A DNA stretch of 64,000 bases from Verrucomicrobiales bacterium (GCA_016793885.1 JAEUHE010000179.1:124001-188000); one strand, 5' to 3'; positions 1-64,000 are shown, numbered from the stretch's first letter. Notes: generated from the letters alone by a model not told the origin. Program-made: numbers and translations.

Positions 1-317
1 ATATTGTCTCCCTTTCTAAACCTAAGCCCAGAGGCGATCAGACTCAGTCCAATCGAGGTGGGCCCCACCAGGGCGATCTCGTCGGCACCAGCACCGATCA
101 ACTGGGCCGCCAACTGGCGAGTCTCGGCAATATACGTGGGCGAGAGCACCATCTCCTGATCGCCCTGGGTGCAACCGGATGCGAAGCGCGCGACGGCCTC
201 GGAAACCCGCTTCGGCAACGGGCAGACAGCGGCGTGCCCGAGGAAAATCTCGTTGCGCACCACCGGAAATTCGTCACGTCTGAGCTCCTCATTCGAGAGC
301 AATTCAGCAATTGTCAT
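1..317 (-). CDS. class-V aminotransferase family protein, N-terminal part (runs off the left edge)
   Basis: Reading the complement from the ATG at 317 gives an open frame of 105 codons that continues past base 1, so only the N-terminal quarter is present. It begins MTIAELLSNEELRRDEFP and contains FLGHAAVCPLPKRVSEAV and GADEIALVGPTSIGLSLIA. These match the start and the early PLP-phosphate-binding region of class-V aminotransferases (cysteine desulfurase/SufS, kynureninase and isopenicillin-epimerase-like enzymes). The PLP lysine lies outside the window, so the substrate cannot be told. It is followed on the same strand by a histidine kinase whose stop lies 60 bases upstream. The family call is fairly safe; a specific function is not. 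Confidence 0.7.
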   Translation of the reverse strand, partial: MTIAELLSNEELRRDEFPVVRNEIFLGHAAVCPLPKRVSEAVARFASGCTQGDQEMVLSPTYIAETRQLAAQLIGAGADEIALVGPTSIGLSLIASGLRFRKGDN

Positions 318-377
318 GGGCACAGTGTACCGACAGCCCCCTGTGGAAGGGAATCAGGAAAGCGCGGAGGCCAATTC

Positions 378-2567
378 TCAGGCTGGATGGCTGGAGGGTT
401 CGTTGTCGGTTGAGATCTGAGACGTCGATCGGGCTCCGAGGGAACTGTTCGGAAGCCGAGACGGCACCGTGAAGGAAAAGGTGGCGCCTTCATTGACCGC
501 GGAGCGGGCCCACATCCGCCCCCCATGCCGGCGAATGATGCGTTGTGCGACCGCCAGGCCAACCCCAATTCCTTCGTAGTCCTCCGCATGGTGGAGTCGC
601 TGAAAGACGCCAAATAGCTTGTCCGAGTAGGCCATGTCGAAGCCGGCGCCATTGTCCCGCACGAAGTAGACGGTCTCCTGGTTTTCCTCCACGAATCCAA
701 CCTGAATCTCGGCGATCTCCCGCTTGCGGGTGTATTTCAACGAATTGGAAATGAGGTTGAGCCAGACTTGTCGGAGCAGGTCCGGGTCGCCATGACAGGA
801 GGGTAGATCGTGGTGCTCGATGCGCACAGTGCGTCCCTGTTGCTCCAGCCTCAGCTCCTGGAAAGCCTCTCGCACCAGTGTGTTGACGTCGGTCTGATGT
901 CTCGACATAGGCTGGCGGTTGAGACGGGAAAAGCTGAGCAGGTTACTGATCAGCAAATCCATCTTCACCGCCGCAAACCGCACACGCGCAAGCAGGCCAA
1001 GTGCCTCTGGTGTGAGGGTGGATCCGTGATCCTCCTGCAAGATTCTCGAAAAACCCTCGATTGCTCGCAGCGGAGCGCGCAGATCATGGCTGACTGAATA
1101 GGTAAACGCCTCCAGATCTCGGATCGCGAGTTCCAGTTCCGCCGTCCGTTCGGCGATCCGGCCCTCGAGACCCACGTTGATCCGACGGACGGCATCCTCC
1201 GCCTTTTTGCGTTCGGTCACGTCCATCAGGATACCGATCGAGCCTATGGGCACCCCCTCCTTATCCAGAATCTCCACCGAAGAATCGGAGATCCAGCGGT
1301 GCTCCTCCTCGCGCGTGACGATGAGGCTGTCACTCTGCCAATGTCGAAACTCCCCCGCGCGAGTGCGTCGAACGGCCTCCTCGTAGCTGAGCCCGGCCGT
1401 TTCCCCGCGCATTAGGCTCTCGAGCGTCAGAGTGCTCCACAGCTCAACTGTCATTTCCGCCGCCGGGTAGCCCGTGAGTTCACGAATGCCGTCCCCCATG
1501 AACACGAAGCGGTCGGTGCGGTAGTCGCGGAGATAAGGAACGGCATTGGCCGCCGCGATCGCCCGCCGGTAGAGATCCTCGGTTTTCTGAACATCATGCT
1601 CGGTCTGACGCAGGTTCTCCGCTAGCGCGCGACTCCGCCGTTGGCTCTCCTCTAACGCCGCCACGGCTTTTTCTCGTTCTCGAATGGTCACTGCCAGCAA
1701 CAATGCCATTCCCGAGCTGATCAGCAGGTATAATTGGACCCAGGCCACCTGTCGGGCCACATCCGCCGAACGCGAAGGACCAAGAGCCCCCACGCGAGGC
1801 AAACTGAGGAACATCACCGCAGCGAGGAGGATCGAGGTCGAGGCTGCCCCGCCGGGTCCGAAGCGCAGCGCCGCCCAAACCAACGCAGGAAGCGGGAGAT
1901 AGGCCAGCGGGAACGACCGCAGCGCATCGGGAGCGGAGGCGCGAAAGGCAAACCAGGCAGACCCGCCGGTGAGCAGCAGCAGCACCCACGTCAGACCGAC
2001 TTTTCTCCAATTCCAACGATTTGCTCCCTGTTCCAAAAGGCCTGCTGCACACACCACAGCCGGGGTCAGTGTGAGATAGCCCAGCGCCTCGCGCCCCCAG
2101 CACTGCATCCAATAGGAGATCAAACCCGCCCCGCGTACGGTCAAGAAAGTCTCGGCCAGCGCTCCCAAACCTGCGGCTCCGACGCTCAGAAACAGGATCA
2201 GGCAGTACAGTTCGCGCAGCCGGTCAAATCGAGCCGGGACGCTGGCGTTTCGACGGAAGCAGCGAACGCCCAAACCAGCCGTAGCCACCCGAATGAGCAC
2301 ACTCAAGACGGTCACCCAGGCAGGCGAAGTGGGGACCGCGAGTTGCTGCAGGAGGAATCCACAGGGCAAGGCCGCTCCCATGATCCAGAGCGCCCAGCGC
2401 GGTTCAGCCATGAGGAGAAGTCCCGCCAAGACGCCTGCTTCCGGACGCCAGGCTAAGCCGCCACCCCAAGAAGATTGAAGCGCCTGACCCGAGAGACCCG
2501 CTGCCATCAGGCATAGCACCGTCAAGCCACTCCACCTGATGCCTACATACCTCGCGCTCTGTTCCAT
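378..2567 (-). CDS. membrane MASE1-PAS sensor histidine kinase
   Basis: 729 residues. The first 300 or so form about eight to ten hydrophobic segments. Near residue 240 they include RFGPGGAASTSILLAAV, the hallmark of the MASE1 integral-membrane sensor domain. A short coiled linker leads to a PAS domain (about 345-470, ending SIGILMDVTERKKAEDA), then a HisKA domain with the phosphoacceptor in SVSHDLRAPLRAIEGF (about 510) and a HATPase with N box (LISNSLKY) and G boxes (DNGAGFD, GIGVGLAVAQ). I chose the ATG at 2567 because a perfect AGGAGG (2575-2580) lies 7 bases upstream; the frame stays open another 19 codons. No response regulator is adjacent, so it is an orphan kinase, and the ligand of MASE1 is unknown. 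The call is firm. Confidence 0.93.
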   Translation of the reverse strand: MEQSARYVGIRWSGLTVLCLMAAGLSGQALQSSWGGGLAWRPEAGVLAGLLLMAEPRWALWIMGAALPCGFLLQQLAVPTSPAWVTVLSVLIRVATAGLGVRCFRRNASVPARFDRLRELYCLILFLSVGAAGLGALAETFLTVRGAGLISYWMQCWGREALGYLTLTPAVVCAAGLLEQGANRWNWRKVGLTWVLLLLTGGSAWFAFRASAPDALRSFPLAYLPLPALVWAALRFGPGGAASTSILLAAVMFLSLPRVGALGPSRSADVARQVAWVQLYLLISSGMALLLAVTIREREKAVAALEESQRRSRALAENLRQTEHDVQKTEDLYRRAIAAANAVPYLRDYRTDRFVFMGDGIRELTGYPAAEMTVELWSTLTLESLMRGETAGLSYEEAVRRTRAGEFRHWQSDSLIVTREEEHRWISDSSVEILDKEGVPIGSIGILMDVTERKKAEDAVRRINVGLEGRIAERTAELELAIRDLEAFTYSVSHDLRAPLRAIEGFSRILQEDHGSTLTPEALGLLARVRFAAVKMDLLISNLLSFSRLNRQPMSRHQTDVNTLVREAFQELRLEQQGRTVRIEHHDLPSCHGDPDLLRQVWLNLISNSLKYTRKREIAEIQVGFVEENQETVYFVRDNGAGFDMAYSDKLFGVFQRLHHAEDYEGIGVGLAVAQRIIRRHGGRMWARSAVNEGATFSFTVPSRLPNSSLGARSTSQISTDNEPSSHPA

Positions 2568-2955
2568 GTTAATTCCTCCTTGAAACCAGCGGCTCTGGAA
2601 TCCTTCCTGGTTGTATTGTTCCATCCCATTCCCACTGACAGCCTCTCAAACTTGGTGCGAGCCCAAGTCCATAAACTAATAGGTTCAGGTGGTTGCATGC
2701 GCTGAGGACCAGCGTCGAGTTTAGGCCGGCTTCCCATCGAGACAAGGCAATTGTCGCGACGGTGATTCTTAGGGGGAGGATGCGAGATCGTTGCTCGAGG
2801 AATGAACGGGCTCATCGGATCCGCTGCCCCACAGCAGAGCTGGGAATCTCCTGGGCAAAGCGCCACCCTCACCCGGAACTATTCACCCCCCCAAAATGAG
2901 CCGGCCTGGCTTTTCCCCTTGTCGGTTTGTCTAGTGCTTCAGTAGGGTTTACACC
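2568..2955. other. divergent intergenic region, no gene seen
   Basis: 388 bases between the divergently transcribed histidine kinase and ABC-transporter operon, so it should hold two promoters. I see only a small hairpin (ACTTGG/CCAAGT arms, about 2650-2668). No convincing ORF, tRNA or known riboswitch core is visible. Confidence 0.5.
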
Positions 2956-4110
2956 TTGAAGCCGACGGTAAACGATGAAACGCCGCTTTGTTGTTGGGGC
3001 AGGAACCGGTTCCTCCCCATGTGGTGCCATTGTACTCGTGCGGCTAGAGTGGTGGGCCTGGATTGGGCCGTTGGTTTTCGCTGGCTGATAGTTATATTTC
3101 AGCTCGTCGCGTGGCCTCTGACTTCGCCGGCCGCACCGCCGGTTCAGGTGATCCGCATTGGCCATTTTCCCAACATCACCCACGCGCAGGCGCTGATCGC
3201 CCGCGCCATGGCTCGAGAGGCAAAGCCGTGGTTCGAACCGCGTTTGGGCGAGGGCGTCCAGCTCGAATGGTATGCCTACAATGCGGGTCCGAGCGCCATG
3301 GAGGCCTTGTTGAGCCGGTCGATCGATCTTAGTTATGTTGGCGTGTCACCGACATTGAACGCTTACGCCCGCACGGCTGGCAAAGAGGTTCGCGTGGTGG
3401 CCGGAGCCTGCAGCGGAGGCGCCGCGCTCGTCGTCCACCCCGAAAGCGGCATTCGCTCCGCAGCCGATCTGCGAGGGAAGCAACTGGGCACGCCGCAGCT
3501 GGGGAACACCCAGGACATCGCCGCTCGGAGCTGGCTTATCTCCCAGGGGCTTAAGGTCACCTTGACTGGTGGCGATCTGCTCGTGGTTCCCAGCGGCAAC
3601 GCAGACCTGTTTGCCCTGTTCAAGAAGCACGAGTTGGACGCCGTCTGGACTGTCGAGCCGTGGGTATCCCGCCTGGTGCATGAGGCCCAAGGACGAGTGC
3701 TTTTTGAGGAGGCCAGCCTGTGGAAAGCGACCTCCGGTCGTTACTGCACCACCCACCTGGTCAGCAGCGTGAGGTTTCTGAATGAGCAAGCCCAACTGCT
3801 CACCAGGTTTCTCGAGGCCCATCTCGATCTCACCCTGTGGATCTCGCAGAACCCGAAGGAGGCCAAACGGCTGCTGAACGATGAGTTGAAGGCGGAAACC
3901 AAGCGCGGCATTGCACCGGAGATCATGGACGCCGCCTGGCCACGGCTGGAGTTTACGGTTGATCCGATCAAACCCTCGCTTCACAAAGCCGTGCAGGACA
4001 TGCATGAGGTGGGCTTCTACCGCAAAGCCTCCGACTTCTCTCGCATTTACGCTTTGACCCCCATGAACGAGATCCTGCGGAAACGCAACCAGACACCCAT
4101 CCCTGAATGA
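2956..4110 (+). CDS. ABC transporter substrate-binding protein, NitT/TauT (SsuA/NrtA-like) family
   Basis: 384 residues from the first ATG; the start is uncertain because ATG at 3019 is also possible. A basic stretch and hydrophobic segment (about residues 38-60, ending SPAAPP) look like a signal sequence. The mature part opens VIRIGHFPNITHAQALIARA and contains NAGPSAMEALLSRSIDLSYVG and GKQLGTPQLGNTQDIAARSWL, typical of NMT1/SsuA-type periplasmic proteins that bind sulfonates, nitrate, taurine or pyrimidine precursors. Its stop overlaps the start of the ATPase gene by four bases (ATGA), and a permease follows in the same way, so this is the binding component of a complete importer. The substrate cannot be read from the sequence. 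Confidence 0.88.
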   Translation: MKPTVNDETPLCCWGRNRFLPMWCHCTRAARVVGLDWAVGFRWLIVIFQLVAWPLTSPAAPPVQVIRIGHFPNITHAQALIARAMAREAKPWFEPRLGEGVQLEWYAYNAGPSAMEALLSRSIDLSYVGVSPTLNAYARTAGKEVRVVAGACSGGAALVVHPESGIRSAADLRGKQLGTPQLGNTQDIAARSWLISQGLKVTLTGGDLLVVPSGNADLFALFKKHELDAVWTVEPWVSRLVHEAQGRVLFEEASLWKATSGRYCTTHLVSSVRFLNEQAQLLTRFLEAHLDLTLWISQNPKEAKRLLNDELKAETKRGIAPEIMDAAWPRLEFTVDPIKPSLHKAVQDMHEVGFYRKASDFSRIYALTPMNEILRKRNQTPIPE

Positions 4111-4928
4111 GCGTCCCCAACGAACTCATTAATGCGCCGCCCGAGAAGCTGGTGATCGACAAGGTCAGCAAAAGCTTCCGTACCGAGCGCGGTTCGGTCA
4201 AAGCCCTCGACGAGATCACTCTCAACATTCGCGAGGGCGAGTTTGTCTGCTTGGTGGGCCCCAGCGGATGCGGAAAATCCACACTCCTGAACATCATAGC
4301 GGGGCTCGAAATGCCCGACGAAGGACAAGTTCTCGCCGATGGCAAAGTCATCACCGGCCCCGGAAGCGAGCGGATGATGATGTTCCAGGAATCGGCCCTT
4401 TTTCCCTGGCTGGACGTGTTGGGCAACGTGCTGTTCGGGTTGAAACTCAAGCCCAGCCTCAGCGCCAGCGAGCGTAAAGATGTAGCCCGGTTCTATCTCA
4501 ACCTCGTCGGCCTCGACAAGTTCACCCACGCCAATGTTCACGAGCTCTCCGGAGGCATGAAGCAACGCGTCGCCCTCGCACGCGCCCTGGCACCCAACCC
4601 TCGGCTGTTGCTGATGGACGAACCGTTCGCCGCCCTGGACGCCATGACTCGTGAACAGTTGTATGGCGACATCCAGGACATCTGGACCAAACGCAATAAA
4701 ACCATCATCTTCGTGACTCACAATGTGCGCGAAGCGGTGTGCCTCGGAGACCGAGTCATCCTGTTCTCCCCGCATCCTGGACGTGTGCAGGAGCAATTCG
4801 AGATCAAGCTGCCCCGGCCACGCGATATCAACAGCGTCGATCTGGCGAGCCACGCGACGCTGATCATGAAGGCGCTGAAGCGCCACATCCGCCCGCTTCA
4901 CGAGCATCAGGAGCACGTCCACGAATGA
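4107..4928 (+). CDS. ABC transporter ATP-binding protein, NitT/TauT family
   Basis: 273 residues. Walker A is GPSGCGKST (about residue 53), the Q-loop region is MMMFQESALFPWL, the signature is LSGGMKQRVALARAL, Walker B is RLLLMDEPFAALD, and the H-loop is FVTHNVREAV. This is the layout of SsuB/TauB/NrtD-type ATPases. The ATGA overlaps at both ends (with the binding protein and with the permease) point to translational coupling in a three-gene operon. It powers the permease at 4925-5695 from the cytoplasmic face. The family is certain; the transported compound is unknown. Confidence 0.93.
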   Translation: MSVPNELINAPPEKLVIDKVSKSFRTERGSVKALDEITLNIREGEFVCLVGPSGCGKSTLLNIIAGLEMPDEGQVLADGKVITGPGSERMMMFQESALFPWLDVLGNVLFGLKLKPSLSASERKDVARFYLNLVGLDKFTHANVHELSGGMKQRVALARALAPNPRLLLMDEPFAALDAMTREQLYGDIQDIWTKRNKTIIFVTHNVREAVCLGDRVILFSPHPGRVQEQFEIKLPRPRDINSVDLASHATLIMKALKRHIRPLHEHQEHVHE

Positions 4929-5695
4929 AACGAATCGTTCTCTCCACCGTCATTTTCCTGGCCATCACCGGGATCGTGGAAGCGTTGGTGCGCACGCGCG
5001 TATGGGATTCCCCGCTCTTTCCCGCTCCTTCGGAAGTCCTGAGTTATCTCGTGCATGCCACCGCCAATGGCGAGCTGTTCGAAGGGAGCTGGGTCACCAT
5101 GAAGCGCCTGCTGCTGGGGTATTTTGTGAGTTTGGTGGTCGGGCTGCCCCTCGGATTGCTGAACGCCCGTTTTCGCTTTCTCCAAGACACGCTCGGAGTG
5201 ATCGCCCTTGGCCTGCAAACACTGCCAAGCGTCTGCTGGGCTCCGCTGGCCATCATCGCCTTTGGACAGAATGAGATCTCCATGTTCTTCATCGTTCTCA
5301 TGGGGTCACTGTGGTCGATTTTGCTGGCCACCTCGGACGGCGTGCAAAGCGTCCCACCCATCTACGCGCGAGCGGCGCGGACCATGGGCAGCGCCGGCCT
5401 CCACACCTGGTATGCGGTTGTACTCCCGGCCTCGCTGCCGTTTGTGGTGAGCGGGATGAAGCAGGGGTGGGCTTTCGCCTGGCGCTCGCTCATGGCGGCG
5501 GAGATCTACATCATCATCCAGAAAACGGGCGTGGGCCTGGGGCTCCTCCTGCACTACGGACGCGAAGTGCACGACATGGCCGCCGTGGCGGGAATCATGT
5601 TGGTGATCGTGCTGATCGGCCTCGTGGCCGACAAGATCATGTTCTCTCCCTTCGAACGCTTCATGCACCGCCGCTGGGGAACAGCCAAGCGCTAG
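4925..5695 (+). CDS. ABC transporter permease, NitT/TauT family
   Basis: 256 residues from the ATG that overlaps the ATPase stop (ATGA, 4925-4928). The open frame extends far upstream in another reading of the ATPase gene, and I reject that extension. It has about six membrane helices and the cytoplasmic EAA loop: YARAARTMGSAGLHTWYAVVLPASLPFVVSGMK holds the usual EAA...G...LP pattern. It continues WAFAWRSLMAAEIYI, as in SsuC/TauC. It is the last gene of the importer operon. Its stop codon (5693-5695) lies inside the left arm of a long inverted repeat. Confidence 0.92.
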   Translation: MKRIVLSTVIFLAITGIVEALVRTRVWDSPLFPAPSEVLSYLVHATANGELFEGSWVTMKRLLLGYFVSLVVGLPLGLLNARFRFLQDTLGVIALGLQTLPSVCWAPLAIIAFGQNEISMFFIVLMGSLWSILLATSDGVQSVPPIYARAARTMGSAGLHTWYAVVLPASLPFVVSGMKQGWAFAWRSLMAAEIYIIIQKTGVGLGLLLHYGREVHDMAAVAGIMLVIVLIGLVADKIMFSPFERFMHRRWGTAKR

Positions 5696-5778
5696 CCGCA
5701 ACCACCGCCGACGCGATTGGATGGCAGTTGTGAAGTTCAGAAACATCATCGCATCGCGTCGACGGTGGTTGCGGCTAG
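5692..5778. repeat. 87-bp element with 25-26 bp terminal inverted repeats
   Basis: Arms at 5692-5716 and 5754-5778 are inverted copies that agree at 24 of 25 positions; one more pair can form at 5717/5753. The left arm starts CTAGCCGCAACCACCG and includes the permease stop codon. The spacer is about 36 bases. There is no T-run after either arm, so it is not a classical intrinsic terminator, though the transcript would fold into a very stable stem. It could be a 3' stabiliser or bidirectional end signal between the convergent permease and lpxA genes, or a small mobile palindrome. Confidence 0.8.
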
Positions 5779-5887
5779 AAGGCACTGCGTGCGGGAGGAC
5801 AGACGAGACTTGGTTCATGGAGAACCTGTGAGACTTGCACCCACTGGACGTGAGTTCGGCTGTGCATCCCGCTTGTGCGGAGCTGTT

Positions 5888-6688
5888 TTACTTACTAATC
5901 CCGCGCTCGCTTTTCCGGACAAAGTCCAGCAAGTGCAGCACCTCTGGCAGCGCAGGCAGCTCGGCCTCGATTCGGGTTAAGGCGTTCGAGATCGTCAAAC
6001 CTTCCCGAAACAAAATCTTATACGCGTTCTTGAGGGCACTCTGAGCCTCTACCCCTACCCCATTCCGCTCCAGCCCCACCTTGTTGATGGTGCGGGTCTC
6101 GGCGGGATTTCCATCGGCCATCATGAACGGAGGCACATCCTGAACCACTTTGGAACAGCCCCCGATGATCGACATCCTCCCGATGCGGCAAAACTGATGC
6201 ACCGCCGCCAGCCCACCGATCACGGCATGGTCCTCGACCACCACATGTCCGGCCAGCGTCGCGACATTGGACATGATGTTGCGATCACCTAAGGTCACGT
6301 TGTGCGCGATGTGGCAGTAGGCCAGAATGTGGTTGCCTGAACCCACGCTGGTCACCTCGCCGTCACTCGTCGCGCTGTGGATGGTGACATACTCACGGAA
6401 CGTGTTGTCGTCCCCGATGACCGTTCGAGTGATCCCGCCCTTCCACTTCAGGTCCTGGGTCTTCAATCCAATCGAGGCAAAAGGAAATATCTCGTTGCGG
6501 GCCCCGAGTTGGGTGTGGCCATCAATGACCACGTGAGAGTGCAGCTTGCAGCCATCCCCCAACACCACATGCTCCCCGATCACACAGAATGGTCCGATCT
6601 CACATCCAGCGCCGAGAGAGGCGCCGGGATGAATGATCGCTAGGGGGTGAATGGAGCAGGCGCGAGTCATGGTCATGGCCTCGATCAT
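5888..6688 (-). CDS. lpxA: UDP-N-acetylglucosamine acyltransferase
   Basis: 266 residues, the usual LpxA length. It catalyses the first step of lipid A synthesis, moving a 3-hydroxyacyl chain from acyl carrier protein to UDP-GlcNAc in the cytoplasm. The N-terminal two thirds are left-handed beta-helix hexapeptide repeats (IHPLAIIHPGASLGAGCEIGPF and onward). ILAYCHIAHNVTLGDRNIMSN carries the catalytic histidine region, and FCRIGRMSIIGGCSKVVQDVPPF matches the family. The ATG at 6688 overlaps the lpxC/fabZ stop (ATGA), so the two are translationally coupled; the internal ATGs at codons 5 and 7 are possible alternatives. Confidence 0.96.
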   Translation of the reverse strand: MIEAMTMTRACSIHPLAIIHPGASLGAGCEIGPFCVIGEHVVLGDGCKLHSHVVIDGHTQLGARNEIFPFASIGLKTQDLKWKGGITRTVIGDDNTFREYVTIHSATSDGEVTSVGSGNHILAYCHIAHNVTLGDRNIMSNVATLAGHVVVEDHAVIGGLAAVHQFCRIGRMSIIGGCSKVVQDVPPFMMADGNPAETRTINKVGLERNGVGVEAQSALKNAYKILFREGLTISNALTRIEAELPALPEVLHLLDFVRKSERGISK

Positions 6689-8073
6689 CGGTCCACCAAC
6701 ATGAAGGTTACGTCAGCCTCGCTGACCGCTTCTCCGTCGACCAGGCAGGTTCCCTTGGCCTTGCCGATCTTTCCCCGGCTCTTGGTCAATTCTACATCAA
6801 TGACCAACACGTCCCCGGGGCGAACCGGCTTGCGCCATTTGACGCTCTCGGCGGACATGAAATAAGCTATCTTCCCAAAGTTCTCCGCCTGGCGGAGCAT
6901 CAAAATGCCCGCGACCTGGGCGATCGCTTCCAACTGCAGAACGCCCGGCATGATGGGATGTCCGGGGAAGTGCCCTTGGAAATAGGGTTCGTTGACGGTC
7001 ACATTCTTCACCGCCACTACCCGGTTTCCCTCGATCTTGGTCACCTTGTCGACCATGAGAAACGGGTAACGATGCGGCAATACCTGCATGACCTGCATGT
7101 TGTCGAGGGTGGCTCCATCGCGGATGATGCCTTCCATTTCCTTGCCGCCGGAGGCGCTGGCGGCGGCAGGCGCCGCCGCGACCGGCTTCTCCTTCTCGGC
7201 CGGAGGGGGAGGAGCGAAGGTTTGAACCACCTGCAAAGGCTTGCGAATCTGCGCTTGGATCAGCCGGGCGAGTTCGCAGTTGGCCGAGTGACTGGGCTTG
7301 ACGGCGATGACATGACCGCGAATCGGACGTCCGACGAGTGACAAATCGCCAATGATGTCCAGAATCTTGTGGCGGACGAACTCTTCCGGATACCGCAACG
7401 GCTCGGTGGTGAGCACCGCATCCTCGCGGATCACGACCGCATTCTCGAGCGAGCCGCCCTTAATCAGCCCGTTCTTGATCAAGTACTCGATTTCCTCGTA
7501 GAAGCAGAAAGTGCGGGCATGAGCCAGCTCGACCTGCCAGGTCTCGGGAGTCACCTCCAAGGTGTAGAACTGAGTGAACCGGCCCGCCTTGTCGGCGCTG
7601 GTGCAGGTAATGCGGAACCCGTCATGGGGAAAAATCGCCATGGTGGTCTCACCTTGGCTGAACTCGATAGGCGCGGTGATCTTATAGGGCTCTCTCCGTT
7701 CGCTCTGCGGGACAATGCCCGCCTGCTGGATCACCCGACAGTAGTCTCGGGCGCTTCCGTCGGCGATGGGAGGCTCATTGGCATCGATCTCGATAACCGC
7801 GTTGTCGATGTGGTATCCCGCGAGTGCCGCCAGCACATGCTCGACCGTTTGGATCTTCACCGAGCCCTTGGCGAGGCTGGTGGACCGATTGGTCTGGCTG
7901 ACATGGTCCACGCGCGCTTCCACCTCCGGCTTATCCTCCAGATCCGTGCGTCGAAAACGAACGCCCGTGTTGGGGGGACTGGGAAGTATGGTCATCGTGA
8001 CCCGGTTTCCGCTATGGAGACCGACACCCGAATACGTTGCACTTTGCTTAAGTGTCTGCTGCTGCTGTGACAC
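6685..8073 (-). CDS. lpxC/fabZ: bifunctional UDP-3-O-acyl-N-acetylglucosamine deacetylase / 3-hydroxyacyl-ACP dehydratase
   Basis: 462 residues. Residues 1-285 are LpxC, the zinc-dependent committed step of lipid A synthesis. Zinc-site motifs are TVEHVLAALAGYHIDNAVIEI and RHKILDIIGDLSLVGRP (His and Asp ligands), with a further His in AVKPSHS. A Pro/Ala-rich linker (about 288-315, APPPPAEKEKPVAAAP) leads to FabZ (about 316-462), with the hot-dog active site GHFPGHPIMPGVLQLEAIAQ. Fusion of LpxC to FabZ is known from Bacteroidota and related Gram-negative phyla. It links lipid A synthesis to use of the shared 3-hydroxyacyl-ACP pool. It is transcribed with lpxA and sits 56 bases after the aldo/keto reductase gene. 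Confidence 0.97.
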   Translation of the reverse strand: MSQQQQTLKQSATYSGVGLHSGNRVTMTILPSPPNTGVRFRRTDLEDKPEVEARVDHVSQTNRSTSLAKGSVKIQTVEHVLAALAGYHIDNAVIEIDANEPPIADGSARDYCRVIQQAGIVPQSERREPYKITAPIEFSQGETTMAIFPHDGFRITCTSADKAGRFTQFYTLEVTPETWQVELAHARTFCFYEEIEYLIKNGLIKGGSLENAVVIREDAVLTTEPLRYPEEFVRHKILDIIGDLSLVGRPIRGHVIAVKPSHSANCELARLIQAQIRKPLQVVQTFAPPPPAEKEKPVAAAPAAASASGGKEMEGIIRDGATLDNMQVMQVLPHRYPFLMVDKVTKIEGNRVVAVKNVTVNEPYFQGHFPGHPIMPGVLQLEAIAQVAGILMLRQAENFGKIAYFMSAESVKWRKPVRPGDVLVIDVELTKSRGKIGKAKGTCLVDGEAVSEADVTFMLVDR

Positions 8074-8129
8074 GCGCAGGATTTAAGAGGAATCAGGGTA
8101 AAATGTCCAAGGACGAATTGAGTATCCGT

Positions 8130-9317
8130 TCAACTCTGGCTTTCGCGCTTCTTGGGGGCATCAAAGAGCATCTGGTGGGCTTCTTTCAAGATTTCGGGGA
8201 TTTTCCCAGCAAATGGGCTGTTCGTAAGGCTGTCGGCAAGCCGCTTCCAGTCTAACTTGGCCACATTCTCTCCCGGAAACCAGTGATCGGCCTGCCCCAA
8301 CAAATTGTAGCGCATACGACCCCAGCTTACCAAATCCAAGGATTTGGCGTAGGTCCACAGCCGCAGGATTTCCACCACGTTGACCTCCCCCGGCACGGCC
8401 AAGTAGTCGGGAAGACCCGTCGGCCACCGGGAACACCAGTCGGCACCCAGCACCCGCTGCATCTCCTCCCGAAGCCGCTGCTCAACCGGTCCGACGATGG
8501 CCGGAAGGGAGTCATAGTGCTGCAATGCCGCGATATGCTCGTCGAAATCGGAAGGCCGCGCCGCGCCACAGCTAAGGGTGTGCACTTCAGGACGCGACAG
8601 ACAGTAGAGATCGTTGAACTGCATCGGGGTCAGCGAGCCGCATAATTCCCTCAACTTTTTCGGAGGGTCGTAAAGCTTGCCCCCCTTGTCGTTGGGACTG
8701 ATGATAAATACCCCCATGTCCCGGCGGTGCGCCTCGACGATGGACGGCCAGTTCAGGTCGTTTACAAAGTACCAGTGCAGATTGACGTAGTCGAATACTC
8801 CGGAACTAATCGCTTCGGTGATGATGTCCGGGGTGGCGTGGGTGGAGAAACCCAGATGCCGAACCCGGCCCTGGGCCTGCAAACTCCGAACCGCATCCAC
8901 ACCCCCCCCCTTCTTCAGCGACCACTTCAAGAAATCGCGGTTGTTGATGCCATGGAGGGACAGGAGATCGACATAGTCAAGGCCGAGATAGGCCATCGAC
9001 TTGTCGAAGGTCCGCAGGAATTCGTCCGCCGAAGCAGCCGGAGCGACCTTGGTCTGAACGATCAGGGATTCGCGAGGTAGGGTCGGCAGGATCCGACCGA
9101 GCTGCATCTCTGAGCTGCCGTAGCCCCGGGCGGTTTCAATATGATTGATGCCGAGTTCCAGGGCCCGGCGGACCGTGGCTTCCAGGTTGTCCTGATTCTC
9201 CGCAGGGATGTCTTGCGGCGGGACATCCTGCCACTTGTATTGGTAGCGCATTCCCCCGCAGGAAAACACCGGCATTTGGAGTTCAGTTCGCCCGAACCGT
9301 CGATATCGCATGCGCAA
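8130..9317 (-). CDS. aldo/keto reductase family oxidoreductase
   Basis: 395 residues, longer than the usual 280-330 of this TIM-barrel NADPH-dependent family because of a C-terminal helical extension (from about residue 290). It opens [45 protein letters not shown] carries the catalytic Asp/Tyr region, with Glu (ETARGYG) in place of the usual Asp of DTAxxYG. It continues with KVAP (catalytic Lys), [11 protein letters not shown] (catalytic His) and [10 protein letters not shown]. The C-terminal part resembles the extended MJ1304-like members, but I see no CxxCxxC cluster motif. Same-strand placement before lpxC may reflect co-transcription only. The substrate is unknown. Confidence 0.88.
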
Positions 9318-9437
9318 GATATGGCATGAGGCTGATTCGCGAGTAAATCAGGATCTTCCGGGAGGAGAGGACCATGGAAGAGCCCTCGGTAACTTAACTT
9401 GCTCGATCCCCTCGGGCCCGAATCACCCCTCCGCATG

Positions 9438-9454
9438 TTGGCAAGACTCTTGCA
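9438..9454 (+). promoter_or_regulatory. sigma-54 (-24/-12) promoter candidate
   Basis: TTGGCAAGACTCTTGCA agrees with the sigma-54 consensus YTGGCACGRNNNTTGCW at every defined position but one, and has the required 10 bases between GG and GC. Predicted start is near 9465. It points away from the aldo/keto reductase gene into non-coding sequence. No activator gene is adjacent. Confidence 0.65.
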
Positions 9455-9464
9455 GTAAGGGAAA

Positions 9465-9626
9465 GTGTCGGAAGGATCCGGCGTCCGGGCAGGGCGCAAG
9501 CGACTTTCCGCATAGGAAGAGAATCAGGGATCGAGCCCAGGCAGAGACCGCTGAGAGGCACAGCGGTGGGTTCTCCCTGTGGTGGGTGGGCCGGTGGTCG
9601 CGTGTCGCGTCCACCGGCCTCTTCCT
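9465..9626 (+). ncRNA. putative sigma-54-driven small RNA
   Basis: About 160 bases from the predicted sigma-54 start to a terminator-like hairpin. The stretch can fold: GGAAAGT (9459-9465) pairs with ACTTTCC near 9503-9509, CCGCTG/CAGCGG form a 6-bp stem with a 7-base loop (about 9549-9567), and the terminal stem follows. The first stem begins slightly before the predicted start, so either the start or the fold is off by a few bases. It matches no RNA family I recognise, and the call rests only on the order promoter, structure, terminator. Confidence 0.4.
9589..9626 (+). terminator. hairpin followed by a pyrimidine tail
   Basis: GGCCGGTGG (9589-9597) and CCACCGGCC (9611-9619) form a perfect 9-bp stem around a 13-base loop, followed by TCTTCCT. 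It fits an intrinsic terminator for plus-strand transcription, although the tail is only moderately T-rich. On the minus strand the stem has no T-run. Confidence 0.5.
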
Positions 9627-9658
9627 ATGAACCGGTTGCTCGCTTCTTCGAATGAATG

Positions 9659-10603
9659 CTAGGAAGGAACCGGGACCTTCTTGATGAGGTCCTTTACGAG
9701 CGACTCGGGGCTGCCGCCGGAGAAGCGGGCTTGCTGCTCCAGCACTAACCGGTGAGCGATCACCGAAACCGCCACTTCTTGCACCTGATCAGGAGTCACG
9801 AAGTCTTGGCCGTCGAACAAGGCCAGCGCCTGGGCCGCCTTCACCAGCGCGATGGATGCTCGCGGGCTCGCTCCGAGCTGCACCCCTGCCAACCCGCGCG
9901 TCGCCGCCGTCAACCGCACCACATAGTGTTTGAGCTCATCGCTGACCCGAACGGAGGTGACCGCTTGCTTCAATTCCAAAACCTGTTGCTCCGTGACGCA
10001 CGGGCCCAGGGTCTCGATCGGATGGCTCTTCTCCTGGGCGCTGAGGATCGCCACCTCCTGCGCCTCCGTTACGTAACCCAGGCTAAATCTCATCGCGAAG
10101 CGGTCCATCTGCGCCTCGGGCAGTGGATAGGTCCCGCGAAACTCCACCGGGTTCTCCGTGGCAATGACGAAAAAGAGTCGCGGCAGCACGCGACGCTCGC
10201 CCTCTACGGTGACCTGGCCTTCGGCCATCGCCTCGAGCAGGGCCGACTGCGTTCGCGGGGAGGCTCGGTTGATCTCATCTGCCAGCAGGATATTGGTGAA
10301 AATTGGACCCTCGTGAAAACGAAACTCCTGATCCCGCTGGTTGTAAATCGAGACTCCTAGAATGTCGGAAGGCAGGAGGTCCGGAGTAAACTGCACCCGC
10401 CGAAAGCGAGTGTTGATCGATTGAGCCAAGGCTTTGGCCAACGTGGTTTTTCCGGTCCCGGGAAAATCCTCCAACAACACATGCCCTCCGGTGAACAAGG
10501 AGGCGAAGAGTTTGCGCAGGGCCACCTCCTGCCCATGGATGACCTGGCCGATGTTCCCTACCAGGCGCTGATAAACCTCCCGAGGAGGAAGAGTCTCATT
10601 CAT
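9659..10603 (-). CDS. MoxR-family AAA+ ATPase
   Basis: 314 residues from the ATG at 10603 (MNETLPPREVYQRLVGNIG). The frame is open ten codons further up. Walker A is GTGKTTLA (about residue 48), Walker B is LLADEINRASPRTQSALLEAMAEGQVT, followed by ATENPVEFRGTYPLPEAQMDRFAMR, the conserved MoxR block. MoxR ATPases act as chaperone-like factors, usually with von Willebrand A and DUF58 partners encoded next door. No such partner is here. It lies 56 bases after aroC on the same strand and is probably co-transcribed with it. The family is certain; the target is unknown. Confidence 0.93.
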   Translation of the reverse strand: MNETLPPREVYQRLVGNIGQVIHGQEVALRKLFASLFTGGHVLLEDFPGTGKTTLAKALAQSINTRFRRVQFTPDLLPSDILGVSIYNQRDQEFRFHEGPIFTNILLADEINRASPRTQSALLEAMAEGQVTVEGERRVLPRLFFVIATENPVEFRGTYPLPEAQMDRFAMRFSLGYVTEAQEVAILSAQEKSHPIETLGPCVTEQQVLELKQAVTSVRVSDELKHYVVRLTAATRGLAGVQLGASPRASIALVKAAQALALFDGQDFVTPDQVQEVAVSVIAHRLVLEQQARFSGGSPESLVKDLIKKVPVPS

Positions 10604-10659
10604 GCAAAACCTAGAATCCCGCCGCAACGGCACCCGACTTCATTCAATTGGACACCCGA

Positions 10660-11757
10660 TCACCGCTTTCGTTTCGGCCATTCGTTTTGCGCCCGATGGC
10701 GCAGGGCGTGGTCCAAGAGCACGAGTGCCGTCATGGCTTCCACCATGGGCACCGCCCGGGGAAGCACACAGGGGTCATGTCGGCCCCGACCCTTGAGGGT
10801 GGTGTTATGATACTTCACATCCACTGTGTCCTGCTCATGCATTACGGTCGCCACCGGCTTGAACGCCACTCGGAAATAAATGGTTTCTCCGTTGGAGATC
10901 CCCCCCTGGACGCCTCCTGACCGGTTGGTCACCGTTCGGACCTTCCCCCCGCGCATGCGAAAGGCGTCGTTGTGCTGCCGGCCGGTCAGCTCGATGCCAT
11001 CAAAACCGCTGCCGACATCAAACCCTTTGGAAGCCGGCAGGCTTAACATGGCTTTGCCCAGATCCGCTTCCAGGCGATCAAACACTGGGCTCCCCCATCC
11101 CGCAGGGACTCCGCGGGCGACGCCCCCCACTATCCCGCCGACGCTGTCACCCGCCGACCTCATCTTTTCGATCAGCCGGATCATCCGCCGTGCGGCCGCT
11201 GGATCGGGACAGCGGACGATGTTGGACTCCACTTCCTTCAAAGACACTCGATCCGCATCGACCTTTCCTTCGATCGATTGCACTTGTTTCACGAAAGCCA
11301 GGACCTCGACCCCGAATCGCTCTTGCAGGACTTTTTTGGCGATCGCTCCCGCCGCCACGCGGCCGATCGTTTCCCGCGCGCTGCTCCGTCCCCCGCCCTG
11401 CCAGTTCCGCAAGCCGTACTTGGCGAAATAGGTGTAGTCGGCATGCGAGGGGCGAAACTTGGTCGCCATTTCGCTGTAGGCTTCCGGGCGGGCATCGGTA
11501 TTCGACACCATCAGGGAGATGGGAGTGCCCAAGGTGAGCCCCTCGAAGACGCCCGACAAAATGCGGACGGTATCCGCTTCCTTGCGGGGCGTGGTGATTT
11601 TCGATTGGCCGGGCCGACGCCGATCCAAGTCTGGCTGAATATCGGTCTCAGCCAGCTCGATACCCGGCGGACACCCGTCCACCACCACCCCAACACCGCC
11701 CCCGTGAGATTCACCCCAGGTGGTGATGCGAAACAAATGACCGAACGTATTCGCCAT
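10660..11757 (-). CDS. aroC: chorismate synthase
   Basis: 365 residues from the ATG at 11757 ([19 protein letters not shown]); a TTG six codons upstream is less likely. Last step of the shikimate pathway: loss of phosphate from 5-enolpyruvylshikimate-3-phosphate to give chorismate, needing reduced FMN. Signature blocks are [21 protein letters not shown], the basic [46 protein letters not shown] and [23 protein letters not shown], in the standard order and at full length. It is divergent from the xylose-isomerase homologue. Confidence 0.98.
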
Positions 11758-11867
11758 GACCACTATGGTGCTCAAGGCCTTCGGAAGATATCAATCCGAA
11801 AGGCATCATCTTTCCTCTTCCATTCCCCCCGGGACCCAGCCTATTTTCGGCCCCCAACATTTTCTTT

Positions 11868-12905
11868 ATGGCTAAAAAGCATCCTTATCGTTTCTGTTTT
11901 GGTCCTTGGAACATCAGCGAGGGCGCGGATCCCTACGGACCCACCACTCGGCCGGCCCAATCCTTCGATTGGAAATTGAGCGCCCTGAAGGAGCTGGGCT
12001 TCGATGCCATGATGTTCCACGACGACGACGCGGTGCCCGATATCGACACCAAGAGCCACAGCCAGGTTCTCAAGGAAGCGAAGCAGCTGCGTAAACGACT
12101 CGACGACGCCGGAATCGCCGCCGAGATGGTCGCTCCTCGCCTCTGGTTCAGCCCCATGACCATTGATGGCGCCTACACCAGCAACGACAAGAAGTGCCGG
12201 CAATACGCCATCGACCGCTCGCTCCAGTCGATCGACATCGCCAAAGTTCTGGGGACTGATCTTTTGGTGCTGTGGCTCGCCCGCGAGGGAACCTACCTTC
12301 GTGAGGCCAAGAACGGCCTGCGCAGCGTGGAACTGCTGGTGGAAGCCTTCGATAAGATGCTGGCTCATGATCGCAAGATCCGCCTGGCGATTGAGCCCAA
12401 GCCCAACGAACCCATGGACCACGCCTACGTGCCCACCATCGGCCACGTGCTGGCGGTCGCGAGCCAGACGCGCGATCCGAAACGGACCGGCGCTCTGATC
12501 GAAAGCGCTCACTGCATCCTGGCGGGGCTGGACCCGGCCGACGAATTCGAGTTCGCCATGTCCTTCGGCAAGTTGTGGTCGGTTCATCTGAACGACCAGA
12601 ACGGGCTCAAGTATGACCAGGACAAACCGTTCGGCAGCGCCAACCTGCGTTCCGCGTTCAATCAGGTTCGGGTCCTGCACCGCAATGGCTTTGGCAAGAA
12701 TGGCGAGTATGTCTGCTTTGACGTTCATCCGTTCCGGACAACCAAGGTGGAACACTGGCTGGCGCATCTGGACAACAGCCGTCGGACCTTCCTCCGCCTG
12801 CTCGAGAAGGTTCAAACGTTCGATGAGAAAGCCGCTCAGGCACTCATCACCCAGCGCGACTACCAGGCGCTCGACCAGATGGTCATCGAGCATCTGCTGG
12901 GTTAG
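11868..12905 (+). CDS. class-I xylose isomerase homologue with altered active-site residues
   Basis: 345 residues. It aligns by eye without gaps over long stretches to actinobacterial-type xylose isomerase. Shared blocks are [23 protein letters not shown], the metal-site [19 protein letters not shown] (Glu and His ligands), [13 protein letters not shown] and the C-terminal [11 protein letters not shown]. Two positions differ. The catalytic histidine of the family's LFTHPVF block is Ser here (RLWFSPM), and the metal-binding Asp of the DLNGQ block appears as His (HLNDQNG). The enzyme may therefore isomerise or epimerise another sugar, or use altered chemistry. It stands alone, divergent from aroC and 86 bases before ribH. 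The fold assignment is firm; the reaction is open. Confidence 0.85.
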
Positions 12906-12991
12906 TGGCGCCCGGTCCTGGGGTGGGTTTCCAGGGGACTCGGAAGACTCTCCTGGCACCTAACACCTGGCACCTGGCAAACCGCACTCTT

Positions 12992-13465
12992 ATGCTCCAA
13001 ACTATCAAACCTCTTCGTAAGTCCAAGAAGGCCGGGGGCCATTTTGCCATCGTCGCTTCCACCTACAACGCGCGCTATGTGGACAGCATGCTGAAGGCAG
13101 CGGAGGCCACCCTCAAGCGGGCGGGAGTGGCGGAGATCGAAGTGATTCGAGTGCCGGGAGCATTCGAGATCCCCGTGGTGGCATCGGCCCTGGCTCGGCG
13201 TCTCAACCCGAGGGTATCGGCTATCATCGCGCTGGGGGTGATCCTTCGGGGCGCCACCACTCACGCCCAGCACATCGGCGAGAGCGTCACGCAAGCATTG
13301 GTCTCGATCCAGGTTCAGAGTTTGATCCCCGTCATCCATGAGGTTCTACTCCTCGAGAACGAGCAGCAAGCCCGCGAACGCTGCTTGGACCCCAAACGCA
13401 ACCGTGGCCTGGAAGCCGCGCAAACCGCTCTGCAGATGGCCGAGATCATGCGGCGGGTGGGTTAG
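12992..13465 (+). CDS. ribH: 6,7-dimethyl-8-ribityllumazine synthase
   Basis: 157 residues from the ATG at 12992. The frame extends upstream to a GTG overlapping the previous stop, but that part looks non-coding. It condenses 5-amino-6-ribitylaminouracil with 3,4-dihydroxybutanone phosphate, the penultimate step of riboflavin synthesis, and normally forms a 60-mer or pentamer. Seen here: [35 protein letters not shown] and [18 protein letters not shown] with the catalytic-region His, then [12 protein letters not shown], where relatives have LTTENxEQA. Length is standard. The neighbour on the same strand is lipA, 62 bases downstream. Confidence 0.95.
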
Positions 13466-13527
13466 CGTCCCCCCCTCAAGTCCTTATTTGATTCCTGCCA
13501 CGAACTGGCTTTAATGGACTCCGCTGG

Positions 13528-14457
13528 ATGGAAAAACGATTCCGTTCCCGCTTGGACTATTTTGAACTGATGAGCTGTTCCACCGAAACAATCGTGCCGT
13601 TGCGCCCTCGTTTACCCGAATGGCTCCGCACGAAGCTGCCCACCAACAACACCTTCGCCCAAACCCGCGGACTGCTCCAGGACCTTCAGCTGCACACCGT
13701 CTGCGAAAGCGCCAAATGCCCGAACCATTGGGAGTGTTGGAGCAAGGGCACTGCGACCTTCATGATCGCGGGGGATCGCTGCACTCGGGCCTGTGGATTC
13801 TGCGCCGTCTCAACGGCCAAGCCGCTCGCGCTCGAAGCGGATGAACCGGCCCGGGTGGCCGAGGCCACCGCGCGGATGAAGCTGCGTCACGTGGTGATCA
13901 CGGCCGTGGCTCGTGATGACATCCCCGATGGCGGCGCGGAGCACTTTCGGCTCACCATCGAAGCTGTCCGCCAGCGCAACCCCGGCATCGTCATCGAAGT
14001 TCTGGTGCCGGATTTTCTCGATAAGGATGCGTCGATCGATGCCGTCCTGGCCGCGCGACCGGAGGTCTACAATCACAATCTGGAAACCGTGCGCCGACTC
14101 ACCCCCAGTGTGCGCAGCCGGGCGACCTACGATCGGTCCCTGCGTGTCTTGGAAAAGGTGAAGCAGCGGTGCCCCTACCCGATCAGCACCAAGTCGGGGA
14201 TCATGCTTGGCTTGGGCGAAACCGAGCCGGAGCTGATTCAGGCGATGCGGGACCTGCGCGAGGTTCAGTGCGATGTTCTCACTCTGGGCCAGTATCTCCA
14301 GCCCACCCTCAAACACCTGCCGGTGGTCGAATTTATTCCGCCGTCCAAGTTCGAAGAATACGGCGAGCTGGCTCGTTCGTTGGGTTTTGTCCACGTGGCC
14401 AGCGGCCCGATGGTGCGCAGTTCCTATCACGCGGATGAGTTTCATCCGGCGACCTGA
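13528..14457 (+). CDS. lipA: lipoyl synthase (radical SAM)
   Basis: 309 residues from the first ATG; a second ATG at 13570 would remove a non-conserved 14-residue N-terminus. It inserts two sulfurs into octanoyl groups on lipoyl domains. Both iron-sulfur motifs are present: the auxiliary cluster CESAKCPNHWEC and the radical-SAM CTRACGFC. Also seen are ARDDIPDGGAEHF, VYNHNLETVRRL and KSGIMLGLGE. The RSSYHADEF motif near the C-terminus carries the serine known to ligate the auxiliary cluster. It is convergent with the proline-rich protein gene that follows. Confidence 0.97.
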   Translation: MEKRFRSRLDYFELMSCSTETIVPLRPRLPEWLRTKLPTNNTFAQTRGLLQDLQLHTVCESAKCPNHWECWSKGTATFMIAGDRCTRACGFCAVSTAKPLALEADEPARVAEATARMKLRHVVITAVARDDIPDGGAEHFRLTIEAVRQRNPGIVIEVLVPDFLDKDASIDAVLAARPEVYNHNLETVRRLTPSVRSRATYDRSLRVLEKVKQRCPYPISTKSGIMLGLGETEPELIQAMRDLREVQCDVLTLGQYLQPTLKHLPVVEFIPPSKFEEYGELARSLGFVHVASGPMVRSSYHADEFHPAT

Positions 14458-14473
14458 TGCGGGACACCGGCGA

Positions 14474-15463
14474 TTATTGACCGGTAGCCGTTTGCCGCGT
14501 AGGGACTATCGGAGGTTCCAAGTGCGGGATTTCAAAGCGTGGAACCATGCCGCGTCGGTCCGGTCGTGGTGTCGGGGCGGTGGCAGACGCTGGGGTCCGA
14601 GTGTCGCGCGTCGGGATACCTCCACCCGAGGTGCTTACGCCGGTGTTATAGCTGACCGCTCCGGAGTTTCCGTAGCTCGTCGGCTGAGCGCTGGACGCGC
14701 CACTGTCTGAAACAAAAACCCTGCCCCGGCCACCCGGGCGTTGGACGACGTCGTTGTCGCCTCCTCCGCCGATAATCACGGAGCCGGAGTTTTCCAAGGC
14801 TGCGTTTCCAGCACCATTGACGGCCGCAGGATTGGGAGCATTGAGGTTGGGTTGCGGTACCCCTGGAATGCGTGGGCCACCGGGCGGATTAAACCCGGGC
14901 TGTCCGGGCAGCCCCCCCGGCGGTGGCGTGGCGGGGCCAGCCTCGATCTTGGCAAAGGTCATGTTCGTAAACTGACCGTTGTTGTTGATCTTCACAAACT
15001 TGGTGCCGATATCGATCGTCAAGACCTCCACATTGTCGGTCGCTTCACCCTCGGTGAGGCTCACATACTTGGGCTGCTTATTAGGCCCCTGTTCGGTCAG
15101 GACAAGATAAGCCTTCTTCTTGCCCCTCAGGTCGGTAAGCCCGGTCAGCTTGACGGTGATCGGAGGTGGGGGCGGCGGCGGAGGAGGCGCGTCCTGAGGC
15201 GGCGGAGGCGGGGGAGGAAGCAGAGCAAACGCGTTGCGTTCCACGATCCGACGGAACGGGTTGTCGTTGGGAGGGGCCGCGGGAGCACCGTCCGCGGGTT
15301 GCTCCGAAGGTGAGGCCGGAGCCAGCTCGCCGGGCGGAGGTGCATCAGTTTGGTCCCCAGATACTTCCGGTGTATCTGCGGGATCCTGCGCGAGCGCCGA
15401 TCCGATGGCCAGCACCGAGACTCCCAGGACCCAACTCCGCATCCGTTGTTGCGAGGTCTTCAT
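14474..15463 (-). CDS. exported proline-rich protein with a small C-ring/GspC/PilP-like core
   Basis: 329 residues from the ATG at 15463, which has an AGGAAG ribosome site just upstream. A signal peptide (MKTSQQRMRSWVLGVSVLAIGSALAQ) is followed by a low-complexity Pro/Ala region. Next comes NPFRRIVERNAFALLPPPPPPP, and then a compact segment: ITVKLTGLTDLRGKKKAYLVL, KYVSLTEGE, VEVLTIDIGTKFVKINNNGQ. The pattern 'RNAFAL...L.G....G...A.L......' resembles the periplasmic domain of type II secretion GspC and pilus PilP proteins, but no secretion gene is adjacent. The C-terminal third is Gly/Pro/Ser-rich and probably disordered. I do not recognise a specific function. Confidence 0.75.
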   Translation of the reverse strand: MKTSQQRMRSWVLGVSVLAIGSALAQDPADTPEVSGDQTDAPPPGELAPASPSEQPADGAPAAPPNDNPFRRIVERNAFALLPPPPPPPQDAPPPPPPPPPITVKLTGLTDLRGKKKAYLVLTEQGPNKQPKYVSLTEGEATDNVEVLTIDIGTKFVKINNNGQFTNMTFAKIEAGPATPPPGGLPGQPGFNPPGGPRIPGVPQPNLNAPNPAAVNGAGNAALENSGSVIIGGGGDNDVVQRPGGRGRVFVSDSGASSAQPTSYGNSGAVSYNTGVSTSGGGIPTRDTRTPASATAPTPRPDRRGMVPRFEIPHLEPPIVPTRQTATGQ

Positions 15464-15594
15464 TATTCTCTTCCTATAGGTTCCCACAATAATCGGTCCA
15501 ACACCAATAAGAATCTATGGTTGCGCGGCACTTGAGTTCGGTTGTGTGCTACCGCAAATCCCGGGTCCCTGCCGTCCTGTCTGCCCGTTGACAT

Positions 15595-15628
15595 AAAAAA
15601 GCGGCGGTAGAGTCGCCTCTGCCGCCGC
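15595..15628 (-). terminator. intrinsic terminator after ilvC
   Basis: On the minus strand, 12-base GC-rich arms (15601-15612 and 15617-15628, one mismatch) around a four-base loop are followed directly by six Ts (15595-15600). It begins 22 bases after the ilvC stop and should end the ilvN-ilvC transcript. Confidence 0.9.
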
Positions 15629-15650
15629 TCCTGATAAATGAATCGGCTGA

Positions 15651-16676
<1,026 letters not shown>

Positions 16677-16731
16677 GGGTTCGATTGAGTGTTAGGAGTT
16701 GGTGTTAAAATGGTTTTTCGAAGGCGGCGCG

Positions 16732-17205
16732 TTACTTCCGAGCCAGGGCGACCTTGCCGGTGCGGGTGAGTTCCTGCACGCCGAAGGTCTGCATCAGCTC
16801 GATGAATTTCTCGATCTTGCTCTCATCACCCGTCACTTCGATGGTGAGGCTGGCGGGTTGAACATCGACGATCTTGGCGCGGAAGATATCGGCAATCTGC
16901 ATGACATCGGCCCGTGTCTTGGACTCCACCTTGACTTTGATGAGGACCAGTTCGCGGTCGACATACTCCCCTTCTCGAAAGTCCTGGACCTTGATCACAT
17001 TGACCAGCTTGTTGAGTTGCTTGACGATCTGCTCCACGGTCGCATCGTCGCCGCGAGTCACGATGGTCATACGGGAACTCTTGGGATCGTGAGTCGGAGC
17101 TACGTTCAACGAGTCGATGTTGTAGCCGCGGCCGCTAAAGAGCCCGGCCACGCGCGTCAGCACGCCGAACTTATTCTCCACCAAGACTGAAATGGTGTGT
17201 CGCAT
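16732..17205 (-). CDS. ilvN: acetolactate synthase, small regulatory subunit
   Basis: 157 residues from the ATG at 17205 (MRHTISVLVENKFGVLTRVAGLFSGRGYNIDSLNV). The upstream 15 codons of the open frame run into the attenuator terminator, and I reject them. It carries the N-terminal ACT domain (about 2-75) that binds valine for feedback inhibition and the C-terminal ACT-like domain (about 85-157). It normally pairs with the catalytic IlvB, which is not adjacent here. The leader sequence upstream has the features of transcription attenuation. Confidence 0.96.
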   Translation of the reverse strand: MRHTISVLVENKFGVLTRVAGLFSGRGYNIDSLNVAPTHDPKSSRMTIVTRGDDATVEQIVKQLNKLVNVIKVQDFREGEYVDRELVLIKVKVESKTRADVMQIADIFRAKIVDVQPASLTIEVTGDESKIEKFIELMQTFGVQELTRTGKVALARK

Positions 17206-17230
17206 AGTGTTATGTTCTTCTCTACAAATC

Positions 17231-17264
17231 AAAAAACCCGCGTCCCTCACCAGGGATCAGCGGG
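17231..17264 (-). terminator. attenuator terminator in the ilvN leader
   Basis: Minus-strand order: CCCGC, 4 bases, CCCT, loop GGTG, AGGG, 2 bases, GCGGG, then six Ts (17231-17236). It lies between the leader peptide stop and the ilvN start, 26 bases before the ATG. A GCGGC just after the leader stop can pair with GCCGC immediately upstream of this stem, giving a plausible competing antiterminator fold. Confidence 0.88.
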
Positions 17265-17301
17265 CGGCCTGTGAGCTCTGGAACCAAGCACCCAAGCCGC
17301 G

Positions 17302-17358
17302 TCAGTCGCGTACAACGACGACAACGACTCGAACTACGGTGTTGGCCAAGAAAATCAT
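17302..17358 (-). CDS. ilv leader peptide (attenuation)
   Basis: An 18-codon frame, ATG at 17358 and TGA at 17304-17302, encodes MIFLANTVVRVVVVVVRD. Eight of 18 residues are valine, six of them consecutive, and one Ile and one Leu are present. It sits 96 bases before ilvN with a Rho-independent terminator in between, the classical layout of amino-acid attenuation: ribosome stalling at Val codons when charged tRNA-Val is scarce should favour an antiterminator. The peptide and terminator are seen directly; the mechanism is inferred from enteric and actinobacterial ilv operons. Confidence 0.88.
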   Translation of the reverse strand: MIFLANTVVRVVVVVVRD

Positions 17359-17488
17359 CGGGCGCAGAAGCTAATGAGAGTAGCGTCGGGGGTCAATGCT
17401 AGAATTTCAGTGGGTGTCGGGGCGCCCCCTCCCCCCTCCCAGAATCACCTCGACGCACGCGCCGGAACAGCTAGATTCCACCCTGCAT

Positions 17489-18715
17489 ATGTCACTACCC
17501 GCGCCTGCCGCGCCAGCCAAGATGAACCTGAGACGCCCGGACATTATGACCGAGGTGCAAGCTCAGGTGGTCGCACACTACCGCAGCGAACTCGTTGAGC
17601 GCATCCGGGCCGCTGGCGGAACCCTGACCCTGGGCGACCTCACCATCCGACTGGCGAAGGAGTTCGGCTTTTGCTACGGGGTAGAACGTGCCATCGATCT
17701 CGCTTACGCCGCCCGCAAGGCCTATCCCGATCGACGTATCGTGCTGCTGGGTGAGATCATCCACAACCCGGAGGTCAACGACCAGATCCGTCGCATGGGA
17801 ATCATGACCATCGCGAGCAAGCCCAGCGACGAGGAGATTATCCAACTCACCCCCGAGGATATCGTCATCATCCCGGCCTTCGGCACGGAGGTCGCCACCC
17901 GGCGCAAGCTTGAGGCCCGCGGCTGCGCGTTCGTGGACACCACCTGCGGTGACGTGATGAGCGTGTGGAAACGCGTGCGACAGTACTCCAAGGAGTCGGT
18001 AACGAGCATCATCCACGGAAAGTCCTGGCACGAGGAGACCCTCGCCACCAGCAGTCAGGCCACGGCCCAACCGGGGGGACACTACCTGGTCGTCTACAAC
18101 CTGGCCGAGACCGACTACGTTTGTCAGTACATTCTCAAAGGCGGTGACAAGCAGGAGTTCCTAACCCGCTTCAAAGGCGCTCATTCGCCCGGGTTCGATC
18201 CCGACGTTCATCTGACCGCGGTTGGCGTGGCGAACCAAACCACCATGCTTCGAGGTGAGACCGAAGAAGTGCAGCGACGCTTCCGAACCACCATGGAGTC
18301 GAAGTACGGTCCGGCCAATGTCGCGGAGCACTTTCGCTTCTTTGACACCATCTGCGGAGCCACCCAGGATCGGCAGGATGCCTTGGAGAAGCTGCTGCGC
18401 GAACCGCTCGCCCTGTTGATCGTGATCGGCGGATACAACTCCTCCAACACCTCCCACCTTGCCGAGATGGGCGAAGAGCGCCTGCCGACCTTCTTCATCA
18501 AGAACGCGGCCAAAATGGTGAGCACCGATCTGATCGTCCATTTCGATCTGCACCAGAAGACAGAGGTCGAGACCAAAGGTTGGTTGCCCCCCGGGCCCAT
18601 CACGATCGGTGTGACCGCCGGCGCTTCGTGCCCGAACAACCTGATCGAAGATACGATCCGGCGGCTCTTTGACCTGCGGGGTGCGTCGCTCTCCCAGGTT
18701 CCGGTGGTCCAGTGA
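17489..18715 (+). CDS. ispH: 4-hydroxy-3-methylbut-2-enyl diphosphate reductase (long, cyanobacterial/plant-like form)
   Basis: 408 residues from ATG 17489; the frame is open to 17396 and an ATG at 17522 is also possible. Last step of the MEP pathway, making IPP and DMAPP with a [4Fe-4S] cluster. The three cluster cysteines are in EFGFCYGVERAIDLAY, VDTTCGDVMSVWKRVRQY and TAGASCPNNLIEDTIRRL. HNPEVNDQIRRMG and IGGYNSSNTSHLAEM are also family blocks. The CGDV form and the length near 400 match the cyanobacterial and plant group rather than the roughly 310-residue E. coli type. Its TGA overlaps the ATG of the next gene. Confidence 0.95.
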   Translation: MSLPAPAAPAKMNLRRPDIMTEVQAQVVAHYRSELVERIRAAGGTLTLGDLTIRLAKEFGFCYGVERAIDLAYAARKAYPDRRIVLLGEIIHNPEVNDQIRRMGIMTIASKPSDEEIIQLTPEDIVIIPAFGTEVATRRKLEARGCAFVDTTCGDVMSVWKRVRQYSKESVTSIIHGKSWHEETLATSSQATAQPGGHYLVVYNLAETDYVCQYILKGGDKQEFLTRFKGAHSPGFDPDVHLTAVGVANQTTMLRGETEEVQRRFRTTMESKYGPANVAEHFRFFDTICGATQDRQDALEKLLREPLALLIVIGGYNSSNTSHLAEMGEERLPTFFIKNAAKMVSTDLIVHFDLHQKTEVETKGWLPPGPITIGVTAGASCPNNLIEDTIRRLFDLRGASLSQVPVVQ

Positions 18716-19911
18716 TGGCGATGTCCTCGATCCCCCAGCCGTGCACTCGGGAGGAGCTGGAGCATCGCGAAAGCCAGTTTCTAGCTCCCTTTGCCCAGCT
18801 GAGTGCTGAAACGAGGGGGCGGGTTCATGATGAGGAACCACCGGAATGGCGGACCCACTTCCAGCGGGATCGCGACCGGGTCATTCATTCCCGCGCCTTC
18901 CGCCGATTGGAATACAAGACGCAGGTGTTCCTGAATGGCACCGGCGATCACCTGCGAACCCGACTGACCCACACCATGGAGGTGGCCGGGATCTCCCGCA
19001 ACATCAGCCGGGCGCTCCGGCTCAACGAGGATCTCACCGAGACCATCGCTCTAGCGCACGACCTCGGCCATTCGCCCTTCGGCCATAAGGGTGAGGAATC
19101 CCTGAATGCAGTCATGCGTGGGCATGGCGGGTTTGAACACAACCGTCAAAGCCTCCGGGTGGTCGAGGAACTCGAGCAGAAGTACCCGGGATTTCCGGGT
19201 TTGAACCTCACCTGGGAGACCCGTGAAGGACTGTCCAAGCACCAGTCTCGCCCGCCCTCCAACGACCAGAAGGCGGTAGCCGCCTTTCATCAATCGTCCC
19301 TCGAGGCTCAGGTCGCCAATCTGGCCGACGAGATCGCCTATTATAGCCACGACCTCGATGACGGTCTCGATTGGGGACTACTCTCGGAGAAGCACCTGCT
19401 TAAGAACGTTCGCATCTGGGCAGAGGCCAACCGCACGATCAAAAAACAGCATGGCGTGCTACCGGATGAATGCCGACGCTATTTCATCATCCGATGCCTT
19501 ATCGACGGCCAGGTCAAGGATGTCGTTCACACCACTCAATCTCGCATCGCCGAGGTGGGTATCCGCTCGGCGGACGACGCGCGCCGCCAAAAGGTGCCGC
19601 TGGTTCAGTACAGCCCCGAGCGCCGGTCTCGAAACCTGGAGCTGAGAAAGTATCTCTACCAAAACCTTTACTACAATCCGGTGGTCCACGAGCCGAACAT
19701 GCGGGCTGTGCGCATGCTCAAGGCCATGTTTCAACACTACCTGACGCATCCCAAGGAGTTGGGGGAGTTCGTAGCCAAGCGGGCTCGAAAGATCGGCTGG
19801 CATCGCGCGGTGTGCGATTACCTCGCGGGCATGACAGATCGTTATGTCCTCCAAGAATATGAACGTCTGTTCGGCCCGCCGGTCCCGGTAAGCCGCGCAC
19901 TCCCGAAGTGA
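18715..19911 (+). CDS. deoxyguanosinetriphosphate triphosphohydrolase-like protein (HD domain)
   Basis: 398 residues from the ATG at 18715, which shares a base with the ispH stop (TGATG). The HD metal site is clear: RLTHTMEVAGISRNISRAL, then ALAHDLGHSPFGHKGEESLN, and later ADEIAYYSHDLDDGL. RAFRRLEYKTQVFLNGTGDHLRTRLTHT is the nucleotide-binding region of the dGTPase-like family, which hydrolyses dNTPs to deoxynucleosides and triphosphate. It is convergent with the two-component operon. The exact nucleotide preference cannot be told. Confidence 0.93.
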   Translation: MAMSSIPQPCTREELEHRESQFLAPFAQLSAETRGRVHDEEPPEWRTHFQRDRDRVIHSRAFRRLEYKTQVFLNGTGDHLRTRLTHTMEVAGISRNISRALRLNEDLTETIALAHDLGHSPFGHKGEESLNAVMRGHGGFEHNRQSLRVVEELEQKYPGFPGLNLTWETREGLSKHQSRPPSNDQKAVAAFHQSSLEAQVANLADEIAYYSHDLDDGLDWGLLSEKHLLKNVRIWAEANRTIKKQHGVLPDECRRYFIIRCLIDGQVKDVVHTTQSRIAEVGIRSADDARRQKVPLVQYSPERRSRNLELRKYLYQNLYYNPVVHEPNMRAVRMLKAMFQHYLTHPKELGEFVAKRARKIGWHRAVCDYLAGMTDRYVLQEYERLFGPPVPVSRALPK

Positions 19912-19938
19912 CGCCCGCCCAGGCGGAAACTTTAGTGT

Positions 19939-21438
19939 TCAGCCGGCCAATGATTTGGGCGCTGGTCCCGTCGGAGGCAGGTAGTTCCGCTGCCCGGTGG
20001 AATCCGCACCAGCAGCCCCCCCGTCGAAGGCTTTGCTGCGATCCACGAGCCGCACTGTGAAGACCGAGCCCTCCCCCTGCAGGCTGGCCACTTTGACCTC
20101 TCCCTGATGCGCATGCACGATCGCCTTGACTAAACTCAGTCCTAGTCCGAGCCCCCGCTGCGATCGACTCTTGTCCCCCCGATACAACCGATCCCAAATC
20201 TTCTCCTGCTCTTCGAAGGGGATCCCCATTCCGTTGTCTCGGAATTGGATGCTGACCGCTCCCTGCTCCGAGCGCGCTCGAACAGTCACCGTTCCTCCTT
20301 CCGGGGTGTATTTGATGGCGTTATCCAGGAGATTTCCGAACACCTGACGCATCCGATTGGCATCGATGGTGGCAAAGCAGGGACGCTCCAGCTCTGGAAC
20401 CAGCCTGATCCTCTTCTCTTCGGCCACGTAATCGTAGAGGCTGATCACCTCCTCGAGCAGCGAGCAAACATCGAAGCGCTCCAAGCTCAGCCTCATCACG
20501 CCCGCCTCCGCCTCCGCCACATCGAGCAGAGTTCTCAGCATGGTGAGCACACGGTCTGACTCCTCCACGCAGTCGGCCAAAGCCTCCGTGGTGTGCGCCG
20601 GATCCTCCGGTTTCTGCAGAGCCAGTTCAGCAATGCCCCGGAGTCGAGTCAGGGGGGTGCGCAAGTCGTGGGCCACATTGTCCAGGGATTCGCGCATCCC
20701 GCGAATCAGCGCCTGGTTCTTATCCAGCATGTGGTTGAACAGTCGGGCAAGTTCCGCCAACTCATCGTTGCTCTGACCCGCCGGCACGCGAGCATCCAAT
20801 CGACCTGTGTCGATGATGGACTTGGCGGTGGCGACGACCTGGCGAATCGGGCGCGTCACACGATACGAGAATAGAGCTCCTCCCGCCAGGGCCAGCACGA
20901 GTACGGGAGTGATCACGATGAAAAACGTCTTCCGAAACGGCTCCAGGAGCATCTCCCGATTATTGGTAATGCGCCCCACTTGCAGCTCGTAACCGTCCCA
21001 CATCCCCTTGGAGCCGATCGTTAGGTCGCGCTCGTTGTCCTTGGGGATTCGAAGGTAGGGCCGTTTGACTTGGACCTGGTAGTTGCCGACCAACAGCTCC
21101 GAGGATTCGTATTCCACCCAGTCCGGCGGAACTGAAATGATCATGGATTGCTGCTGCGGCGAAATCAGCCGGACAAAATAGTTCCGAGCTTTCCGCCCAT
21201 CGGCAGTCGTTTCAGCCCTCATCTTCAGCGCCCGCGGCCCTCCGGCCTGGTAGATCGCCTCAAACTCCTTCAGCTGAGCCTCAATGACCTCCCGGTCCGT
21301 GCGTTCGATCGCGCTCGAGAGCAGCAGATACATGAAGAGGTACAGCGCCGCGGCGCTCGCCGTGAACACAAAGGCGTACCATAGGTTCAGGCGAAAGCTG
21401 ATGGTGCGGGTGAGCCCCTCAAGCGCTTTTAAGGACAT
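19939..21438 (-). CDS. two-component sensor histidine kinase
   Basis: 499 residues. A transmembrane helix near residues 15-38 and a second near 175-195 flank a periplasmic sensor domain. HAMP is at about 195-250 ([11 protein letters not shown]...[10 protein letters not shown]), HisKA has the phosphoacceptor in [15 protein letters not shown] (about 262), and the HATPase has [15 protein letters not shown] and [21 protein letters not shown]...[12 protein letters not shown]. The layout matches the heavy-metal (CusS-type) subgroup, but the signal is not determined. The start lies 20 bases inside the response-regulator gene, so the pair is translationally coupled. Confidence 0.93.
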
Positions 21439-22093
21439 ACCCCACTCCTCGAATCGTGTGAATGAGTTTCACGGCAAAGTCTTTATCGACCTTGGTCCGC
21501 AGGCGATGAACGAGCACGTCCACCACATTGGTCTGCGGATCGAAACTGTAATCCCAGACATGCTCCAAAATCATGGTTTTGGTGACCACTCGCCCGGGAT
21601 TTCGCAGGAGATACTCCAGCAGCGAGAACTCCCGGGTCTGAAGCTCGATCTTCTGTCCCTGACGGGTGACCTCACGACTTAACAAATCCAGCACCAGATC
21701 CGCGCAGGTCAATCGAGTGGGCTCTGTCGTTTGAGTCGCTCGGCGGATGAGTGCCTGCACTCGAGCCACCAGTTCGGAGAAGGCGAAGGGCTTGGCGAGG
21801 TAATCGTCCCCGCCCGCCTGCAAGCCGCGAATCCGATCATCCACCGAGGCCTTTGCGCTGAGGATGATCACCGGAGTTCTCACTCCCTCGCGTCGGATTT
21901 GCTGAAGCACGCTCAAGCCGTCCAGCTTCGGCAGCATCAGGTCCAGCACCGCCGCGTCATAGGGGGTCGACCGCGCCATGATCAAAGCCTCCTCCCCATC
22001 CGCGCAGGCGTCGACGGCGAAGCCCGCCTGCTTGAGGCCATTGACCACAAATGACGAAATCTTCTTATCGTCCTCGACCACCAGAATGCGCAT
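21419..22093 (-). CDS. OmpR/PhoB-family response regulator
   Basis: 224 residues from the ATG at 22093 ([20 protein letters not shown]); the open frame upstream has no conserved sequence. Receiver domain residues are the acidic pair EDD (8-10), phosphoacceptor Asp in [12 protein letters not shown] (about 51), Thr in VIILSAKA and Lys in [11 protein letters not shown]. The winged-helix DNA-binding domain is at about 125-222, ending [17 protein letters not shown]. It pairs with the kinase downstream and follows htrA by about 120 bases. The dyad upstream of htrA is a natural candidate binding site. Confidence 0.95.
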
Positions 22094-22212
22094 GTCTGAG
22101 TCCATTAAACGGGAAGCTGAGCCATCAATCAAAGCGGAAATAGGACGCCCTCCCATGAGATGCCTTGGAAGTGGCACTGGGAGGGCGGTCATGGTGGGAT
22201 TTCTCGTTTGGC

Positions 22213-23751
22213 TTACTTCTTTGCTTCTTCCTGCACTACAATGTAGCGGTTCGTACCCTGCCCCCGACCCGAGGGTGTCCAGACCCGCAAAAGCACGGTG
22301 TCTTCCTTGATCTGCTCGCTCAGCTCGACCGCCTCATCGGCGCTGGCCACGGGCTGGCGGTTGATCTCGCGAATGACATCGCCGACCTTCAATCCGGCCT
22401 CGGCGGACGCCGAGTTCTCATCGAGCTGCACGACGATCGCCCCTTTCATGTCCGCCGGAATCCCATAGCGGGTGCGCGCCGCTCGATCAATGTCGGCAAC
22501 CGTGACCCCTTCCAGAGCATCCACCTGTCCATCGGCGCTCTTGTTATCCCGCGAGGCAGTCAGGTTCTCAGGCAGTTCCTTGAGCACCATATCCACCTTC
22601 TTGCGTTCGCCATCGCGAACGATCTTCAATACGATCTTGGTCCCGGGAGCGGTCTGACTGACCTGAAAACGCAGGCTCTTGCTGTCTTTTACCGGTTTGC
22701 CGTCGAGCTCGATGATCACATCGCCATCTTGGAGTCCGGCCTTCGATGCCGGTGTGTTCGGCGCCACCTCGGCGACGAGCGCTCCACCGACACCTTCCAG
22801 CTTAAACTGCTTGGACAGCGCCGGCGTCATCGGCTGCAGAATCAAGCCCATATAGCCGCGCACGACACGGCCATCCTTGACGATGCTCTCCATCACAAAG
22901 CGAGCCAGGTTGATGGGAACCGCGAAGCCAATGCCCTGGTTTCCGCCCGTGCGACTGAGGATTGCAGTGTTGATACCGATCAGACGTCCGGTCGCGTCGA
23001 TCAATGCACCCCCCGAGTTGCCGGGGTTAATGGGAGCATCGGTCTGAATGAAGTCTTCATACATGAGGCCGAGACTGGCCCGCCCGGTCGCGCTGACGAG
23101 TCCCATGGTCACCGTTTGACCAATCCCGAAGGGGTTTCCGACGGCTAGAACGACATCTCCTACTTCGATTGCGTCGCTATCGGTGGTGGAAATCGGAACC
23201 AGGTCCTTGGCCTCGATCTTGAGCACAGCGATGTCGGTCTTCTCATCGCGGCCGATCACTTCGGCGGTGTACTCCCGGTCGTCAGCACCCACGGCCACTT
23301 TAACCTCGTCGGCTCCCTCGATGACGTGATTGTTGGTTAGGATGTAACCATCCCGGGTCACGATGACACCCGACCCCAGCCCCTGCTCGCGCGGGGTTCG
23401 CTGCGGACCTGCGCTCGGATCCTCACCGAAGAAGCGTCGCAGCAACGGATCGTCCGCGAAGGGATTTCGTCCTCGGCCTCCGGGAATGACCTTAGCCTTG
23501 GTGGTGCTATAAACCTTCACCACGCTGGGGCTGACCTTCTTCACGACATGGGAAAAGCTCGCGGTGAATTTTCCATCCCGTTGCAACGGGGTGGTGTCGG
23601 CCTCCAGGCGGACCGGCGGGCGCTTGTCCTCCTTTTCCTTATCTTTCGCCGAGGCCACTTCCACCAGCCCGGGCAGCAGGCCCAAGGCGAGAAGTGCGCC
23701 GCCAACGGCGCTCCAATTGGATCGTACCGAGAGAGTCAGTTCTGGTTTCAT
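22213..23751 (-). CDS. periplasmic serine protease/chaperone, HtrA/DegP family
   Basis: 512 residues from the ATG at 23751. A signal sequence of about 36 residues ends VEVASA. The trypsin-like domain has the full catalytic triad: His in LTNNHVIEGADEVKV, Asp in DEKTDIAVLKIEA and Ser in PINPGNSGGALID. Two PDZ domains follow (about 290-385 and 405-505; KAGLQDGDVIIELDGKPV and EAGLKVGDVIREINRQPV). It degrades or refolds damaged envelope proteins. The order htrA, response regulator, sensor kinase on one strand suggests an envelope-stress circuit. The paralogue name (DegP, DegQ, MucD) cannot be fixed. Confidence 0.95.
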   Translation of the reverse strand: MKPELTLSVRSNWSAVGGALLALGLLPGLVEVASAKDKEKEDKRPPVRLEADTTPLQRDGKFTASFSHVVKKVSPSVVKVYSTTKAKVIPGGRGRNPFADDPLLRRFFGEDPSAGPQRTPREQGLGSGVIVTRDGYILTNNHVIEGADEVKVAVGADDREYTAEVIGRDEKTDIAVLKIEAKDLVPISTTDSDAIEVGDVVLAVGNPFGIGQTVTMGLVSATGRASLGLMYEDFIQTDAPINPGNSGGALIDATGRLIGINTAILSRTGGNQGIGFAVPINLARFVMESIVKDGRVVRGYMGLILQPMTPALSKQFKLEGVGGALVAEVAPNTPASKAGLQDGDVIIELDGKPVKDSKSLRFQVSQTAPGTKIVLKIVRDGERKKVDMVLKELPENLTASRDNKSADGQVDALEGVTVADIDRAARTRYGIPADMKGAIVVQLDENSASAEAGLKVGDVIREINRQPVASADEAVELSEQIKEDTVLLRVWTPSGRGQGTNRYIVVQEEAKK

Positions 23752-24196
23752 AGTTGCGTCCTGTTCCATAAAAATCGTTCGTTATATCTTCCAGTAGAGT
23801 GGCCTGGCAATCTGTCGAGACCCTTTCTGGGAGATTACAGATTTGTAACGAAGTAAGTCGCAGGGGGATAAGGAAAAGGACAGAACTGAGCACCACGAGA
23901 GTGGCCGCGGGAGTTTCCCCGTGTAGGAGGCGAGGTCACGAGACTCTGGGGGGCTCGTTCATCGTCTATCAGGCCGGTAATCATATGGGGCATCCCTGGT
24001 TCTACCCAGTGGGCGGCGGAGAAACAGTTTCTGAATACAGGCGGAAGTAACGAGTCTTCCCAAGTGCCGTCTTTTCCAATGCTGCACGTCGAAAAGTGAG
24101 GTCTTCTTCCTGAACAGCCCCTAAGTAGTCCTCCCACTTTGCGGTTGAACCTAACTTTTCCGAGAATTGAAGCCGGAACCAAGGAAGGCGATAACT
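23752..24196. other. intergenic region upstream of htrA, no gene seen
   Basis: 445 bases carrying the htrA promoter region and a dyad operator candidate near its right-hand third of the htrA leader. Minus- and plus-strand frames exist across 23835-24200 but show no conserved motif, signal or ribosome site; composition is less GC-rich than neighbouring genes. Confidence 0.5.
23835..23848. promoter_or_regulatory. TTACA-N4-TGTAA dyad, candidate response-regulator operator
   Basis: TTACAGATTTGTAA is a perfect 5-bp inverted repeat with a 4-base spacer, the form bound by several OmpR-family regulators of the copper/envelope-stress type. It lies about 84-97 bases upstream of the htrA start, in front of an htrA-regulator-kinase gene set. 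Confidence 0.5.
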
Positions 24197-24952
24197 TCAC
24201 TCGAGCGTGACGCTTGCTGGCTTGTCGATCAGCGTTAGCTCAGGACGAACAATCAGGAACATGAAAACGAGCCCCGTTGTGTCGGTAACTTGAGCCGTAA
24301 CCGTATCGCTAGGACACCCATAGACTCGTGATGTGCCATCCCCCTGAATAGTCTGAGCATCCATAAGGATGCCCCTAGGACCGAAGAAGCGTTTGCCCGT
24401 GTACTCGAATTCGACTAGGAGATTCCCCTTTGAGGGCGAAAATGGAAAGACGTTGGAGAAAACATACCAGTTCCTCCCATCAAACGGAACCGGCACGCCG
24501 GAGCATCCAGTTCCACCACCTTGCAGACCGCTGATGCCGGTGCGAAAAACCTCAAGTTGGTCGCCCCCCACATTCTCGTTGAAGACCTCGGATAATTGAT
24601 CCGGCTGGCGTTCGCTCGTCGAGAGTCGTATTGCGAAATTGCGTAGTTCGGTCGCCTCGATGTTACACGAATCTCCCCTCAACATCATGGACCAAATGTA
24701 ATAGGTCTCAGATGAGATTCGGCTCAATTCATCCGCGGAGATTACTTGTTGGTATCGAGCCGAATCGCAGTCCTCAAAATTCGGAAATCCAAAGGAAGCG
24801 AACGGGATTGATGTGCTGTCACCCCCTTCGACTGTTTCGTCCAGACTCGCCGGCACTACCGGAGTCAAATACCACGGAGGCACTCCTCGTGCAGCACAGG
24901 TCAATATCAGGAGTGTGGTGAAAGTCGCTCTCAGGAATTTCAGCCAAATCAT
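24197..24952 (-). CDS. exported protein of unknown function ('RYQQV' type)
   Basis: 251 residues. An N-terminal basic and hydrophobic stretch (MIWLKFLRATFTTLLILTCAARG) is a likely signal peptide. The mature part has DSARYQQVISADELS, a pattern I associate with many uncharacterised exported proteins of Verrucomicrobiota, followed by beta-rich segments (NWYVFSNVFPFSPSKGNLLVEFEY, FGPRGILMDAQTIQG). Four cysteines (in EDCDS, GDSCN, TGCSG, YGCPS) may form disulfides. Base composition is nearer 50% GC than its neighbours. It lies between repeat-rich gaps, which fits an accessory gene. I cannot name a function. Confidence 0.7.
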   Translation of the reverse strand: MIWLKFLRATFTTLLILTCAARGVPPWYLTPVVPASLDETVEGGDSTSIPFASFGFPNFEDCDSARYQQVISADELSRISSETYYIWSMMLRGDSCNIEATELRNFAIRLSTSERQPDQLSEVFNENVGGDQLEVFRTGISGLQGGGTGCSGVPVPFDGRNWYVFSNVFPFSPSKGNLLVEFEYTGKRFFGPRGILMDAQTIQGDGTSRVYGCPSDTVTAQVTDTTGLVFMFLIVRPELTLIDKPASVTLE

Positions 24953-25542
24953 AAGAATGTCAGCTCCATAGCAACCAAAATAGCTCTGCGAGGAGACCGT
25001 TTCAATAACGATCCTGTTCCCGGGTGCGATTCTCTGCGGGTGGATGCGGATTCGAGCCAGCAGAAACTACACACTCCGTCACGTCCTAAGAAGCCGTAGA
25101 GGACTATGAGCACCACTCGCACTTTTTTGTTCTGGGGACCCGATTGCCGCACCGTATCCCAAAGGGATTCCGCCTCAAAGCCCAGGGTTGGCGTGAGGTA
25201 CGAGGGCCTACCCTGGGTGAGTTGTGCGTACTCGGACAACCCCAGGGTGGGTTGCGGATCGGAGTTCAGACTAGAAACGCCGACTGTGACCACGGATCTC
25301 TCGGATAACACGGATGGAAAAGCACGATGATGGGGCGGTTTCCCAGGGTAGTTCGTTCCTCTCAACCCTGGGCTTTGAGGCGCAATCCCGTTGGGATAGG
25401 GACCGAAGCTTTTCAAAGCCAAGGGTAACGCTCAGAAGGGTTCTATTGCTATCCCACCTGTCCCGGAAGAGAACATCCAGCTGCTCTCGCCCGGATGTGA
25501 TCTCTCCCCTGACCTTCCCCACCCTTTCAAAACCGCCACCCT
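24953..25542. other. 590-bp non-coding, repeat-rich stretch
   Basis: No gene is supported. It contains an inverted pair of related elements (25155-25217 and 25342-25398, listed separately) and degenerate echoes of the same words near 25236-25265 and 25405-25430. Open frames here are by-products of the repeats. Confidence 0.6.
25155..25398. repeat. inverted pair of intergenic repeat elements
   Basis: Element 1 (25155-25217) reads from TATCCCAAAGGGATTC through GCCTCAAAGCCCAGGGTTG to CCCTGGG. Element 2 (25342-25398) is the reverse complement of the same order of words. GCCTCAAAGCCCAGGGTTG is identical in both, and flanking blocks differ by a few bases. Each element is itself partly palindromic (CCCAGGG, CCCTGGG). 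This looks like a dispersed family of non-coding repeats rather than an insertion sequence; no transposase is present. Confidence 0.75.
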
Positions 25543-26088
25543 CTAATGCCGGCCCCCGCCCCCTCCCGAGGGCTTGGCATTCACGATCCGCTCGATCCAC
25601 GCCAGGCAAACGGCCGAGCCGACAAAGGCCAGATGAATGATCACCTGCCACAGGACAGCTTTCTCGCTGTGCTTTTCAACGTCGATAAACGTCTTGAGCA
25701 GATGAATGGACGAGATCCCGATCAAGGCCGTCGCCAACTTGACCTTCAGGACGCTGGCATTCACATGCGACAGCCACTCCGGCTGATCCGGATGCCCCTG
25801 CAAGTTGAGCCGCGAGACGAAGGTCTCATACCCACCAACGATGACCATCACCAGCAGGTTGGCGATCATGACGACGTCGATTAGCCCCAACACCCCCAGC
25901 ATGATCTGGGTCTCCGCCAAGGAAGTGGCGTCATGCACCAGATGCCACAGCTCCAGCATGAAGCGGTAGACATAGACTCCTTGGGTGACAATGAGCCCCA
26001 GGTAGAGCGGTGCCTGCAGCCAGCGGCTGAGGAATATAAAGTTGCCGAGGGTGTTCTGCCGTCTTCCGGCGTTGCGCGCATCATCCAT
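25543..26088 (-). CDS. YqhA/UPF0114-family membrane protein
   Basis: 181 residues with four predicted membrane helices: about 22-45 ([24 protein letters not shown]), 65-90 ([24 protein letters not shown]), 115-135 and 145-165. The central [21 protein letters not shown] and the block [27 protein letters not shown] are typical of the TIGR00645/UPF0114 family. That family is of unknown biochemical role in the inner membrane. The C-terminus ends in a Gly-rich tail and His. It stands alone between repeat-bearing gaps. Confidence 0.88.
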
Positions 26089-26508
26089 AAATCTAAATCA
26101 GAGTCCCGTGCAGGATAGCGTGACAGGCCAGCAAGGCAATACCCAGAAGCGATGGGATGGGGAGTGTGATTTGAAATACGTGAGATTCAAGTTGAATTCA
26201 GCGGGTGACAACTCCAGGTAACCATCCCCCCATCGAGGGCTTAAAGCCCGGCATAATGCCGCCGAGTCCTTCGCGACTTTGCAACTCACCCACTTCGAAT
26301 CGCACACCTACCTGGACTGAGCTTAACGGGGTTTCGCCCTACCGCCGTGACGAGTCGAGGTAGGGCGAGACTCTGTCGAGCCGTCAAGTGCACTTGAGCA
26401 GTGAAGTGGAGGAGGCCACGTCGTGGAGAACCCGCCTGGTGACGGTTGTCCACAGGCCCTCCGCGACCTTGCCCATCCTTGTCCACGTCCGGGGGGGGCA
26501 GACCGAAT
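26089..26508. other. 420-bp intergenic region with one palindromic repeat
   Basis: No gene supported. It holds the hairpin repeat at 26331-26371 and, to its right, sequence just beyond the end of the DMT transporter gene. No tRNA or terminator with a T-run is visible. Confidence 0.5.
26331..26371. repeat. palindromic repeat (GTTTCGCCCTACC / GGTAGGGCGAGAC)
   Basis: 13-base arms at 26331-26343 and 26359-26371 pair at 12 of 13 positions around a 15-base loop. The wording resembles intergenic repeats I associate with Verrucomicrobiota genomes. There is no T-run, so a terminator role is uncertain. Confidence 0.6.
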
Positions 26509-27411
26509 TCACCCTTCCAGGGATGGACTGGCCTTCAGAACCGGCTTGCTCGGCTTGAGGAACCCAAACGCGAGGCCTGCGCCAATACTGAGGCCGCCCC
26601 AAAGATGTCCCCAGTGCAACGACTCTCCCAACCAAAAATGGGCAATCAGAATTCCCGCCAGCGGCTGCATAAAGATCGTCAAGGCTACAAGATTCACCGG
26701 CGTTTCGCGGATTATCAGCAGCCATAGCACATAGCCGCCCGACGTGCACAGCCAGCCCATATAAAGCAACATGGCCCACGCGCTCGCCGGAAGCTGCGCC
26801 GCTGCAGGGATCGCCCGACTCCCTTCCAGGGCCAAGTTGAGTCCCGTGGCTGCAAACAAGCTTATCCCCACCACCTTGTATGGGCTGGCCGTGGCGCCTA
26901 ACGGTTTGCCTAGGATCGAGTAGACGGATTCGCACAGAAAGGAGGAGATGAAGATCAGGCTGGCGAGCAGTCCAGTCCAATGGAAATCGGGCGCCCACAC
27001 ACGATTCAGCAGGGCCAAGCCTCCCAGGCAGAGCACGAATCCGACCCAGCTTTGAATGCTAATCTTTTCGCGGAGGAACAGAGCGGCCGCCACCGCGGTC
27101 AAGATGGGTTCGAACCCCATCAGCACCGAGGAGTTCCCGGCCGTGCCCATGAGATTTCCGTAGACCTGCAGCCGTTGGCCGAGGCAAAAAACCACGAGCC
27201 CCATGATCGCGCTGCGCACCAGGTTCCACCCTCGAGGACAAGGACCGGGCAACCAGCGCCAGGCGAGAGCGAACGGAATCGCCGCCAGACCGAAACGCAG
27301 GGTAACAATGCTCGAAAAAGTCAGGTGCTTCTCCAACTCCTTGTTGAAGGAGAGAATCCCGGCCCAGAACACGTTAAACAGAACCAGGAGGAGGAGATGG
27401 CTGATTTTCAT
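26509..27411 (-). CDS. EamA/DMT-superfamily transporter
   Basis: 300 residues with about ten membrane helices in two five-helix repeats, the RhaT/EamA layout. The first repeat starts LLLVLFNVFWAGILSFNKELEKHLTF and has LRFGLAAIPFALAWRW. The first repeat ends with LMGFEPILTAVAAALFLREKISIQSWVGFVLCLGGLALL, and the second with IFMQPLAGILIAHFWLGESLHWGHLWGGLSIGAGLAF; both are family hallmarks. These inner-membrane proteins export amino acids, metabolites or drugs. The substrate is unknown. The gene ends the block transcribed after uvrC (33 bases away). Confidence 0.9.
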   Translation of the reverse strand: MKISHLLLLVLFNVFWAGILSFNKELEKHLTFSSIVTLRFGLAAIPFALAWRWLPGPCPRGWNLVRSAIMGLVVFCLGQRLQVYGNLMGTAGNSSVLMGFEPILTAVAAALFLREKISIQSWVGFVLCLGGLALLNRVWAPDFHWTGLLASLIFISSFLCESVYSILGKPLGATASPYKVVGISLFAATGLNLALEGSRAIPAAAQLPASAWAMLLYMGWLCTSGGYVLWLLIIRETPVNLVALTIFMQPLAGILIAHFWLGESLHWGHLWGGLSIGAGLAFGFLKPSKPVLKASPSLEG

Positions 27412-27444
27412 GGGAAGATGGGAAGCGCTGCTGCCGAGCCGGCG

Positions 27445-29034
27445 CTAGGCCTGACGGGCCAAGAGGAATGCTTTCAGTTCCGCGGCCGCCTTGCCGCCGA
27501 AGCCAGGGACCTCGGCGATTTCCTCCACCGTGGCCACGCGAAGTCGCTGAACGGAGCCAAATTTCTTCAGGAGGGCCGCTTTGCGTGCCTCTCCGATTCC
27601 AGGGAAGTCGTCCAGAATGCTTTCCGAAATCTTCTTGATGCGCAGCTGGGCGTTGTAGCTGTTGGCGACGCGATGCGACTCATCCCGCACCCGTTGCAAG
27701 AGCTTCACCGCCGGCGAATCTAATCCCAATCGCAAGGGAGTCGCGTCTCCAGGGCGGTAAATCTCCTCGAACTCCTTGGCCAATCCGATCACCGGAATGC
27801 GCTCCAAACCCAGTTTCTTGAGTTCGGCTACCGCCATGTTGAGCTGTCCACGCCCGCCATCAATGAGGATCAGGTCGGGTAAATTCGACGCTTTATCGCG
27901 CGGCGCAGAGATGGTGTCCGCTACCGGCCCCGTCTCCTTGAGCTCCAGCTCCTCGGCGGAGTCAGACGTTTCCTCCTCGGGGTGCGTCACCGCTCCGGTA
28001 GCTTCACGCAGCAGCCGGGAGTAACGACGCCGAACTGCCTCGGCGATGCACGCGAAATCGTCCTGACCGGTGACTGTTTTCATTCGAAACCGGCGATACT
28101 GGGCGCGATTGGGCCGTCCGCGGAGAAAGCTGACAAGCGAGGCCACCGCCAGGGTACCGCTGATGTTCGAAATATCGAACCCCTCGATGCGCGCCGGAGC
28201 GGCGGACAGCCCCAGCACCTTGGCCAACTCCTGAAGATCGCGTTCCGGATCCAATGAAACCGGAAGCTTGTAGGGAACTCGCGTGAACTCCTTGGTCTTG
28301 CGGGTGGCTTTGCGAAGATCCGCGATGGCGTCGCGCAGCTGCGCCGCCTTCTCGTAGTCCTGAGCGACCGCCGCCTGCTTCATCTCCGCTTCCAACTGAT
28401 CCGCCATCTCGCCGCATTGCCCGGAGAGAAACTCGCAGGCGGCGTTGACCTGTTGGAGATACTGATCGCGCGTCACGTTGCCTATGCACGGGGCGGTGCA
28501 GAACTTCAGGTTCCCATACAGACAGTGCTTGTAGTCCGCCTCGGTGGGCGTCAGGGGCCGACAGCCCCTCAGGTTGAACTGACGCCGCACCAAGTGCAGG
28601 GTCCGCCGGATGGCCCCCGAGTTCGTAAACGGACCGAAATAACGCGCCCCGTCCTCCTGTTTCATCCGGGTCAGCGTGAACCGCGGAATCGGATCGTTGA
28701 GGGTCACCTTCAGCAACAGGAACTGTTTGTCATCGCGGAAGCTGACATTGTAGCGAGGGTGAAACTCCTTAATGAGCTTCCCCTCCAACAGCAAGGCTTC
28801 AGGCTCACTGCGCACCACATGAACATCGAGATCATGAATGGCCTCGACCAAGGCATTGAACTTCACATCCCACCCCAGGCGGCGTGAAGGATGGAAGTAT
28901 TGACTCACACGCTTGCGCAGATCCCGCGCCTTGCCAACATAGATCACCGTTCCCAGCCGGTCCTTCATCAGGTAAACCCCAGGTTTATGCGGCAGCTGGG
29001 ACAGCTTGCTGCGGATATGATCCGTGGCGGGCAT
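27445..29034 (-). CDS. uvrC: excinuclease ABC subunit C
   Basis: 529 residues, shorter than the roughly 610 of E. coli. It makes both incisions around bulky DNA lesions with UvrAB. The N-terminal GIY-YIG nuclease is KPGVYLMKDRLGTVIYVGKARDLRKRVSQYF. FCTAPCIGNVTRDQY follows, then the UVR helix (about 200-235). The RNase H-like nuclease has Asp in GFDISNISG, Asp in LILIDGGRGQLNMA and His in RDESHRVANSYN. Two helix-hairpin-helix motifs end the protein (IGEARKAALLKKFGS, VPGFGGKAAAELK). An acidic, low-complexity insert (PEEETSDSAEELELKETG) splits the RNase H domain. It begins 29 bases after gmhA. Confidence 0.96.
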   Translation of the reverse strand: MPATDHIRSKLSQLPHKPGVYLMKDRLGTVIYVGKARDLRKRVSQYFHPSRRLGWDVKFNALVEAIHDLDVHVVRSEPEALLLEGKLIKEFHPRYNVSFRDDKQFLLLKVTLNDPIPRFTLTRMKQEDGARYFGPFTNSGAIRRTLHLVRRQFNLRGCRPLTPTEADYKHCLYGNLKFCTAPCIGNVTRDQYLQQVNAACEFLSGQCGEMADQLEAEMKQAAVAQDYEKAAQLRDAIADLRKATRKTKEFTRVPYKLPVSLDPERDLQELAKVLGLSAAPARIEGFDISNISGTLAVASLVSFLRGRPNRAQYRRFRMKTVTGQDDFACIAEAVRRRYSRLLREATGAVTHPEEETSDSAEELELKETGPVADTISAPRDKASNLPDLILIDGGRGQLNMAVAELKKLGLERIPVIGLAKEFEEIYRPGDATPLRLGLDSPAVKLLQRVRDESHRVANSYNAQLRIKKISESILDDFPGIGEARKAALLKKFGSVQRLRVATVEEIAEVPGFGGKAAAELKAFLLARQA

Positions 29035-29063
29035 GAGGAAGATTCCGAGCAGATCACCGGCGA

Positions 29064-29633
29064 TCAGCGGGCCAGCTCCGGATTCTCCATAAACGCGTAG
29101 CAGAGCATGTGTAGAATCCCCATCTGCGCATCCTCCACCCGACCGTAATGCGTCGAGTCGATCACGATCACATGGTTCGCCAGGTCAGCCATGCGGCCGC
29201 GCTTGGCCCCCACCAAGGCCACGGTTTCCACGCCATTGGCGCCGCACCATTCCAAGGCCTTGACGAGGTTGGGTGAGTTGCCACTCACGCTAACCCCGAT
29301 GAAGAGATCCCCCTTTTTGGCATAATTTTGTAACTGCCCCGAAAAGATGTCCGCATACGAGTAGTCATTCCCGAGAGCGGTAATCCAGGAGACGTTGTCG
29401 GTGAGCGAGAGACAGCGGAAACGCTTCGAGAGCTTATCGGAAGCCCCCTTGCCGAGGTCGGTGATGAAATGCGACGAATTCGACGCGCTGCCCCCGTTCC
29501 CAGCCACAAAGATCTGGCGGTCCTGAGACCAAATCTCCTTCATGCGAGCGACAATCTTCTCGACGGCCGCCGCTGGAATGGAATCGAGCGCCGCCTTCTG
29601 AGCCTGAACGTAATCGTTAATCCACTTTTGCAT
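29064..29633 (-). CDS. gmhA: phosphoheptose isomerase-like SIS-domain protein
   Basis: 189 residues from the ATG at 29633 (MQKWINDYVQAQKAALDSI); the upstream extension of the frame overlaps the divergent promoter and is rejected. A single SIS domain with AGNGGSASNSSHFITDL (phosphosugar loop) and GVSVSGNSPNLVKALEW matches GmhA, which turns sedoheptulose-7-phosphate into glycero-manno-heptose-7-phosphate for LPS core synthesis. A close relative, DiaA, has the same fold, so I hold the exact role at moderate certainty; the presence of LPS genes in the window fits GmhA. Confidence 0.85.
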   Translation of the reverse strand: MQKWINDYVQAQKAALDSIPAAAVEKIVARMKEIWSQDRQIFVAGNGGSASNSSHFITDLGKGASDKLSKRFRCLSLTDNVSWITALGNDYSYADIFSGQLQNYAKKGDLFIGVSVSGNSPNLVKALEWCGANGVETVALVGAKRGRMADLANHVIVIDSTHYGRVEDAQMGILHMLCYAFMENPELAR

Positions 29634-29729
29634 GGCTGGATTATGGTGTAAGAGGACCCAGGGGGGAAACGGAAAATGGAACTTTAGGATGGACACCCTG
29701 TCACTCTCTGTCGGACGGTAGGATGCAGC

Positions 29730-31052
29730 ATGTCGAGACCGCTCAATGAAATGTATCGGCGATGGCGGTTGCAGATCTTCTCGGTGACATGGCTGGCGTA
29801 CGCAGCCTTCTACCTGACCCGCAAGGCATTCTCGGCGGCCAAAAACGAGCTGAAGCAGCCCGAGGTCATGGGGTTGACCAAGGGACAAATGTCCGCCATG
29901 GATGGATCCTATTCGGCGGGCTATGCGCTGGGCCAGTTCCTCTGGGGCACGCTGGGTGACCGCTTCGGAGCGCGGCGCGTGGTCCTGCTGGGTATGATGG
30001 CCTCCATCATTACGTCCATCCTAATGGGCCTCTCCAACACAGCTCTGCTCATCGGGGTGTTTTTTACAGCCCAAGGCATCTGGCAGGCCAGCGGCTGGGC
30101 GCCGCTGAACAAAAACATGGGTGAGTTCTTCTCTCAAAAGGAGCGAGGAACAATCATGGGGTTCTGGTGCACGAACTACGCCTTGGGCGGGTTCGTGGCA
30201 ACGATCATTGCCAGCTACGTCGCCAAGCACTATGGCTGGCGAAGCTCTTTCATCGTCCCCGCCCTTCTCCTGCTGGTCGTGTGGGTGCTGTTCTACTTCC
30301 TTCAACGAAATCGCCCCGAGGATGTGGGCTTGCCCTCGATCGAGGAGTATCAAGGCAACCCCACCATGACGAGGCGCACCGATATTCCCGTACCAACGGT
30401 CCGCGAGCCGCAGGACTCCACCTGGAGCGTGATCCTCGACGTGCTGAAGAACCGCATGGTCTGGATCCTCGCCCTCAGTTACTTTCTCATTAAACCCACC
30501 CGCTATCTGCTCCTCTTCTGGTCACCCGTATACATCAGCGAACGGTTGGGCACCAACACGGCCGATTCAGGATTCCTCAGCAGCCTCTTCGATCTGGCGG
30601 GCCCGATCGGCACGTTGCTCGGAGGCTTCCTCTCCGACCGCGTTTTTGGTTCCAAACGCATGCCGGTCGCGGTTCTGGCATTGACCTTTCTCGCCATCCT
30701 GATGATCGCCTTTCCGTTCATGCCCCTGAGCCATTTCATGATGGGGGCCGGCATGTTCACCATGGGATTTCTAGTCTTCATCCCCGATTCGCTGATATCC
30801 AGCGCCGCAGCGATCGACTTTGGAACCAAAAAAGGATCTTCGACGGCCAACGGACTGATCAATGGCTGCGGATCGATCGGGCAAATGCTCGGCGTGACCC
30901 TTCCCGGCGTGGTCGAGTCGCTGCTCGGCAAAGGCCAGGACATCTGGCTTTCCATCTTCGTGGGGCTGGGAATCTCATTGGCCTTGGCGGCGCTGCTTCT
31001 CGCCCCGCAATGGCATCGCCTGCCTCCGAAGCCGGAAGCAGCCCCGGCGTAG
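29730..31052 (+). CDS. OPA-family (GlpT/UhpT-like) major facilitator transporter
   Basis: 440 residues with about twelve membrane helices. The N-terminal block WLAYAAFYLTRKAFSAAKNEL carries the basic residue typical of organophosphate:phosphate antiporters. DGSYSAGYALGQFLWGTLGDRFGARRVVLLG is the MFS motif between helices 2 and 3, and WAPLNKNMGEFFSQKERGTIMGFW is the OPA signature region. The second half has GFLSDRVFGSKRMPVAVLAL. Family members exchange glycerol-3-phosphate, hexose-phosphates or phosphoglycerates for phosphate at the inner membrane. It is divergent from gmhA (96-base gap), which is suggestive of sugar-phosphate use but no more. Confidence 0.9.
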   Translation: MSRPLNEMYRRWRLQIFSVTWLAYAAFYLTRKAFSAAKNELKQPEVMGLTKGQMSAMDGSYSAGYALGQFLWGTLGDRFGARRVVLLGMMASIITSILMGLSNTALLIGVFFTAQGIWQASGWAPLNKNMGEFFSQKERGTIMGFWCTNYALGGFVATIIASYVAKHYGWRSSFIVPALLLLVVWVLFYFLQRNRPEDVGLPSIEEYQGNPTMTRRTDIPVPTVREPQDSTWSVILDVLKNRMVWILALSYFLIKPTRYLLLFWSPVYISERLGTNTADSGFLSSLFDLAGPIGTLLGGFLSDRVFGSKRMPVAVLALTFLAILMIAFPFMPLSHFMMGAGMFTMGFLVFIPDSLISSAAAIDFGTKKGSSTANGLINGCGSIGQMLGVTLPGVVESLLGKGQDIWLSIFVGLGISLALAALLLAPQWHRLPPKPEAAPA

Positions 31053-31069
31053 CGGGGAGCGTAGCACTT

Positions 31070-31296
31070 CTCAGGTCGTCCCCTACAGCTCGGGTTGTAG
31101 GAGCCGACGTGAGAAGGCCTCGGCGAACGTTCGAACGACGTTGCGGCGTCACGAGCGATAGGCGGCACCGAGGACTCCTGACGTCGTCCCCTACAGTTCG
31201 GGTGTAGGAGCCGACGTGAGGAGGCCTCGGCGAACGTTCAAAAGACGTTGCGGCGTCGCGAGCAATAGGCGGACTCTCCTGACGTCGTCCCCTACG
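31070..31296. repeat. tandem array of an approximately 105-bp palindrome-containing repeat
   Basis: Two nearly complete units (31070-31172 and 31177-31272) and a third partial one (31277-31296) repeat with spacings of 108 and 101 bases. Each unit carries GTCGTCCCCTACAG, GTAGGAGCCGACGTGAG, GGCCTCGGCGAACGTTC and GACGTTGCGGCGTC in the same order. The left part is an inverted repeat (CTCCTGACGTCG / GCCGACGTGAGGAG). It sits between the convergent ends of the transporter gene and the giant oxidase gene. No spacers of CRISPR type are present. Confidence 0.85.
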
Positions 31297-31309
31297 GCCC
31301 GACCCGCTC

Positions 31310-34300
31310 TCAGCGGGAGGGTTCGGCCGAAGCCTCAACGAGTCGGGCGCGCCAGAACCCGTGCTGCCCCAGCGGCTGTTCCGCGAAGGTCCACCGCTCG
31401 CGATCGCCCAAGGTCTCGACCACTCGCCCGAGGAATAGAGCCGGGGGAGCCTCCTCCCAGTTCACCAAATCGGTGCTAGACTCCAGGATCACTCCCAGGC
31501 CGCCGTCGAGCGGCCGATCGACCACCAAACGGAACATGCCCGGTGAAGCGGTCTCCAGGGTCAGCAGCACTCCCGCGCTGTTAGGACCCGCGAGTGTGGC
31601 CGGGGCAGAGAGGATCGTCCACGGGACATCCGCACGCGTGGTGAACAGCCCATCCCAGAGTTGCAGCGAAACAATGTAGCTGCCCGCAGCGGTAGGCACA
31701 CCAACGATCCGTTTACCTACCGAGTCCGCGGTCAATCCCGGCGGTAAGCCCGACGCGCTGAGCACCACCGGCTGTTCATCCAGGTCCGCACAAGGGATGG
31801 CCAGCGCTACGCTCTGACCGACGGTGTGCTGCTGCGGCCCCGGGACCGTCAGCGTCGGCGCCCGATCCAAAATCATGCCCGGTTGGAACAGGGCCGTAGC
31901 CGGGATGATCTGCTTGGTGGTCCTAGCGCTGGACCAGCGCAACTCGCAACGGGCGTTGCCGCCGGCCTCATAGAATTCCAGGCGGATCGTGGCCGGAACG
32001 CCGGCGGTGAGGGCGATCGTGCCCCGATTCTCCACCGCCGAGGAATCCGTCCACCGATTGATGATCTGTTGGTTATTCACCCACAGCCGAACGCCGTCGT
32101 CGGCGGTCGTGTAGAAGGTATAGGTCTCCGTATACGCCGGCAGCACGGATCCCGTCCACCGAACCGAGAAGTTGTTAGCCGGAACGGCATTAGAAGGCGT
32201 CCCCGTTCCCCAGTTGAAGTTGACGGTCTGATCGACTCGTTCCATGAGCTGGGTGGTGAAGGTCTTGCCGCTGAAATAGCGTCCCCGCAAGCCCGTCGGA
32301 CTAGCACCGCCAATGATCTGACGCGTGGTCCGGGCGCTGGACCACCGAAGTTGGCAACTAGCGAACCCGGTCGCCTCGTAGTACTCCAGGCAGATCTTGA
32401 CTGGCGTGCCGGCGGTCAGCGCAACCGCGACGGTGTTCGTCGTGTTGCTGGAGGCAGTCCAGCGGTTGATGACTTGGCGGTCATTGACCCAGAGCCGAAC
32501 GCCGTCATCGGCGGAAACAGCGAAGGTATAGGTTTCCGTGTAAGCGGGAATCACCGAGCCAGTCCATCGAACCGAGAAGTCATCGGCCGGGACACCGGCA
32601 GCCGGAGAGGCAGTCAGCCAGTCGAAGTTGATCGCCGTATCCTTGCGTTCCACCACCGCACGCTCGAAGTTGCGGCCGGCGTAGTATTGCGCCCTGAATC
32701 CCGTACGGTTCGGCGCCGCATCATTGTCCTGGATGGTCACAACGGCGCTGCCATCCGTGATCCGTGCCCCCTGAGGAGTGGTGAGGGTCACCAGAATCGT
32801 TTTGCTGGATTCCACCCAGTTATCCTCCCAGAGCGGGATACGAATGGATTGGATCGTGGTAGCCGGCGGAAATACCAGCGTCCCCGTCACGAGAGCGAAA
32901 TCCTCGCCGACGATCGCCGTGCCCGCCGCCACGCTGTAATTGACTCGGGCCTCGAACGGAGAGGCTTGAGAGAGAGTCACCTGAACGCTGGCACCGCCCG
33001 CATCTTCACGCACCGCCAGATCGGCTACGGTCAGGTTAGGACAGACATCGCTCACCGCGAAACTACCCAGTGTAACGGTACCGGATCCATTGCTGTTCCG
33101 AACCTGGATCGAGTAACTGCCGGCAGCCAGTCCGGAGAACACGGGTGAGCTTTGCCACTGCGTTCCGTTTCGGCTGTACTCATACACTCCGCTTCCCCCG
33201 CTTACACTGACGGTCAGGGTGCCGATGCTCGATCCGCAGCTGGCCGGAGTTGTCGACGCTGTCCCAGTGATGGGTGCCAGCGTGCCGCCGTCGTCCAACT
33301 GACGAAGAAATGCGACCAGGTTGGCGAGATCGGTGGCGTTCAAGCTAACGCCGCTATGGGAAAGAATCGATTGTTCCAAGGTGAGAGCTGAACCGTCGTG
33401 AAGATAAGGAGCGGTGGCCCAGAGTCCGCGCAAGGTCGGGGTGTCGAATCCCGTGAGGACCGCACTCAACCGCTGACCACTGGTGCTCCGGATCGTTCCG
33501 ATGTTGTGGAAGACTCCGAGAGCACTATCGGTATACTGGCTGCCTGAATGACACTGCGCGCAGTTCAACTGTTGGAAGACGGCCTGTCCCGCCACAGCGG
33601 CGGCCGTGAGGCTGCCATCTGGGTTGCGATCCGGGCTGTCGCCGTTGCTGGTCAAGGAAGCCAGGTAAGACGCGAGGGCGTCCAAGTCCGCGCTTCGCCC
33701 GGCTTTGGGATCGCCCAGCGGCTGGGAACGCGTGCCGGAGTGGAAGTCCGCGTCGCTCATGAGCCCGGTGCCGCCTGCGAATGCGCGAATCTGCCCCTCG
33801 AAGTCCTGCACCTCGTCAAAGTTGCCGGTCCAATGCAGCGGCCCCTGCGACGTGCCGCCGTGTCCACGCAGCGTGATGGTGTTGCGCAGCCCCTCTCCGA
33901 ACTGGGTGAAATCCCAGACGCGCCCATCCTGGCCGCCGTCGTTGTGACAGGAGGCGCAGCTGACATACTGCTGGAACGCCAAGCGAGTGTCCCGCGCGTC
34001 GTAGAAGTGCTGCTTACCCAGCAGCACCGTCGGAGACAGCTTGTCGATTCCCACAGTATTCAAGGTGGCCAGCAAAGCGGGAGCCGCTTCGGAGCCGCCT
34101 TGCAGTGCGGTCAGATCAAACACGCTCACCGTTCGATCCATGAAGTTTTGCACAAAGAGGGTTCGACCATCCGGAGACACCGCCACGCCCTGCGGGGCCC
34201 GGCCGACGGAGAATCTAACGATCTCTCGCTTCGCCCAGGCATCAATCACTGCCACCTCACGACTGCCTTCCAAGGCGGTAAAGACGAAAAGGCCCTTGGG

Positions 34301-37300
34301 ATCCAAGACCGCCGCGCTGGCGATGCCTGCATTGTCGAAATCCACCCGACCCTCAATATCCTCGACCCCGCTCGCGAGCAGAATACGGGAGGCAATGCTC
34401 CGCACACTCATGTCGTGGGTCAAATCTCCGCCGTTTCGCAGTTGCCCCCGCTTGATGTTGTCCTGCTTCGAGGGCACCCAGGCTGAAAGGCCGTCCGGTG
34501 AAACCGCCACCGCTCCCAGATAGTTGGGAATCCCCTTGGCCGAGTTGGAAGTATCTGGAGCTTCGCTGTGCTCCAGCACTGTCTTGCCTGCCACGGTAAA
34601 TGCAGCGACGTTGACCAACAGGACTTCCCCGCCTTGTTTGACTCCCCCGACCGTCGTCTCGACCACCGCCGTGTCCTCGCCCGGCAGTCGGGGAGTGACG
34701 AAGCGGCTGACCAACAAACGTGTGCCGTCCGGCGACAAAGCCAGATGGCGAATGTCGACTCCCAAGGCCAGCGAACCAAGGACAGCGCCGGTCGTGGAAT
34801 TCAATTTCAAAAGATTGCCAGTCGCTTCCAACGCGACATAGACCGCCGTACCGCTAGGATCCGCCAGAATGCCAAATGGACGAGATCCTCGGGGCAGTGC
34901 GATGGTCTGGGCCACGGTGAAATCCGGGCGTAGCACCGTCACGCTCGCAGATCCCGCATTGGCCACCCACACCCTGCCGTCCGGACTCTGGCTCAGGGTC
35001 TTGGGCGATACCCCTACCCCGACCTCGGACAGTTTCGCGCGGCTCACGGCGTCAAATACGGAAACCGTGTCCTGATCCGGGTTCACCACCCACAGTCGAG
35101 GTGCCCCGGTACCGACCGTGGCGTACAGCACGCTGCTCGACTGGCTGGGTTTGCCGGTGGCGAGCGGCGCGTGGACGCCTTGACGATAGCTCGCGGTCAA
35201 CTCGCGGCCGGTATCGTCCTGCGCGGTAACCGTCACCAGAAATCGTCCGGGCGCAGCAAAGGTATGGGTGACGGCGGGAGAACTCGAAAAAGCCGTATCC
35301 GGTGTGCCATCCCCAAAACTCCAACGGAACCGCGGATTTCGTCCGCCAGATGCGGTAGCGGAAAGCCCGACGGCCGTCCCCGAAAGCACCGGACTGCCGC
35401 TCAGCGGCTGCAGGGAAAGAACATCGTTGATGACCCATTGAACCACGCTGGAGACAGCCGGCAGATTTCCGTCCGAGACCGTCACGGTCGAGGTAAAGCT
35501 GCCGGCCACCGTCGGCGAACCCGAGATCAAGCCGGAGGCGGGAGCGATGGAGAGCCCAGGAGGCAAGCCCGTGCTGCTCCAGGTCAGCAGATCCCCGTTG
35601 GCATCGGCGGCCTGCATCTGCAGATTCACGTTCAGGCCGAGGGCCCCCAATTGAGTTCCGACAGAGGTGATCACCGGTGCGGAGGGGAGAGAGAAGGCGT
35701 TGACGTGAACGCTCCAAGCCTCCACGTCCTGGTTGTTACCCAACCCTCCGGTTCCCGCTGTGAATCCAATCCAACCTTGGCTGCCGACCTCGGCGCTCAG
35801 GTCCAAGCTCACGGTCATCACTGGCGTGGTGGGTTTCGTAACCACCACCCCTTGAGCCGCGAAGACTCGGAGCTGATCTGCCGGGCCGTCGTAGTCTACC
35901 CACACGGTATGGCTGCCCTCGTTCTCCAGATCCCAGCCCGGGGTCCAGGTGGCGAGGTGGGTCTCCACGTTGCCGGAGCGCAGAACACCCAGATGGTTTC
36001 CATTCACATCGCCGACACCTTGGTAGTTGTCCATCTCGACTGCGAAACTTCGCGCCACCCCCGAGTATCCCAGGCCGCTGCCGGTTCCGCCCAGCGCGTT
36101 GGGACTATTGCCTTGAATGACAAACGTCATTCCGTCGGCGCCGTCGGCCGTTCCGTGAATTCGGAAAACCCAGCGGGTGCTGAAGGAGGTATCCGGTCCC
36201 AGCACAATCGGGTTGCTGAGGAAAGCCGATCCAGCCTGGTTCAGAGCATTCGGCGTCAGCCGAAGCGCGGCACCCGCGAGTGCCGCATTGCCGTTCAACG
36301 TCAGTCCCGCGGCACCGGTGAAGGTCGAATACGTCTGGCTATAGCTGGAGGGCTGCACAACCCAGGTGAGGGAGATGGTGTTGGTCGTCAAACCGTCGGT
36401 CAGGCTCACCTGCACCACGGCGGACCCCGCGGCCGTGGGGACTCCGGAGATCCGACCCGTCGTTGCATCCATCGTCAAGCCGGCGGGCAAGCCCGTGGCC
36501 GACCACTGAAAAACCGCTCCCGCCGGCCCAATGCCCGTCATCTGCAAGGAAACACTTTGGCCGATGTAGGAGGATTGATTTCCGGCCAGGGTGATCTGGA
36601 CGGAGGCTGTCGGGTCGACCAAAATCGTCTTAGAAACCGAGTGGACCCCGGCGGCGTTGAGACCGAAGAGCATCCAGTAACCGGGGGTCATCACATTCAG
36701 GTTCGCGCGAGCCGTCAACTCATAGGTCCCTGGTGAAACTTCAGTGAAGGGAAGCGTGAGATAGCGGAGATCGGTGTTGACCGAGTGGGTGATCGCCGAC
36801 ATCCGAATGAAGCTGAACTTGGTGAGTCCCGGAGTGCCCGTGACGGTAAAGCGCGTGCCCGCGCCAATGACCTGCGGGCTGGTCGAGAGCACCGGCCGCG
36901 CAGCCAAGGTTCCGTCGGGGTTGAACAGCGGGGCCGGAGTGTAGATCTGGGCGTCGCGGTGATCGGCCGCATTCCCGCTCAATCCACCCCCTCCTGAATA
37001 TACTCGACCGTCGGGGAGCAGGAGTGCCAACGAATGGTAGTTTCGCGGTACGGACATGTCGGCCACGGTGCGCCATTGCTTGGTCACCGGGTTCCAGATC
37101 TCCGGGGTCAAAATGGACCCGGTGTCGTTGAATTTGAGTCCTGACGTATTGCCGCCCATCACCATCACTTCCCCGTTGGGCAACACCACCCCGTTGGCAA
37201 ACTGACGGGCATAGGTCATGGAGGCGGTCGGAGTGACAACGGGAGTGGGCCCCGTCAAATCGACCGTGTAGGCCAATGGACTGCTGGTGCCCGTTGTTGT

Positions 37301-38221
37301 GTCGCTGGCGTTGTTGACGGTGTTGGCTCCGCCGCCTGCCACCACAATCTTGCCCTCGTCATACATCACCCACGAACCTTCCTTAGGATAGTGGGTGCCC
37401 GGAACCACGGTGCCGGCATTGGCCACTGAGCCGCTGCCATCCGGGCTTACCCAGTGCATGGTGTCAGTCGGTCCGAAATGGAACAGCCGACCGTCCGGCG
37501 CCAGGAGCAGAAATGGATGCCAAATGTTGATGTATCCGGGCTCGTTCAGAATCGGATTCCAGTTGATGCCCGTCAGGCGGCTGTAGCCGGAAAGCTCGTC
37601 CCAGCGCTCGGCCGTCCCCGATCCGCCGCTGCCACTGACCGTCCAAACCCGGCCATTCGGAAGCGCAACGCTGGTGTTGTACCAACGTGGATCGTTCATG
37701 TCCGGCGTTCGAGTCCAGGTGTTGGCGCGCCAGTCGAAAATGCTCGAGCGAACCGTCGTGGCCCGGCCACCATTGACCAGCACGCGGCCGTCGGGAAGCG
37801 TGACGAGCGCCCCGCAAAACATGTCGTGGGAGCCGTGGTTGTATTCCACGAATTGTCCGGTGGCCGGGTTCCAGGTGGCCGCATAGGTAAACTCCGGCCC
37901 GGAGGGAAATGTCGTTCTCTGGTTCGAGGCGAAGGTGAGCAATCGCCCGTCGGGAAGGACGGCGGCCGATACCGGAATGTGGGGGGTCCACGGAATTACC
38001 GCGCTCCAATCGCCGAGGGTGATCCGTTCGCCCGGCGTTGGAACAGCCGCCAGCATGGGCATGGCCGGAGGCAGCAACGCCGCCACCTCGGCTGCAAAGG
38101 TGTCCTCTTGAACATGCGGATCCACGTCGGCGAAAACGCTGCGCTGGGGGGTGAGAAGCAAGCTGAGGCCGACGGCGGCAGCCGTTGGCTTACGGAGGTC
38201 TCTGAGGCGTGGGTACAACAT
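31310..38221 (-). CDS. giant exported protein: radical copper oxidase + lectin-like + YVTN propeller + dihaem c + PA14 domains
   Basis: 2303 residues with a signal peptide (ends about residue 31). Residues 65-540 are a galactose/glyoxal-oxidase-type propeller plus C-terminal DUF1929. All five cofactor residues are present: Cys136 (HDMFCGA), Tyr181 (RWYNTS), Tyr395-His396 (RNYHSLALLLPDGRVYSGGG) and His479 (AITHSVNTD). Then come a putative-Ig domain (540-630), an L-type-lectin-like domain (632-850), a second putative-Ig (855-945), PKD (945-1040), a YVTN beta-propeller (1050-1400) and a MauG/CCP-like region with CASCH (1422-1426) and CAQCH (1554-1558). The C-terminal part has a Calx-beta (1750-1840), two PA14 domains (1844-1980, 1979-2115), a third Ig-like domain and a short tail. 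Radical copper oxidases turn alcohols or aldehydes into oxidised products plus H2O2. Fusion to a haem module suggests internal use of peroxide or electrons. Translation is coupled to the upstream gene (32-base overlap). Confidence 0.9.
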   Translation of the reverse strand: MLYPRLRDLRKPTAAAVGLSLLLTPQRSVFADVDPHVQEDTFAAEVAALLPPAMPMLAAVPTPGERITLGDWSAVIPWTPHIPVSAAVLPDGRLLTFASNQRTTFPSGPEFTYAATWNPATGQFVEYNHGSHDMFCGALVTLPDGRVLVNGGRATTVRSSIFDWRANTWTRTPDMNDPRWYNTSVALPNGRVWTVSGSGGSGTAERWDELSGYSRLTGINWNPILNEPGYINIWHPFLLLAPDGRLFHFGPTDTMHWVSPDGSGSVANAGTVVPGTHYPKEGSWVMYDEGKIVVAGGGANTVNNASDTTTGTSSPLAYTVDLTGPTPVVTPTASMTYARQFANGVVLPNGEVMVMGGNTSGLKFNDTGSILTPEIWNPVTKQWRTVADMSVPRNYHSLALLLPDGRVYSGGGGLSGNAADHRDAQIYTPAPLFNPDGTLAARPVLSTSPQVIGAGTRFTVTGTPGLTKFSFIRMSAITHSVNTDLRYLTLPFTEVSPGTYELTARANLNVMTPGYWMLFGLNAAGVHSVSKTILVDPTASVQITLAGNQSSYIGQSVSLQMTGIGPAGAVFQWSATGLPAGLTMDATTGRISGVPTAAGSAVVQVSLTDGLTTNTISLTWVVQPSSYSQTYSTFTGAAGLTLNGNAALAGAALRLTPNALNQAGSAFLSNPIVLGPDTSFSTRWVFRIHGTADGADGMTFVIQGNSPNALGGTGSGLGYSGVARSFAVEMDNYQGVGDVNGNHLGVLRSGNVETHLATWTPGWDLENEGSHTVWVDYDGPADQLRVFAAQGVVVTKPTTPVMTVSLDLSAEVGSQGWIGFTAGTGGLGNNQDVEAWSVHVNAFSLPSAPVITSVGTQLGALGLNVNLQMQAADANGDLLTWSSTGLPPGLSIAPASGLISGSPTVAGSFTSTVTVSDGNLPAVSSVVQWVINDVLSLQPLSGSPVLSGTAVGLSATASGGRNPRFRWSFGDGTPDTAFSSSPAVTHTFAAPGRFLVTVTAQDDTGRELTASYRQGVHAPLATGKPSQSSSVLYATVGTGAPRLWVVNPDQDTVSVFDAVSRAKLSEVGVGVSPKTLSQSPDGRVWVANAGSASVTVLRPDFTVAQTIALPRGSRPFGILADPSGTAVYVALEATGNLLKLNSTTGAVLGSLALGVDIRHLALSPDGTRLLVSRFVTPRLPGEDTAVVETTVGGVKQGGEVLLVNVAAFTVAGKTVLEHSEAPDTSNSAKGIPNYLGAVAVSPDGLSAWVPSKQDNIKRGQLRNGGDLTHDMSVRSIASRILLASGVEDIEGRVDFDNAGIASAAVLDPKGLFVFTALEGSREVAVIDAWAKREIVRFSVGRAPQGVAVSPDGRTLFVQNFMDRTVSVFDLTALQGGSEAAPALLATLNTVGIDKLSPTVLLGKQHFYDARDTRLAFQQYVSCASCHNDGGQDGRVWDFTQFGEGLRNTITLRGHGGTSQGPLHWTGNFDEVQDFEGQIRAFAGGTGLMSDADFHSGTRSQPLGDPKAGRSADLDALASYLASLTSNGDSPDRNPDGSLTAAAVAGQAVFQQLNCAQCHSGSQYTDSALGVFHNIGTIRSTSGQRLSAVLTGFDTPTLRGLWATAPYLHDGSALTLEQSILSHSGVSLNATDLANLVAFLRQLDDGGTLAPITGTASTTPASCGSSIGTLTVSVSGGSGVYEYSRNGTQWQSSPVFSGLAAGSYSIQVRNSNGSGTVTLGSFAVSDVCPNLTVADLAVREDAGGASVQVTLSQASPFEARVNYSVAAGTAIVGEDFALVTGTLVFPPATTIQSIRIPLWEDNWVESSKTILVTLTTPQGARITDGSAVVTIQDNDAAPNRTGFRAQYYAGRNFERAVVERKDTAINFDWLTASPAAGVPADDFSVRWTGSVIPAYTETYTFAVSADDGVRLWVNDRQVINRWTASSNTTNTVAVALTAGTPVKICLEYYEATGFASCQLRWSSARTTRQIIGGASPTGLRGRYFSGKTFTTQLMERVDQTVNFNWGTGTPSNAVPANNFSVRWTGSVLPAYTETYTFYTTADDGVRLWVNNQQIINRWTDSSAVENRGTIALTAGVPATIRLEFYEAGGNARCELRWSSARTTKQIIPATALFQPGMILDRAPTLTVPGPQQHTVGQSVALAIPCADLDEQPVVLSASGLPPGLTADSVGKRIVGVPTAAGSYIVSLQLWDGLFTTRADVPWTILSAPATLAGPNSAGVLLTLETASPGMFRLVVDRPLDGGLGVILESSTDLVNWEEAPPALFLGRVVETLGDRERWTFAEQPLGQHGFWRARLVEASAEPSR

Positions 38222-40067
38222 AGGGTTTGGGTTGTTCTGATTCTCTGATTAAAAGGGGAGCGCTCGCGGTCGAAGCCGCGGCGGAAGTCTCGGCCACGAC
38301 GGGTGCGGTCAGGGTCTCGTCGCTTAAGGTGCGGAGAAAGGCAACCAGAGCAGCGCGGTCATCCGCGCTGAGACCCAGACCTGACTGTGGATGCTTGGCT
38401 AAGTTCGGATCCAAGGTTCGGGTACGAGCCATCGGACCGTTGTAGTGGTCGATCACTTCTTCCAGCGTGGCGAAACGGCCATCGTGCATGTAAGGGGCGG
38501 TCAGGCCAACGTTCCTGAGGCTGGGCACCTTGAACTTGTTTCGGTCCGAAGCCTGCCTTGTGATTTCGAATCGGCCCAGGTCCTCGTCTCGCTCCGGCAA
38601 CCCGTTGTTCATGAAGTCGTGGTTGGTGAACAAATTGCCGCCGTGGCAGTGAAAGCAATCTGCCCCGCGCAGGCCGCGAGCCGGATCGTGTTCGGTTGTG
38701 AACAGTTCCAGGCCTCGGCGTTCCTGAGCGGAAAGCGTTTCGAGTTTTCGGGCGGCGCGATCGAACTTGGAGTCCTGGGACACCAGGGTGAGCAGGAATT
38801 GCTCAAGGGCGCGGGCGAGTCGGCTGGCATCCAATACCCCGGGACCGAAAGCCCGCGCTGACAGGGCCCCATACTCCGGGTCATCCTTGAGCTTGCCCAC
38901 GACGCGATCCAAGGTCTCGTTCATTTCGTGTCGATCCTGGATCGGCATCAACACCTGTTCCCGGAGACTCCCAGCTCTTCCGTCCCAAAAAAACCCCTTG
39001 GCCCAAGCCAGGTTGACGAGCGACATCGCGTTCCTTCGGCCGGGCTGCCCCTCCGCTCCCACGCTCGTGGCTCGCGATTCCGCAAATCCGCGCGTCTGGA
39101 TATGGCAGCTGGAGCAGGACTGTTGATTGTTGCGCGAAAGTCGAGCATCATGGAACAGACGACGGCCGAAGGCCACGCCTTCCACGCTGAGTGGGTTATC
39201 GGCCGGCAGTTTGAAGCGCGGCAGCCGCTGGGAAACATGGAGCGGAAACGAAGTGGCTGTGGAGATCGCGTTGGAGGACGTCCCCACCACGGGGGCCACG
39301 GCCTGAAACAGATCGTCGTGAACCGACCTCACGACAAAAGACTTACTGACCCGGGATGCCAGAAGTCGGGCGGTTGGATCCCCAGCGCGTGAGTGTGTGG
39401 AGGGAACGCTGCGCGCGATCTCGCCGAACTCCAGGACCGCAGCGATATCCCAGCCCAGCCGAACCGTCGCCGAAGAATTGGGGTTCAGCTTCACCGGCAG
39501 CTCGACCCACATCGGCTCCGTCCCTCCGGCCAGGTGATAGGAGAACCCGGAGTTCTCGCCCTTGGGTCCGTGGAAGTGGCCCTCGACCGCACAGAAGACA
39601 TAGCCCCCCTGCCAGCCCCAGTGCAGTCCGCAAACGTCCGGATGCAAGGGATGATCCGCCGGCCGGAGGTTGGGATCGCTCTCATCGACGCGCTTCGGCA
39701 AGCCCACCTGAAAGCGCACGGTCCGAAAACCCACTCCGGATGGCAATCCATCAGCTTTCGCGGTCCATTTTTGCTTGCCCGCGCTCAGCTGCACAAACCA
39801 GTCCTGCGATTCAAGCCACGTCCCATCCTCCCGCTGCAGGGCCAATCCCGACAGCAGCGCGTCGACACGACTGACGGAAAAACCGGCCAGGTTCGCCAGT
39901 CCGATCGGACGGTTCAGCACCAGCGGAACGCCGTTCCACTCCGGCTGAATTTCAAGCTGTAGCTGCCGCGGCGCGGCCCCCGCGGTGCCCAGAGCAATCA
40001 GCCAAGCCAGCGCAGCCGGAAGCATTCGACGGTCACCGACGCGTCGAACCAACCGGCTCATCACCAT
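38190..40067 (-). CDS. fused MbnP-like copper-binding / MbnH-like dihaem (MauG/CCP family) protein
   Basis: 625 residues from the ATG at 40067; the open frame has 19 further upstream codons. The signal peptide ends near GTAGAAP. Residues about 35-215 match the MbnP (CorA-like) domain, with HPDVCGLHWGWQGGYVFCAVEGHF and the W-x-W pair at 150/152. In characterised MbnP/CorA proteins a Trp is oxidised to kynurenine and helps bind Cu(I). Residues about 280-605 are a dihaem protein: CSSCH (318-322), CFHCH (471-475), MSLVNLAWAKGFFWDGRAGSLREQ and KVPSLRNVGLTAPYMHDGRFATLEEVI. MbnH is the MauG-like partner that makes the kynurenine. Here substrate and enzyme appear as one chain. Its end overlaps the start of the giant oxidase by 32 bases. 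Family calls are strong; the joint role is inferred. Confidence 0.88.
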   Translation of the reverse strand: MVMSRLVRRVGDRRMLPAALAWLIALGTAGAAPRQLQLEIQPEWNGVPLVLNRPIGLANLAGFSVSRVDALLSGLALQREDGTWLESQDWFVQLSAGKQKWTAKADGLPSGVGFRTVRFQVGLPKRVDESDPNLRPADHPLHPDVCGLHWGWQGGYVFCAVEGHFHGPKGENSGFSYHLAGGTEPMWVELPVKLNPNSSATVRLGWDIAAVLEFGEIARSVPSTHSRAGDPTARLLASRVSKSFVVRSVHDDLFQAVAPVVGTSSNAISTATSFPLHVSQRLPRFKLPADNPLSVEGVAFGRRLFHDARLSRNNQQSCSSCHIQTRGFAESRATSVGAEGQPGRRNAMSLVNLAWAKGFFWDGRAGSLREQVLMPIQDRHEMNETLDRVVGKLKDDPEYGALSARAFGPGVLDASRLARALEQFLLTLVSQDSKFDRAARKLETLSAQERRGLELFTTEHDPARGLRGADCFHCHGGNLFTNHDFMNNGLPERDEDLGRFEITRQASDRNKFKVPSLRNVGLTAPYMHDGRFATLEEVIDHYNGPMARTRTLDPNLAKHPQSGLGLSADDRAALVAFLRTLSDETLTAPVVAETSAAASTASAPLLIRESEQPKPYVVPTPQRPP

Positions 40068-40369
40068 CCAAACTTCTTCCGCCCTCGCGATCACGCAATT
40101 CGAACACCGTAACCCATATAACATCGGCTCTTTTTTGGCCTATGAAACTACCAGGAGTCAAAAAGGGTTCAAGCGGAAGATGGAGTGGAACTTAGTAAGT
40201 CTTCAAAGAGGCGGCTTCGGCCCTGGACCGCGTCTCGCTCGTCGGAGCGTTGGGCCTGAGCACCTGCCTCAATTCTGGACAAGGCGTCGCTCCCCTATGG
40301 ATTGCGCGTGGCATGCCACCGCTTTTCCTTCACGCCACGGAGTGCCGGCCCCAGGCATAGCCCAAGGTT

Positions 40370-40413
40370 CCACGACCAATTCGATGAACGTACGTTCGTC
40401 CGATTGGTCATGG
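40370..40413. promoter_or_regulatory. 44-bp near-perfect palindrome upstream of the MbnP-MbnH gene
   Basis: Eighteen of 22 base pairs are Watson-Crick, with a perfect 12-bp centre GAACGTACGTTC and perfect outer arms GACCAAT/ATTGGTC. There is no loop and no T-run, so a DNA-binding or recombination site is more natural than an RNA hairpin. It lies about 300 bases upstream of the MbnP-MbnH start. Confidence 0.55.
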
Positions 40414-40554
40414 GTTCTGATTCCGGAGTCAAAAGGTTGGAAATCAGTTCGTTGGGCGGATCCCTCTGGATCAAATGAGTGGATGAGCTGATGGGGTGGG
40501 CGGCAAGTTTTCCGTGACGTCCCGATGCCTTTCCACTCCTATCGGATCATTCGC

Positions 40555-40653
40555 ATGAAACGGCGCGCATTTCTACGCGACTCGGTTCTCCTGACGGCGG
40601 GAGCTGGCCTTGATCCGGCTGATCTGCACGATTCTTCGGTTCTCACTGATTGA
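40555..40653 (+). pseudogene. remnant of a Tat-signal protein gene (N-terminus only)
   Basis: A frame from ATG 40555 to TGA 40651-40653 encodes MKRRAFLRDSVLLTAGAGLD and 12 more residues. MKRRxFLRxS followed by a hydrophobic stretch is how many Tat-exported Planctomycetota/Verrucomicrobiota proteins begin. The frame stops right where the inverted repeat at 40660 begins, as if the rest of the gene was lost. A chance frame is possible. Confidence 0.35.
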
Positions 40654-40659
40654 GTGCTC

Positions 40660-40751
40660 CTCCGCGTTCTCCGCGCCTCCGCGAGAAAAAGTCCCTCCCC
40701 TGACTCGGAAGGACTGCCGGAATCTCTCGCGGAGGCGCGGAGAACGCGGAG
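40660..40751. repeat. perfect 27-bp inverted repeat (CTCCGCGCCTCCGCGAGA type)
   Basis: Arms 40660-40686 and 40725-40751 are exact reverse complements, separated by 38 bases. The word CTCCGCGCCTCCGCGAGA is common in intergenic repeats of several bacterial phyla. It lies 21 bases after the PQQ-propeller stop (minus strand) and may protect or end that transcript, but no T-run follows. Confidence 0.85.
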
Positions 40752-40772
40752 AGGAAAGAGTTCAGGGAGAGA

Positions 40773-42188
40773 TCACGGTGCCGGCCTCGTTTCAGCAGTG
40801 GACTTCGCGGATCTCCCGGCTTCCCCTAGACAATACAGGAATTGTTCGCCCCGCAGGAACAGCTGATTCCCGACCAAGGCGGCCGAGGCTGAAAAGATGT
40901 CATCCAATCGATTCACCGCGATGATCTTGGGCGTCTCTCCGGTTTGGACCACGACGGTGATCCCCTCCCTCGACGTCACGTAGATCCGTCCGGAGGCGGA
41001 GACTGGGGAGGAGAAAATATCACGCAGATTCGCTAAACGGAACGGCTCGAAGCGTGGTTTTCCTGTTTTAGGATCGAGCCCGGAGAGGATGTTCTGATTG
41101 TGCCGGAGAAAGTAGAGTGTATCTGACTCGAACAACAACGACGGAACGTAAGGGGTGAGGCGGTTCAACCGCCAAGCGACGTGGTCGGTGTCGGTGATGT
41201 CTCCTTTGGCACCTTCCACGCGGATCGCCAGCAACGCCTGCCAATCGTAGCTATTCGCCGCAAACACCATCCCGTTCGCAGCGATGGGAGAGGAAACGAC
41301 GTTGCGCGACAGTCCGCCGCATTCCCAAATAAGGCGGCCGGTCTCGAGATCATACCCACGGATGCGTTTCGTGGCGCTGACTACCACCTGCGTGCCAACC
41401 GAGGTCTCGACGGTAATCGGGGTCGACCACGATGTCTTTTCGTCACGGGCCGTTTTCCAAACCTCCTGCCCCGTCTCCGCGTCCAGCGCCGCGAGGAAGG
41501 AATCTCCTTCATGATCCCAATTCAGCAGGAGGCGTTTCCCGTGCAGCACCACCGAGCTACCTTCGCCATGAGCATGGAGCGTCTGCATCCGACCGTAGTC
41601 ACGGCGCCACTTGAGCGTCCCATCGCGTCCGTAACTCACCACGCCGCGCGATCCAAAGGATGCGTAGATTCGTTGCCCATCGGTCACCGGGGAGGAGGAG
41701 GCGAGACTGCCTGTGACATGTCCCCCCTCGTGAGGAAACTCTTCTTTGATCGTTCGCTGCCAGACAATCGCCCCGGTGTTGCGGTCGAGAGCGATCAGGA
41801 GGAATCGGTGTTTCTGGCCGACGCCTACGTTGTCGTGGGTACCCGGAGCGTTGTCATAGACCAAATCGACAGGCTCACCGAAAGGCTCGGCCGAGGTGAC
41901 ATAGATGCGATCATCCCATACCACCGGACTGGAATGGCCCTTCCCGGGCAAGGCGCGTTTCCACACCACATGGTTCGTTTCGCTCCACTCCGTGGGCGGA
42001 TTGGCGTTCGGAGCCGTCCCGTTGGCGAATGGCCCGCGCCACTGTCCCCACTGACCTGTTGCCGGCGTCGAAGCGGCCCCGGAGATCAGTGGCGCGTGGA
42101 TCAGTGCGGCCAGGACAGTGACGACGAGCGCGCGTCTCACTCGAGTTCGTGCGTTCATCCGCTTCGCAGTGGGCAGGAGAGTGCTCAT
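40773..42188 (-). CDS. exported PQQ-like (BamB-type) beta-propeller protein
   Basis: 471 residues. The ATG at 42188 overlaps the ferredoxin stop (ATGA). A signal peptide follows a basic start ([21 protein letters not shown]). The rest is an eight-bladed propeller of the PQQ-repeat type: [86 protein letters not shown] and [15 protein letters not shown]. Quinoprotein catalytic residues of alcohol dehydrogenases are not obvious, so a scaffold or non-enzymatic role like BamB or the planctomycete 'PQQ-binding-like' proteins is more likely. It is the last gene of a four-gene operon. Confidence 0.88.
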
Positions 42189-42559
42189 GATTGTCGCGGT
42201 TCAGCGGGACTTGAAACAACGGGTAACGGATGTTCGATCACCATGAATTCCTTCACCGGCCGACCGCCGATGAGATGCTCCTGGATGATGCGCTCGAGCA
42301 CCTCCGGAGTGCACCGCTTATACCAGACTCCGTCCGGATACACCACCGCCACGGGACCCTCCTGGCACAGTTGCAGGCAATTAGCCTTCGTGCGATACAC
42401 GGCACCCTCCGGCGCCGCGAGCTTTAGTTCCTTCAGTCGACGCTTCAGGAATTCCCACGACTCCAAGCTGGCCGCCTTGTCGCAGCATTTCGGCTTGGTT
42501 TGATCCGCACACAGGAACAAGTGGCGGCTGATCCGATCAATGCCCATCGGGTCTTCCAT
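42185..42559 (-). CDS. thioredoxin-like [2Fe-2S] ferredoxin
   Basis: 124 residues from the ATG at 42559 ([28 protein letters not shown]); a long upstream extension of the frame overlaps the DUF971 gene and is rejected. Cluster cysteines are C (FLCADQ), CC (KPKCCDK) and the pair in [41 protein letters not shown]. This is the pattern of the Clostridium pasteurianum-type thioredoxin-fold [2Fe-2S] ferredoxin. It begins 11 bases after DUF971 and is coupled to the propeller gene. The redox partner is unknown. Confidence 0.9.
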
Positions 42560-42570
42560 AAGCGGCACGG

Positions 42571-42870
42571 TTAAGTTGGGATCGATTTTTGCAGGAACTC
42601 GTAGGTGTAGATCCCACTTGAATGGCCATCTCCCCACACCGGTTGAACGCCATAACCACCGACGGGCAGCAATCGCACCAGCTGGAATGCCGGCGGCGCG
42701 AGGTGCGTGGCCGGTCCCTTGTAGAGGTTTCCCATGATATCCACCTCGCCCTTGCATCCGGCGCAAGGGCAGGCGCGTCGCAAGGCCTCCAGCTTGACGT
42801 AATGCTCGGAGCCATCCTGCCACTTGATGGCGAGTTCGTCCCCGATAACCTGCAGATCCAATGGTTTCAT
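42571..42870 (-). CDS. DUF971-family protein
   Basis: 99 residues: [34 protein letters not shown], then [30 protein letters not shown]. This matches the DUF971 domain, also found at the N-terminus of gamma-butyrobetaine hydroxylases and near iron-sulfur cluster genes. The CPCAGC motif could bind a metal or cluster. It begins six bases after the DUF885 stop and is followed after 11 bases by a [2Fe-2S] ferredoxin, which supports an iron-sulfur-related role. No enzymatic activity can be assigned. Confidence 0.92.
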
Positions 42871-42876
42871 GGTGAG

Positions 42877-44637
42877 TTAAGGAAGTGAATAAAAGCGCCA
42901 GCGAGGCTTGAAGTCTGCGGGCAAGTCCTGCTTCAGCAGGCTCGCACGAATCATCTCAATGGGGATGGAGTTCTCCTTCAGGATCGCATCGTGAAATTGT
43001 TTGTCCGTCATGCGACCGGAGTCGACACACTCGGTGCGCAGGGAACGGATCTGCAACCCACCCAGGAGGTAAGCTGCCTGATACAGCGGGCCGTAGCCCC
43101 CCAGAATCGAACGGCGAACCTCCGCAGTCGCATTCCGTCGCTCGTGGCCAACCCGGTCCACCAGAAAATCGACCGCCTCATCGGCCGTCATCTGTCCCAG
43201 ATGAAACTTCAGCGAGAAGATGATTCGGGCGCAGCGATGGGTCCGCCAGAACAGCATGCCGACCCGATCCTGCGCCGAGCGGGCAAAGTTGAGGTCCCAC
43301 AGGAGCATTTCCCAGTAGAGCGCCCATCCCTCGACCAGGAACGGAGTGCGGAAGAGTTGTCGGTGCGTATTGAATCGCGCTGCCATGAACATCTGGAGGT
43401 GATGTCCGGGGATCAGTTCGTGATGCACGGTGGCTCGGCAAAAGTGCACATTGTTCCCCCGCAAACTCATGATCTTGTCCTCATGGTTCATGGTGTCGGT
43501 GGGGAACGACACCGAGATGACCTCGCCGCCGGTGAAGTACGGGTTCACTTTCTGACGCTCGGGAGTCATCATCTCCATTCGCCAGATCTCCTTGCACAGG
43601 GTGGGGATGGTTACCAGATCCCGGTCCTCCAAGAACTTGACGGCTTCCAAAGCCAGCTCACGGATGAGCTTCGGTTGTTCCCCGGGTTTCACATAAAGCC
43701 GGCTCACCTGGTCCAAGGCTTTGCGCCAGTCGTCGCCGAAGCCGAGATCCTTGGCCGCCCGCGCCCATTCCTTTTGGCACCAAATCAGCTCTTTCTGGCC
43801 GATCTCGATGAGCTCCTCGGGAGTGTAGGGAATCATGTCCGTCTCCAGTGCTTCGAGCAGCGCCGCTCGGCCAATCGGGTCTCCTACGAGCGGATCATCG
43901 GTTCCCTCTTGGACCCCGACCAAGTCCCGGCGGACAAAGGTTCGGTAGTCCTGCAGGCGTTGGTCCAGTCGGTCGAAGGGTTCTTTAACCCACCACGTGA
44001 ACTCGGGATCATAACCCGCGTAGAAATCACGCCAACCGCGCAGCGTGTCGCGAAGCTCTTCCAACCTCCGCGCGGAGCGATAGGCGGCCACCTGAGTGAC
44101 CACTCCATTAGTTCGCCCCTTGCGGTCACCGACTCGTCGGGCCAGCTCCTTTTGTAGCCGATCGCAGGCGGTCACCGCGTTCGCCAGCACCCCGGCGGCT
44201 TCGCTGGGAACCAAGAGCTCCATGCGTCGCCGCGCTTGCTCCAACTCCACGAGAGGTTTCGTGAAGGACAGCAGCTCGGCCATCTCCTTCTGCTGATCCT
44301 GATCGCGGGCGAGTTCCTTGAGTTCAAACTCCAGCCGACGTCGCATCATCAAGAAATCGAGCTGCGCAGCTCTCGTCAGGGACGCGTAATCGACGGCCGA
44401 CAGTTCCTTCTGTTTGGCCAGATAGAAGGCGTTGAGGCGGTCGGTCCGTTCAGGGGAAACCGAGAGAGGATGCAATCTGCCCAGGGCAGCTTCATCGGAG
44501 GTATACACCTCAATCCAATCCCGCAGAGTGGCGGAGCCCGCCGCAGCGGGCATCGACCATTTGAACAAGAACAAAGACAGAAGGATGACCAAGGTGGCTC
44601 TTGGCCTGAGTAGGCAGAGGATTCGCAGCGGCTTCAT
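42877..44637 (-). CDS. exported DUF885-family metallopeptidase-like protein
   Basis: 586 residues from ATG 44637. A signal peptide ([22 protein letters not shown]) precedes a mostly helical body. The zinc-peptidase motif [16 protein letters not shown] (HExxH-like HELIPGHH) near residue 400, a downstream glutamate in [15 protein letters not shown] and a PFGxEGW-like context agree with the DUF885 family, whose fold is that of M32/M3-like peptidases. It is probably periplasmic or anchored. It leads an operon with DUF971, a ferredoxin and a propeller protein, a combination whose meaning I cannot infer. Confidence 0.9.
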
Positions 44638-44923
44638 ATCGTTCACGGGTAGACCGGGACCCATCATCGCCAGCTTGGGCCATCAAGCAAGGCTGCGTTA
44701 TGGTGCTTGGGTCAGGAAAGGCGGCGATTTGAAGGGGGTGAGGTTTGTCCTTCCGCCATTGGGGTTACCGACTCCGTCGGTGCTGAAAAGCTGTAGAGGG
44801 CTACAGCACTCCATAACGCTTCGCGAGCAATAGGGCCATATGGAGTGCGGCAGCCCTCTGCCGCTTTGGTCCCCTCAGCGAAGCTGGGACCCCCCCTCCG
44901 GGGGGCCGAAAAGCTGTAGAGGG
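44638..44923. other. intergenic region filled by a repeat family
   Basis: No gene. Most of it is a cluster of three related 30-bp repeat copies (listed separately) and a G/C-rich palindrome (CCCCCC/GGGGGG around 44890-44906). Confidence 0.6.
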
Positions 44924-44937
44924 CTACAGCACTCCAT
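44785..44937. repeat. three copies of a 30-bp palindromic repeat, two direct and one inverted
   Basis: Copies at 44785-44814 and 44908-44937 are identical over 30 bases. A third, inverted copy at 44840-44869 matches with a few substitutions. Each contains the hairpin GCTGTAG-AGGG-CTACAGC. The last copy runs into the nasA gene and supplies its final codons and stop. Confidence 0.9.
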
Positions 44938-47131
44938 GACGCGTCACCGCGATGGCGCAATGCTTGTAGCTGGGCTGGCGGGAATGGGGATCAACGGCGG
45001 ATAGGGTGAGCTGGTTGGTTTCCACGAAGTGCATCGGCATGAAACACTCCCCTGGCTTCACTGAGGTGGAAGCGCGCAGAACAACGTCCACCGTCGCACG
45101 CCGAGAGACCACCGAGACTTTTCGCCCGGGAGTCAATCCTAGCCGAGCGACGTCCTGTGGGCTCATCTCAATGTAATTCTCGCTGGGCGCCAGCTTCTTC
45201 AACACTTCCGACTTGTTGGTGCGGGTCAGGGTGTGCCATTGGGAACTCGAACCCCGACCGGTGAGCAAGACGAAGGGAAATTGCTCATCCGCCGGTTCCG
45301 GCACGGGAACCGGGGTTTCGGAAAGAAAGACAGCTCGTCCGTCAGGAGTGAAGAATCGACCATTCTCAAAGAGCCGTCGTTCGGTAATCAGCGGATCGCC
45401 TTTGCGGAATGGCCATTGAATACCACCCGCCTCATCCAGCATCCGGTAGTCTGCGATCCCGCTGATGTCACAGGGCCGTCCCGCACTCAGCTGTTTGAGG
45501 ATCTGAAAAGTGGCTTCGGGAGAATTCCAGCGCTCGAACATCGGCCCGCATCCCCAGGCGGCGGCGACCAAACGGAAGATTTGGAAATCACTGAGTGCTT
45601 GTCCCGGCGCGCGCGCAACCTTTTTGACGAGGCCAATCCGGCGTTCGCTGTTGATCAGCGTTCCATCCTTCTCGCCCCAACCAGCGGCCGGAAGCACCAA
45701 ATGAGCCTGACGCGCGGTTTCCGTGCTGCCGTACATGTCCTGAACCACCAAAAACTCAAGTCGACTCAAGGTCTCATTTAAGTCTCGCTGCTGGATCCAG
45801 GAGTGCGACGGGTTTGTCCCAATCACCCACAGTCCCTTGATCCGGCCGTCCCGAATCCGAGCGACAATCTCATCATAAGCCAATGATTTCTGGGGAACGA
45901 TCCGATCCTGCGGAATGCCTAAGATGCCGGCAACCTCCGCACGATGCTCTGGGTTCAGCACATCCCGTCCCCCGAGCAGGCTCGTCGCGTTGGCGAACAG
46001 CCGCGAGCCCATGGCGTTGCACTGCCCGGTAATGCTGTTGGCGCCAGTGCCAGGACGACCCATGTTTCCGGTCATCAGCGCCAGGTTGATAATGGCTTGA
46101 GCGGTGCGGGTCGCTTGGTGTCCTTGGTTGACGCCCATGGTCCACCAGAAGCTCACACGCTGGCCTTTGATGATCGCATCCACGAAACGCCCAAAGCTGG
46201 CCAAGGGCAGCCCGGTTGCCAGGCAAACGACCTCCTCCGTGTAACTCTCGACCGCCGCGATGAAGTCGGTGAAGCCGGTGGTGTGCGCCTCGACGAAGGC
46301 CCAATCAATGGCACCACGCTTGATCAAAGCCCAAGCCAGACCGTAGAGCAGGACGAGATCCGATTTCGGAGCGATCGGGAGGTGCAAGGTGGCGTTCATC
46401 GCGGTCTCGGTGGCCCGCGGATCGATGACGATGATCTCGGGTCGATGCCTATTCCGGAGCACACGCTGCCATAGAATCGGATGAGCGATGCACAAGTTCG
46501 ATCCAATAAAGACCAGCACGTCGGATTGCTCAAAGTCCTCGTAGGTGTAGGGCGGAGCATCAAAGCCGAAGCTCTGCCGGTAAGCCACGTGGCTGGTGGC
46601 CATACACTGCCGGGTATTGGAGTCGCAATGGATGCCCCCCATGCCAAACTTGAACAAAGCCCCGAGAAAGGCCATCTCCTCCGTACAGATTTGGCCCGTG
46701 CTCAGAAACGCGATGCTCTCCGGCCCGTGCTTGCGCAGCAGTTCCTTGAACCGGCCGCAAAACTGATCCATGGCTCCCCCCCAGGAGATCGGAGCCAGTG
46801 GTTCCGACGACGCAGCTCGGTACAGCGGCATGGTCAGCCGGTCGTTGGCCGCCAGCGGCGCCAAGGCTTCCCAGCCCTTGGGACAGGCCATGCCCAGGTT
46901 CACGGGATACGCACTGGCGGCGGACAGGTTTACAGCTGCACCGTTGCGAAGGTGCACGTTGAGACCGCAGCCAGTGGAGCAGTAACCACAGACCATCGTT
47001 GTGGTGGCATCGGGGACCAAGTTCTCCGGAACGGTCCCCAAGCCGAATTCACCGGGACGTTGAATCAACTCCTGGGTGAGCGGCCCGCTCCACTGCCTGA
47101 ACCAGGAAGACTTGGGCGATGGAATTAACAT
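44924..47131 (-). CDS. nasA: assimilatory nitrate reductase, catalytic molybdopterin subunit
   Basis: 735 residues from ATG 47131; the frame is open 25 codons further. The [4Fe-4S] cysteines are Cys48, Cys51, Cys55 ([13 protein letters not shown]) and Cys83 ([10 protein letters not shown]). The likely molybdenum ligand is the Cys of [18 protein letters not shown]. Other blocks are [46 protein letters not shown] and, near the C-terminus, [21 protein letters not shown]. There is no Tat signal, so it is cytoplasmic, as expected for Nas. It lacks the C-terminal [2Fe-2S] domain found in some NasA. It is the last gene of the nitrate operon, and its final codons (RHGVL) come from a repeat element. 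Confidence 0.93.
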
Positions 47132-47147
47132 AAGTGAGGCACTGGTT

Positions 47148-48722
47148 CTAAACGCCGGGCATGCGCCGCGCGACCATGGTTCGAAAAAAGGAATATCGTT
47201 CGCCAATCTCGCTCGCGACGAGTAACCCCAGGGAAACGGACGCGGCCGCTTTGGACACGCCAGCCCACTCCATTCCTGTGAGGAGAATGACGCCGAGAGT
47301 CAGACCCAGCAGCCGAGCCCAGGTGAGTGCCCGCAACCGCGTCCATTGAAGCCGCGCACTCACCTCCTCCGGACTTTCCTCGCCCCCCTCCAGGCGAGGG
47401 ACGCCTGGCGGCCAGAGACAGACAATCTCCAAGATCAGCTTTGCAGTTCCCGCGAGGGCGACCAGAGCAAACCACTCACTTGCTGGCGAGCCCATACCTA
47501 TCGCCAAGGCCATCGCCGAAGCACTCCCCAAAAGGATCGACGTCAGGAGAAATCGGCCCACGCTCCGCCACCTCTGCCATGTTGGCCTGCCCGTATCGTG
47601 ATAAAGCATGCCAGAGCAGATGACCGCCAGCAGTCCCGAAACTCCCGCTGTCCAGTTCAAGACACTGGAGATCGCTGGCACGCTCTTCTCGAGCACCGGG
47701 AGCGCTAGCGCGACAATGGCCGTCGACAGGTAGAGCGAGAAGGCGAGGATCTCTCGGCTCATCCAGGACTTCCTCCAGCCCAAGAATGATCGCCAGGCCT
47801 TGAGAGGCTGACCCAGATGAGGAATGCTCGACATGAGGCCTATACTCCCGACCACCCATGACATCCATCGAAGGCGTTCAGCGGATGACTCAGCCGCCGC
47901 CAGCGCGGCCCACCAGGCTCCAACTCCGAACTGAGTGCCTACGAGCATCATCACCAGCGGCCAGTGCGCTGGCTGAAGCTGCGCCTCTTGAAAGTTGGTG
48001 GAGCGAAGGCCGGCCGGCAGACCACGTTGGCTGCGATACTGAGTGGTCGGCAGGGTGAGCCGGGTATCGGGGGAGGCGGGCAGAAACGCGGCACCTTCGC
48101 TGGATCGGTTCGCTCGCACCTCCTCCTGGCTCACCAGGGTGATGGCGATGGCCTCGTTGGGACAGGCCTGAACACATGCCGGAGCCTCACCGACTGCCAG
48201 GCGCTGGGAGCACATGTCGCACTTGCGCACGATGCCTAGTCGGTCGGAATACTTCGGCACGTCGTAGGGGCACTTCAGAACACAGTATTGGCAGCCAATG
48301 CACTGGTCGTCCAAGTGATGAACGATTCCGGTGACCGGATCCTTCTCGTAAGCGAGCACCGGACAGCCGTTGAGGCAGCCGGGATCGACACAGTGATGGC
48401 AGGCAGTGGTGACGGTCTGTTGAAACGGCTTCGCTTCGTTGTGAGACACCAGTTGACCGACATCGCGCCAGGTCTCCCCGTCTCCCAATCCATTCAGGGA
48501 ATGGCAGGCAGTTACGCAGGCCTTGCAGCCGCTGCACTGATCCAGATCCACTTCGAAGGCATACTGCTGTCCAGGAGCCGGCGCGGAGGCGGGCAGCAGT
48601 TCGCGATAGCGAGTGGTTGTCGAGGTTTTAGATGGATGGATACTCGCGAAGCGCTCCACCGCCGAGAGAGCCCCCTGCTCCGCCAGAAGTTCATCAATCA
48701 GGGTTCGGGATTCCGAGGCCAT
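47148..48722 (-). CDS. fused DmsB-DmsC-type electron-transfer and membrane-anchor protein
   Basis: 524 residues. The N-terminal part (about 50-200) is a four-cluster ferredoxin: [43 protein letters not shown] and [21 protein letters not shown], 16 cysteines in the DmsB order. A linker leads to a hydrophobic half (about 245-520) with about eight membrane helices ([44 protein letters not shown]), matching DmsC, the quinol-oxidising anchor of DMSO reductase. Placed 2 bases after the sirohaem reductase and 16 before nasA, it should pass electrons from quinol to NasA. Fusion of B and C and use in an assimilatory system are unusual. Domain calls are firm, the partner is inferred. Confidence 0.9.
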
Positions 48723-48724
48723 AC

Positions 48725-50485
48725 TTAGCTCTCGGCCAGCAGAACTTGGAGCTGCCCGATGTCGTGGCGCGAGGCAAAAGCCTGAAAGCTTTCCGACGGC
48801 AGCCGATGCTTGAGGTATCCTAGTATGATCTGCGTCATCAGCGGTTTCAGCATCCCCACACTGACGCCGCTAAACAACTGACGTCCGATCTGGGGCTGAC
48901 CTCCGAAGCCTCCACCAACAAACACATGGTATCCCTCCTTCGACTCCCCTTCCACTTTGACCTTGGTCCCCAGCAGCCCTATGTCGCCGATGTAGTGCTG
49001 GGCGCAGGAGTTGGGGCACCCGGTCAGGTGGACGTTGATGGGTTGGTCGAGCACGACTTCTCGATCCAAAGCCTCCATCAGCTCCAACGCATCCCGTTTG
49101 GTGTTCGAACTCGCAAATTTGCAGTGACTGTTCCCCGTGCAGGCGATGAACCCGGTCCGCAGGTTGGACTGCTGCCACCCCAGCCCCATCTTGACCAAGG
49201 CCTTCTTCACCGTTTCTAAATAGGCCGCCGGGACATTCGGCAAAATGATGTTTTGCCAGACCGTCAACCGTACCTCCCCGGAACCGTAATGATCGGCCAA
49301 GTCCGCCAGTCGAAGTAGTTGCTTGGGGCTGATTTGGCCTACCGGCACCGAAATTCCGACCCAGCTCAACCCGTCCTGCTTCTGCGGATAAACCCCCACG
49401 TGAGGATGCGAGCGCGCGGGCGCTGTGCTCGCGATGGCCGGCTTCAATGGCTCCTTCAGCAGCGGGAATCCAAGCAACTCTTCCGTCGCCGTCAGAAATT
49501 GATCCAAGCTCCACGTCTCCAGCAGATGCTTCAAACGGGCCCGCTTCCGGTCGGTCCGGTTTCCATGGGCGACATAAACCTTCAGCATGGCCGAGGTGAC
49601 TCGGATCAGATCGGCCGCCTGGACCACGATGCCAAGATCCCGGGCGATGGCCTTGTGCCCGGTGGCGCCGCCGACCGCGCAGCGGAAGTAGATGCCCGCC
49701 GGACGGCCCTCACGCGCTTCGTCCAGCCGCACCGCACTCCAGCCGATGTCGTTGGTCTCTTCCACCGTGGGAATGGAACCTCCTCCGTAGAACGCGATGT
49801 TGAACTTGCGCGGCAGATCGTAGAACTCGCGAGTGTTGAGGATGACCTGGGCCATCTCGTGAACCAAGGGCAAGGTTTCGATCAGCTCTTGGGGATCGAG
49901 GCCGCTCGTGGCGTCACAGGTCAGGTTTCGAACATTGTCCGCTCCGGCTCCACGGGTATGTAGCCCGATCAATTGGATCCGACGGAGAAGCTCGGGAGCG
50001 TCCTTGGGCTGGATATGGCGAACTTGAAGATTCGCCCGGGTCGTAATCTGCACATATCCGGTGGTCAGATCCTGCGCGATACGGGCCAGCTCACGCAGCT
50101 GGAATGTCTTCAGCTCGCCCCCGGGAATCCGCAGACGAGCCATGAAGGCGTCCTTCGCCGGAGAAAGGTAGAACAGTCCGTGCCATTTGAATCGATAGGT
50201 GTTTTCCTTGTCCGGAGCCTGGTTGGCAGCGGCGTGTTGCAGCAGCAAAGGATACGCGTCCAGTGGGTGCAGCTCGCGCTTGATCCGTTCTTCGGCTGTC
50301 AGGTCTTCCAAGGAAGCCTGGCTGACTTTGCCCTGAGCAGCCGTTGCCTCTGTCGGGCCGTCCACCCCTGCAAAGGCAAAGCCCCGATTCTTGAGCCCGG
50401 CAAAAAAGCCATCCAAATACGCTGTCTGCTGCGCGTTCAGCTTCTCACCGGCCACCTGAGTCAGACCTAAGGATTCGGTTTTCAT
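48725..50485 (-). CDS. nirA: sirohaem nitrite/sulfite reductase (NirA-type)
   Basis: 586 residues from ATG 50485, two bases after the diflavin reductase stop. It has two ferredoxin-like half-domains and two sirohaem domains. The cluster/sirohaem cysteines are in ACTGNSHCKFA and HLTGCPNSCAQHYIGDIGLLG, and YVQITTRANLQVRHI and VRNLTCDATSGLDP are typical of the NirA/Sir family. Six-electron reduction of nitrite to ammonium is the likely reaction in this nitrate operon. Assimilatory sulfite reductase has the same fold, and the CysJ-like gene upstream leaves that open. I favour nitrite on context. Confidence 0.85.
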   Translation of the reverse strand: MKTESLGLTQVAGEKLNAQQTAYLDGFFAGLKNRGFAFAGVDGPTEATAAQGKVSQASLEDLTAEERIKRELHPLDAYPLLLQHAAANQAPDKENTYRFKWHGLFYLSPAKDAFMARLRIPGGELKTFQLRELARIAQDLTTGYVQITTRANLQVRHIQPKDAPELLRRIQLIGLHTRGAGADNVRNLTCDATSGLDPQELIETLPLVHEMAQVILNTREFYDLPRKFNIAFYGGGSIPTVEETNDIGWSAVRLDEAREGRPAGIYFRCAVGGATGHKAIARDLGIVVQAADLIRVTSAMLKVYVAHGNRTDRKRARLKHLLETWSLDQFLTATEELLGFPLLKEPLKPAIASTAPARSHPHVGVYPQKQDGLSWVGISVPVGQISPKQLLRLADLADHYGSGEVRLTVWQNIILPNVPAAYLETVKKALVKMGLGWQQSNLRTGFIACTGNSHCKFASSNTKRDALELMEALDREVVLDQPINVHLTGCPNSCAQHYIGDIGLLGTKVKVEGESKEGYHVFVGGGFGGQPQIGRQLFSGVSVGMLKPLMTQIILGYLKHRLPSESFQAFASRHDIGQLQVLLAES

Positions 50486-50487
50486 GC

Positions 50488-52284
50488 TCAATACACATCC
50501 CGTTGATAGCGTTTCGCGCTCTTCATTCCCGCGACGTATTCCCGGGCGCCGTCCTCGGTCTTGCCCCCCATCTGCTGAACGACCCGATGGAGGGCTTCAT
50601 CGACATCCTTAGCCATGCGTTTGGCATCGCCGCAGACATAAAAATGCGCCCCCTCCTCCAGCCATCGCCAAAGCTCTGCGGCTCCCTCGATCATGCGATG
50701 CTGCACATAGACCTTCTCCGCCTGGTCGCGGCTAAAGGCTAGATCGAGCCGGGACAGCACGCCGCTGTTCTGCCAGTTCAGAATCTGGTCTTCATAGAGA
50801 AAGTCATGGGATCGACGTTGGTCGCCGAAAAACAGCCAATTCCGTCCGCTGGCACCCGTCGCGACACGCTCCTCCAAAAAGCTTCGAAAAGGTGCGATGC
50901 CAGTGCCGGGCCCCACCATGATCACCGGCGTTGCCCCTTGGGAGGGCAGCCTGAACCCATGGCTGGTCTGGATGAACACGGGAACTTCGGTCTGGCCGGG
51001 CACGACTCGGTCGGCCAGCCAACACGAAGCCACGCCTTTCTTGGTCCTTCCATGCGCGTCATAACGCACAGCTCCAACGGTCACATGCACTTCGCCAGGA
51101 TGAGCCTTCGGCGAGGAGGAAATGGAATAGAGCCGAGCCTGCATGCGACGCAGCCATCCCACCAGTTCCTGGGCCTGCCAGCTAGCCTTCGGCCCTGAAC
51201 GGAGCACATCCACGATGTCACGCCCATAAAGCCAGGAGTCCAACTCGCGCTTGCGCTCGGGTTGAAGAAGGCCCTCCAACACCGGGTGATTGGTCCGTTT
51301 CGCGACGTGCTCCAGCAGTTCCCGCGTAGGCTGGGTGATGTTCAACCAGCGCAGAAGGGCATCGTGCAGACTTACCGAGCCGATCCCCGAAATCTCGACC
51401 GTTTCGTCTCCGAGCAATCCGGCGGCAGCCAGGAACTCCTCCACGAGCACCGGACAGTTCGAAGGCGTGACTCCGAGCGCGTCGCCCGCTTCATAGGTGA
51501 GATCGGGATGGTTCAGCAGAATCTCTAAATGACGCGTGTCTTTGGTGGAATCAGGGTGGTTCAGTCGGCGGTTCGTCTTCAGTCGCGTGGGGAACGGATT
51601 CTGACGGTGGTATGACGCCGTCGGCTTTTCTAGGGACACCACCTCCGCCGGCTGTGGCGCCCCAGGACCTCGGACTGCGGCCTTAGCTGAGCCGGTCGAC
51701 TCCAGGTTGGGAAGCGATTCCCAGAACCGAGCGATCCACTCTTGAGCGGTGTATTCGTAGTCCACATCGCATTCCCCGGTGGGGACAAGGCGTTTGGCGC
51801 CGCGAGCTGATAGCTGGACATCGAACTTCTTGGCCGCTCCGCAGAACTCGGAATAGTTTCGATCCCCTAGCCCTAAAACCGCGTATTGAAGGCGAGACAG
51901 GTCGGCAGCCTGTTCGGAGCTGAGCCAAGCGAGACCCGCCGCGGCGTTGTCCGGCGCGTCACCATCACCCCAAGTGCTGGTGATGACCACCAAGATCGAC
52001 TGCTGCGCCAGCTCGGCCTTGGCGTAATCGTTCCACGGCATGACCCGAGGTGCATACCCCCGCCGCTCCGCTTCCTTGGCCAGCTTTTTGGCCAACCCTT
52101 CCGCAGTGCCCGTTTGTGATCCGAACAATACCAGGAGCGGAGCCTTAGGCCCCTCGCTAGCTCGGGCTGCCGCCGAGGCACCCGCCTCGGCCAAGCGATC
52201 GTTGAAGATGCCGGCGAGAAACCCGTTGAGCCAGGCTCGCTGCTCGGGGCTGAAGGGGGCGTTCTCGGGCAAGATGGGCAGCAT
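50488..52284 (-). CDS. NADPH diflavin reductase, CysJ-like
   Basis: 598 residues. An FMN flavodoxin domain (about 48-195; LFGSQTGTAEGLAKKLAKEA, TSTWGDGDAPDNAA) is followed by an FAD/NADPH reductase like that of CysJ and cytochrome P450 reductase (RLYSISSSPKAHPGEVH, GVASCWLADR, MVGPGTGIAPFRSFLEERV, YVCGDAKRMAKDVDEAL). The C-terminus ends RYQRDVY, as in E. coli CysJ. CysJ feeds sulfite reductase; here the next gene, two bases away, is a sirohaem reductase inside a nitrate operon, so NADPH to FMN to sirohaem transfer for nitrite reduction is the likely job. Confidence 0.92.
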   Translation of the reverse strand: MLPILPENAPFSPEQRAWLNGFLAGIFNDRLAEAGASAAARASEGPKAPLLVLFGSQTGTAEGLAKKLAKEAERRGYAPRVMPWNDYAKAELAQQSILVVITSTWGDGDAPDNAAAGLAWLSSEQAADLSRLQYAVLGLGDRNYSEFCGAAKKFDVQLSARGAKRLVPTGECDVDYEYTAQEWIARFWESLPNLESTGSAKAAVRGPGAPQPAEVVSLEKPTASYHRQNPFPTRLKTNRRLNHPDSTKDTRHLEILLNHPDLTYEAGDALGVTPSNCPVLVEEFLAAAGLLGDETVEISGIGSVSLHDALLRWLNITQPTRELLEHVAKRTNHPVLEGLLQPERKRELDSWLYGRDIVDVLRSGPKASWQAQELVGWLRRMQARLYSISSSPKAHPGEVHVTVGAVRYDAHGRTKKGVASCWLADRVVPGQTEVPVFIQTSHGFRLPSQGATPVIMVGPGTGIAPFRSFLEERVATGASGRNWLFFGDQRRSHDFLYEDQILNWQNSGVLSRLDLAFSRDQAEKVYVQHRMIEGAAELWRWLEEGAHFYVCGDAKRMAKDVDEALHRVVQQMGGKTEDGAREYVAGMKSAKRYQRDVY

Positions 52285-52309
52285 AGGCGAACGACAAAGT
52301 CCGTGACGC

Positions 52310-53809
52310 TCAGAAGTTCACGTTGAGCTGAGTGTAGAGATAATTCGCGTCGGCGGATCCCCCGATGCCCTGGAACGTCTTGTCGATGTAAGAGCCCGCG
52401 AAGAAATGTCCGAAGCCAACCTCGAGTTGAGCGAACCGGGTCAGGGCGTATCCCGCGATCAAATCCACCTCCGAGCCCACGAAGGATCCGTAGTTGGAAT
52501 TCACGCCATACCCCGTCCCGTTGGCTGCGCCTCCTCCCCGGGGAGCGCCCCCGACGTTGTAAAAATTGTCCGAAGTGTTGGCCAACCAGAAGAGATGTCC
52601 CTCCAGAGCTATGCTGAGCCGCGCGTGGGGTTTGAGTTGGTAGATGACTCGCACATCATGGATGTTCTGCAAGGATACAAAATCCATGTAGCCATAGAAC
52701 TTGTGGTTCGTGGGGAACAAGTTCTCAAACGTGCCGTGCTTGTCGTCCCGGGGATTGGAGTCGCCTGAGCCGTGGGAATACTCCAGGCCGATGCGGGGAG
52801 TTCCGAAGGAATCCGGGAAGGTGTAACCGCCCTGGAGCACATAGGCATAGGCCAGATGCTCCTGGCTGCGCAAAGGCACTCCGGCCCGGGTATCGTTGAA
52901 ATGGCCGAACTGCCCCATCAGATCCAGGGTATAGTCCCAGTTTCCAAACTGGCCGGCCGACGACTTGAGCCGTGCCCCCAAGGTATAGATGTCACGTGCG
53001 CTGGGCTGCGGAGCCTGCGGTGTCAACTCCGCGCGGGCTGCTTTGGTGCTGGCGTTCCGCGCCAGAAAATAGAAGTCCAGGGAGTGCTTTTGGATCAGCG
53101 GCGACGTGGCGTAAAATCCTGAAAAGTAGTCGTAGTCGTTGCTGACGTTGAATCGAGAGTCTTCCGGAATGACCACGCGGCTCGTGAAGAAATCAGCCCC
53201 AAACCACGCGTTCTGCCAGCGCATCTTGGCTGCGTCGAACACGCGCCCGATGTTGTTCCAGGCAAAGGCGCCAATGAGACGCTCCTCGCCGTAGGAGAGC
53301 TCCTGCCTCCCGACCTTGAGCGAGAGGGGAAACTCCTTGTGGTTGCCCAGAGTCATGTAGGCCTGATGCAGATCGATGCTGTCCGCCTCCGGCCCCCGGC
53401 CTTTGTAGACCACCGGCGCGGTGGACGCGAAGCGATCGTCCTCCTGCACGAGGCTGCTGCGGCCCTCCACCAAGGCGCTCCACCAGGGAGCCGTATAGCC
53501 CACCCGCAGCCGGATGCGCTCCATGAGGTAGGCGTTGTCGACATCCGCATTCGTGTTCCGAAAATCCAAGGACCTCGGGGCACCGGCGATGCCGAAGTTG
53601 TCCTTCAACTCATAGCGCATCCGAACCGAGCCTCCGATATCCCACGCGGCCATGTAAGGATCGTCCTTGCGCAGCCACTCGTTCAAAAAGCCTTGGAACG
53701 GTCTGGGCGGCGGAGGCGGCGCGTACTGCGCGTGGACCGCACTGGTTTGAGCGAGGGCAAAGGCTCCCAGAGCGAAGGGCGCTAGGTGGAGGCGTCGATG
53801 TTGGTTCAT
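52310..53809 (-). CDS. outer-membrane porin of the alginate-export (AlgE-like) family
   Basis: 499 residues. The signal peptide ends SAVHAQ, followed by a Pro-rich stretch (YAPPPPPRPFQG). The body has alternating beta strands such as SVRMRYELKDNFGI, LMERIRLRVGYTAPWWSALVEGRSS and FPLSLKVGRQELSYGEERLIGAFAWNNIGRVFDAAKMRW. The C-terminus, DANYLYTQLNVNF, ends in the terminal Phe typical of BAM substrates. The AlgE-like fold makes an 18-stranded barrel. In this operon a role in nitrate or nitrite entry is likely rather than alginate export. It sits between nrtD and the diflavin reductase gene. Confidence 0.85.
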   Translation of the reverse strand: MNQHRRLHLAPFALGAFALAQTSAVHAQYAPPPPPRPFQGFLNEWLRKDDPYMAAWDIGGSVRMRYELKDNFGIAGAPRSLDFRNTNADVDNAYLMERIRLRVGYTAPWWSALVEGRSSLVQEDDRFASTAPVVYKGRGPEADSIDLHQAYMTLGNHKEFPLSLKVGRQELSYGEERLIGAFAWNNIGRVFDAAKMRWQNAWFGADFFTSRVVIPEDSRFNVSNDYDYFSGFYATSPLIQKHSLDFYFLARNASTKAARAELTPQAPQPSARDIYTLGARLKSSAGQFGNWDYTLDLMGQFGHFNDTRAGVPLRSQEHLAYAYVLQGGYTFPDSFGTPRIGLEYSHGSGDSNPRDDKHGTFENLFPTNHKFYGYMDFVSLQNIHDVRVIYQLKPHARLSIALEGHLFWLANTSDNFYNVGGAPRGGGAANGTGYGVNSNYGSFVGSEVDLIAGYALTRFAQLEVGFGHFFAGSYIDKTFQGIGGSADANYLYTQLNVNF

Positions 53810-53843
53810 GAATCGGTGGTTGGTGGGGTTGACTGGTGATGGT

Positions 53844-54746
53844 TTAGACGGTTTGAAGGGTCTTGGACGGCACCGGGGATGCCGTCAATGGCAGCGTAGG
53901 TGAAGGTATCGGTTCGGGACTCGTCGCGATGGACGGCCCCTGGGATCGGTTTCCGTGGCTCGGCGGACGCTTGTGCGCGCGGTCGTTCAGAAAGCCCATG
54001 AGGTGCTCGCGCAGCTTATAGTAGTCGGGATGATCGAGCACCTCCTGGCGAACCCTTGGACGCGGGAACGAAACCTCGAGGATCTCTCCCACCTCCGCCT
54101 CGGGCCCATCGGTCATGCACACCACCCGGTCGGACAGAAAGAGCGCTTCATCGACATCGTGGGTAACCATGAGCGCCGTCTTTTGGTCGCGCTTCCACAG
54201 ATCGACCAGCACCTGCTGAAGCTCGAAGCGAGTCAGGGAGTCAAGCATCCCAAATGGTTCATCGAGCAGCAGCATCTTGGGCGAGAGCGCGAAGGCGCGA
54301 GCAATGCCGGCGCGCTGCCTCATTCCCTGGCTGAGCTGGGCCGGACGCTTGTGCATCGAATCACTGAGCCCGACTACCGTGAGGAAGTATTCAATAATCT
54401 GCGTCCGCTCCTCCTGGCTGGCGGTATAAAACGCCTGATCCACGCCCAACTTCACGTTCTCGAAAGCGGTCATCCAAGGCAGCAAACACGGGGACTGAAA
54501 CACCACACCGCGGTCGGGACCTGGACCCACCAGCTCCTTGCCCGCCAAAATGATTCCGCCTTCCGTCACCGAACTTAAACCGGCCACCATCGACAGCACC
54601 GTGGATTTGCCACAGCCGCTGTGACCGATGAGGCAGATGAACTCACCCTTCTTGACCCGAAGGTTAAAATTCTTCACCACGACCGCCGGGCCTCGGGGGG
54701 TGGGGAAGGCTTTGGACAAACTGTGAATTTCTAGGTAGTCACTCAT
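53844..54746 (-). CDS. nrtD: nitrate ABC transporter ATP-binding protein
   Basis: 300 residues. Walker A is [10 protein letters not shown], the Q-loop is [22 protein letters not shown], the signature is [15 protein letters not shown] (SQG instead of SGG), Walker B is [16 protein letters not shown], and the H-loop is [22 protein letters not shown]. The closest family is NrtD/CynD. A Pro/Ser-rich tail of about 50 residues follows the last beta strand. It is one of two ATPases of the NrtABCD importer, fourth in the operon order. Confidence 0.93.
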
Positions 54747-54813
54747 TCTCGATCTCTCGTTCGATTCGCATCGTTCAACCGTCCTGCACTCAGTTTTGAA
54801 GGCAACGGTCGCC

Positions 54814-55728
54814 TCACTCGATCTCGACCACTTCGCGCTTGAGCTCGCGGCGCCGGATCGGTCGCTTTCGTGATCCGAGCAATGGGGGTGGCACCGACAG
54901 ATCCTCCGGCTCCAGATCGGGCAGTATCAGCGTCTTGGCCACCGAGGTCTTCTGTTTAGTGCCGTGGCTCAGCAAGTAGTCCAGAACCTCGCGCCGAATC
55001 TCCTTAAACCGTGGCGAATGGTTGAGCTCTTTCCGATCACGCGGCCGAGGAAGATCCACGGTGATGGACGGTCCCAGGGTCGCCTTCGGTCCGGCGGTCA
55101 ATGGGATGATGCGATCGGCCAAATAGATTCCTTCGTCAGGATCGTTCGTGACGAGCACGACCGTCTTCCGCCCCTCTTCCCAGATGCGGGCGATCTCATC
55201 CTGCAGCGTGGCTCGGGTAAGAGCGTCGAGTGCGCTGAGGGGTTCATCCATGAGGAGCATTTGGGGGTCCATGGCCAAAGCGCGGGCCACGCTGACGCGC
55301 TGGCGCATCCCCCCGCTCAACTCGCTGGGGAGTTTGTGGCGGGCTGGAGTCAGGTTGACCATGGCGATATAGCGGTCGACCTGCTTTCGCTTTTGATCGG
55401 CGGTCCAATCGGAGAACACCTGATCGACCGCGAGATAGATGTTCTCATAAACACTCAGCCAGGGCAGTAGCGAGTAGTTCTGAAAGACGATGCCCCGATC
55501 AGGCCCGGGTTGCGTGATCTCCTTGCCGTTGAGGGTCAAGCTCCCTACATCGGGACGGAGCAAGCCGGCGATGAGAGAAACCAAAGTGGTTTTTCCGGCG
55601 CCCGAGTAACCCACGATCGCCACAAACTCTCCGCTCCGGATTGACAGATTCAAGTCGTGCAGGACTTCGGTGCGGTGTCCCGGCACGCCGAATCCCTTGC
55701 TAACCCCCTTCATTTCCAAGAATGACAT
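54814..55728 (-). CDS. nrtC: nitrate ABC transporter ATP-binding protein, no solute-binding extension
   Basis: 304 residues. Motifs: GYSGAGKTT (Walker A), [56 protein letters not shown] and [15 protein letters not shown]. In this H-loop the usual THD/THN is TND ([11 protein letters not shown]), so the switch histidine is absent. Cyanobacterial NrtC proteins have the same Asn-Asp-Val-Asp-Glu-Gly sequence and a large C-terminal NrtA-like regulatory domain; that domain is missing here, leaving a basic tail. It forms the second ATPase with NrtD. Confidence 0.9.
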
Positions 55729-55751
55729 AGGTCAGAGTGCGAGGGTGCAGG

Positions 55752-56537
55752 TCAGATGGTTTTGAACCGAACCTCGACAACACTCATGAGGCGGTCCAAG
55801 GCAAAACCCACCAACCCGATGACGATGATGCAGAGAATCATTTGAGAGTAGTTCGGTGCGTTATAGGCCTGCCACAGGAACCCGCCGACTCCCGGCCTCC
55901 CGGTCAACATCTCCGCCGCAACGATCACCAGCCAAGCGATTCCGAGGCTGAGACGAAAACCGGTGAACATGTAGGGGAGCGTGGCAGGGATGAGCACCTT
56001 GGTGAGCATCTTGGTTCGCGAGAGCTTTAGCACCTTCCCCACATTGATGTAGTCCTGGGGAATCGAGCGGACCCCAACCGCGGTGTTGAGCACCGTCGGC
56101 CACATGGCGCAGATCGCAATGGTGAACAACGCACCCAGTTCCGATGCATTTTTGCCAGCGCTCAGGAACAAGACCATCCCCAGCGGCAGCCACGCGAGTG
56201 GCGACACCGGGCGAAGGATTTGGATCAGCGGATCGAAAGCTTTGGCGAAGCTCTTCGACAGACCCAACACGAAGCCAAGCGGGGTTCCGACCAGCAACGC
56301 GATCACGTAGCCCTTGGCGACCAGGATGAGTGAATACCAAGTGAACCGCAGGATTCCCTGGTCCATCTCCCCGCGTTTTTCGAATGGTTTCAGCACGTAC
56401 TCCTTGCTGTCCAGCCAGGTTTGATAAGGCGAAGGAAGCTCCTTAGACACCGTCTTGCTCGTCGCATACCAGAGGATCAAAGTCAGCAAGAAACCCAGCA
56501 GCGGGAGCACCAGCCAATCACCGGTAAAGCTTTTCAT
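55752..56537 (-). CDS. nrtB: nitrate ABC transporter permease
   Basis: 261 residues from ATG 56537 (MKSFTGDWLVLPLLGFLLTLILWYATS). The upstream frame overlaps nrtA and is rejected. About six membrane helices; the EAA-type loop is GKVLKLSRTKMLTKVLIPATLPYMFTGFRLSLGIAWLVIVAAEML. LRPVSPLAWLPLGMVLF is typical of NrtB/SsuC permeases. It should form the inner-membrane channel for nitrate (perhaps nitrite or cyanate) with NrtA, NrtC and NrtD. Gaps to neighbours are 25 and 23 bases. Confidence 0.93.
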   Translation of the reverse strand: MKSFTGDWLVLPLLGFLLTLILWYATSKTVSKELPSPYQTWLDSKEYVLKPFEKRGEMDQGILRFTWYSLILVAKGYVIALLVGTPLGFVLGLSKSFAKAFDPLIQILRPVSPLAWLPLGMVLFLSAGKNASELGALFTIAICAMWPTVLNTAVGVRSIPQDYINVGKVLKLSRTKMLTKVLIPATLPYMFTGFRLSLGIAWLVIVAAEMLTGRPGVGGFLWQAYNAPNYSQMILCIIVIGLVGFALDRLMSVVEVRFKTI

Positions 56538-56562
56538 AGTTAGCGAGGGATCGCGGAGCGAG

Positions 56563-57843
56563 TTAGCCTTTGAGCGAGTGAACCGGGAAAGATTTGGCGT
56601 AGGACTCAGGATCGGCAGGATCAAACTTCACTCCGTCAAAAAGCGTCTCAGGGGCGTTGTTCATTCCCCCGTGCGTGTAGCCGATCTCCTTCATCGCCTC
56701 TTCGTAGATGTCCGGTCGGACCACCTGTTTGGTAATGCCCTCGTAGTCGGGGCTGCCGCTCACCAAGCCCCAGCGGCGGAACTGGGAAAGCCACCACTTG
56801 GCGTACTTGGGCTGAGGAAAATTGGTATTGCGGTCGCTAAAAATCATGTAGTTCGGATCCTTGGTGACACGGCCGTCTCCATAGTCGTGGTCGCCCAACA
56901 GCCGCCCGAGGATCATGTCCTTCGGACAATTGATGTAAGTGGGTCGGCTGACGATTTCGGACTGCTCCGGCCGGTTCTCCAGTTTGTCCAACCAGACGCT
57001 GGCTTCGTGCAGGCCCTTGAGGACGGCCTTGACGGTCTTGGGATTCTTCTCTGCGAAGTCAGCCGTGAAGGCGCAGACTTTTTCGGGATGATCCTTCCAC
57101 AACTCTTGGGTTGTGATCGACGTGAATCCAACCTTGTCTGCAACCGATCGGGCGTTCCAAGGCTCGCCTACGCAAAACCCGTCCATCTTGCCAACTTTCA
57201 TGTTCGCCACCATTTGCGGAGGCGGAATCGTGATCAGCGCCACATCCTTATCGGGGTTGATCCCGCCGGCGCCCAGGTAGTAGCGCATCCACATCGCGTG
57301 GGTTCCCGGTGGGAACGTCATGGCGAAGGTCAGCGGCTCGCCCAGCTTCTTCGCCTTGTCGACGAAGGGCTTCAGCTCCTTGGGATCTGCTTTCACTTTA
57401 CCCTTCCAGTCGAGCTTGAGAGTGATGGCCTGCCCATTGCGGTTGATGATCCAGGGTATAACCATGGGCCGCTTCGGAGATCCAGCCAACCCCATGGTCG
57501 AGGCAATCGGCATTCCGAAGAGCATATGGGTGGCTTGATTATCCCCGTTCGAGAGCGAGTCTCGAATCGCAGCCCAGTTCGCGCCTTTCGCGATCACCGA
57601 GTTAATGCCGTACTTCTTGAAGAGCCCCTTTTCGTGAGCAATCACGATCGAGGAGCAGTCCGTGAGCGCGATAATTCCGAAACGCACGTTCGGCGACTCG
57701 GGGCTGTCGTCGGCGAAGGCCCGTCCGGCCCAACCCAGCGGAACGCCGCTCAACAGGGCACCCGCCAGTGTGCCGCCGGCGGAAGTCCGGAGAAACTGGC
57801 GGCGTGAGGATTTCCGCGATGCAATAGGTCGAGATTGGATCAT
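56563..57843 (-). CDS. nrtA: nitrate-binding periplasmic protein
   Basis: 426 residues from ATG 57843; ATGs at 57882 and 57906 are alternatives. A Tat signal, KSSRRQFLRTSAGGTLAGALLSG, precedes the mature domain: VRFGIIALTDCSSIVIAHEKGLFKKYGINSVIAKGANWAAIRD is the NrtA opening. GDNQATHMLFGMPIASTMGL and MDGFCVGEPWNARSV contain residues that contact nitrate in cyanobacterial NrtA. The periplasmic receptor delivers nitrate to NrtB. It is the first gene of the nine-gene operon; its promoter lies in the 109-base gap shared with the LysR regulator. Confidence 0.94.
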   Translation of the reverse strand: MIQSRPIASRKSSRRQFLRTSAGGTLAGALLSGVPLGWAGRAFADDSPESPNVRFGIIALTDCSSIVIAHEKGLFKKYGINSVIAKGANWAAIRDSLSNGDNQATHMLFGMPIASTMGLAGSPKRPMVIPWIINRNGQAITLKLDWKGKVKADPKELKPFVDKAKKLGEPLTFAMTFPPGTHAMWMRYYLGAGGINPDKDVALITIPPPQMVANMKVGKMDGFCVGEPWNARSVADKVGFTSITTQELWKDHPEKVCAFTADFAEKNPKTVKAVLKGLHEASVWLDKLENRPEQSEIVSRPTYINCPKDMILGRLLGDHDYGDGRVTKDPNYMIFSDRNTNFPQPKYAKWWLSQFRRWGLVSGSPDYEGITKQVVRPDIYEEAMKEIGYTHGGMNNAPETLFDGVKFDPADPESYAKSFPVHSLKG

Positions 57844-57903
57844 GATAGAATTGGCATTGAGGGATGTAGATTCATGAATCATTGGAAGCCCATGAACAGA
57901 AAG

Positions 57904-57941
57904 CATGCCAAGATATGGTTAGGCGACTGGCGGATGGCATG
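57904..57941. promoter_or_regulatory. CATGCCA-N24-TGGCATG inverted repeat, candidate LysR operator
   Basis: Perfect 7-bp arms (57904-57910 and 57935-57941) lie in the gap between the divergent nrtA and LysR genes, 11 bases before the LysR start and about 60 before nrtA. LysR regulators commonly bind such shared dyads and control both genes. The long spacer is not typical of a single T-N11-A box. Confidence 0.4.
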
Positions 57942-57952
57942 GAAGTTTCTAC

Positions 57953-58894
57953 ATGCCCGCAATGAAATCAGTTCATAGCCGACAGCAGCCCCTCGACAGC
58001 AGGCAGCTACGTGCCTTTGTTACCCTCGCAAAAACGGGCAGTTTTACCAAAACGGGCGAGGAATTGTTCCTCTCCCAATCCGCCATCAGTCATTCCATGA
58101 AGGCGTTAGAAAGCGACATTGGCTGTCGCCTGTTTGACAGAGTGGGTAAAAAGGCGCAGCTCACCCCCGCTGGCGAACATTTCCTTCATCACGCGGAAAG
58201 AATTCTTCGCGAGATGTCGGTGGCCCGAGAATCCATCCAGCTTCGCAGCACTTGGGGACAAGGACGATTCCGAGTGGGAGCCACCCTGACCGCCTGCCAG
58301 TTTATCCTGCCCAAAGTCATGCCTTCCTTGAAAAAGGACTTTCCGCAGACGCCCATCCGAATCGAATCGTGTGATGTGAATGAGGCGCTCGAGTTGTTAG
58401 ATCGGGATCGTATTGACGTGGCGCTGGTCATTGAGCCGATGGCGCAGCACGAGCATCGATTCGATCCTGTTTTTCAGGATGAGCTCCATCTCGTTGTAAG
58501 CCCGAAGCACGCCTGGGCGAAGCCCAGCACCTCCAGTCGCGGCGATCTCTCCCAGGAGAACCTCCTGGTATTCCGACGCAGCTCACTGACGTTTCAGATG
58601 ATCGAGGATTATCTGCGACGTGAGCAAGTGTCCTTTCAGACCGTGCTGGAGTTTGCCAGCATCGAAGTGATCAAAGAGTTCGTGAAGCTGCAGATTGGGG
58701 TCACGATTCTTCCGGAGTGGGTGGTTCGCAAGGAGGTCGAGGCCGGTGAGCTGGTCATTCGTCCGCTGGGAAAACGGCGCCTCCGCCGCACCTGGGGCAT
58801 GTTACAACTCAAGACGCGCGCGAACACGCTGGTGGAAGAAACCTTTGCTCGGCTATGCACCCAGGCGGGCGAGTCGTTCGCAGCCCCCGCCTAG
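57953..58894 (+). CDS. LysR-family transcriptional regulator
   Basis: 313 residues from the first ATG; ATG at 57962 is possible. An N-terminal winged helix-turn-helix (about 15-75; LRAFVTLAKTGSFTKTGEELFLSQSAISHSMKALESDIGCRLFDR) is followed by the LysR substrate-binding domain (about 98-300; GQGRFRVGATLTACQFILPKVMPSL). It is transcribed divergently from the nitrate operon, the position of NtcB or Nac-like regulators, so nitrate, nitrite or a nitrogen-status signal is a likely effector. Its stop overlaps the convergent MFS gene by four bases. Confidence 0.93.
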   Translation: MPAMKSVHSRQQPLDSRQLRAFVTLAKTGSFTKTGEELFLSQSAISHSMKALESDIGCRLFDRVGKKAQLTPAGEHFLHHAERILREMSVARESIQLRSTWGQGRFRVGATLTACQFILPKVMPSLKKDFPQTPIRIESCDVNEALELLDRDRIDVALVIEPMAQHEHRFDPVFQDELHLVVSPKHAWAKPSTSSRGDLSQENLLVFRRSSLTFQMIEDYLRREQVSFQTVLEFASIEVIKEFVKLQIGVTILPEWVVRKEVEAGELVIRPLGKRRLRRTWGMLQLKTRANTLVEETFARLCTQAGESFAAPA

Positions 58895-60249
58895 CCGCGG
58901 TGCAGGAGACGCAGGACCAGCCGCTGAGGTGAGTCGATCAGCACCTCCTTCAGCAAGGTCTCCATGCCGGAGGCCTGCGGTTCCTGAAGACGTCGACAGA
59001 CGAGTATGGCGACGCCCATAACCCCTGCGGCCGCCGCAAAGAAGAGCGTAAAACGGTTCCATTCCAAACCCGCAGCCCGGACCTGAGTTTGACGGTTGAG
59101 ATCGATCAAAAGCCCCCAGAACAGCGGCGCGATGCCGAGGCTCACATTGCTCACCACCGAGAAGAGAGCAAAAAAGTGACTCCTGCCCATCTTGGGCGCG
59201 ATCGCCATGACCAGACGTGTGTTGGCCATCTGCACAACGGCACCGCTCAGGCCCGCCACCATGGTGAGAAGGGAGACGAATATCACGCCGGGTTTGATCA
59301 CCGCACCCGCAACCAAGGTCCATCCCACCAGCATCAAAAGCCCAAGCAGCTGCGCCACCATCAACACGGGTTTGCTGCCCAGTCGGTCCAGTCGCTCACC
59401 CAGCATGCCCAGGCTGCTGAGTGCTCCAATGAACGTAGTGGCGGTGATGAGCATGATCTGCTGTTCCGTAAACGCTCCCAGGTGCTTGAGAAAAGCCACA
59501 ATGAACACCGTCACTCCCCCGTAGGCAAAAGCCCACGCGACCGCAAACCAGAGAAGACGCTGAAAGGGGATGAACTCCACAATCGCGCCCCACGGCACCG
59601 GTTGACGGGAAGTTTTCTCCTCGGGCGGCGGCTCGACATCAGGAATTCGTTTTAGAAAGCTCAGGCTGATCGCGCCCATCAGGGCGCTAAAACCGAACAG
59701 CACCGCGAATCGCCATTCGGGTGGGTTGGAGCCGAGGGTAAAGGCGGCGAGGATGAATACGAGCAGGCTGGCGAGGTTCACGAACGCGGCATCGATCGCC
59801 AGATACCTTCCACGAATGCTGGAGGGCACCAGGGAGGTGATCCAAGGAAGCCACCCACAACTCGAGATTCCGCGGGAGAAGTTGAATCCGAACAGGGCCG
59901 CCAGGAGCAAGGCCAGCCGGGTGGCGCTGTCGAGAAAGCCACCGACCAGCGGCAGGAGCGCCATCAGGCCGATGAACATGACCCGGATGCTCCACCCCCC
60001 GTAGACGAAACGCTTGTAGCCGACTCGGGCGACATAGGGGGCCGCGAAGATCTGCAGGATCACTAGGAGCGGCATCATGCCCGCGATCAAGCCCAGCACC
60101 GTGGCGCCAGCGTCCAGGTGGCGCGCGTACAGGAACATGGGGCTGCTGAGCACGATCTGAAAAGAGAACGCATTGAAGGTCCCAAACCAGAAGGCATTCT
60201 GCAGCCCTGGCGGGAAGCGCTCAGGTTCTGTTGTCCCACTACTCGTCAT
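58891..60249 (-). CDS. major facilitator superfamily transporter
   Basis: 452 residues with about twelve membrane helices and a long central cytoplasmic loop (RIPDVEPPPEEKTSRQPV). Segments such as NAFWFGTFNAFSFQIVLSSPMFLYARHLDAGATVLGLIAGMMPLLVILQI and MLGERLDRLGSKPVLMVAQLLGLLMLVGW are MFS-like. The set of residues does not point to a particular drug, sugar or siderophore subfamily. It is convergent with the LysR gene and 58 bases after the Roadblock gene on the same strand. Its substrate is unknown. Confidence 0.85.
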   Translation of the reverse strand: MTSSGTTEPERFPPGLQNAFWFGTFNAFSFQIVLSSPMFLYARHLDAGATVLGLIAGMMPLLVILQIFAAPYVARVGYKRFVYGGWSIRVMFIGLMALLPLVGGFLDSATRLALLLAALFGFNFSRGISSCGWLPWITSLVPSSIRGRYLAIDAAFVNLASLLVFILAAFTLGSNPPEWRFAVLFGFSALMGAISLSFLKRIPDVEPPPEEKTSRQPVPWGAIVEFIPFQRLLWFAVAWAFAYGGVTVFIVAFLKHLGAFTEQQIMLITATTFIGALSSLGMLGERLDRLGSKPVLMVAQLLGLLMLVGWTLVAGAVIKPGVIFVSLLTMVAGLSGAVVQMANTRLVMAIAPKMGRSHFFALFSVVSNVSLGIAPLFWGLLIDLNRQTQVRAAGLEWNRFTLFFAAAAGVMGVAILVCRRLQEPQASGMETLLKEVLIDSPQRLVLRLLHRG

Positions 60250-60307
60250 GAGTAGGCGGAAGAATCAACGAACCCGGGCGATTTGCGATAGAAAACGGTG
60301 GGCCCTT

Positions 60308-60790
60308 TTAGCCGGTACGTCGTTGGAACACGGACGAGGTGTCGGCCATGTTCAACATGGAGAGATCCAATCCACCCAAGGGCGTTCGCTTGGTGGCTTC
60401 TACCAGCTGAGCAGCAATCTGTTTGGTGGTGCTCGCCGCGTAGTATTTCACCGCCCCGACGCTGAGGCCGGCGCGAAACACGACGGCGAGCAGGCAATAC
60501 TCATCGATGTTCGAGACGAGCAAGCTGAATAACTCGCCCTGCTGGTACATGCTGCTAAAGTTGGGCTCGTTGACAATACTCGCAATCGTTTGAGTAGCGG
60601 CGAAAGAACCGGCGGCGAGCGCCGCCAGGCTGACGGTATCGACCGATGCGGTGTCACCCCGCTGAGAGATGAGGAACCCCCCTTTATCTATGACGAGGGC
60701 GGTCGAGGACTCGGTGCTTCGAATGAGCTGGTCGAGAGCGCGTTCGAGAACCGATATATCCTCTTCGTATAGTTGCGGCAGCGTGGGCAT
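60308..60790 (-). CDS. Roadblock/LC7-domain protein (MglB-like)
   Basis: 160 residues. The core (about 8-115) reads LYEEDISVLERALDQLIRSTESSTALVIDKGGFLISQRGD, then SLAALAAGSFAATQTIASIVNEPNFSSMYQQGE and LLVSNIDEYCLLAVVFRAGLSVGAVKYYA. This is the Roadblock fold of MglB, the GTPase-activating partner of the Ras-like MglA. The C-terminal 40 residues (LVEATKRTPLGGLDLSMLNMAD) are a family-typical tail. It begins 7 bases after the GTPase stop, so the two are co-expressed and probably form a complex. Confidence 0.9.
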   Translation of the reverse strand: MPTLPQLYEEDISVLERALDQLIRSTESSTALVIDKGGFLISQRGDTASVDTVSLAALAAGSFAATQTIASIVNEPNFSSMYQQGELFSLLVSNIDEYCLLAVVFRAGLSVGAVKYYAASTTKQIAAQLVEATKRTPLGGLDLSMLNMADTSSVFQRRTG

Positions 60791-60797
60791 AGGAGGT

Positions 60798-61412
60798 TTA
60801 TGCGGCTTTGCGTTGGCTCTCGTTGATGAACTTGTGGAGCAGCATGCGAGTGATCATGTTGAGCGTCTCAAAAACTCCCTCGCACTTGCTGGCCGAGGCC
60901 GGGAACGAGGGCACCTGCACCTCGCGGTTGTTGAGAAGATACTCCAGGTAGTCCATCGGGGCCGAATTGGGCAGATCCCTCTTGTTGTACTGCAACACGT
61001 AAGGGATGTCGGCGATGTTCAGGTTCAACGAGCGGAGGTTCTCCTCCAAATTCGCGAAGCTCTGCACATTGTCCTGCATCTTTTCATACTGGGAATCCGC
61101 CACAAAGACGATCCCATCCACCCCGCGCAAAACCAGCTGACGCGTGGTGTTGTAGATCACCTGCCCCGGCACGGTGTAGAGCTGAAACTTGGTTTTGTAC
61201 CCTTTGATCGCCACCGCCTCGATGGGCAAAAAGTCGAAGAAGAGGGTGCGGTCTGAGCTGGTGGCCAGCGACACCAGCTTGCCTTTGCTGCCTTGCGCGG
61301 TTTGGACGTTACCGTGAACTTGCACAAGGTTGGTCGTCTTGCCGCCCAGAGCCGGACCGTAGTACACGATCTTTACCTGAAGCTCTTTGGTGGCTTGATT
61401 AATAATTGCCAT
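60798..61412 (-). CDS. MglA-like small Ras-superfamily GTPase
   Basis: 204 residues. G1 is YYGPALGGKTTNLVQVH (MglA has GPxxCGKTTNL), G3 region is QLYTVPGQVIYNTTRQLVLRGVDGIVFVADSQ with the MglA-type TVPGQ instead of the Ras DTAGQ, and G4 is QYNKRDLPN. No G5 SAK is obvious, but SASKCEGVFETLNMI fits. MglA switches polarity and gliding motility in Myxococcus; homologues are found in many other phyla. With the Roadblock protein downstream and the large Roadblock-bearing protein upstream, it forms a three-gene polarity or signalling module. Confidence 0.95.
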   Translation of the reverse strand: MAIINQATKELQVKIVYYGPALGGKTTNLVQVHGNVQTAQGSKGKLVSLATSSDRTLFFDFLPIEAVAIKGYKTKFQLYTVPGQVIYNTTRQLVLRGVDGIVFVADSQYEKMQDNVQSFANLEENLRSLNLNIADIPYVLQYNKRDLPNSAPMDYLEYLLNNREVQVPSFPASASKCEGVFETLNMITRMLLHKFINESQRKAA

Positions 61413-61437
61413 AGAGGAAGGAGGGAGTGGGCGTTGC

Positions 61438-63882
61438 TTACTTGGTGTGGCGGCTGAGCTCGCTGACGATCAGTTTGATGGGCGCGAGAGGCACAGACTC
61501 ATCGGGTTTGCTGATTACCGCAAAATAGATAATACCGGCGTTAAAGACGAACAGGGTTCCGTTAACCGTATTGAGCGTCACGCTGCTCATGTCGCCTACG
61601 CCCAACTCCTTCAGATACTGGCTGAGGCGGGAGTAGATTTGAGGGAGGAAGGCGGCGGTCGCTTCGGACTTCCAGGGAGAGGCTACCTGCCCCGACACTA
61701 GGAGCCCGTCTTGCATGGCGATCACGGCTCCAGAGACACCGCGGATCCGGCAGGTGTTTTGGACGATGTCGTTCGGGGTCCAGTTGCGTTTTCCCGGCTG
61801 GCCGAACAGCTCTCCCAGGTCGGCCGGGGGCTTCCGGAAGAATTGAGTGGTCGAGAAGGTCGTGGCACCGGCTACCTCCCCGGTTGCCGAATTGATCTCC
61901 ACCGGCTTGATCGGGGTGGTCGACGGTGCCGCCGCGGTTGCATCGCTGCCTTTGGCCGCAGGGGCAGGCTGACCTCCCGGACCTCCGCTGAAGAGATCGG
62001 GGATGTCTGAGTTCGCCTCCACCTTGCGACGCGACTGGCCGCCCTTGACCTGACTCAGGAACAACGGGGCTACCACCTTGAGTGGCAGGGTCAGCAATCG
62101 ATCGGCATGGTCGGCTCCCACCTCCCCCGGCAGCGGTGGTCGCACCCAACTGCGCAATTGACGCCAGGTGTACTCGATCTTCCCGAGCTTCAAGGATCGA
62201 TCGAGTTCTTCGATCGGCATCTCCAGCTTGATGCCCGGGAGCTGGCATCGGGATATCTCCGTCTTGAGGGTATCAGGCCAGGACTCATCGATCATGGCCA
62301 CCGGAACACCCATCACTTGGCCGCTGGGAGCGGCGGCAGGCGCGGTCGCCGCGGGAGCGGGAGTCGCTGCCGCCGCAGCGGTGGGAGCCGGAGTGGCGGC
62401 ACTGGCGGAACGAGCCGGCGCAGCCTGGAGCAGAGACGTTCCGGGCAAAGCCGGAGTCTTGGGCACGGCGGGGGCTGCTTCGGTCGCGGCCGGGGCCGTT
62501 TCGGAGGCGGCCGTCTTGCCCGCATGAAATAGATCCGGAATGTCCTGGGCGTTAGCTCCGCGGGCAGTGGCCTGTGTGGTCGCCTTGTTGCGGGGACGTG
62601 ACAGGAAGGCAGGTGCTACGATGGGCAATGGCAGCTCGACTTCGACGGAGGGCACCGTCGACTGTTTGCCGGCCGCGTCTCCGACCCGGGCGAGCAACTC
62701 AGCCCAGGTGTACTTAACCCGCCCTTGTTTCAGAGCCGAGGCAATCTCTTCGGCTGGAATGGCAACCGCAGCATTGTCCAGGCGCCATTGGGTGATCTCG
62801 CTGCGAACCGTCTCGGGCCAGCCTCCTGAGAGCTGACCTAGATTAAAGCTCACGAGCTCTGATCCGGCCGAGTTGGAAACTGGGGATGGGGCGGCGGCTG
62901 GTTGACTTTTCTGAGCCGCGGCGGACGCGCCGGCTTTGGCCCCGCTCATGGCGGCCATGAGGTTGGGCGCCGCGATAGGCTTCGAGACCGGAGGGGCAGC
63001 CTCCGCAGCGGCGGCGTCGGCACCAGCAGCATTCGCGGGCGCTGCCGGCGTCCCGGCCGAGGCCTGAGGGGGCATCCCGACAGCAGGATTTGCCGCAGCT
63101 GCAGGTTTTGCCGATGCTGTTTGGGTTGTGGGAGGCGGAGTGCCGTTGAAGCCAATGGGGGCTTTAGGCTTGGTCTGGGCCGCGGTCGATGAGGGCGAGG
63201 CCGGGGCGGCGACGGGGGCAGGTGCCTTCACCGCTGCAGCGGGCGCGCTGGGACGATTGATGTGGGATGTCCCACCAGTGGACGAAGACGGACTCTGCCC
63301 ACTCTGAGGGGATTTCGGACCAGGAGCCACCACGTTGCCTCGGGCGGAGAAAAGGCTCGTGACCTCATCCGGTACATGCGTGGTCTTTTGAGAGGACCGG
63401 CGGCCGAAGGAACGGGAGTGCAGTTGCGGCAACAATTCCTGGAGCGGCAACTCCACCAGCTTCTGATCGTGCTCGCTGCCTGCGGAAAAGAAGCCTTCTG
63501 GCGCCAGTTTCCGTATTTCGCTGAAAGGGACACGCACGCAGCCCTGTGGCAGTTGCTCCAGAATGGGACGTTCCGGGAAAGAAAGTTGGACACCGGCAAC
63601 ATCGCCGACAGCGCGCACCGGCTTCAGCTCCGTCGGCAGCAACGAAACGATTCCGAGCAAGCTCACTTGCACAGTGCCGCTGCCCATCGACCCGGCGCCA
63701 TTCGGCCTGGCTGTGGACGAGGGTTGAGCAGTACCAGCGGCTGTTCCGGTCGCCGGAGCGCCGGAACGGGCCGAAACGGGCACCGCCGGGGCTGATGGTT
63801 TAGGGGACGCGGAGGGCTTGGCCCCTCCTGCCTCGTTCCCGTCGTCTTTCCGTCCGAGTAGTTTTTTTACAAATCCGAACAT
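61438..63882 (-). CDS. large Ala/Pro-rich protein with three repeated modules and a C-terminal Roadblock domain
   Basis: 814 residues from ATG 63882 (MFGFVKKLLGRKDDG). Long Pro/Ala linkers join three related modules. Module 1 (about 75-175) has VSLLGIVSLLPTEL, FSEIRKLAPEG and LVELPLQELLPQL. Module 2 (about 352-447) has GWPETVRSEITQW, EEIASALKQGRVKYTWAELL and LPLPIVAPAFLSR. Module 3 (about 531-630) has SWPDTLKTEISR, EELDRSLKLGKIEYTWRQLR and LPLKVVAPLFLSQ. Modules 2 and 3 end in IPDLF. The last 125 residues (DIVQNTCRIRGVSGAVIAMQDGLLVSGQV...TLNTVNGTLFVFNAGIIYFAVI) look like a Roadblock/LC7 domain. The gene begins the GTPase operon (25 bases before mglA). I propose an effector or scaffold for the GTPase; no name is known to me. 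Confidence 0.85.
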   Translation of the reverse strand: MFGFVKKLLGRKDDGNEAGGAKPSASPKPSAPAVPVSARSGAPATGTAAGTAQPSSTARPNGAGSMGSGTVQVSLLGIVSLLPTELKPVRAVGDVAGVQLSFPERPILEQLPQGCVRVPFSEIRKLAPEGFFSAGSEHDQKLVELPLQELLPQLHSRSFGRRSSQKTTHVPDEVTSLFSARGNVVAPGPKSPQSGQSPSSSTGGTSHINRPSAPAAAVKAPAPVAAPASPSSTAAQTKPKAPIGFNGTPPPTTQTASAKPAAAANPAVGMPPQASAGTPAAPANAAGADAAAAEAAPPVSKPIAAPNLMAAMSGAKAGASAAAQKSQPAAAPSPVSNSAGSELVSFNLGQLSGGWPETVRSEITQWRLDNAAVAIPAEEIASALKQGRVKYTWAELLARVGDAAGKQSTVPSVEVELPLPIVAPAFLSRPRNKATTQATARGANAQDIPDLFHAGKTAASETAPAATEAAPAVPKTPALPGTSLLQAAPARSASAATPAPTAAAAATPAPAATAPAAAPSGQVMGVPVAMIDESWPDTLKTEISRCQLPGIKLEMPIEELDRSLKLGKIEYTWRQLRSWVRPPLPGEVGADHADRLLTLPLKVVAPLFLSQVKGGQSRRKVEANSDIPDLFSGGPGGQPAPAAKGSDATAAAPSTTPIKPVEINSATGEVAGATTFSTTQFFRKPPADLGELFGQPGKRNWTPNDIVQNTCRIRGVSGAVIAMQDGLLVSGQVASPWKSEATAAFLPQIYSRLSQYLKELGVGDMSSVTLNTVNGTLFVFNAGIIYFAVISKPDESVPLAPIKLIVSELSRHTK

Positions 63883-64000
63883 GCCTCGCCCTGGGGCTAG
63901 CAAGGCGTAGGCCAAAGTGCAACGGCAGCTGAGCATTTCTAGAATACCTATTGCCGGGGAAATGGAAATGTCCAGGAACACCTAAAGTGTGAGGGAGGTG
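63883..64000. other. upstream region of the Roadblock/GTPase operon
   Basis: 118 bases at the right edge. The frame upstream of ATG 63882 stays open to 63981, but lacks conserved residues. It should hold the promoter of the three-gene operon. No clear -35/-10 or other signal was found. Confidence 0.35.

Follow-up and report, generated by a model that had tools for sequence, protein, structure and literature searches.

Results

Two Overlapping Genes Encode an MbnP-MbnH Fusion and an Oxidase-Propeller-Dihaem Protein

The window analyzed here, a stretch of 64,000 nucleotides from a Verrucomicrobiales bacterium (GCA_016793885.1 JAEUHE010000179.1:124001-188000), carries two neighboring genes that a first-pass annotation had described as a copper/haem unit. 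Both frames are open on the minus strand, and the start of gene 2 indeed lies inside the last 32 bases of gene 1. The features of gene 1 and of the junction are as follows.

38190..40067 (-): gene 1, predicted secreted MbnP-MbnH fusion, 625 aa (open frame, Pfam/NCBIfam matches, fold match)
39972..40067 (-): predicted signal peptide, residues 1-32, end GTAGAA-P (read by eye)
39417..39968 (-): MbnP domain, residues 34-217 (Pfam; fold match to MbnP 7l6g)
39618..39620 (-): W150, candidate kynurenine residue (invariant, 55/55 aligned fusions)
39534..39536 (-): H178, candidate copper ligand (invariant, 55 fusions)
39393..39395 (-): H225, candidate copper ligand (invariant, 55 fusions)
38307..39206 (-): MbnH/MauG-like dihaem domain, residues 288-587 (profile matches)
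39102..39116 (-): haem c site CSSCH, residues 318-322 (motif in translation, alignment)
38643..38657 (-): haem c site CFHCH, residues 471-475 (motif in translation, alignment)
38190..38221 (-): overlap of the gene 1 end with the gene 2 start, 32 bases, predicted translational coupling (reading frames)

The union of an MbnP-like and an MbnH/MauG-like dihaem domain in one chain, claimed in the first-pass annotation, is borne out by Pfam and fold matches. MbnP (PF20243) matches residues 34-217 with 75.9 bits (cut-off 27), and CCP_MauG (PF03150) matches residues 296-441 with 175.6 bits; together with both CxxCH sites, the latter domain identifies this half as MbnH/MauG-like. The top fold match of the gene 1 structure model is the solved MbnP 7l6g (Z 16.6, 212 residues), the next unrelated fold for the N-terminal half reaching Z 6, while model residues 280-590 match the dihaem peroxidase structures of MauG, MbnH (6e1c) and CCP with low model confidence in that part. 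The model has a pLDDT of 61, and its dihaem region is too poor for a Trp150-haem distance. Gene 1 does not reach the NCBIfam equivalogs for MbnP (TIGR04052, 29.3 bits vs. a cut-off of 140) or MbnH (TIGR04039, 236 bits vs. 363), so its domains are divergent members of these families. The four-Cys motif named in the title of 7l6g is also absent, the MbnP domain having only C146 and C159, unconserved in relatives.

The motif HWGWQGGYVF occupies residues 149-158. W150 aligns with the WxW of MbnP 7l6g, the sequence-profile match being weak (E 0.079), and W150, H178 and H225 are invariant in 55 fusions. Both W150 and W152 had been proposed as kynurenine sites; W150 stands, but W152 is not invariant in the same alignment, making W150, rather than W152, the universal candidate in fusions as judged from conservation. 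Because of family membership, we infer that Trp150 would be converted to kynurenine, and self-maturation of gene 1 would agree with what is published on MbnP/MbnH and with its residues being intact.

Gene 2 comprises the following features.

31310..38221 (-): gene 2, predicted secreted radical-copper-oxidase-like/propeller/dihaem protein, 2303 aa (open frame, domain matches)
36617..38014 (-): galactose-oxidase-type domain, residues 70-535 (profile matches, alignment)
37814..37816 (-): Cys136, equivalent of the cross-linked Cys (alignment to galactose oxidases)
37679..37681 (-): Tyr181, equivalent of the cross-linked Tyr (alignment to galactose oxidases)
37034..37039 (-): Tyr395-His396, copper ligands by alignment to galactose oxidases
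36785..36787 (-): His479, copper ligand by alignment to galactose oxidases
35699..36334 (-): L-type (legume) lectin domain, residues 630-841 (domain match)
35201..35398 (-): PKD domain, residues 942-1007 (domain match)
34082..35116 (-): YVTN-type beta-propeller, residues about 1036-1380 (NCBIfam match, structure model)
33290..34027 (-): second dihaem (CCP/MauG-like) module, residues 1399-1644 (domain matches)
33944-33958 (-): haem c site CASCH, residue 1422 (motif)
33548-33562 (-): haem c site CAQCH, residue 1554 (motif)
32720..33025 (-): Calx-beta domain (domain match)
31883..32704 (-): two PA14 domains, residues 1840-1969 and 1974-2113 (domain matches)

Residues 70-535 align with the galactose oxidases 9g8h (E 3e-93) and 1gof (E 9e-72), and Cys136, Tyr181, Tyr395, His396 and His479 fill the ligand positions, as had been read from the sequence at first pass. 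The second-sphere stacking Trp (W290 of galactose oxidase) is absent, the aligned place being a gap or Gly; alternatives to this Trp occur within the galactose-oxidase-type, AA5-like family. The dihaem module that gene 2 was said to possess is likewise present, with CASCH and CAQCH. From the N terminus, the protein is composed of the galactose oxidase domain, an Ig-like domain, the L-type lectin, PKD, the YVTN beta-propeller, the dihaem module, Calx-beta and two PA14 domains; the propeller ahead of the dihaem module, the lectin, PKD, Calx-beta and PA14 domains go beyond the earlier description. Gene 2 reaches neither the GlxA equivalog NF052501 (146 bits vs. a cut-off of 800) nor the hydrazine synthase beta-gamma family NF052342 (76 bits vs. 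1250), and the structure model of its propeller-dihaem part has a pLDDT of 64, with the dihaem region poor. Across relatives, the oxidase, PKD, propeller and dihaem modules form a constant core, both dihaem sites being present in every copy readable there, and the glycan-binding modules vary (legume lectin, CBM6/35, PA14, H-type lectin).

The Gene Pair Is Conserved in Verrucomicrobiota

Conservation of the neighborhood had been set beforehand as a refutation test of the unit, and the unit survived it: at 19 distinct loci in Verrucomicrobiota, an MbnP-MbnH gene lies directly upstream of a gene of the gene 2 type on the same strand, overlapping it or separated by at most a few dozen bases. Spacing in relatives ranges from an ATGA overlap to a gap of about 24 bases. 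These loci come from soil Verrucomicrobia, Verrucomicrobiaceae (including a Prosthecobacter MAG), Opitutaceae and others; at one (G100/L127) only the MbnH end is visible, at a contig edge, and at a second (G066/L137) the reading frame differs between the MbnP and MbnH parts. Genes 1 and 2 are the only genes recurring in all compared neighborhoods, with no third gene common to them.

Window-type galactose-oxidase genes are rare. Close copies occur in 6 other genomes of the order sample (293 genomes), window-type genes occur in 8 other genomes of the phylum sample (387 genomes), and 16 loci turned up across 84,980 scanned species genomes. The phylum sample of Verrucomicrobiota was drawn evenly; seven of its genomes besides the window's carry a complete window-type gene, and each (7/7) has the MbnP-MbnH gene next to it. 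Three gene 2 copies depart from this pairing: one truncated at a contig edge (G003, L109), one in a MAG labelled Akkermansia (L134, G295), taken up below, and a further paralogue in the window's genome (L106) that has no adjacent MbnP-MbnH. The window's genome holds one MbnP-MbnH gene alongside two gene-2 paralogues. Chance juxtaposition of the two genes is ruled out by the conserved adjacency across loci and genome samples. Moreover, the MbnP-MbnH proteins of oxidase-paired loci form one clade (support 100/100), apart from those with the YHYH partner described below, and gene 1 and gene 2 distances are correlated (r 0.50, Mantel p 0.006). Cys136 and the other ligand residues are kept, where readable, in 19/19 paired gene 2 copies.

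Most MbnP-MbnH Fusions of the Order Have a Different Partner

The 293 genomes of the order contain about 70 full-length MbnP-MbnH fusions, and the fusion itself was accordingly rejected as a novelty. Most of these fusions have the gene of a secreted YHYH-domain protein (PF14240) immediately upstream. Oxidase neighbors are conserved at 19 loci, but the fusion is mostly partnered with YHYH, so that gene 1 has no exclusive tie to copper oxidases. Among the loci compared, none has both a YHYH gene and a gene of the gene 2 type as the fusion's partner, and no YHYH gene was found in the window's genome or in the other checked genomes with an oxidase partner.

Loss of the Cross-Link Cysteine Coincides With Absence of MbnP-MbnH

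Three gene 2 orthologues, from Leucothrix and Cocleimonas (Gammaproteobacteria) and one Verrucomicrobiota genome (G293, G294 and G582, the last at L173), have Ala at the Cys136 position and keep Tyr181. A search of these three genomes found no MbnP-MbnH. The two complete copies retain Tyr395, His396, His479 and both haem sites (2/2 readable), and the G582 copy is cut before these positions. A Fisher test of Cys against MbnP-MbnH counts gives p 0.002 with relatedness ignored; since the Cys-less proteins group together as one clade (100/99), sister to the paired proteins, the correlation represents one evolutionary contrast, not three. One copy, from a MAG labelled Akkermansia (L134, G295), keeps the Cys though the MbnP search gave no match. 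Galactose-oxidase genes outside the clade also keep it with no MbnP-MbnH found (e.g., G014, G037 and G177), indicating that the Cys-Tyr cofactor does not generally depend on MbnP-MbnH.

The functional link between genes 1 and 2, which the first-pass annotation had proposed from one locus, is very likely, as it is supported by the 19 conserved loci, the monophyletic partner clade and the loss of the Cys where MbnP-MbnH is missing.

Discussion

A Model for the Gene Pair

We propose, with a probability of roughly 0.6, that the pair is a conserved operon for an extracellular copper-haem oxidase, in which gene 1 matures itself and serves gene 2. Exported gene 1 protein would use its MbnH-like domain to make kynurenine out of Trp150 in its own MbnP domain, in cis or in trans, thus completing a copper site for which His178 and His225 are candidate ligands. 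The charged protein would then give copper to the galactose-oxidase domain of gene 2, oxidize it by one electron, or both, whereupon this domain would form the Cys136-Tyr181 radical cofactor. We consider such loading or activation probable. Attached to glycans via its lectin, PA14 or CBM modules, gene 2 may oxidize an alcohol or a sugar (glycan) and produce H2O2, which the fused dihaem module would consume or use to maintain the active radical form of the copper centre; peroxide use or activation by this module is plausible, at about even odds.

The same fusion beside YHYH genes in many genomes, the single MbnP-MbnH gene alongside two gene-2 paralogues in the window's genome, and the copper uptake proposed for CorA-type relatives (PMC3912023) would all fit a gene 1 devoted to general copper acquisition, its adjacency to gene 2 arising from shared regulation under copper scarcity, with no direct maturation. 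We consider this unlikely, however, given that the overlap or near contact of the genes speaks for a specific partnership, that gene 2 has a dedicated MbnP-MbnH clade with no locus holding both partners, and that no MbnP-MbnH lies beside the order's other galactose-oxidase genes whose flanks were read. It is also rather doubtful, although a little less so, that the MbnH domain acts on gene 2 as a MauG-like oxidant, in radical activation or Cys-Tyr formation, with MbnP docking or sensing rather than donating copper. Both MauG and CorPerox are external to the partner proteins that they act on (for CorPerox, PMC9770985), and Cys136 alone is lost along with MbnP-MbnH, whereas every readable copper ligand stays in place; yet the invariance of Trp150, His178 and His225 suggests a copper site in use, and gene 2 already has a dihaem module of its own.

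The Cys-less orthologues, which retain the propeller as well as both haem sites, bear on the role of gene 2 itself. Together with the resemblance of propeller plus dihaem to hydrazine synthase beta-gamma, they would suit a protein whose propeller-dihaem module is the main catalyst and whose galactose-oxidase domain binds, being only sometimes redox active. Conservation of the Cys, both Tyr and both His where readable in 19/19 paired copies from several families makes this improbable. Tentatively, and at slightly less than even odds, MbnP-MbnH may be a client-specific system for copper and radical maturation, in which a fused, self-maturing haem-copper chaperone loads and activates a peroxidase-bearing radical copper oxidase and the YHYH protein is an alternative client in related bacteria.

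Every part of the operon is of a known kind, and the pairing and the fusion of a dihaem module to a galactose oxidase are apparently undescribed; we know of no description of either. A literature search with the primary MbnP/MbnH papers outside its scope returned nothing on MbnP with YHYH, nothing on galactose oxidase with Verrucomicrobia and cytochrome c peroxidase, no paper for "metallo-mystery" and only incidental papers for MauG with galactose oxidase and copper. For MbnP-MbnH outside methanobactin producers, a conserved, translationally coupled predicted cuproenzyme offers a concrete candidate client. Conservation of the pair across Verrucomicrobiota suggests that this poorly understood system has a specific client enzyme.

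Comparison With Known Systems

Gene 1 resembles MbnP-MbnH of Methylosinus trichosporium (7l6g, 6e1c) in the MbnP fold with its WxW motif and in the MbnH-like dihaem domain with both haem sites and a PYMHDG motif. It differs in being a single polypeptide coupled to an oxidase gene, in falling below the equivalog cut-offs and in its unconserved four-Cys residues; no methanobactin operon was seen within the window. In CorA/MopE of methanotrophs, the copper site consists of two His and kynurenine, beside a co-transcribed MauG-like dihaem gene (PMC3912023). The CorA/CorB and MopE/SACCP systems thus share with our locus, where kynurenine is predicted, a kynurenine copper protein next to a dihaem peroxidase-like gene, but they have separate genes, serve copper uptake and are without an oxidase partner.

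Gene 2 shares the fold and five ligand residues of galactose oxidase (1gof, 9g8h), while lacking the stacking Trp and carrying fused propeller, dihaem and glycan-binding modules. Maturation of the radical copper oxidase GlxA of Streptomyces requires the copper chaperone Sco and the haem peroxidase DtpA (PMC4736821), a dependence that gene 2 may parallel. There, however, the helpers are of the Sco and DyP rather than the MbnP and MbnH families, their genes do not adjoin glxA in Streptomyces lividans, and GlxA is without haem. The fungal alcohol oxidase AlcOx, likewise a copper radical oxidase, is activated via one-electron oxidation by an adjacently encoded haem peroxidase (PMC9770985); this tandem differs in its class II peroxidase, its head-to-head genes and its want of a copper-binding partner, whereas gene 2 has its dihaem c module within the oxidase chain itself. 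If our model is true, the operon is a bacterial, covalently fused counterpart of the Streptomyces and fungal oxidase-peroxidase partnerships, and radical copper oxidases have a second, unrelated way of being loaded with copper. By analogy with these systems, it would unite the ideas of chaperone plus peroxidase, tandem activation and kynurenine-copper in two polypeptides.

A Second Candidate Client of MbnP-MbnH

In MbnP-MbnH fusions of the order, the product of the gene immediately 5′ is usually secreted, roughly 600 aa long and built with a YHYH domain (PF14240), as at locus L039:

2082-3917, (+) strand, YHYH-domain gene (PF14240) upstream of the MbnP-MbnH fusion

This arrangement was found at L039 and about 30 other loci (e.g., L041, L047, L048, L066, L119-L122, and L124), while among the loci compared, the YHYH-domain gene never occurred at MbnP-MbnH loci having the oxidase partner. 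We consider the YHYH-domain protein a second candidate client of MbnP-MbnH.

Neighborhood of the Gene Pair

At locus L133, the position next to the MbnP-MbnH gene is taken as follows:

353-7456, (+) strand, 2368-residue protein immediately 5′ of the MbnP-MbnH gene

An additional MbnP-like frame (327 aa) lies 5′ of this protein on the same strand; the observation also covers G297:C22:673705-674445. Upstream of the operon in the window, ORF 40773-42188 resembles a PQQ/BamB-like repeat protein, and the neighborhood comparison found its homolog upstream of the gene pair in L141, hinting at a loosely shared neighborhood.

Oxidase Genes Related to Gene 2

Besides gene 2, the window's genome carries a second gene of this type on contig C4, at L106:

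4389-9590, (-) strand, shorter galactose-oxidase/lectin/PKD/propeller/dihaem gene

Its oxidase domain is 72% identical to that of gene 2, with the Cys intact, and no MbnP-MbnH gene adjoins it in the L106 flanks. The cofactor Cys is lost in three gene 2 orthologs (L139, L140, and L173, from Thiotrichaceae and one Verrucomicrobiota genome), in which DLFAAH replaces DMFCG; the two complete ones still have their copper ligands as well as the two haem sites.
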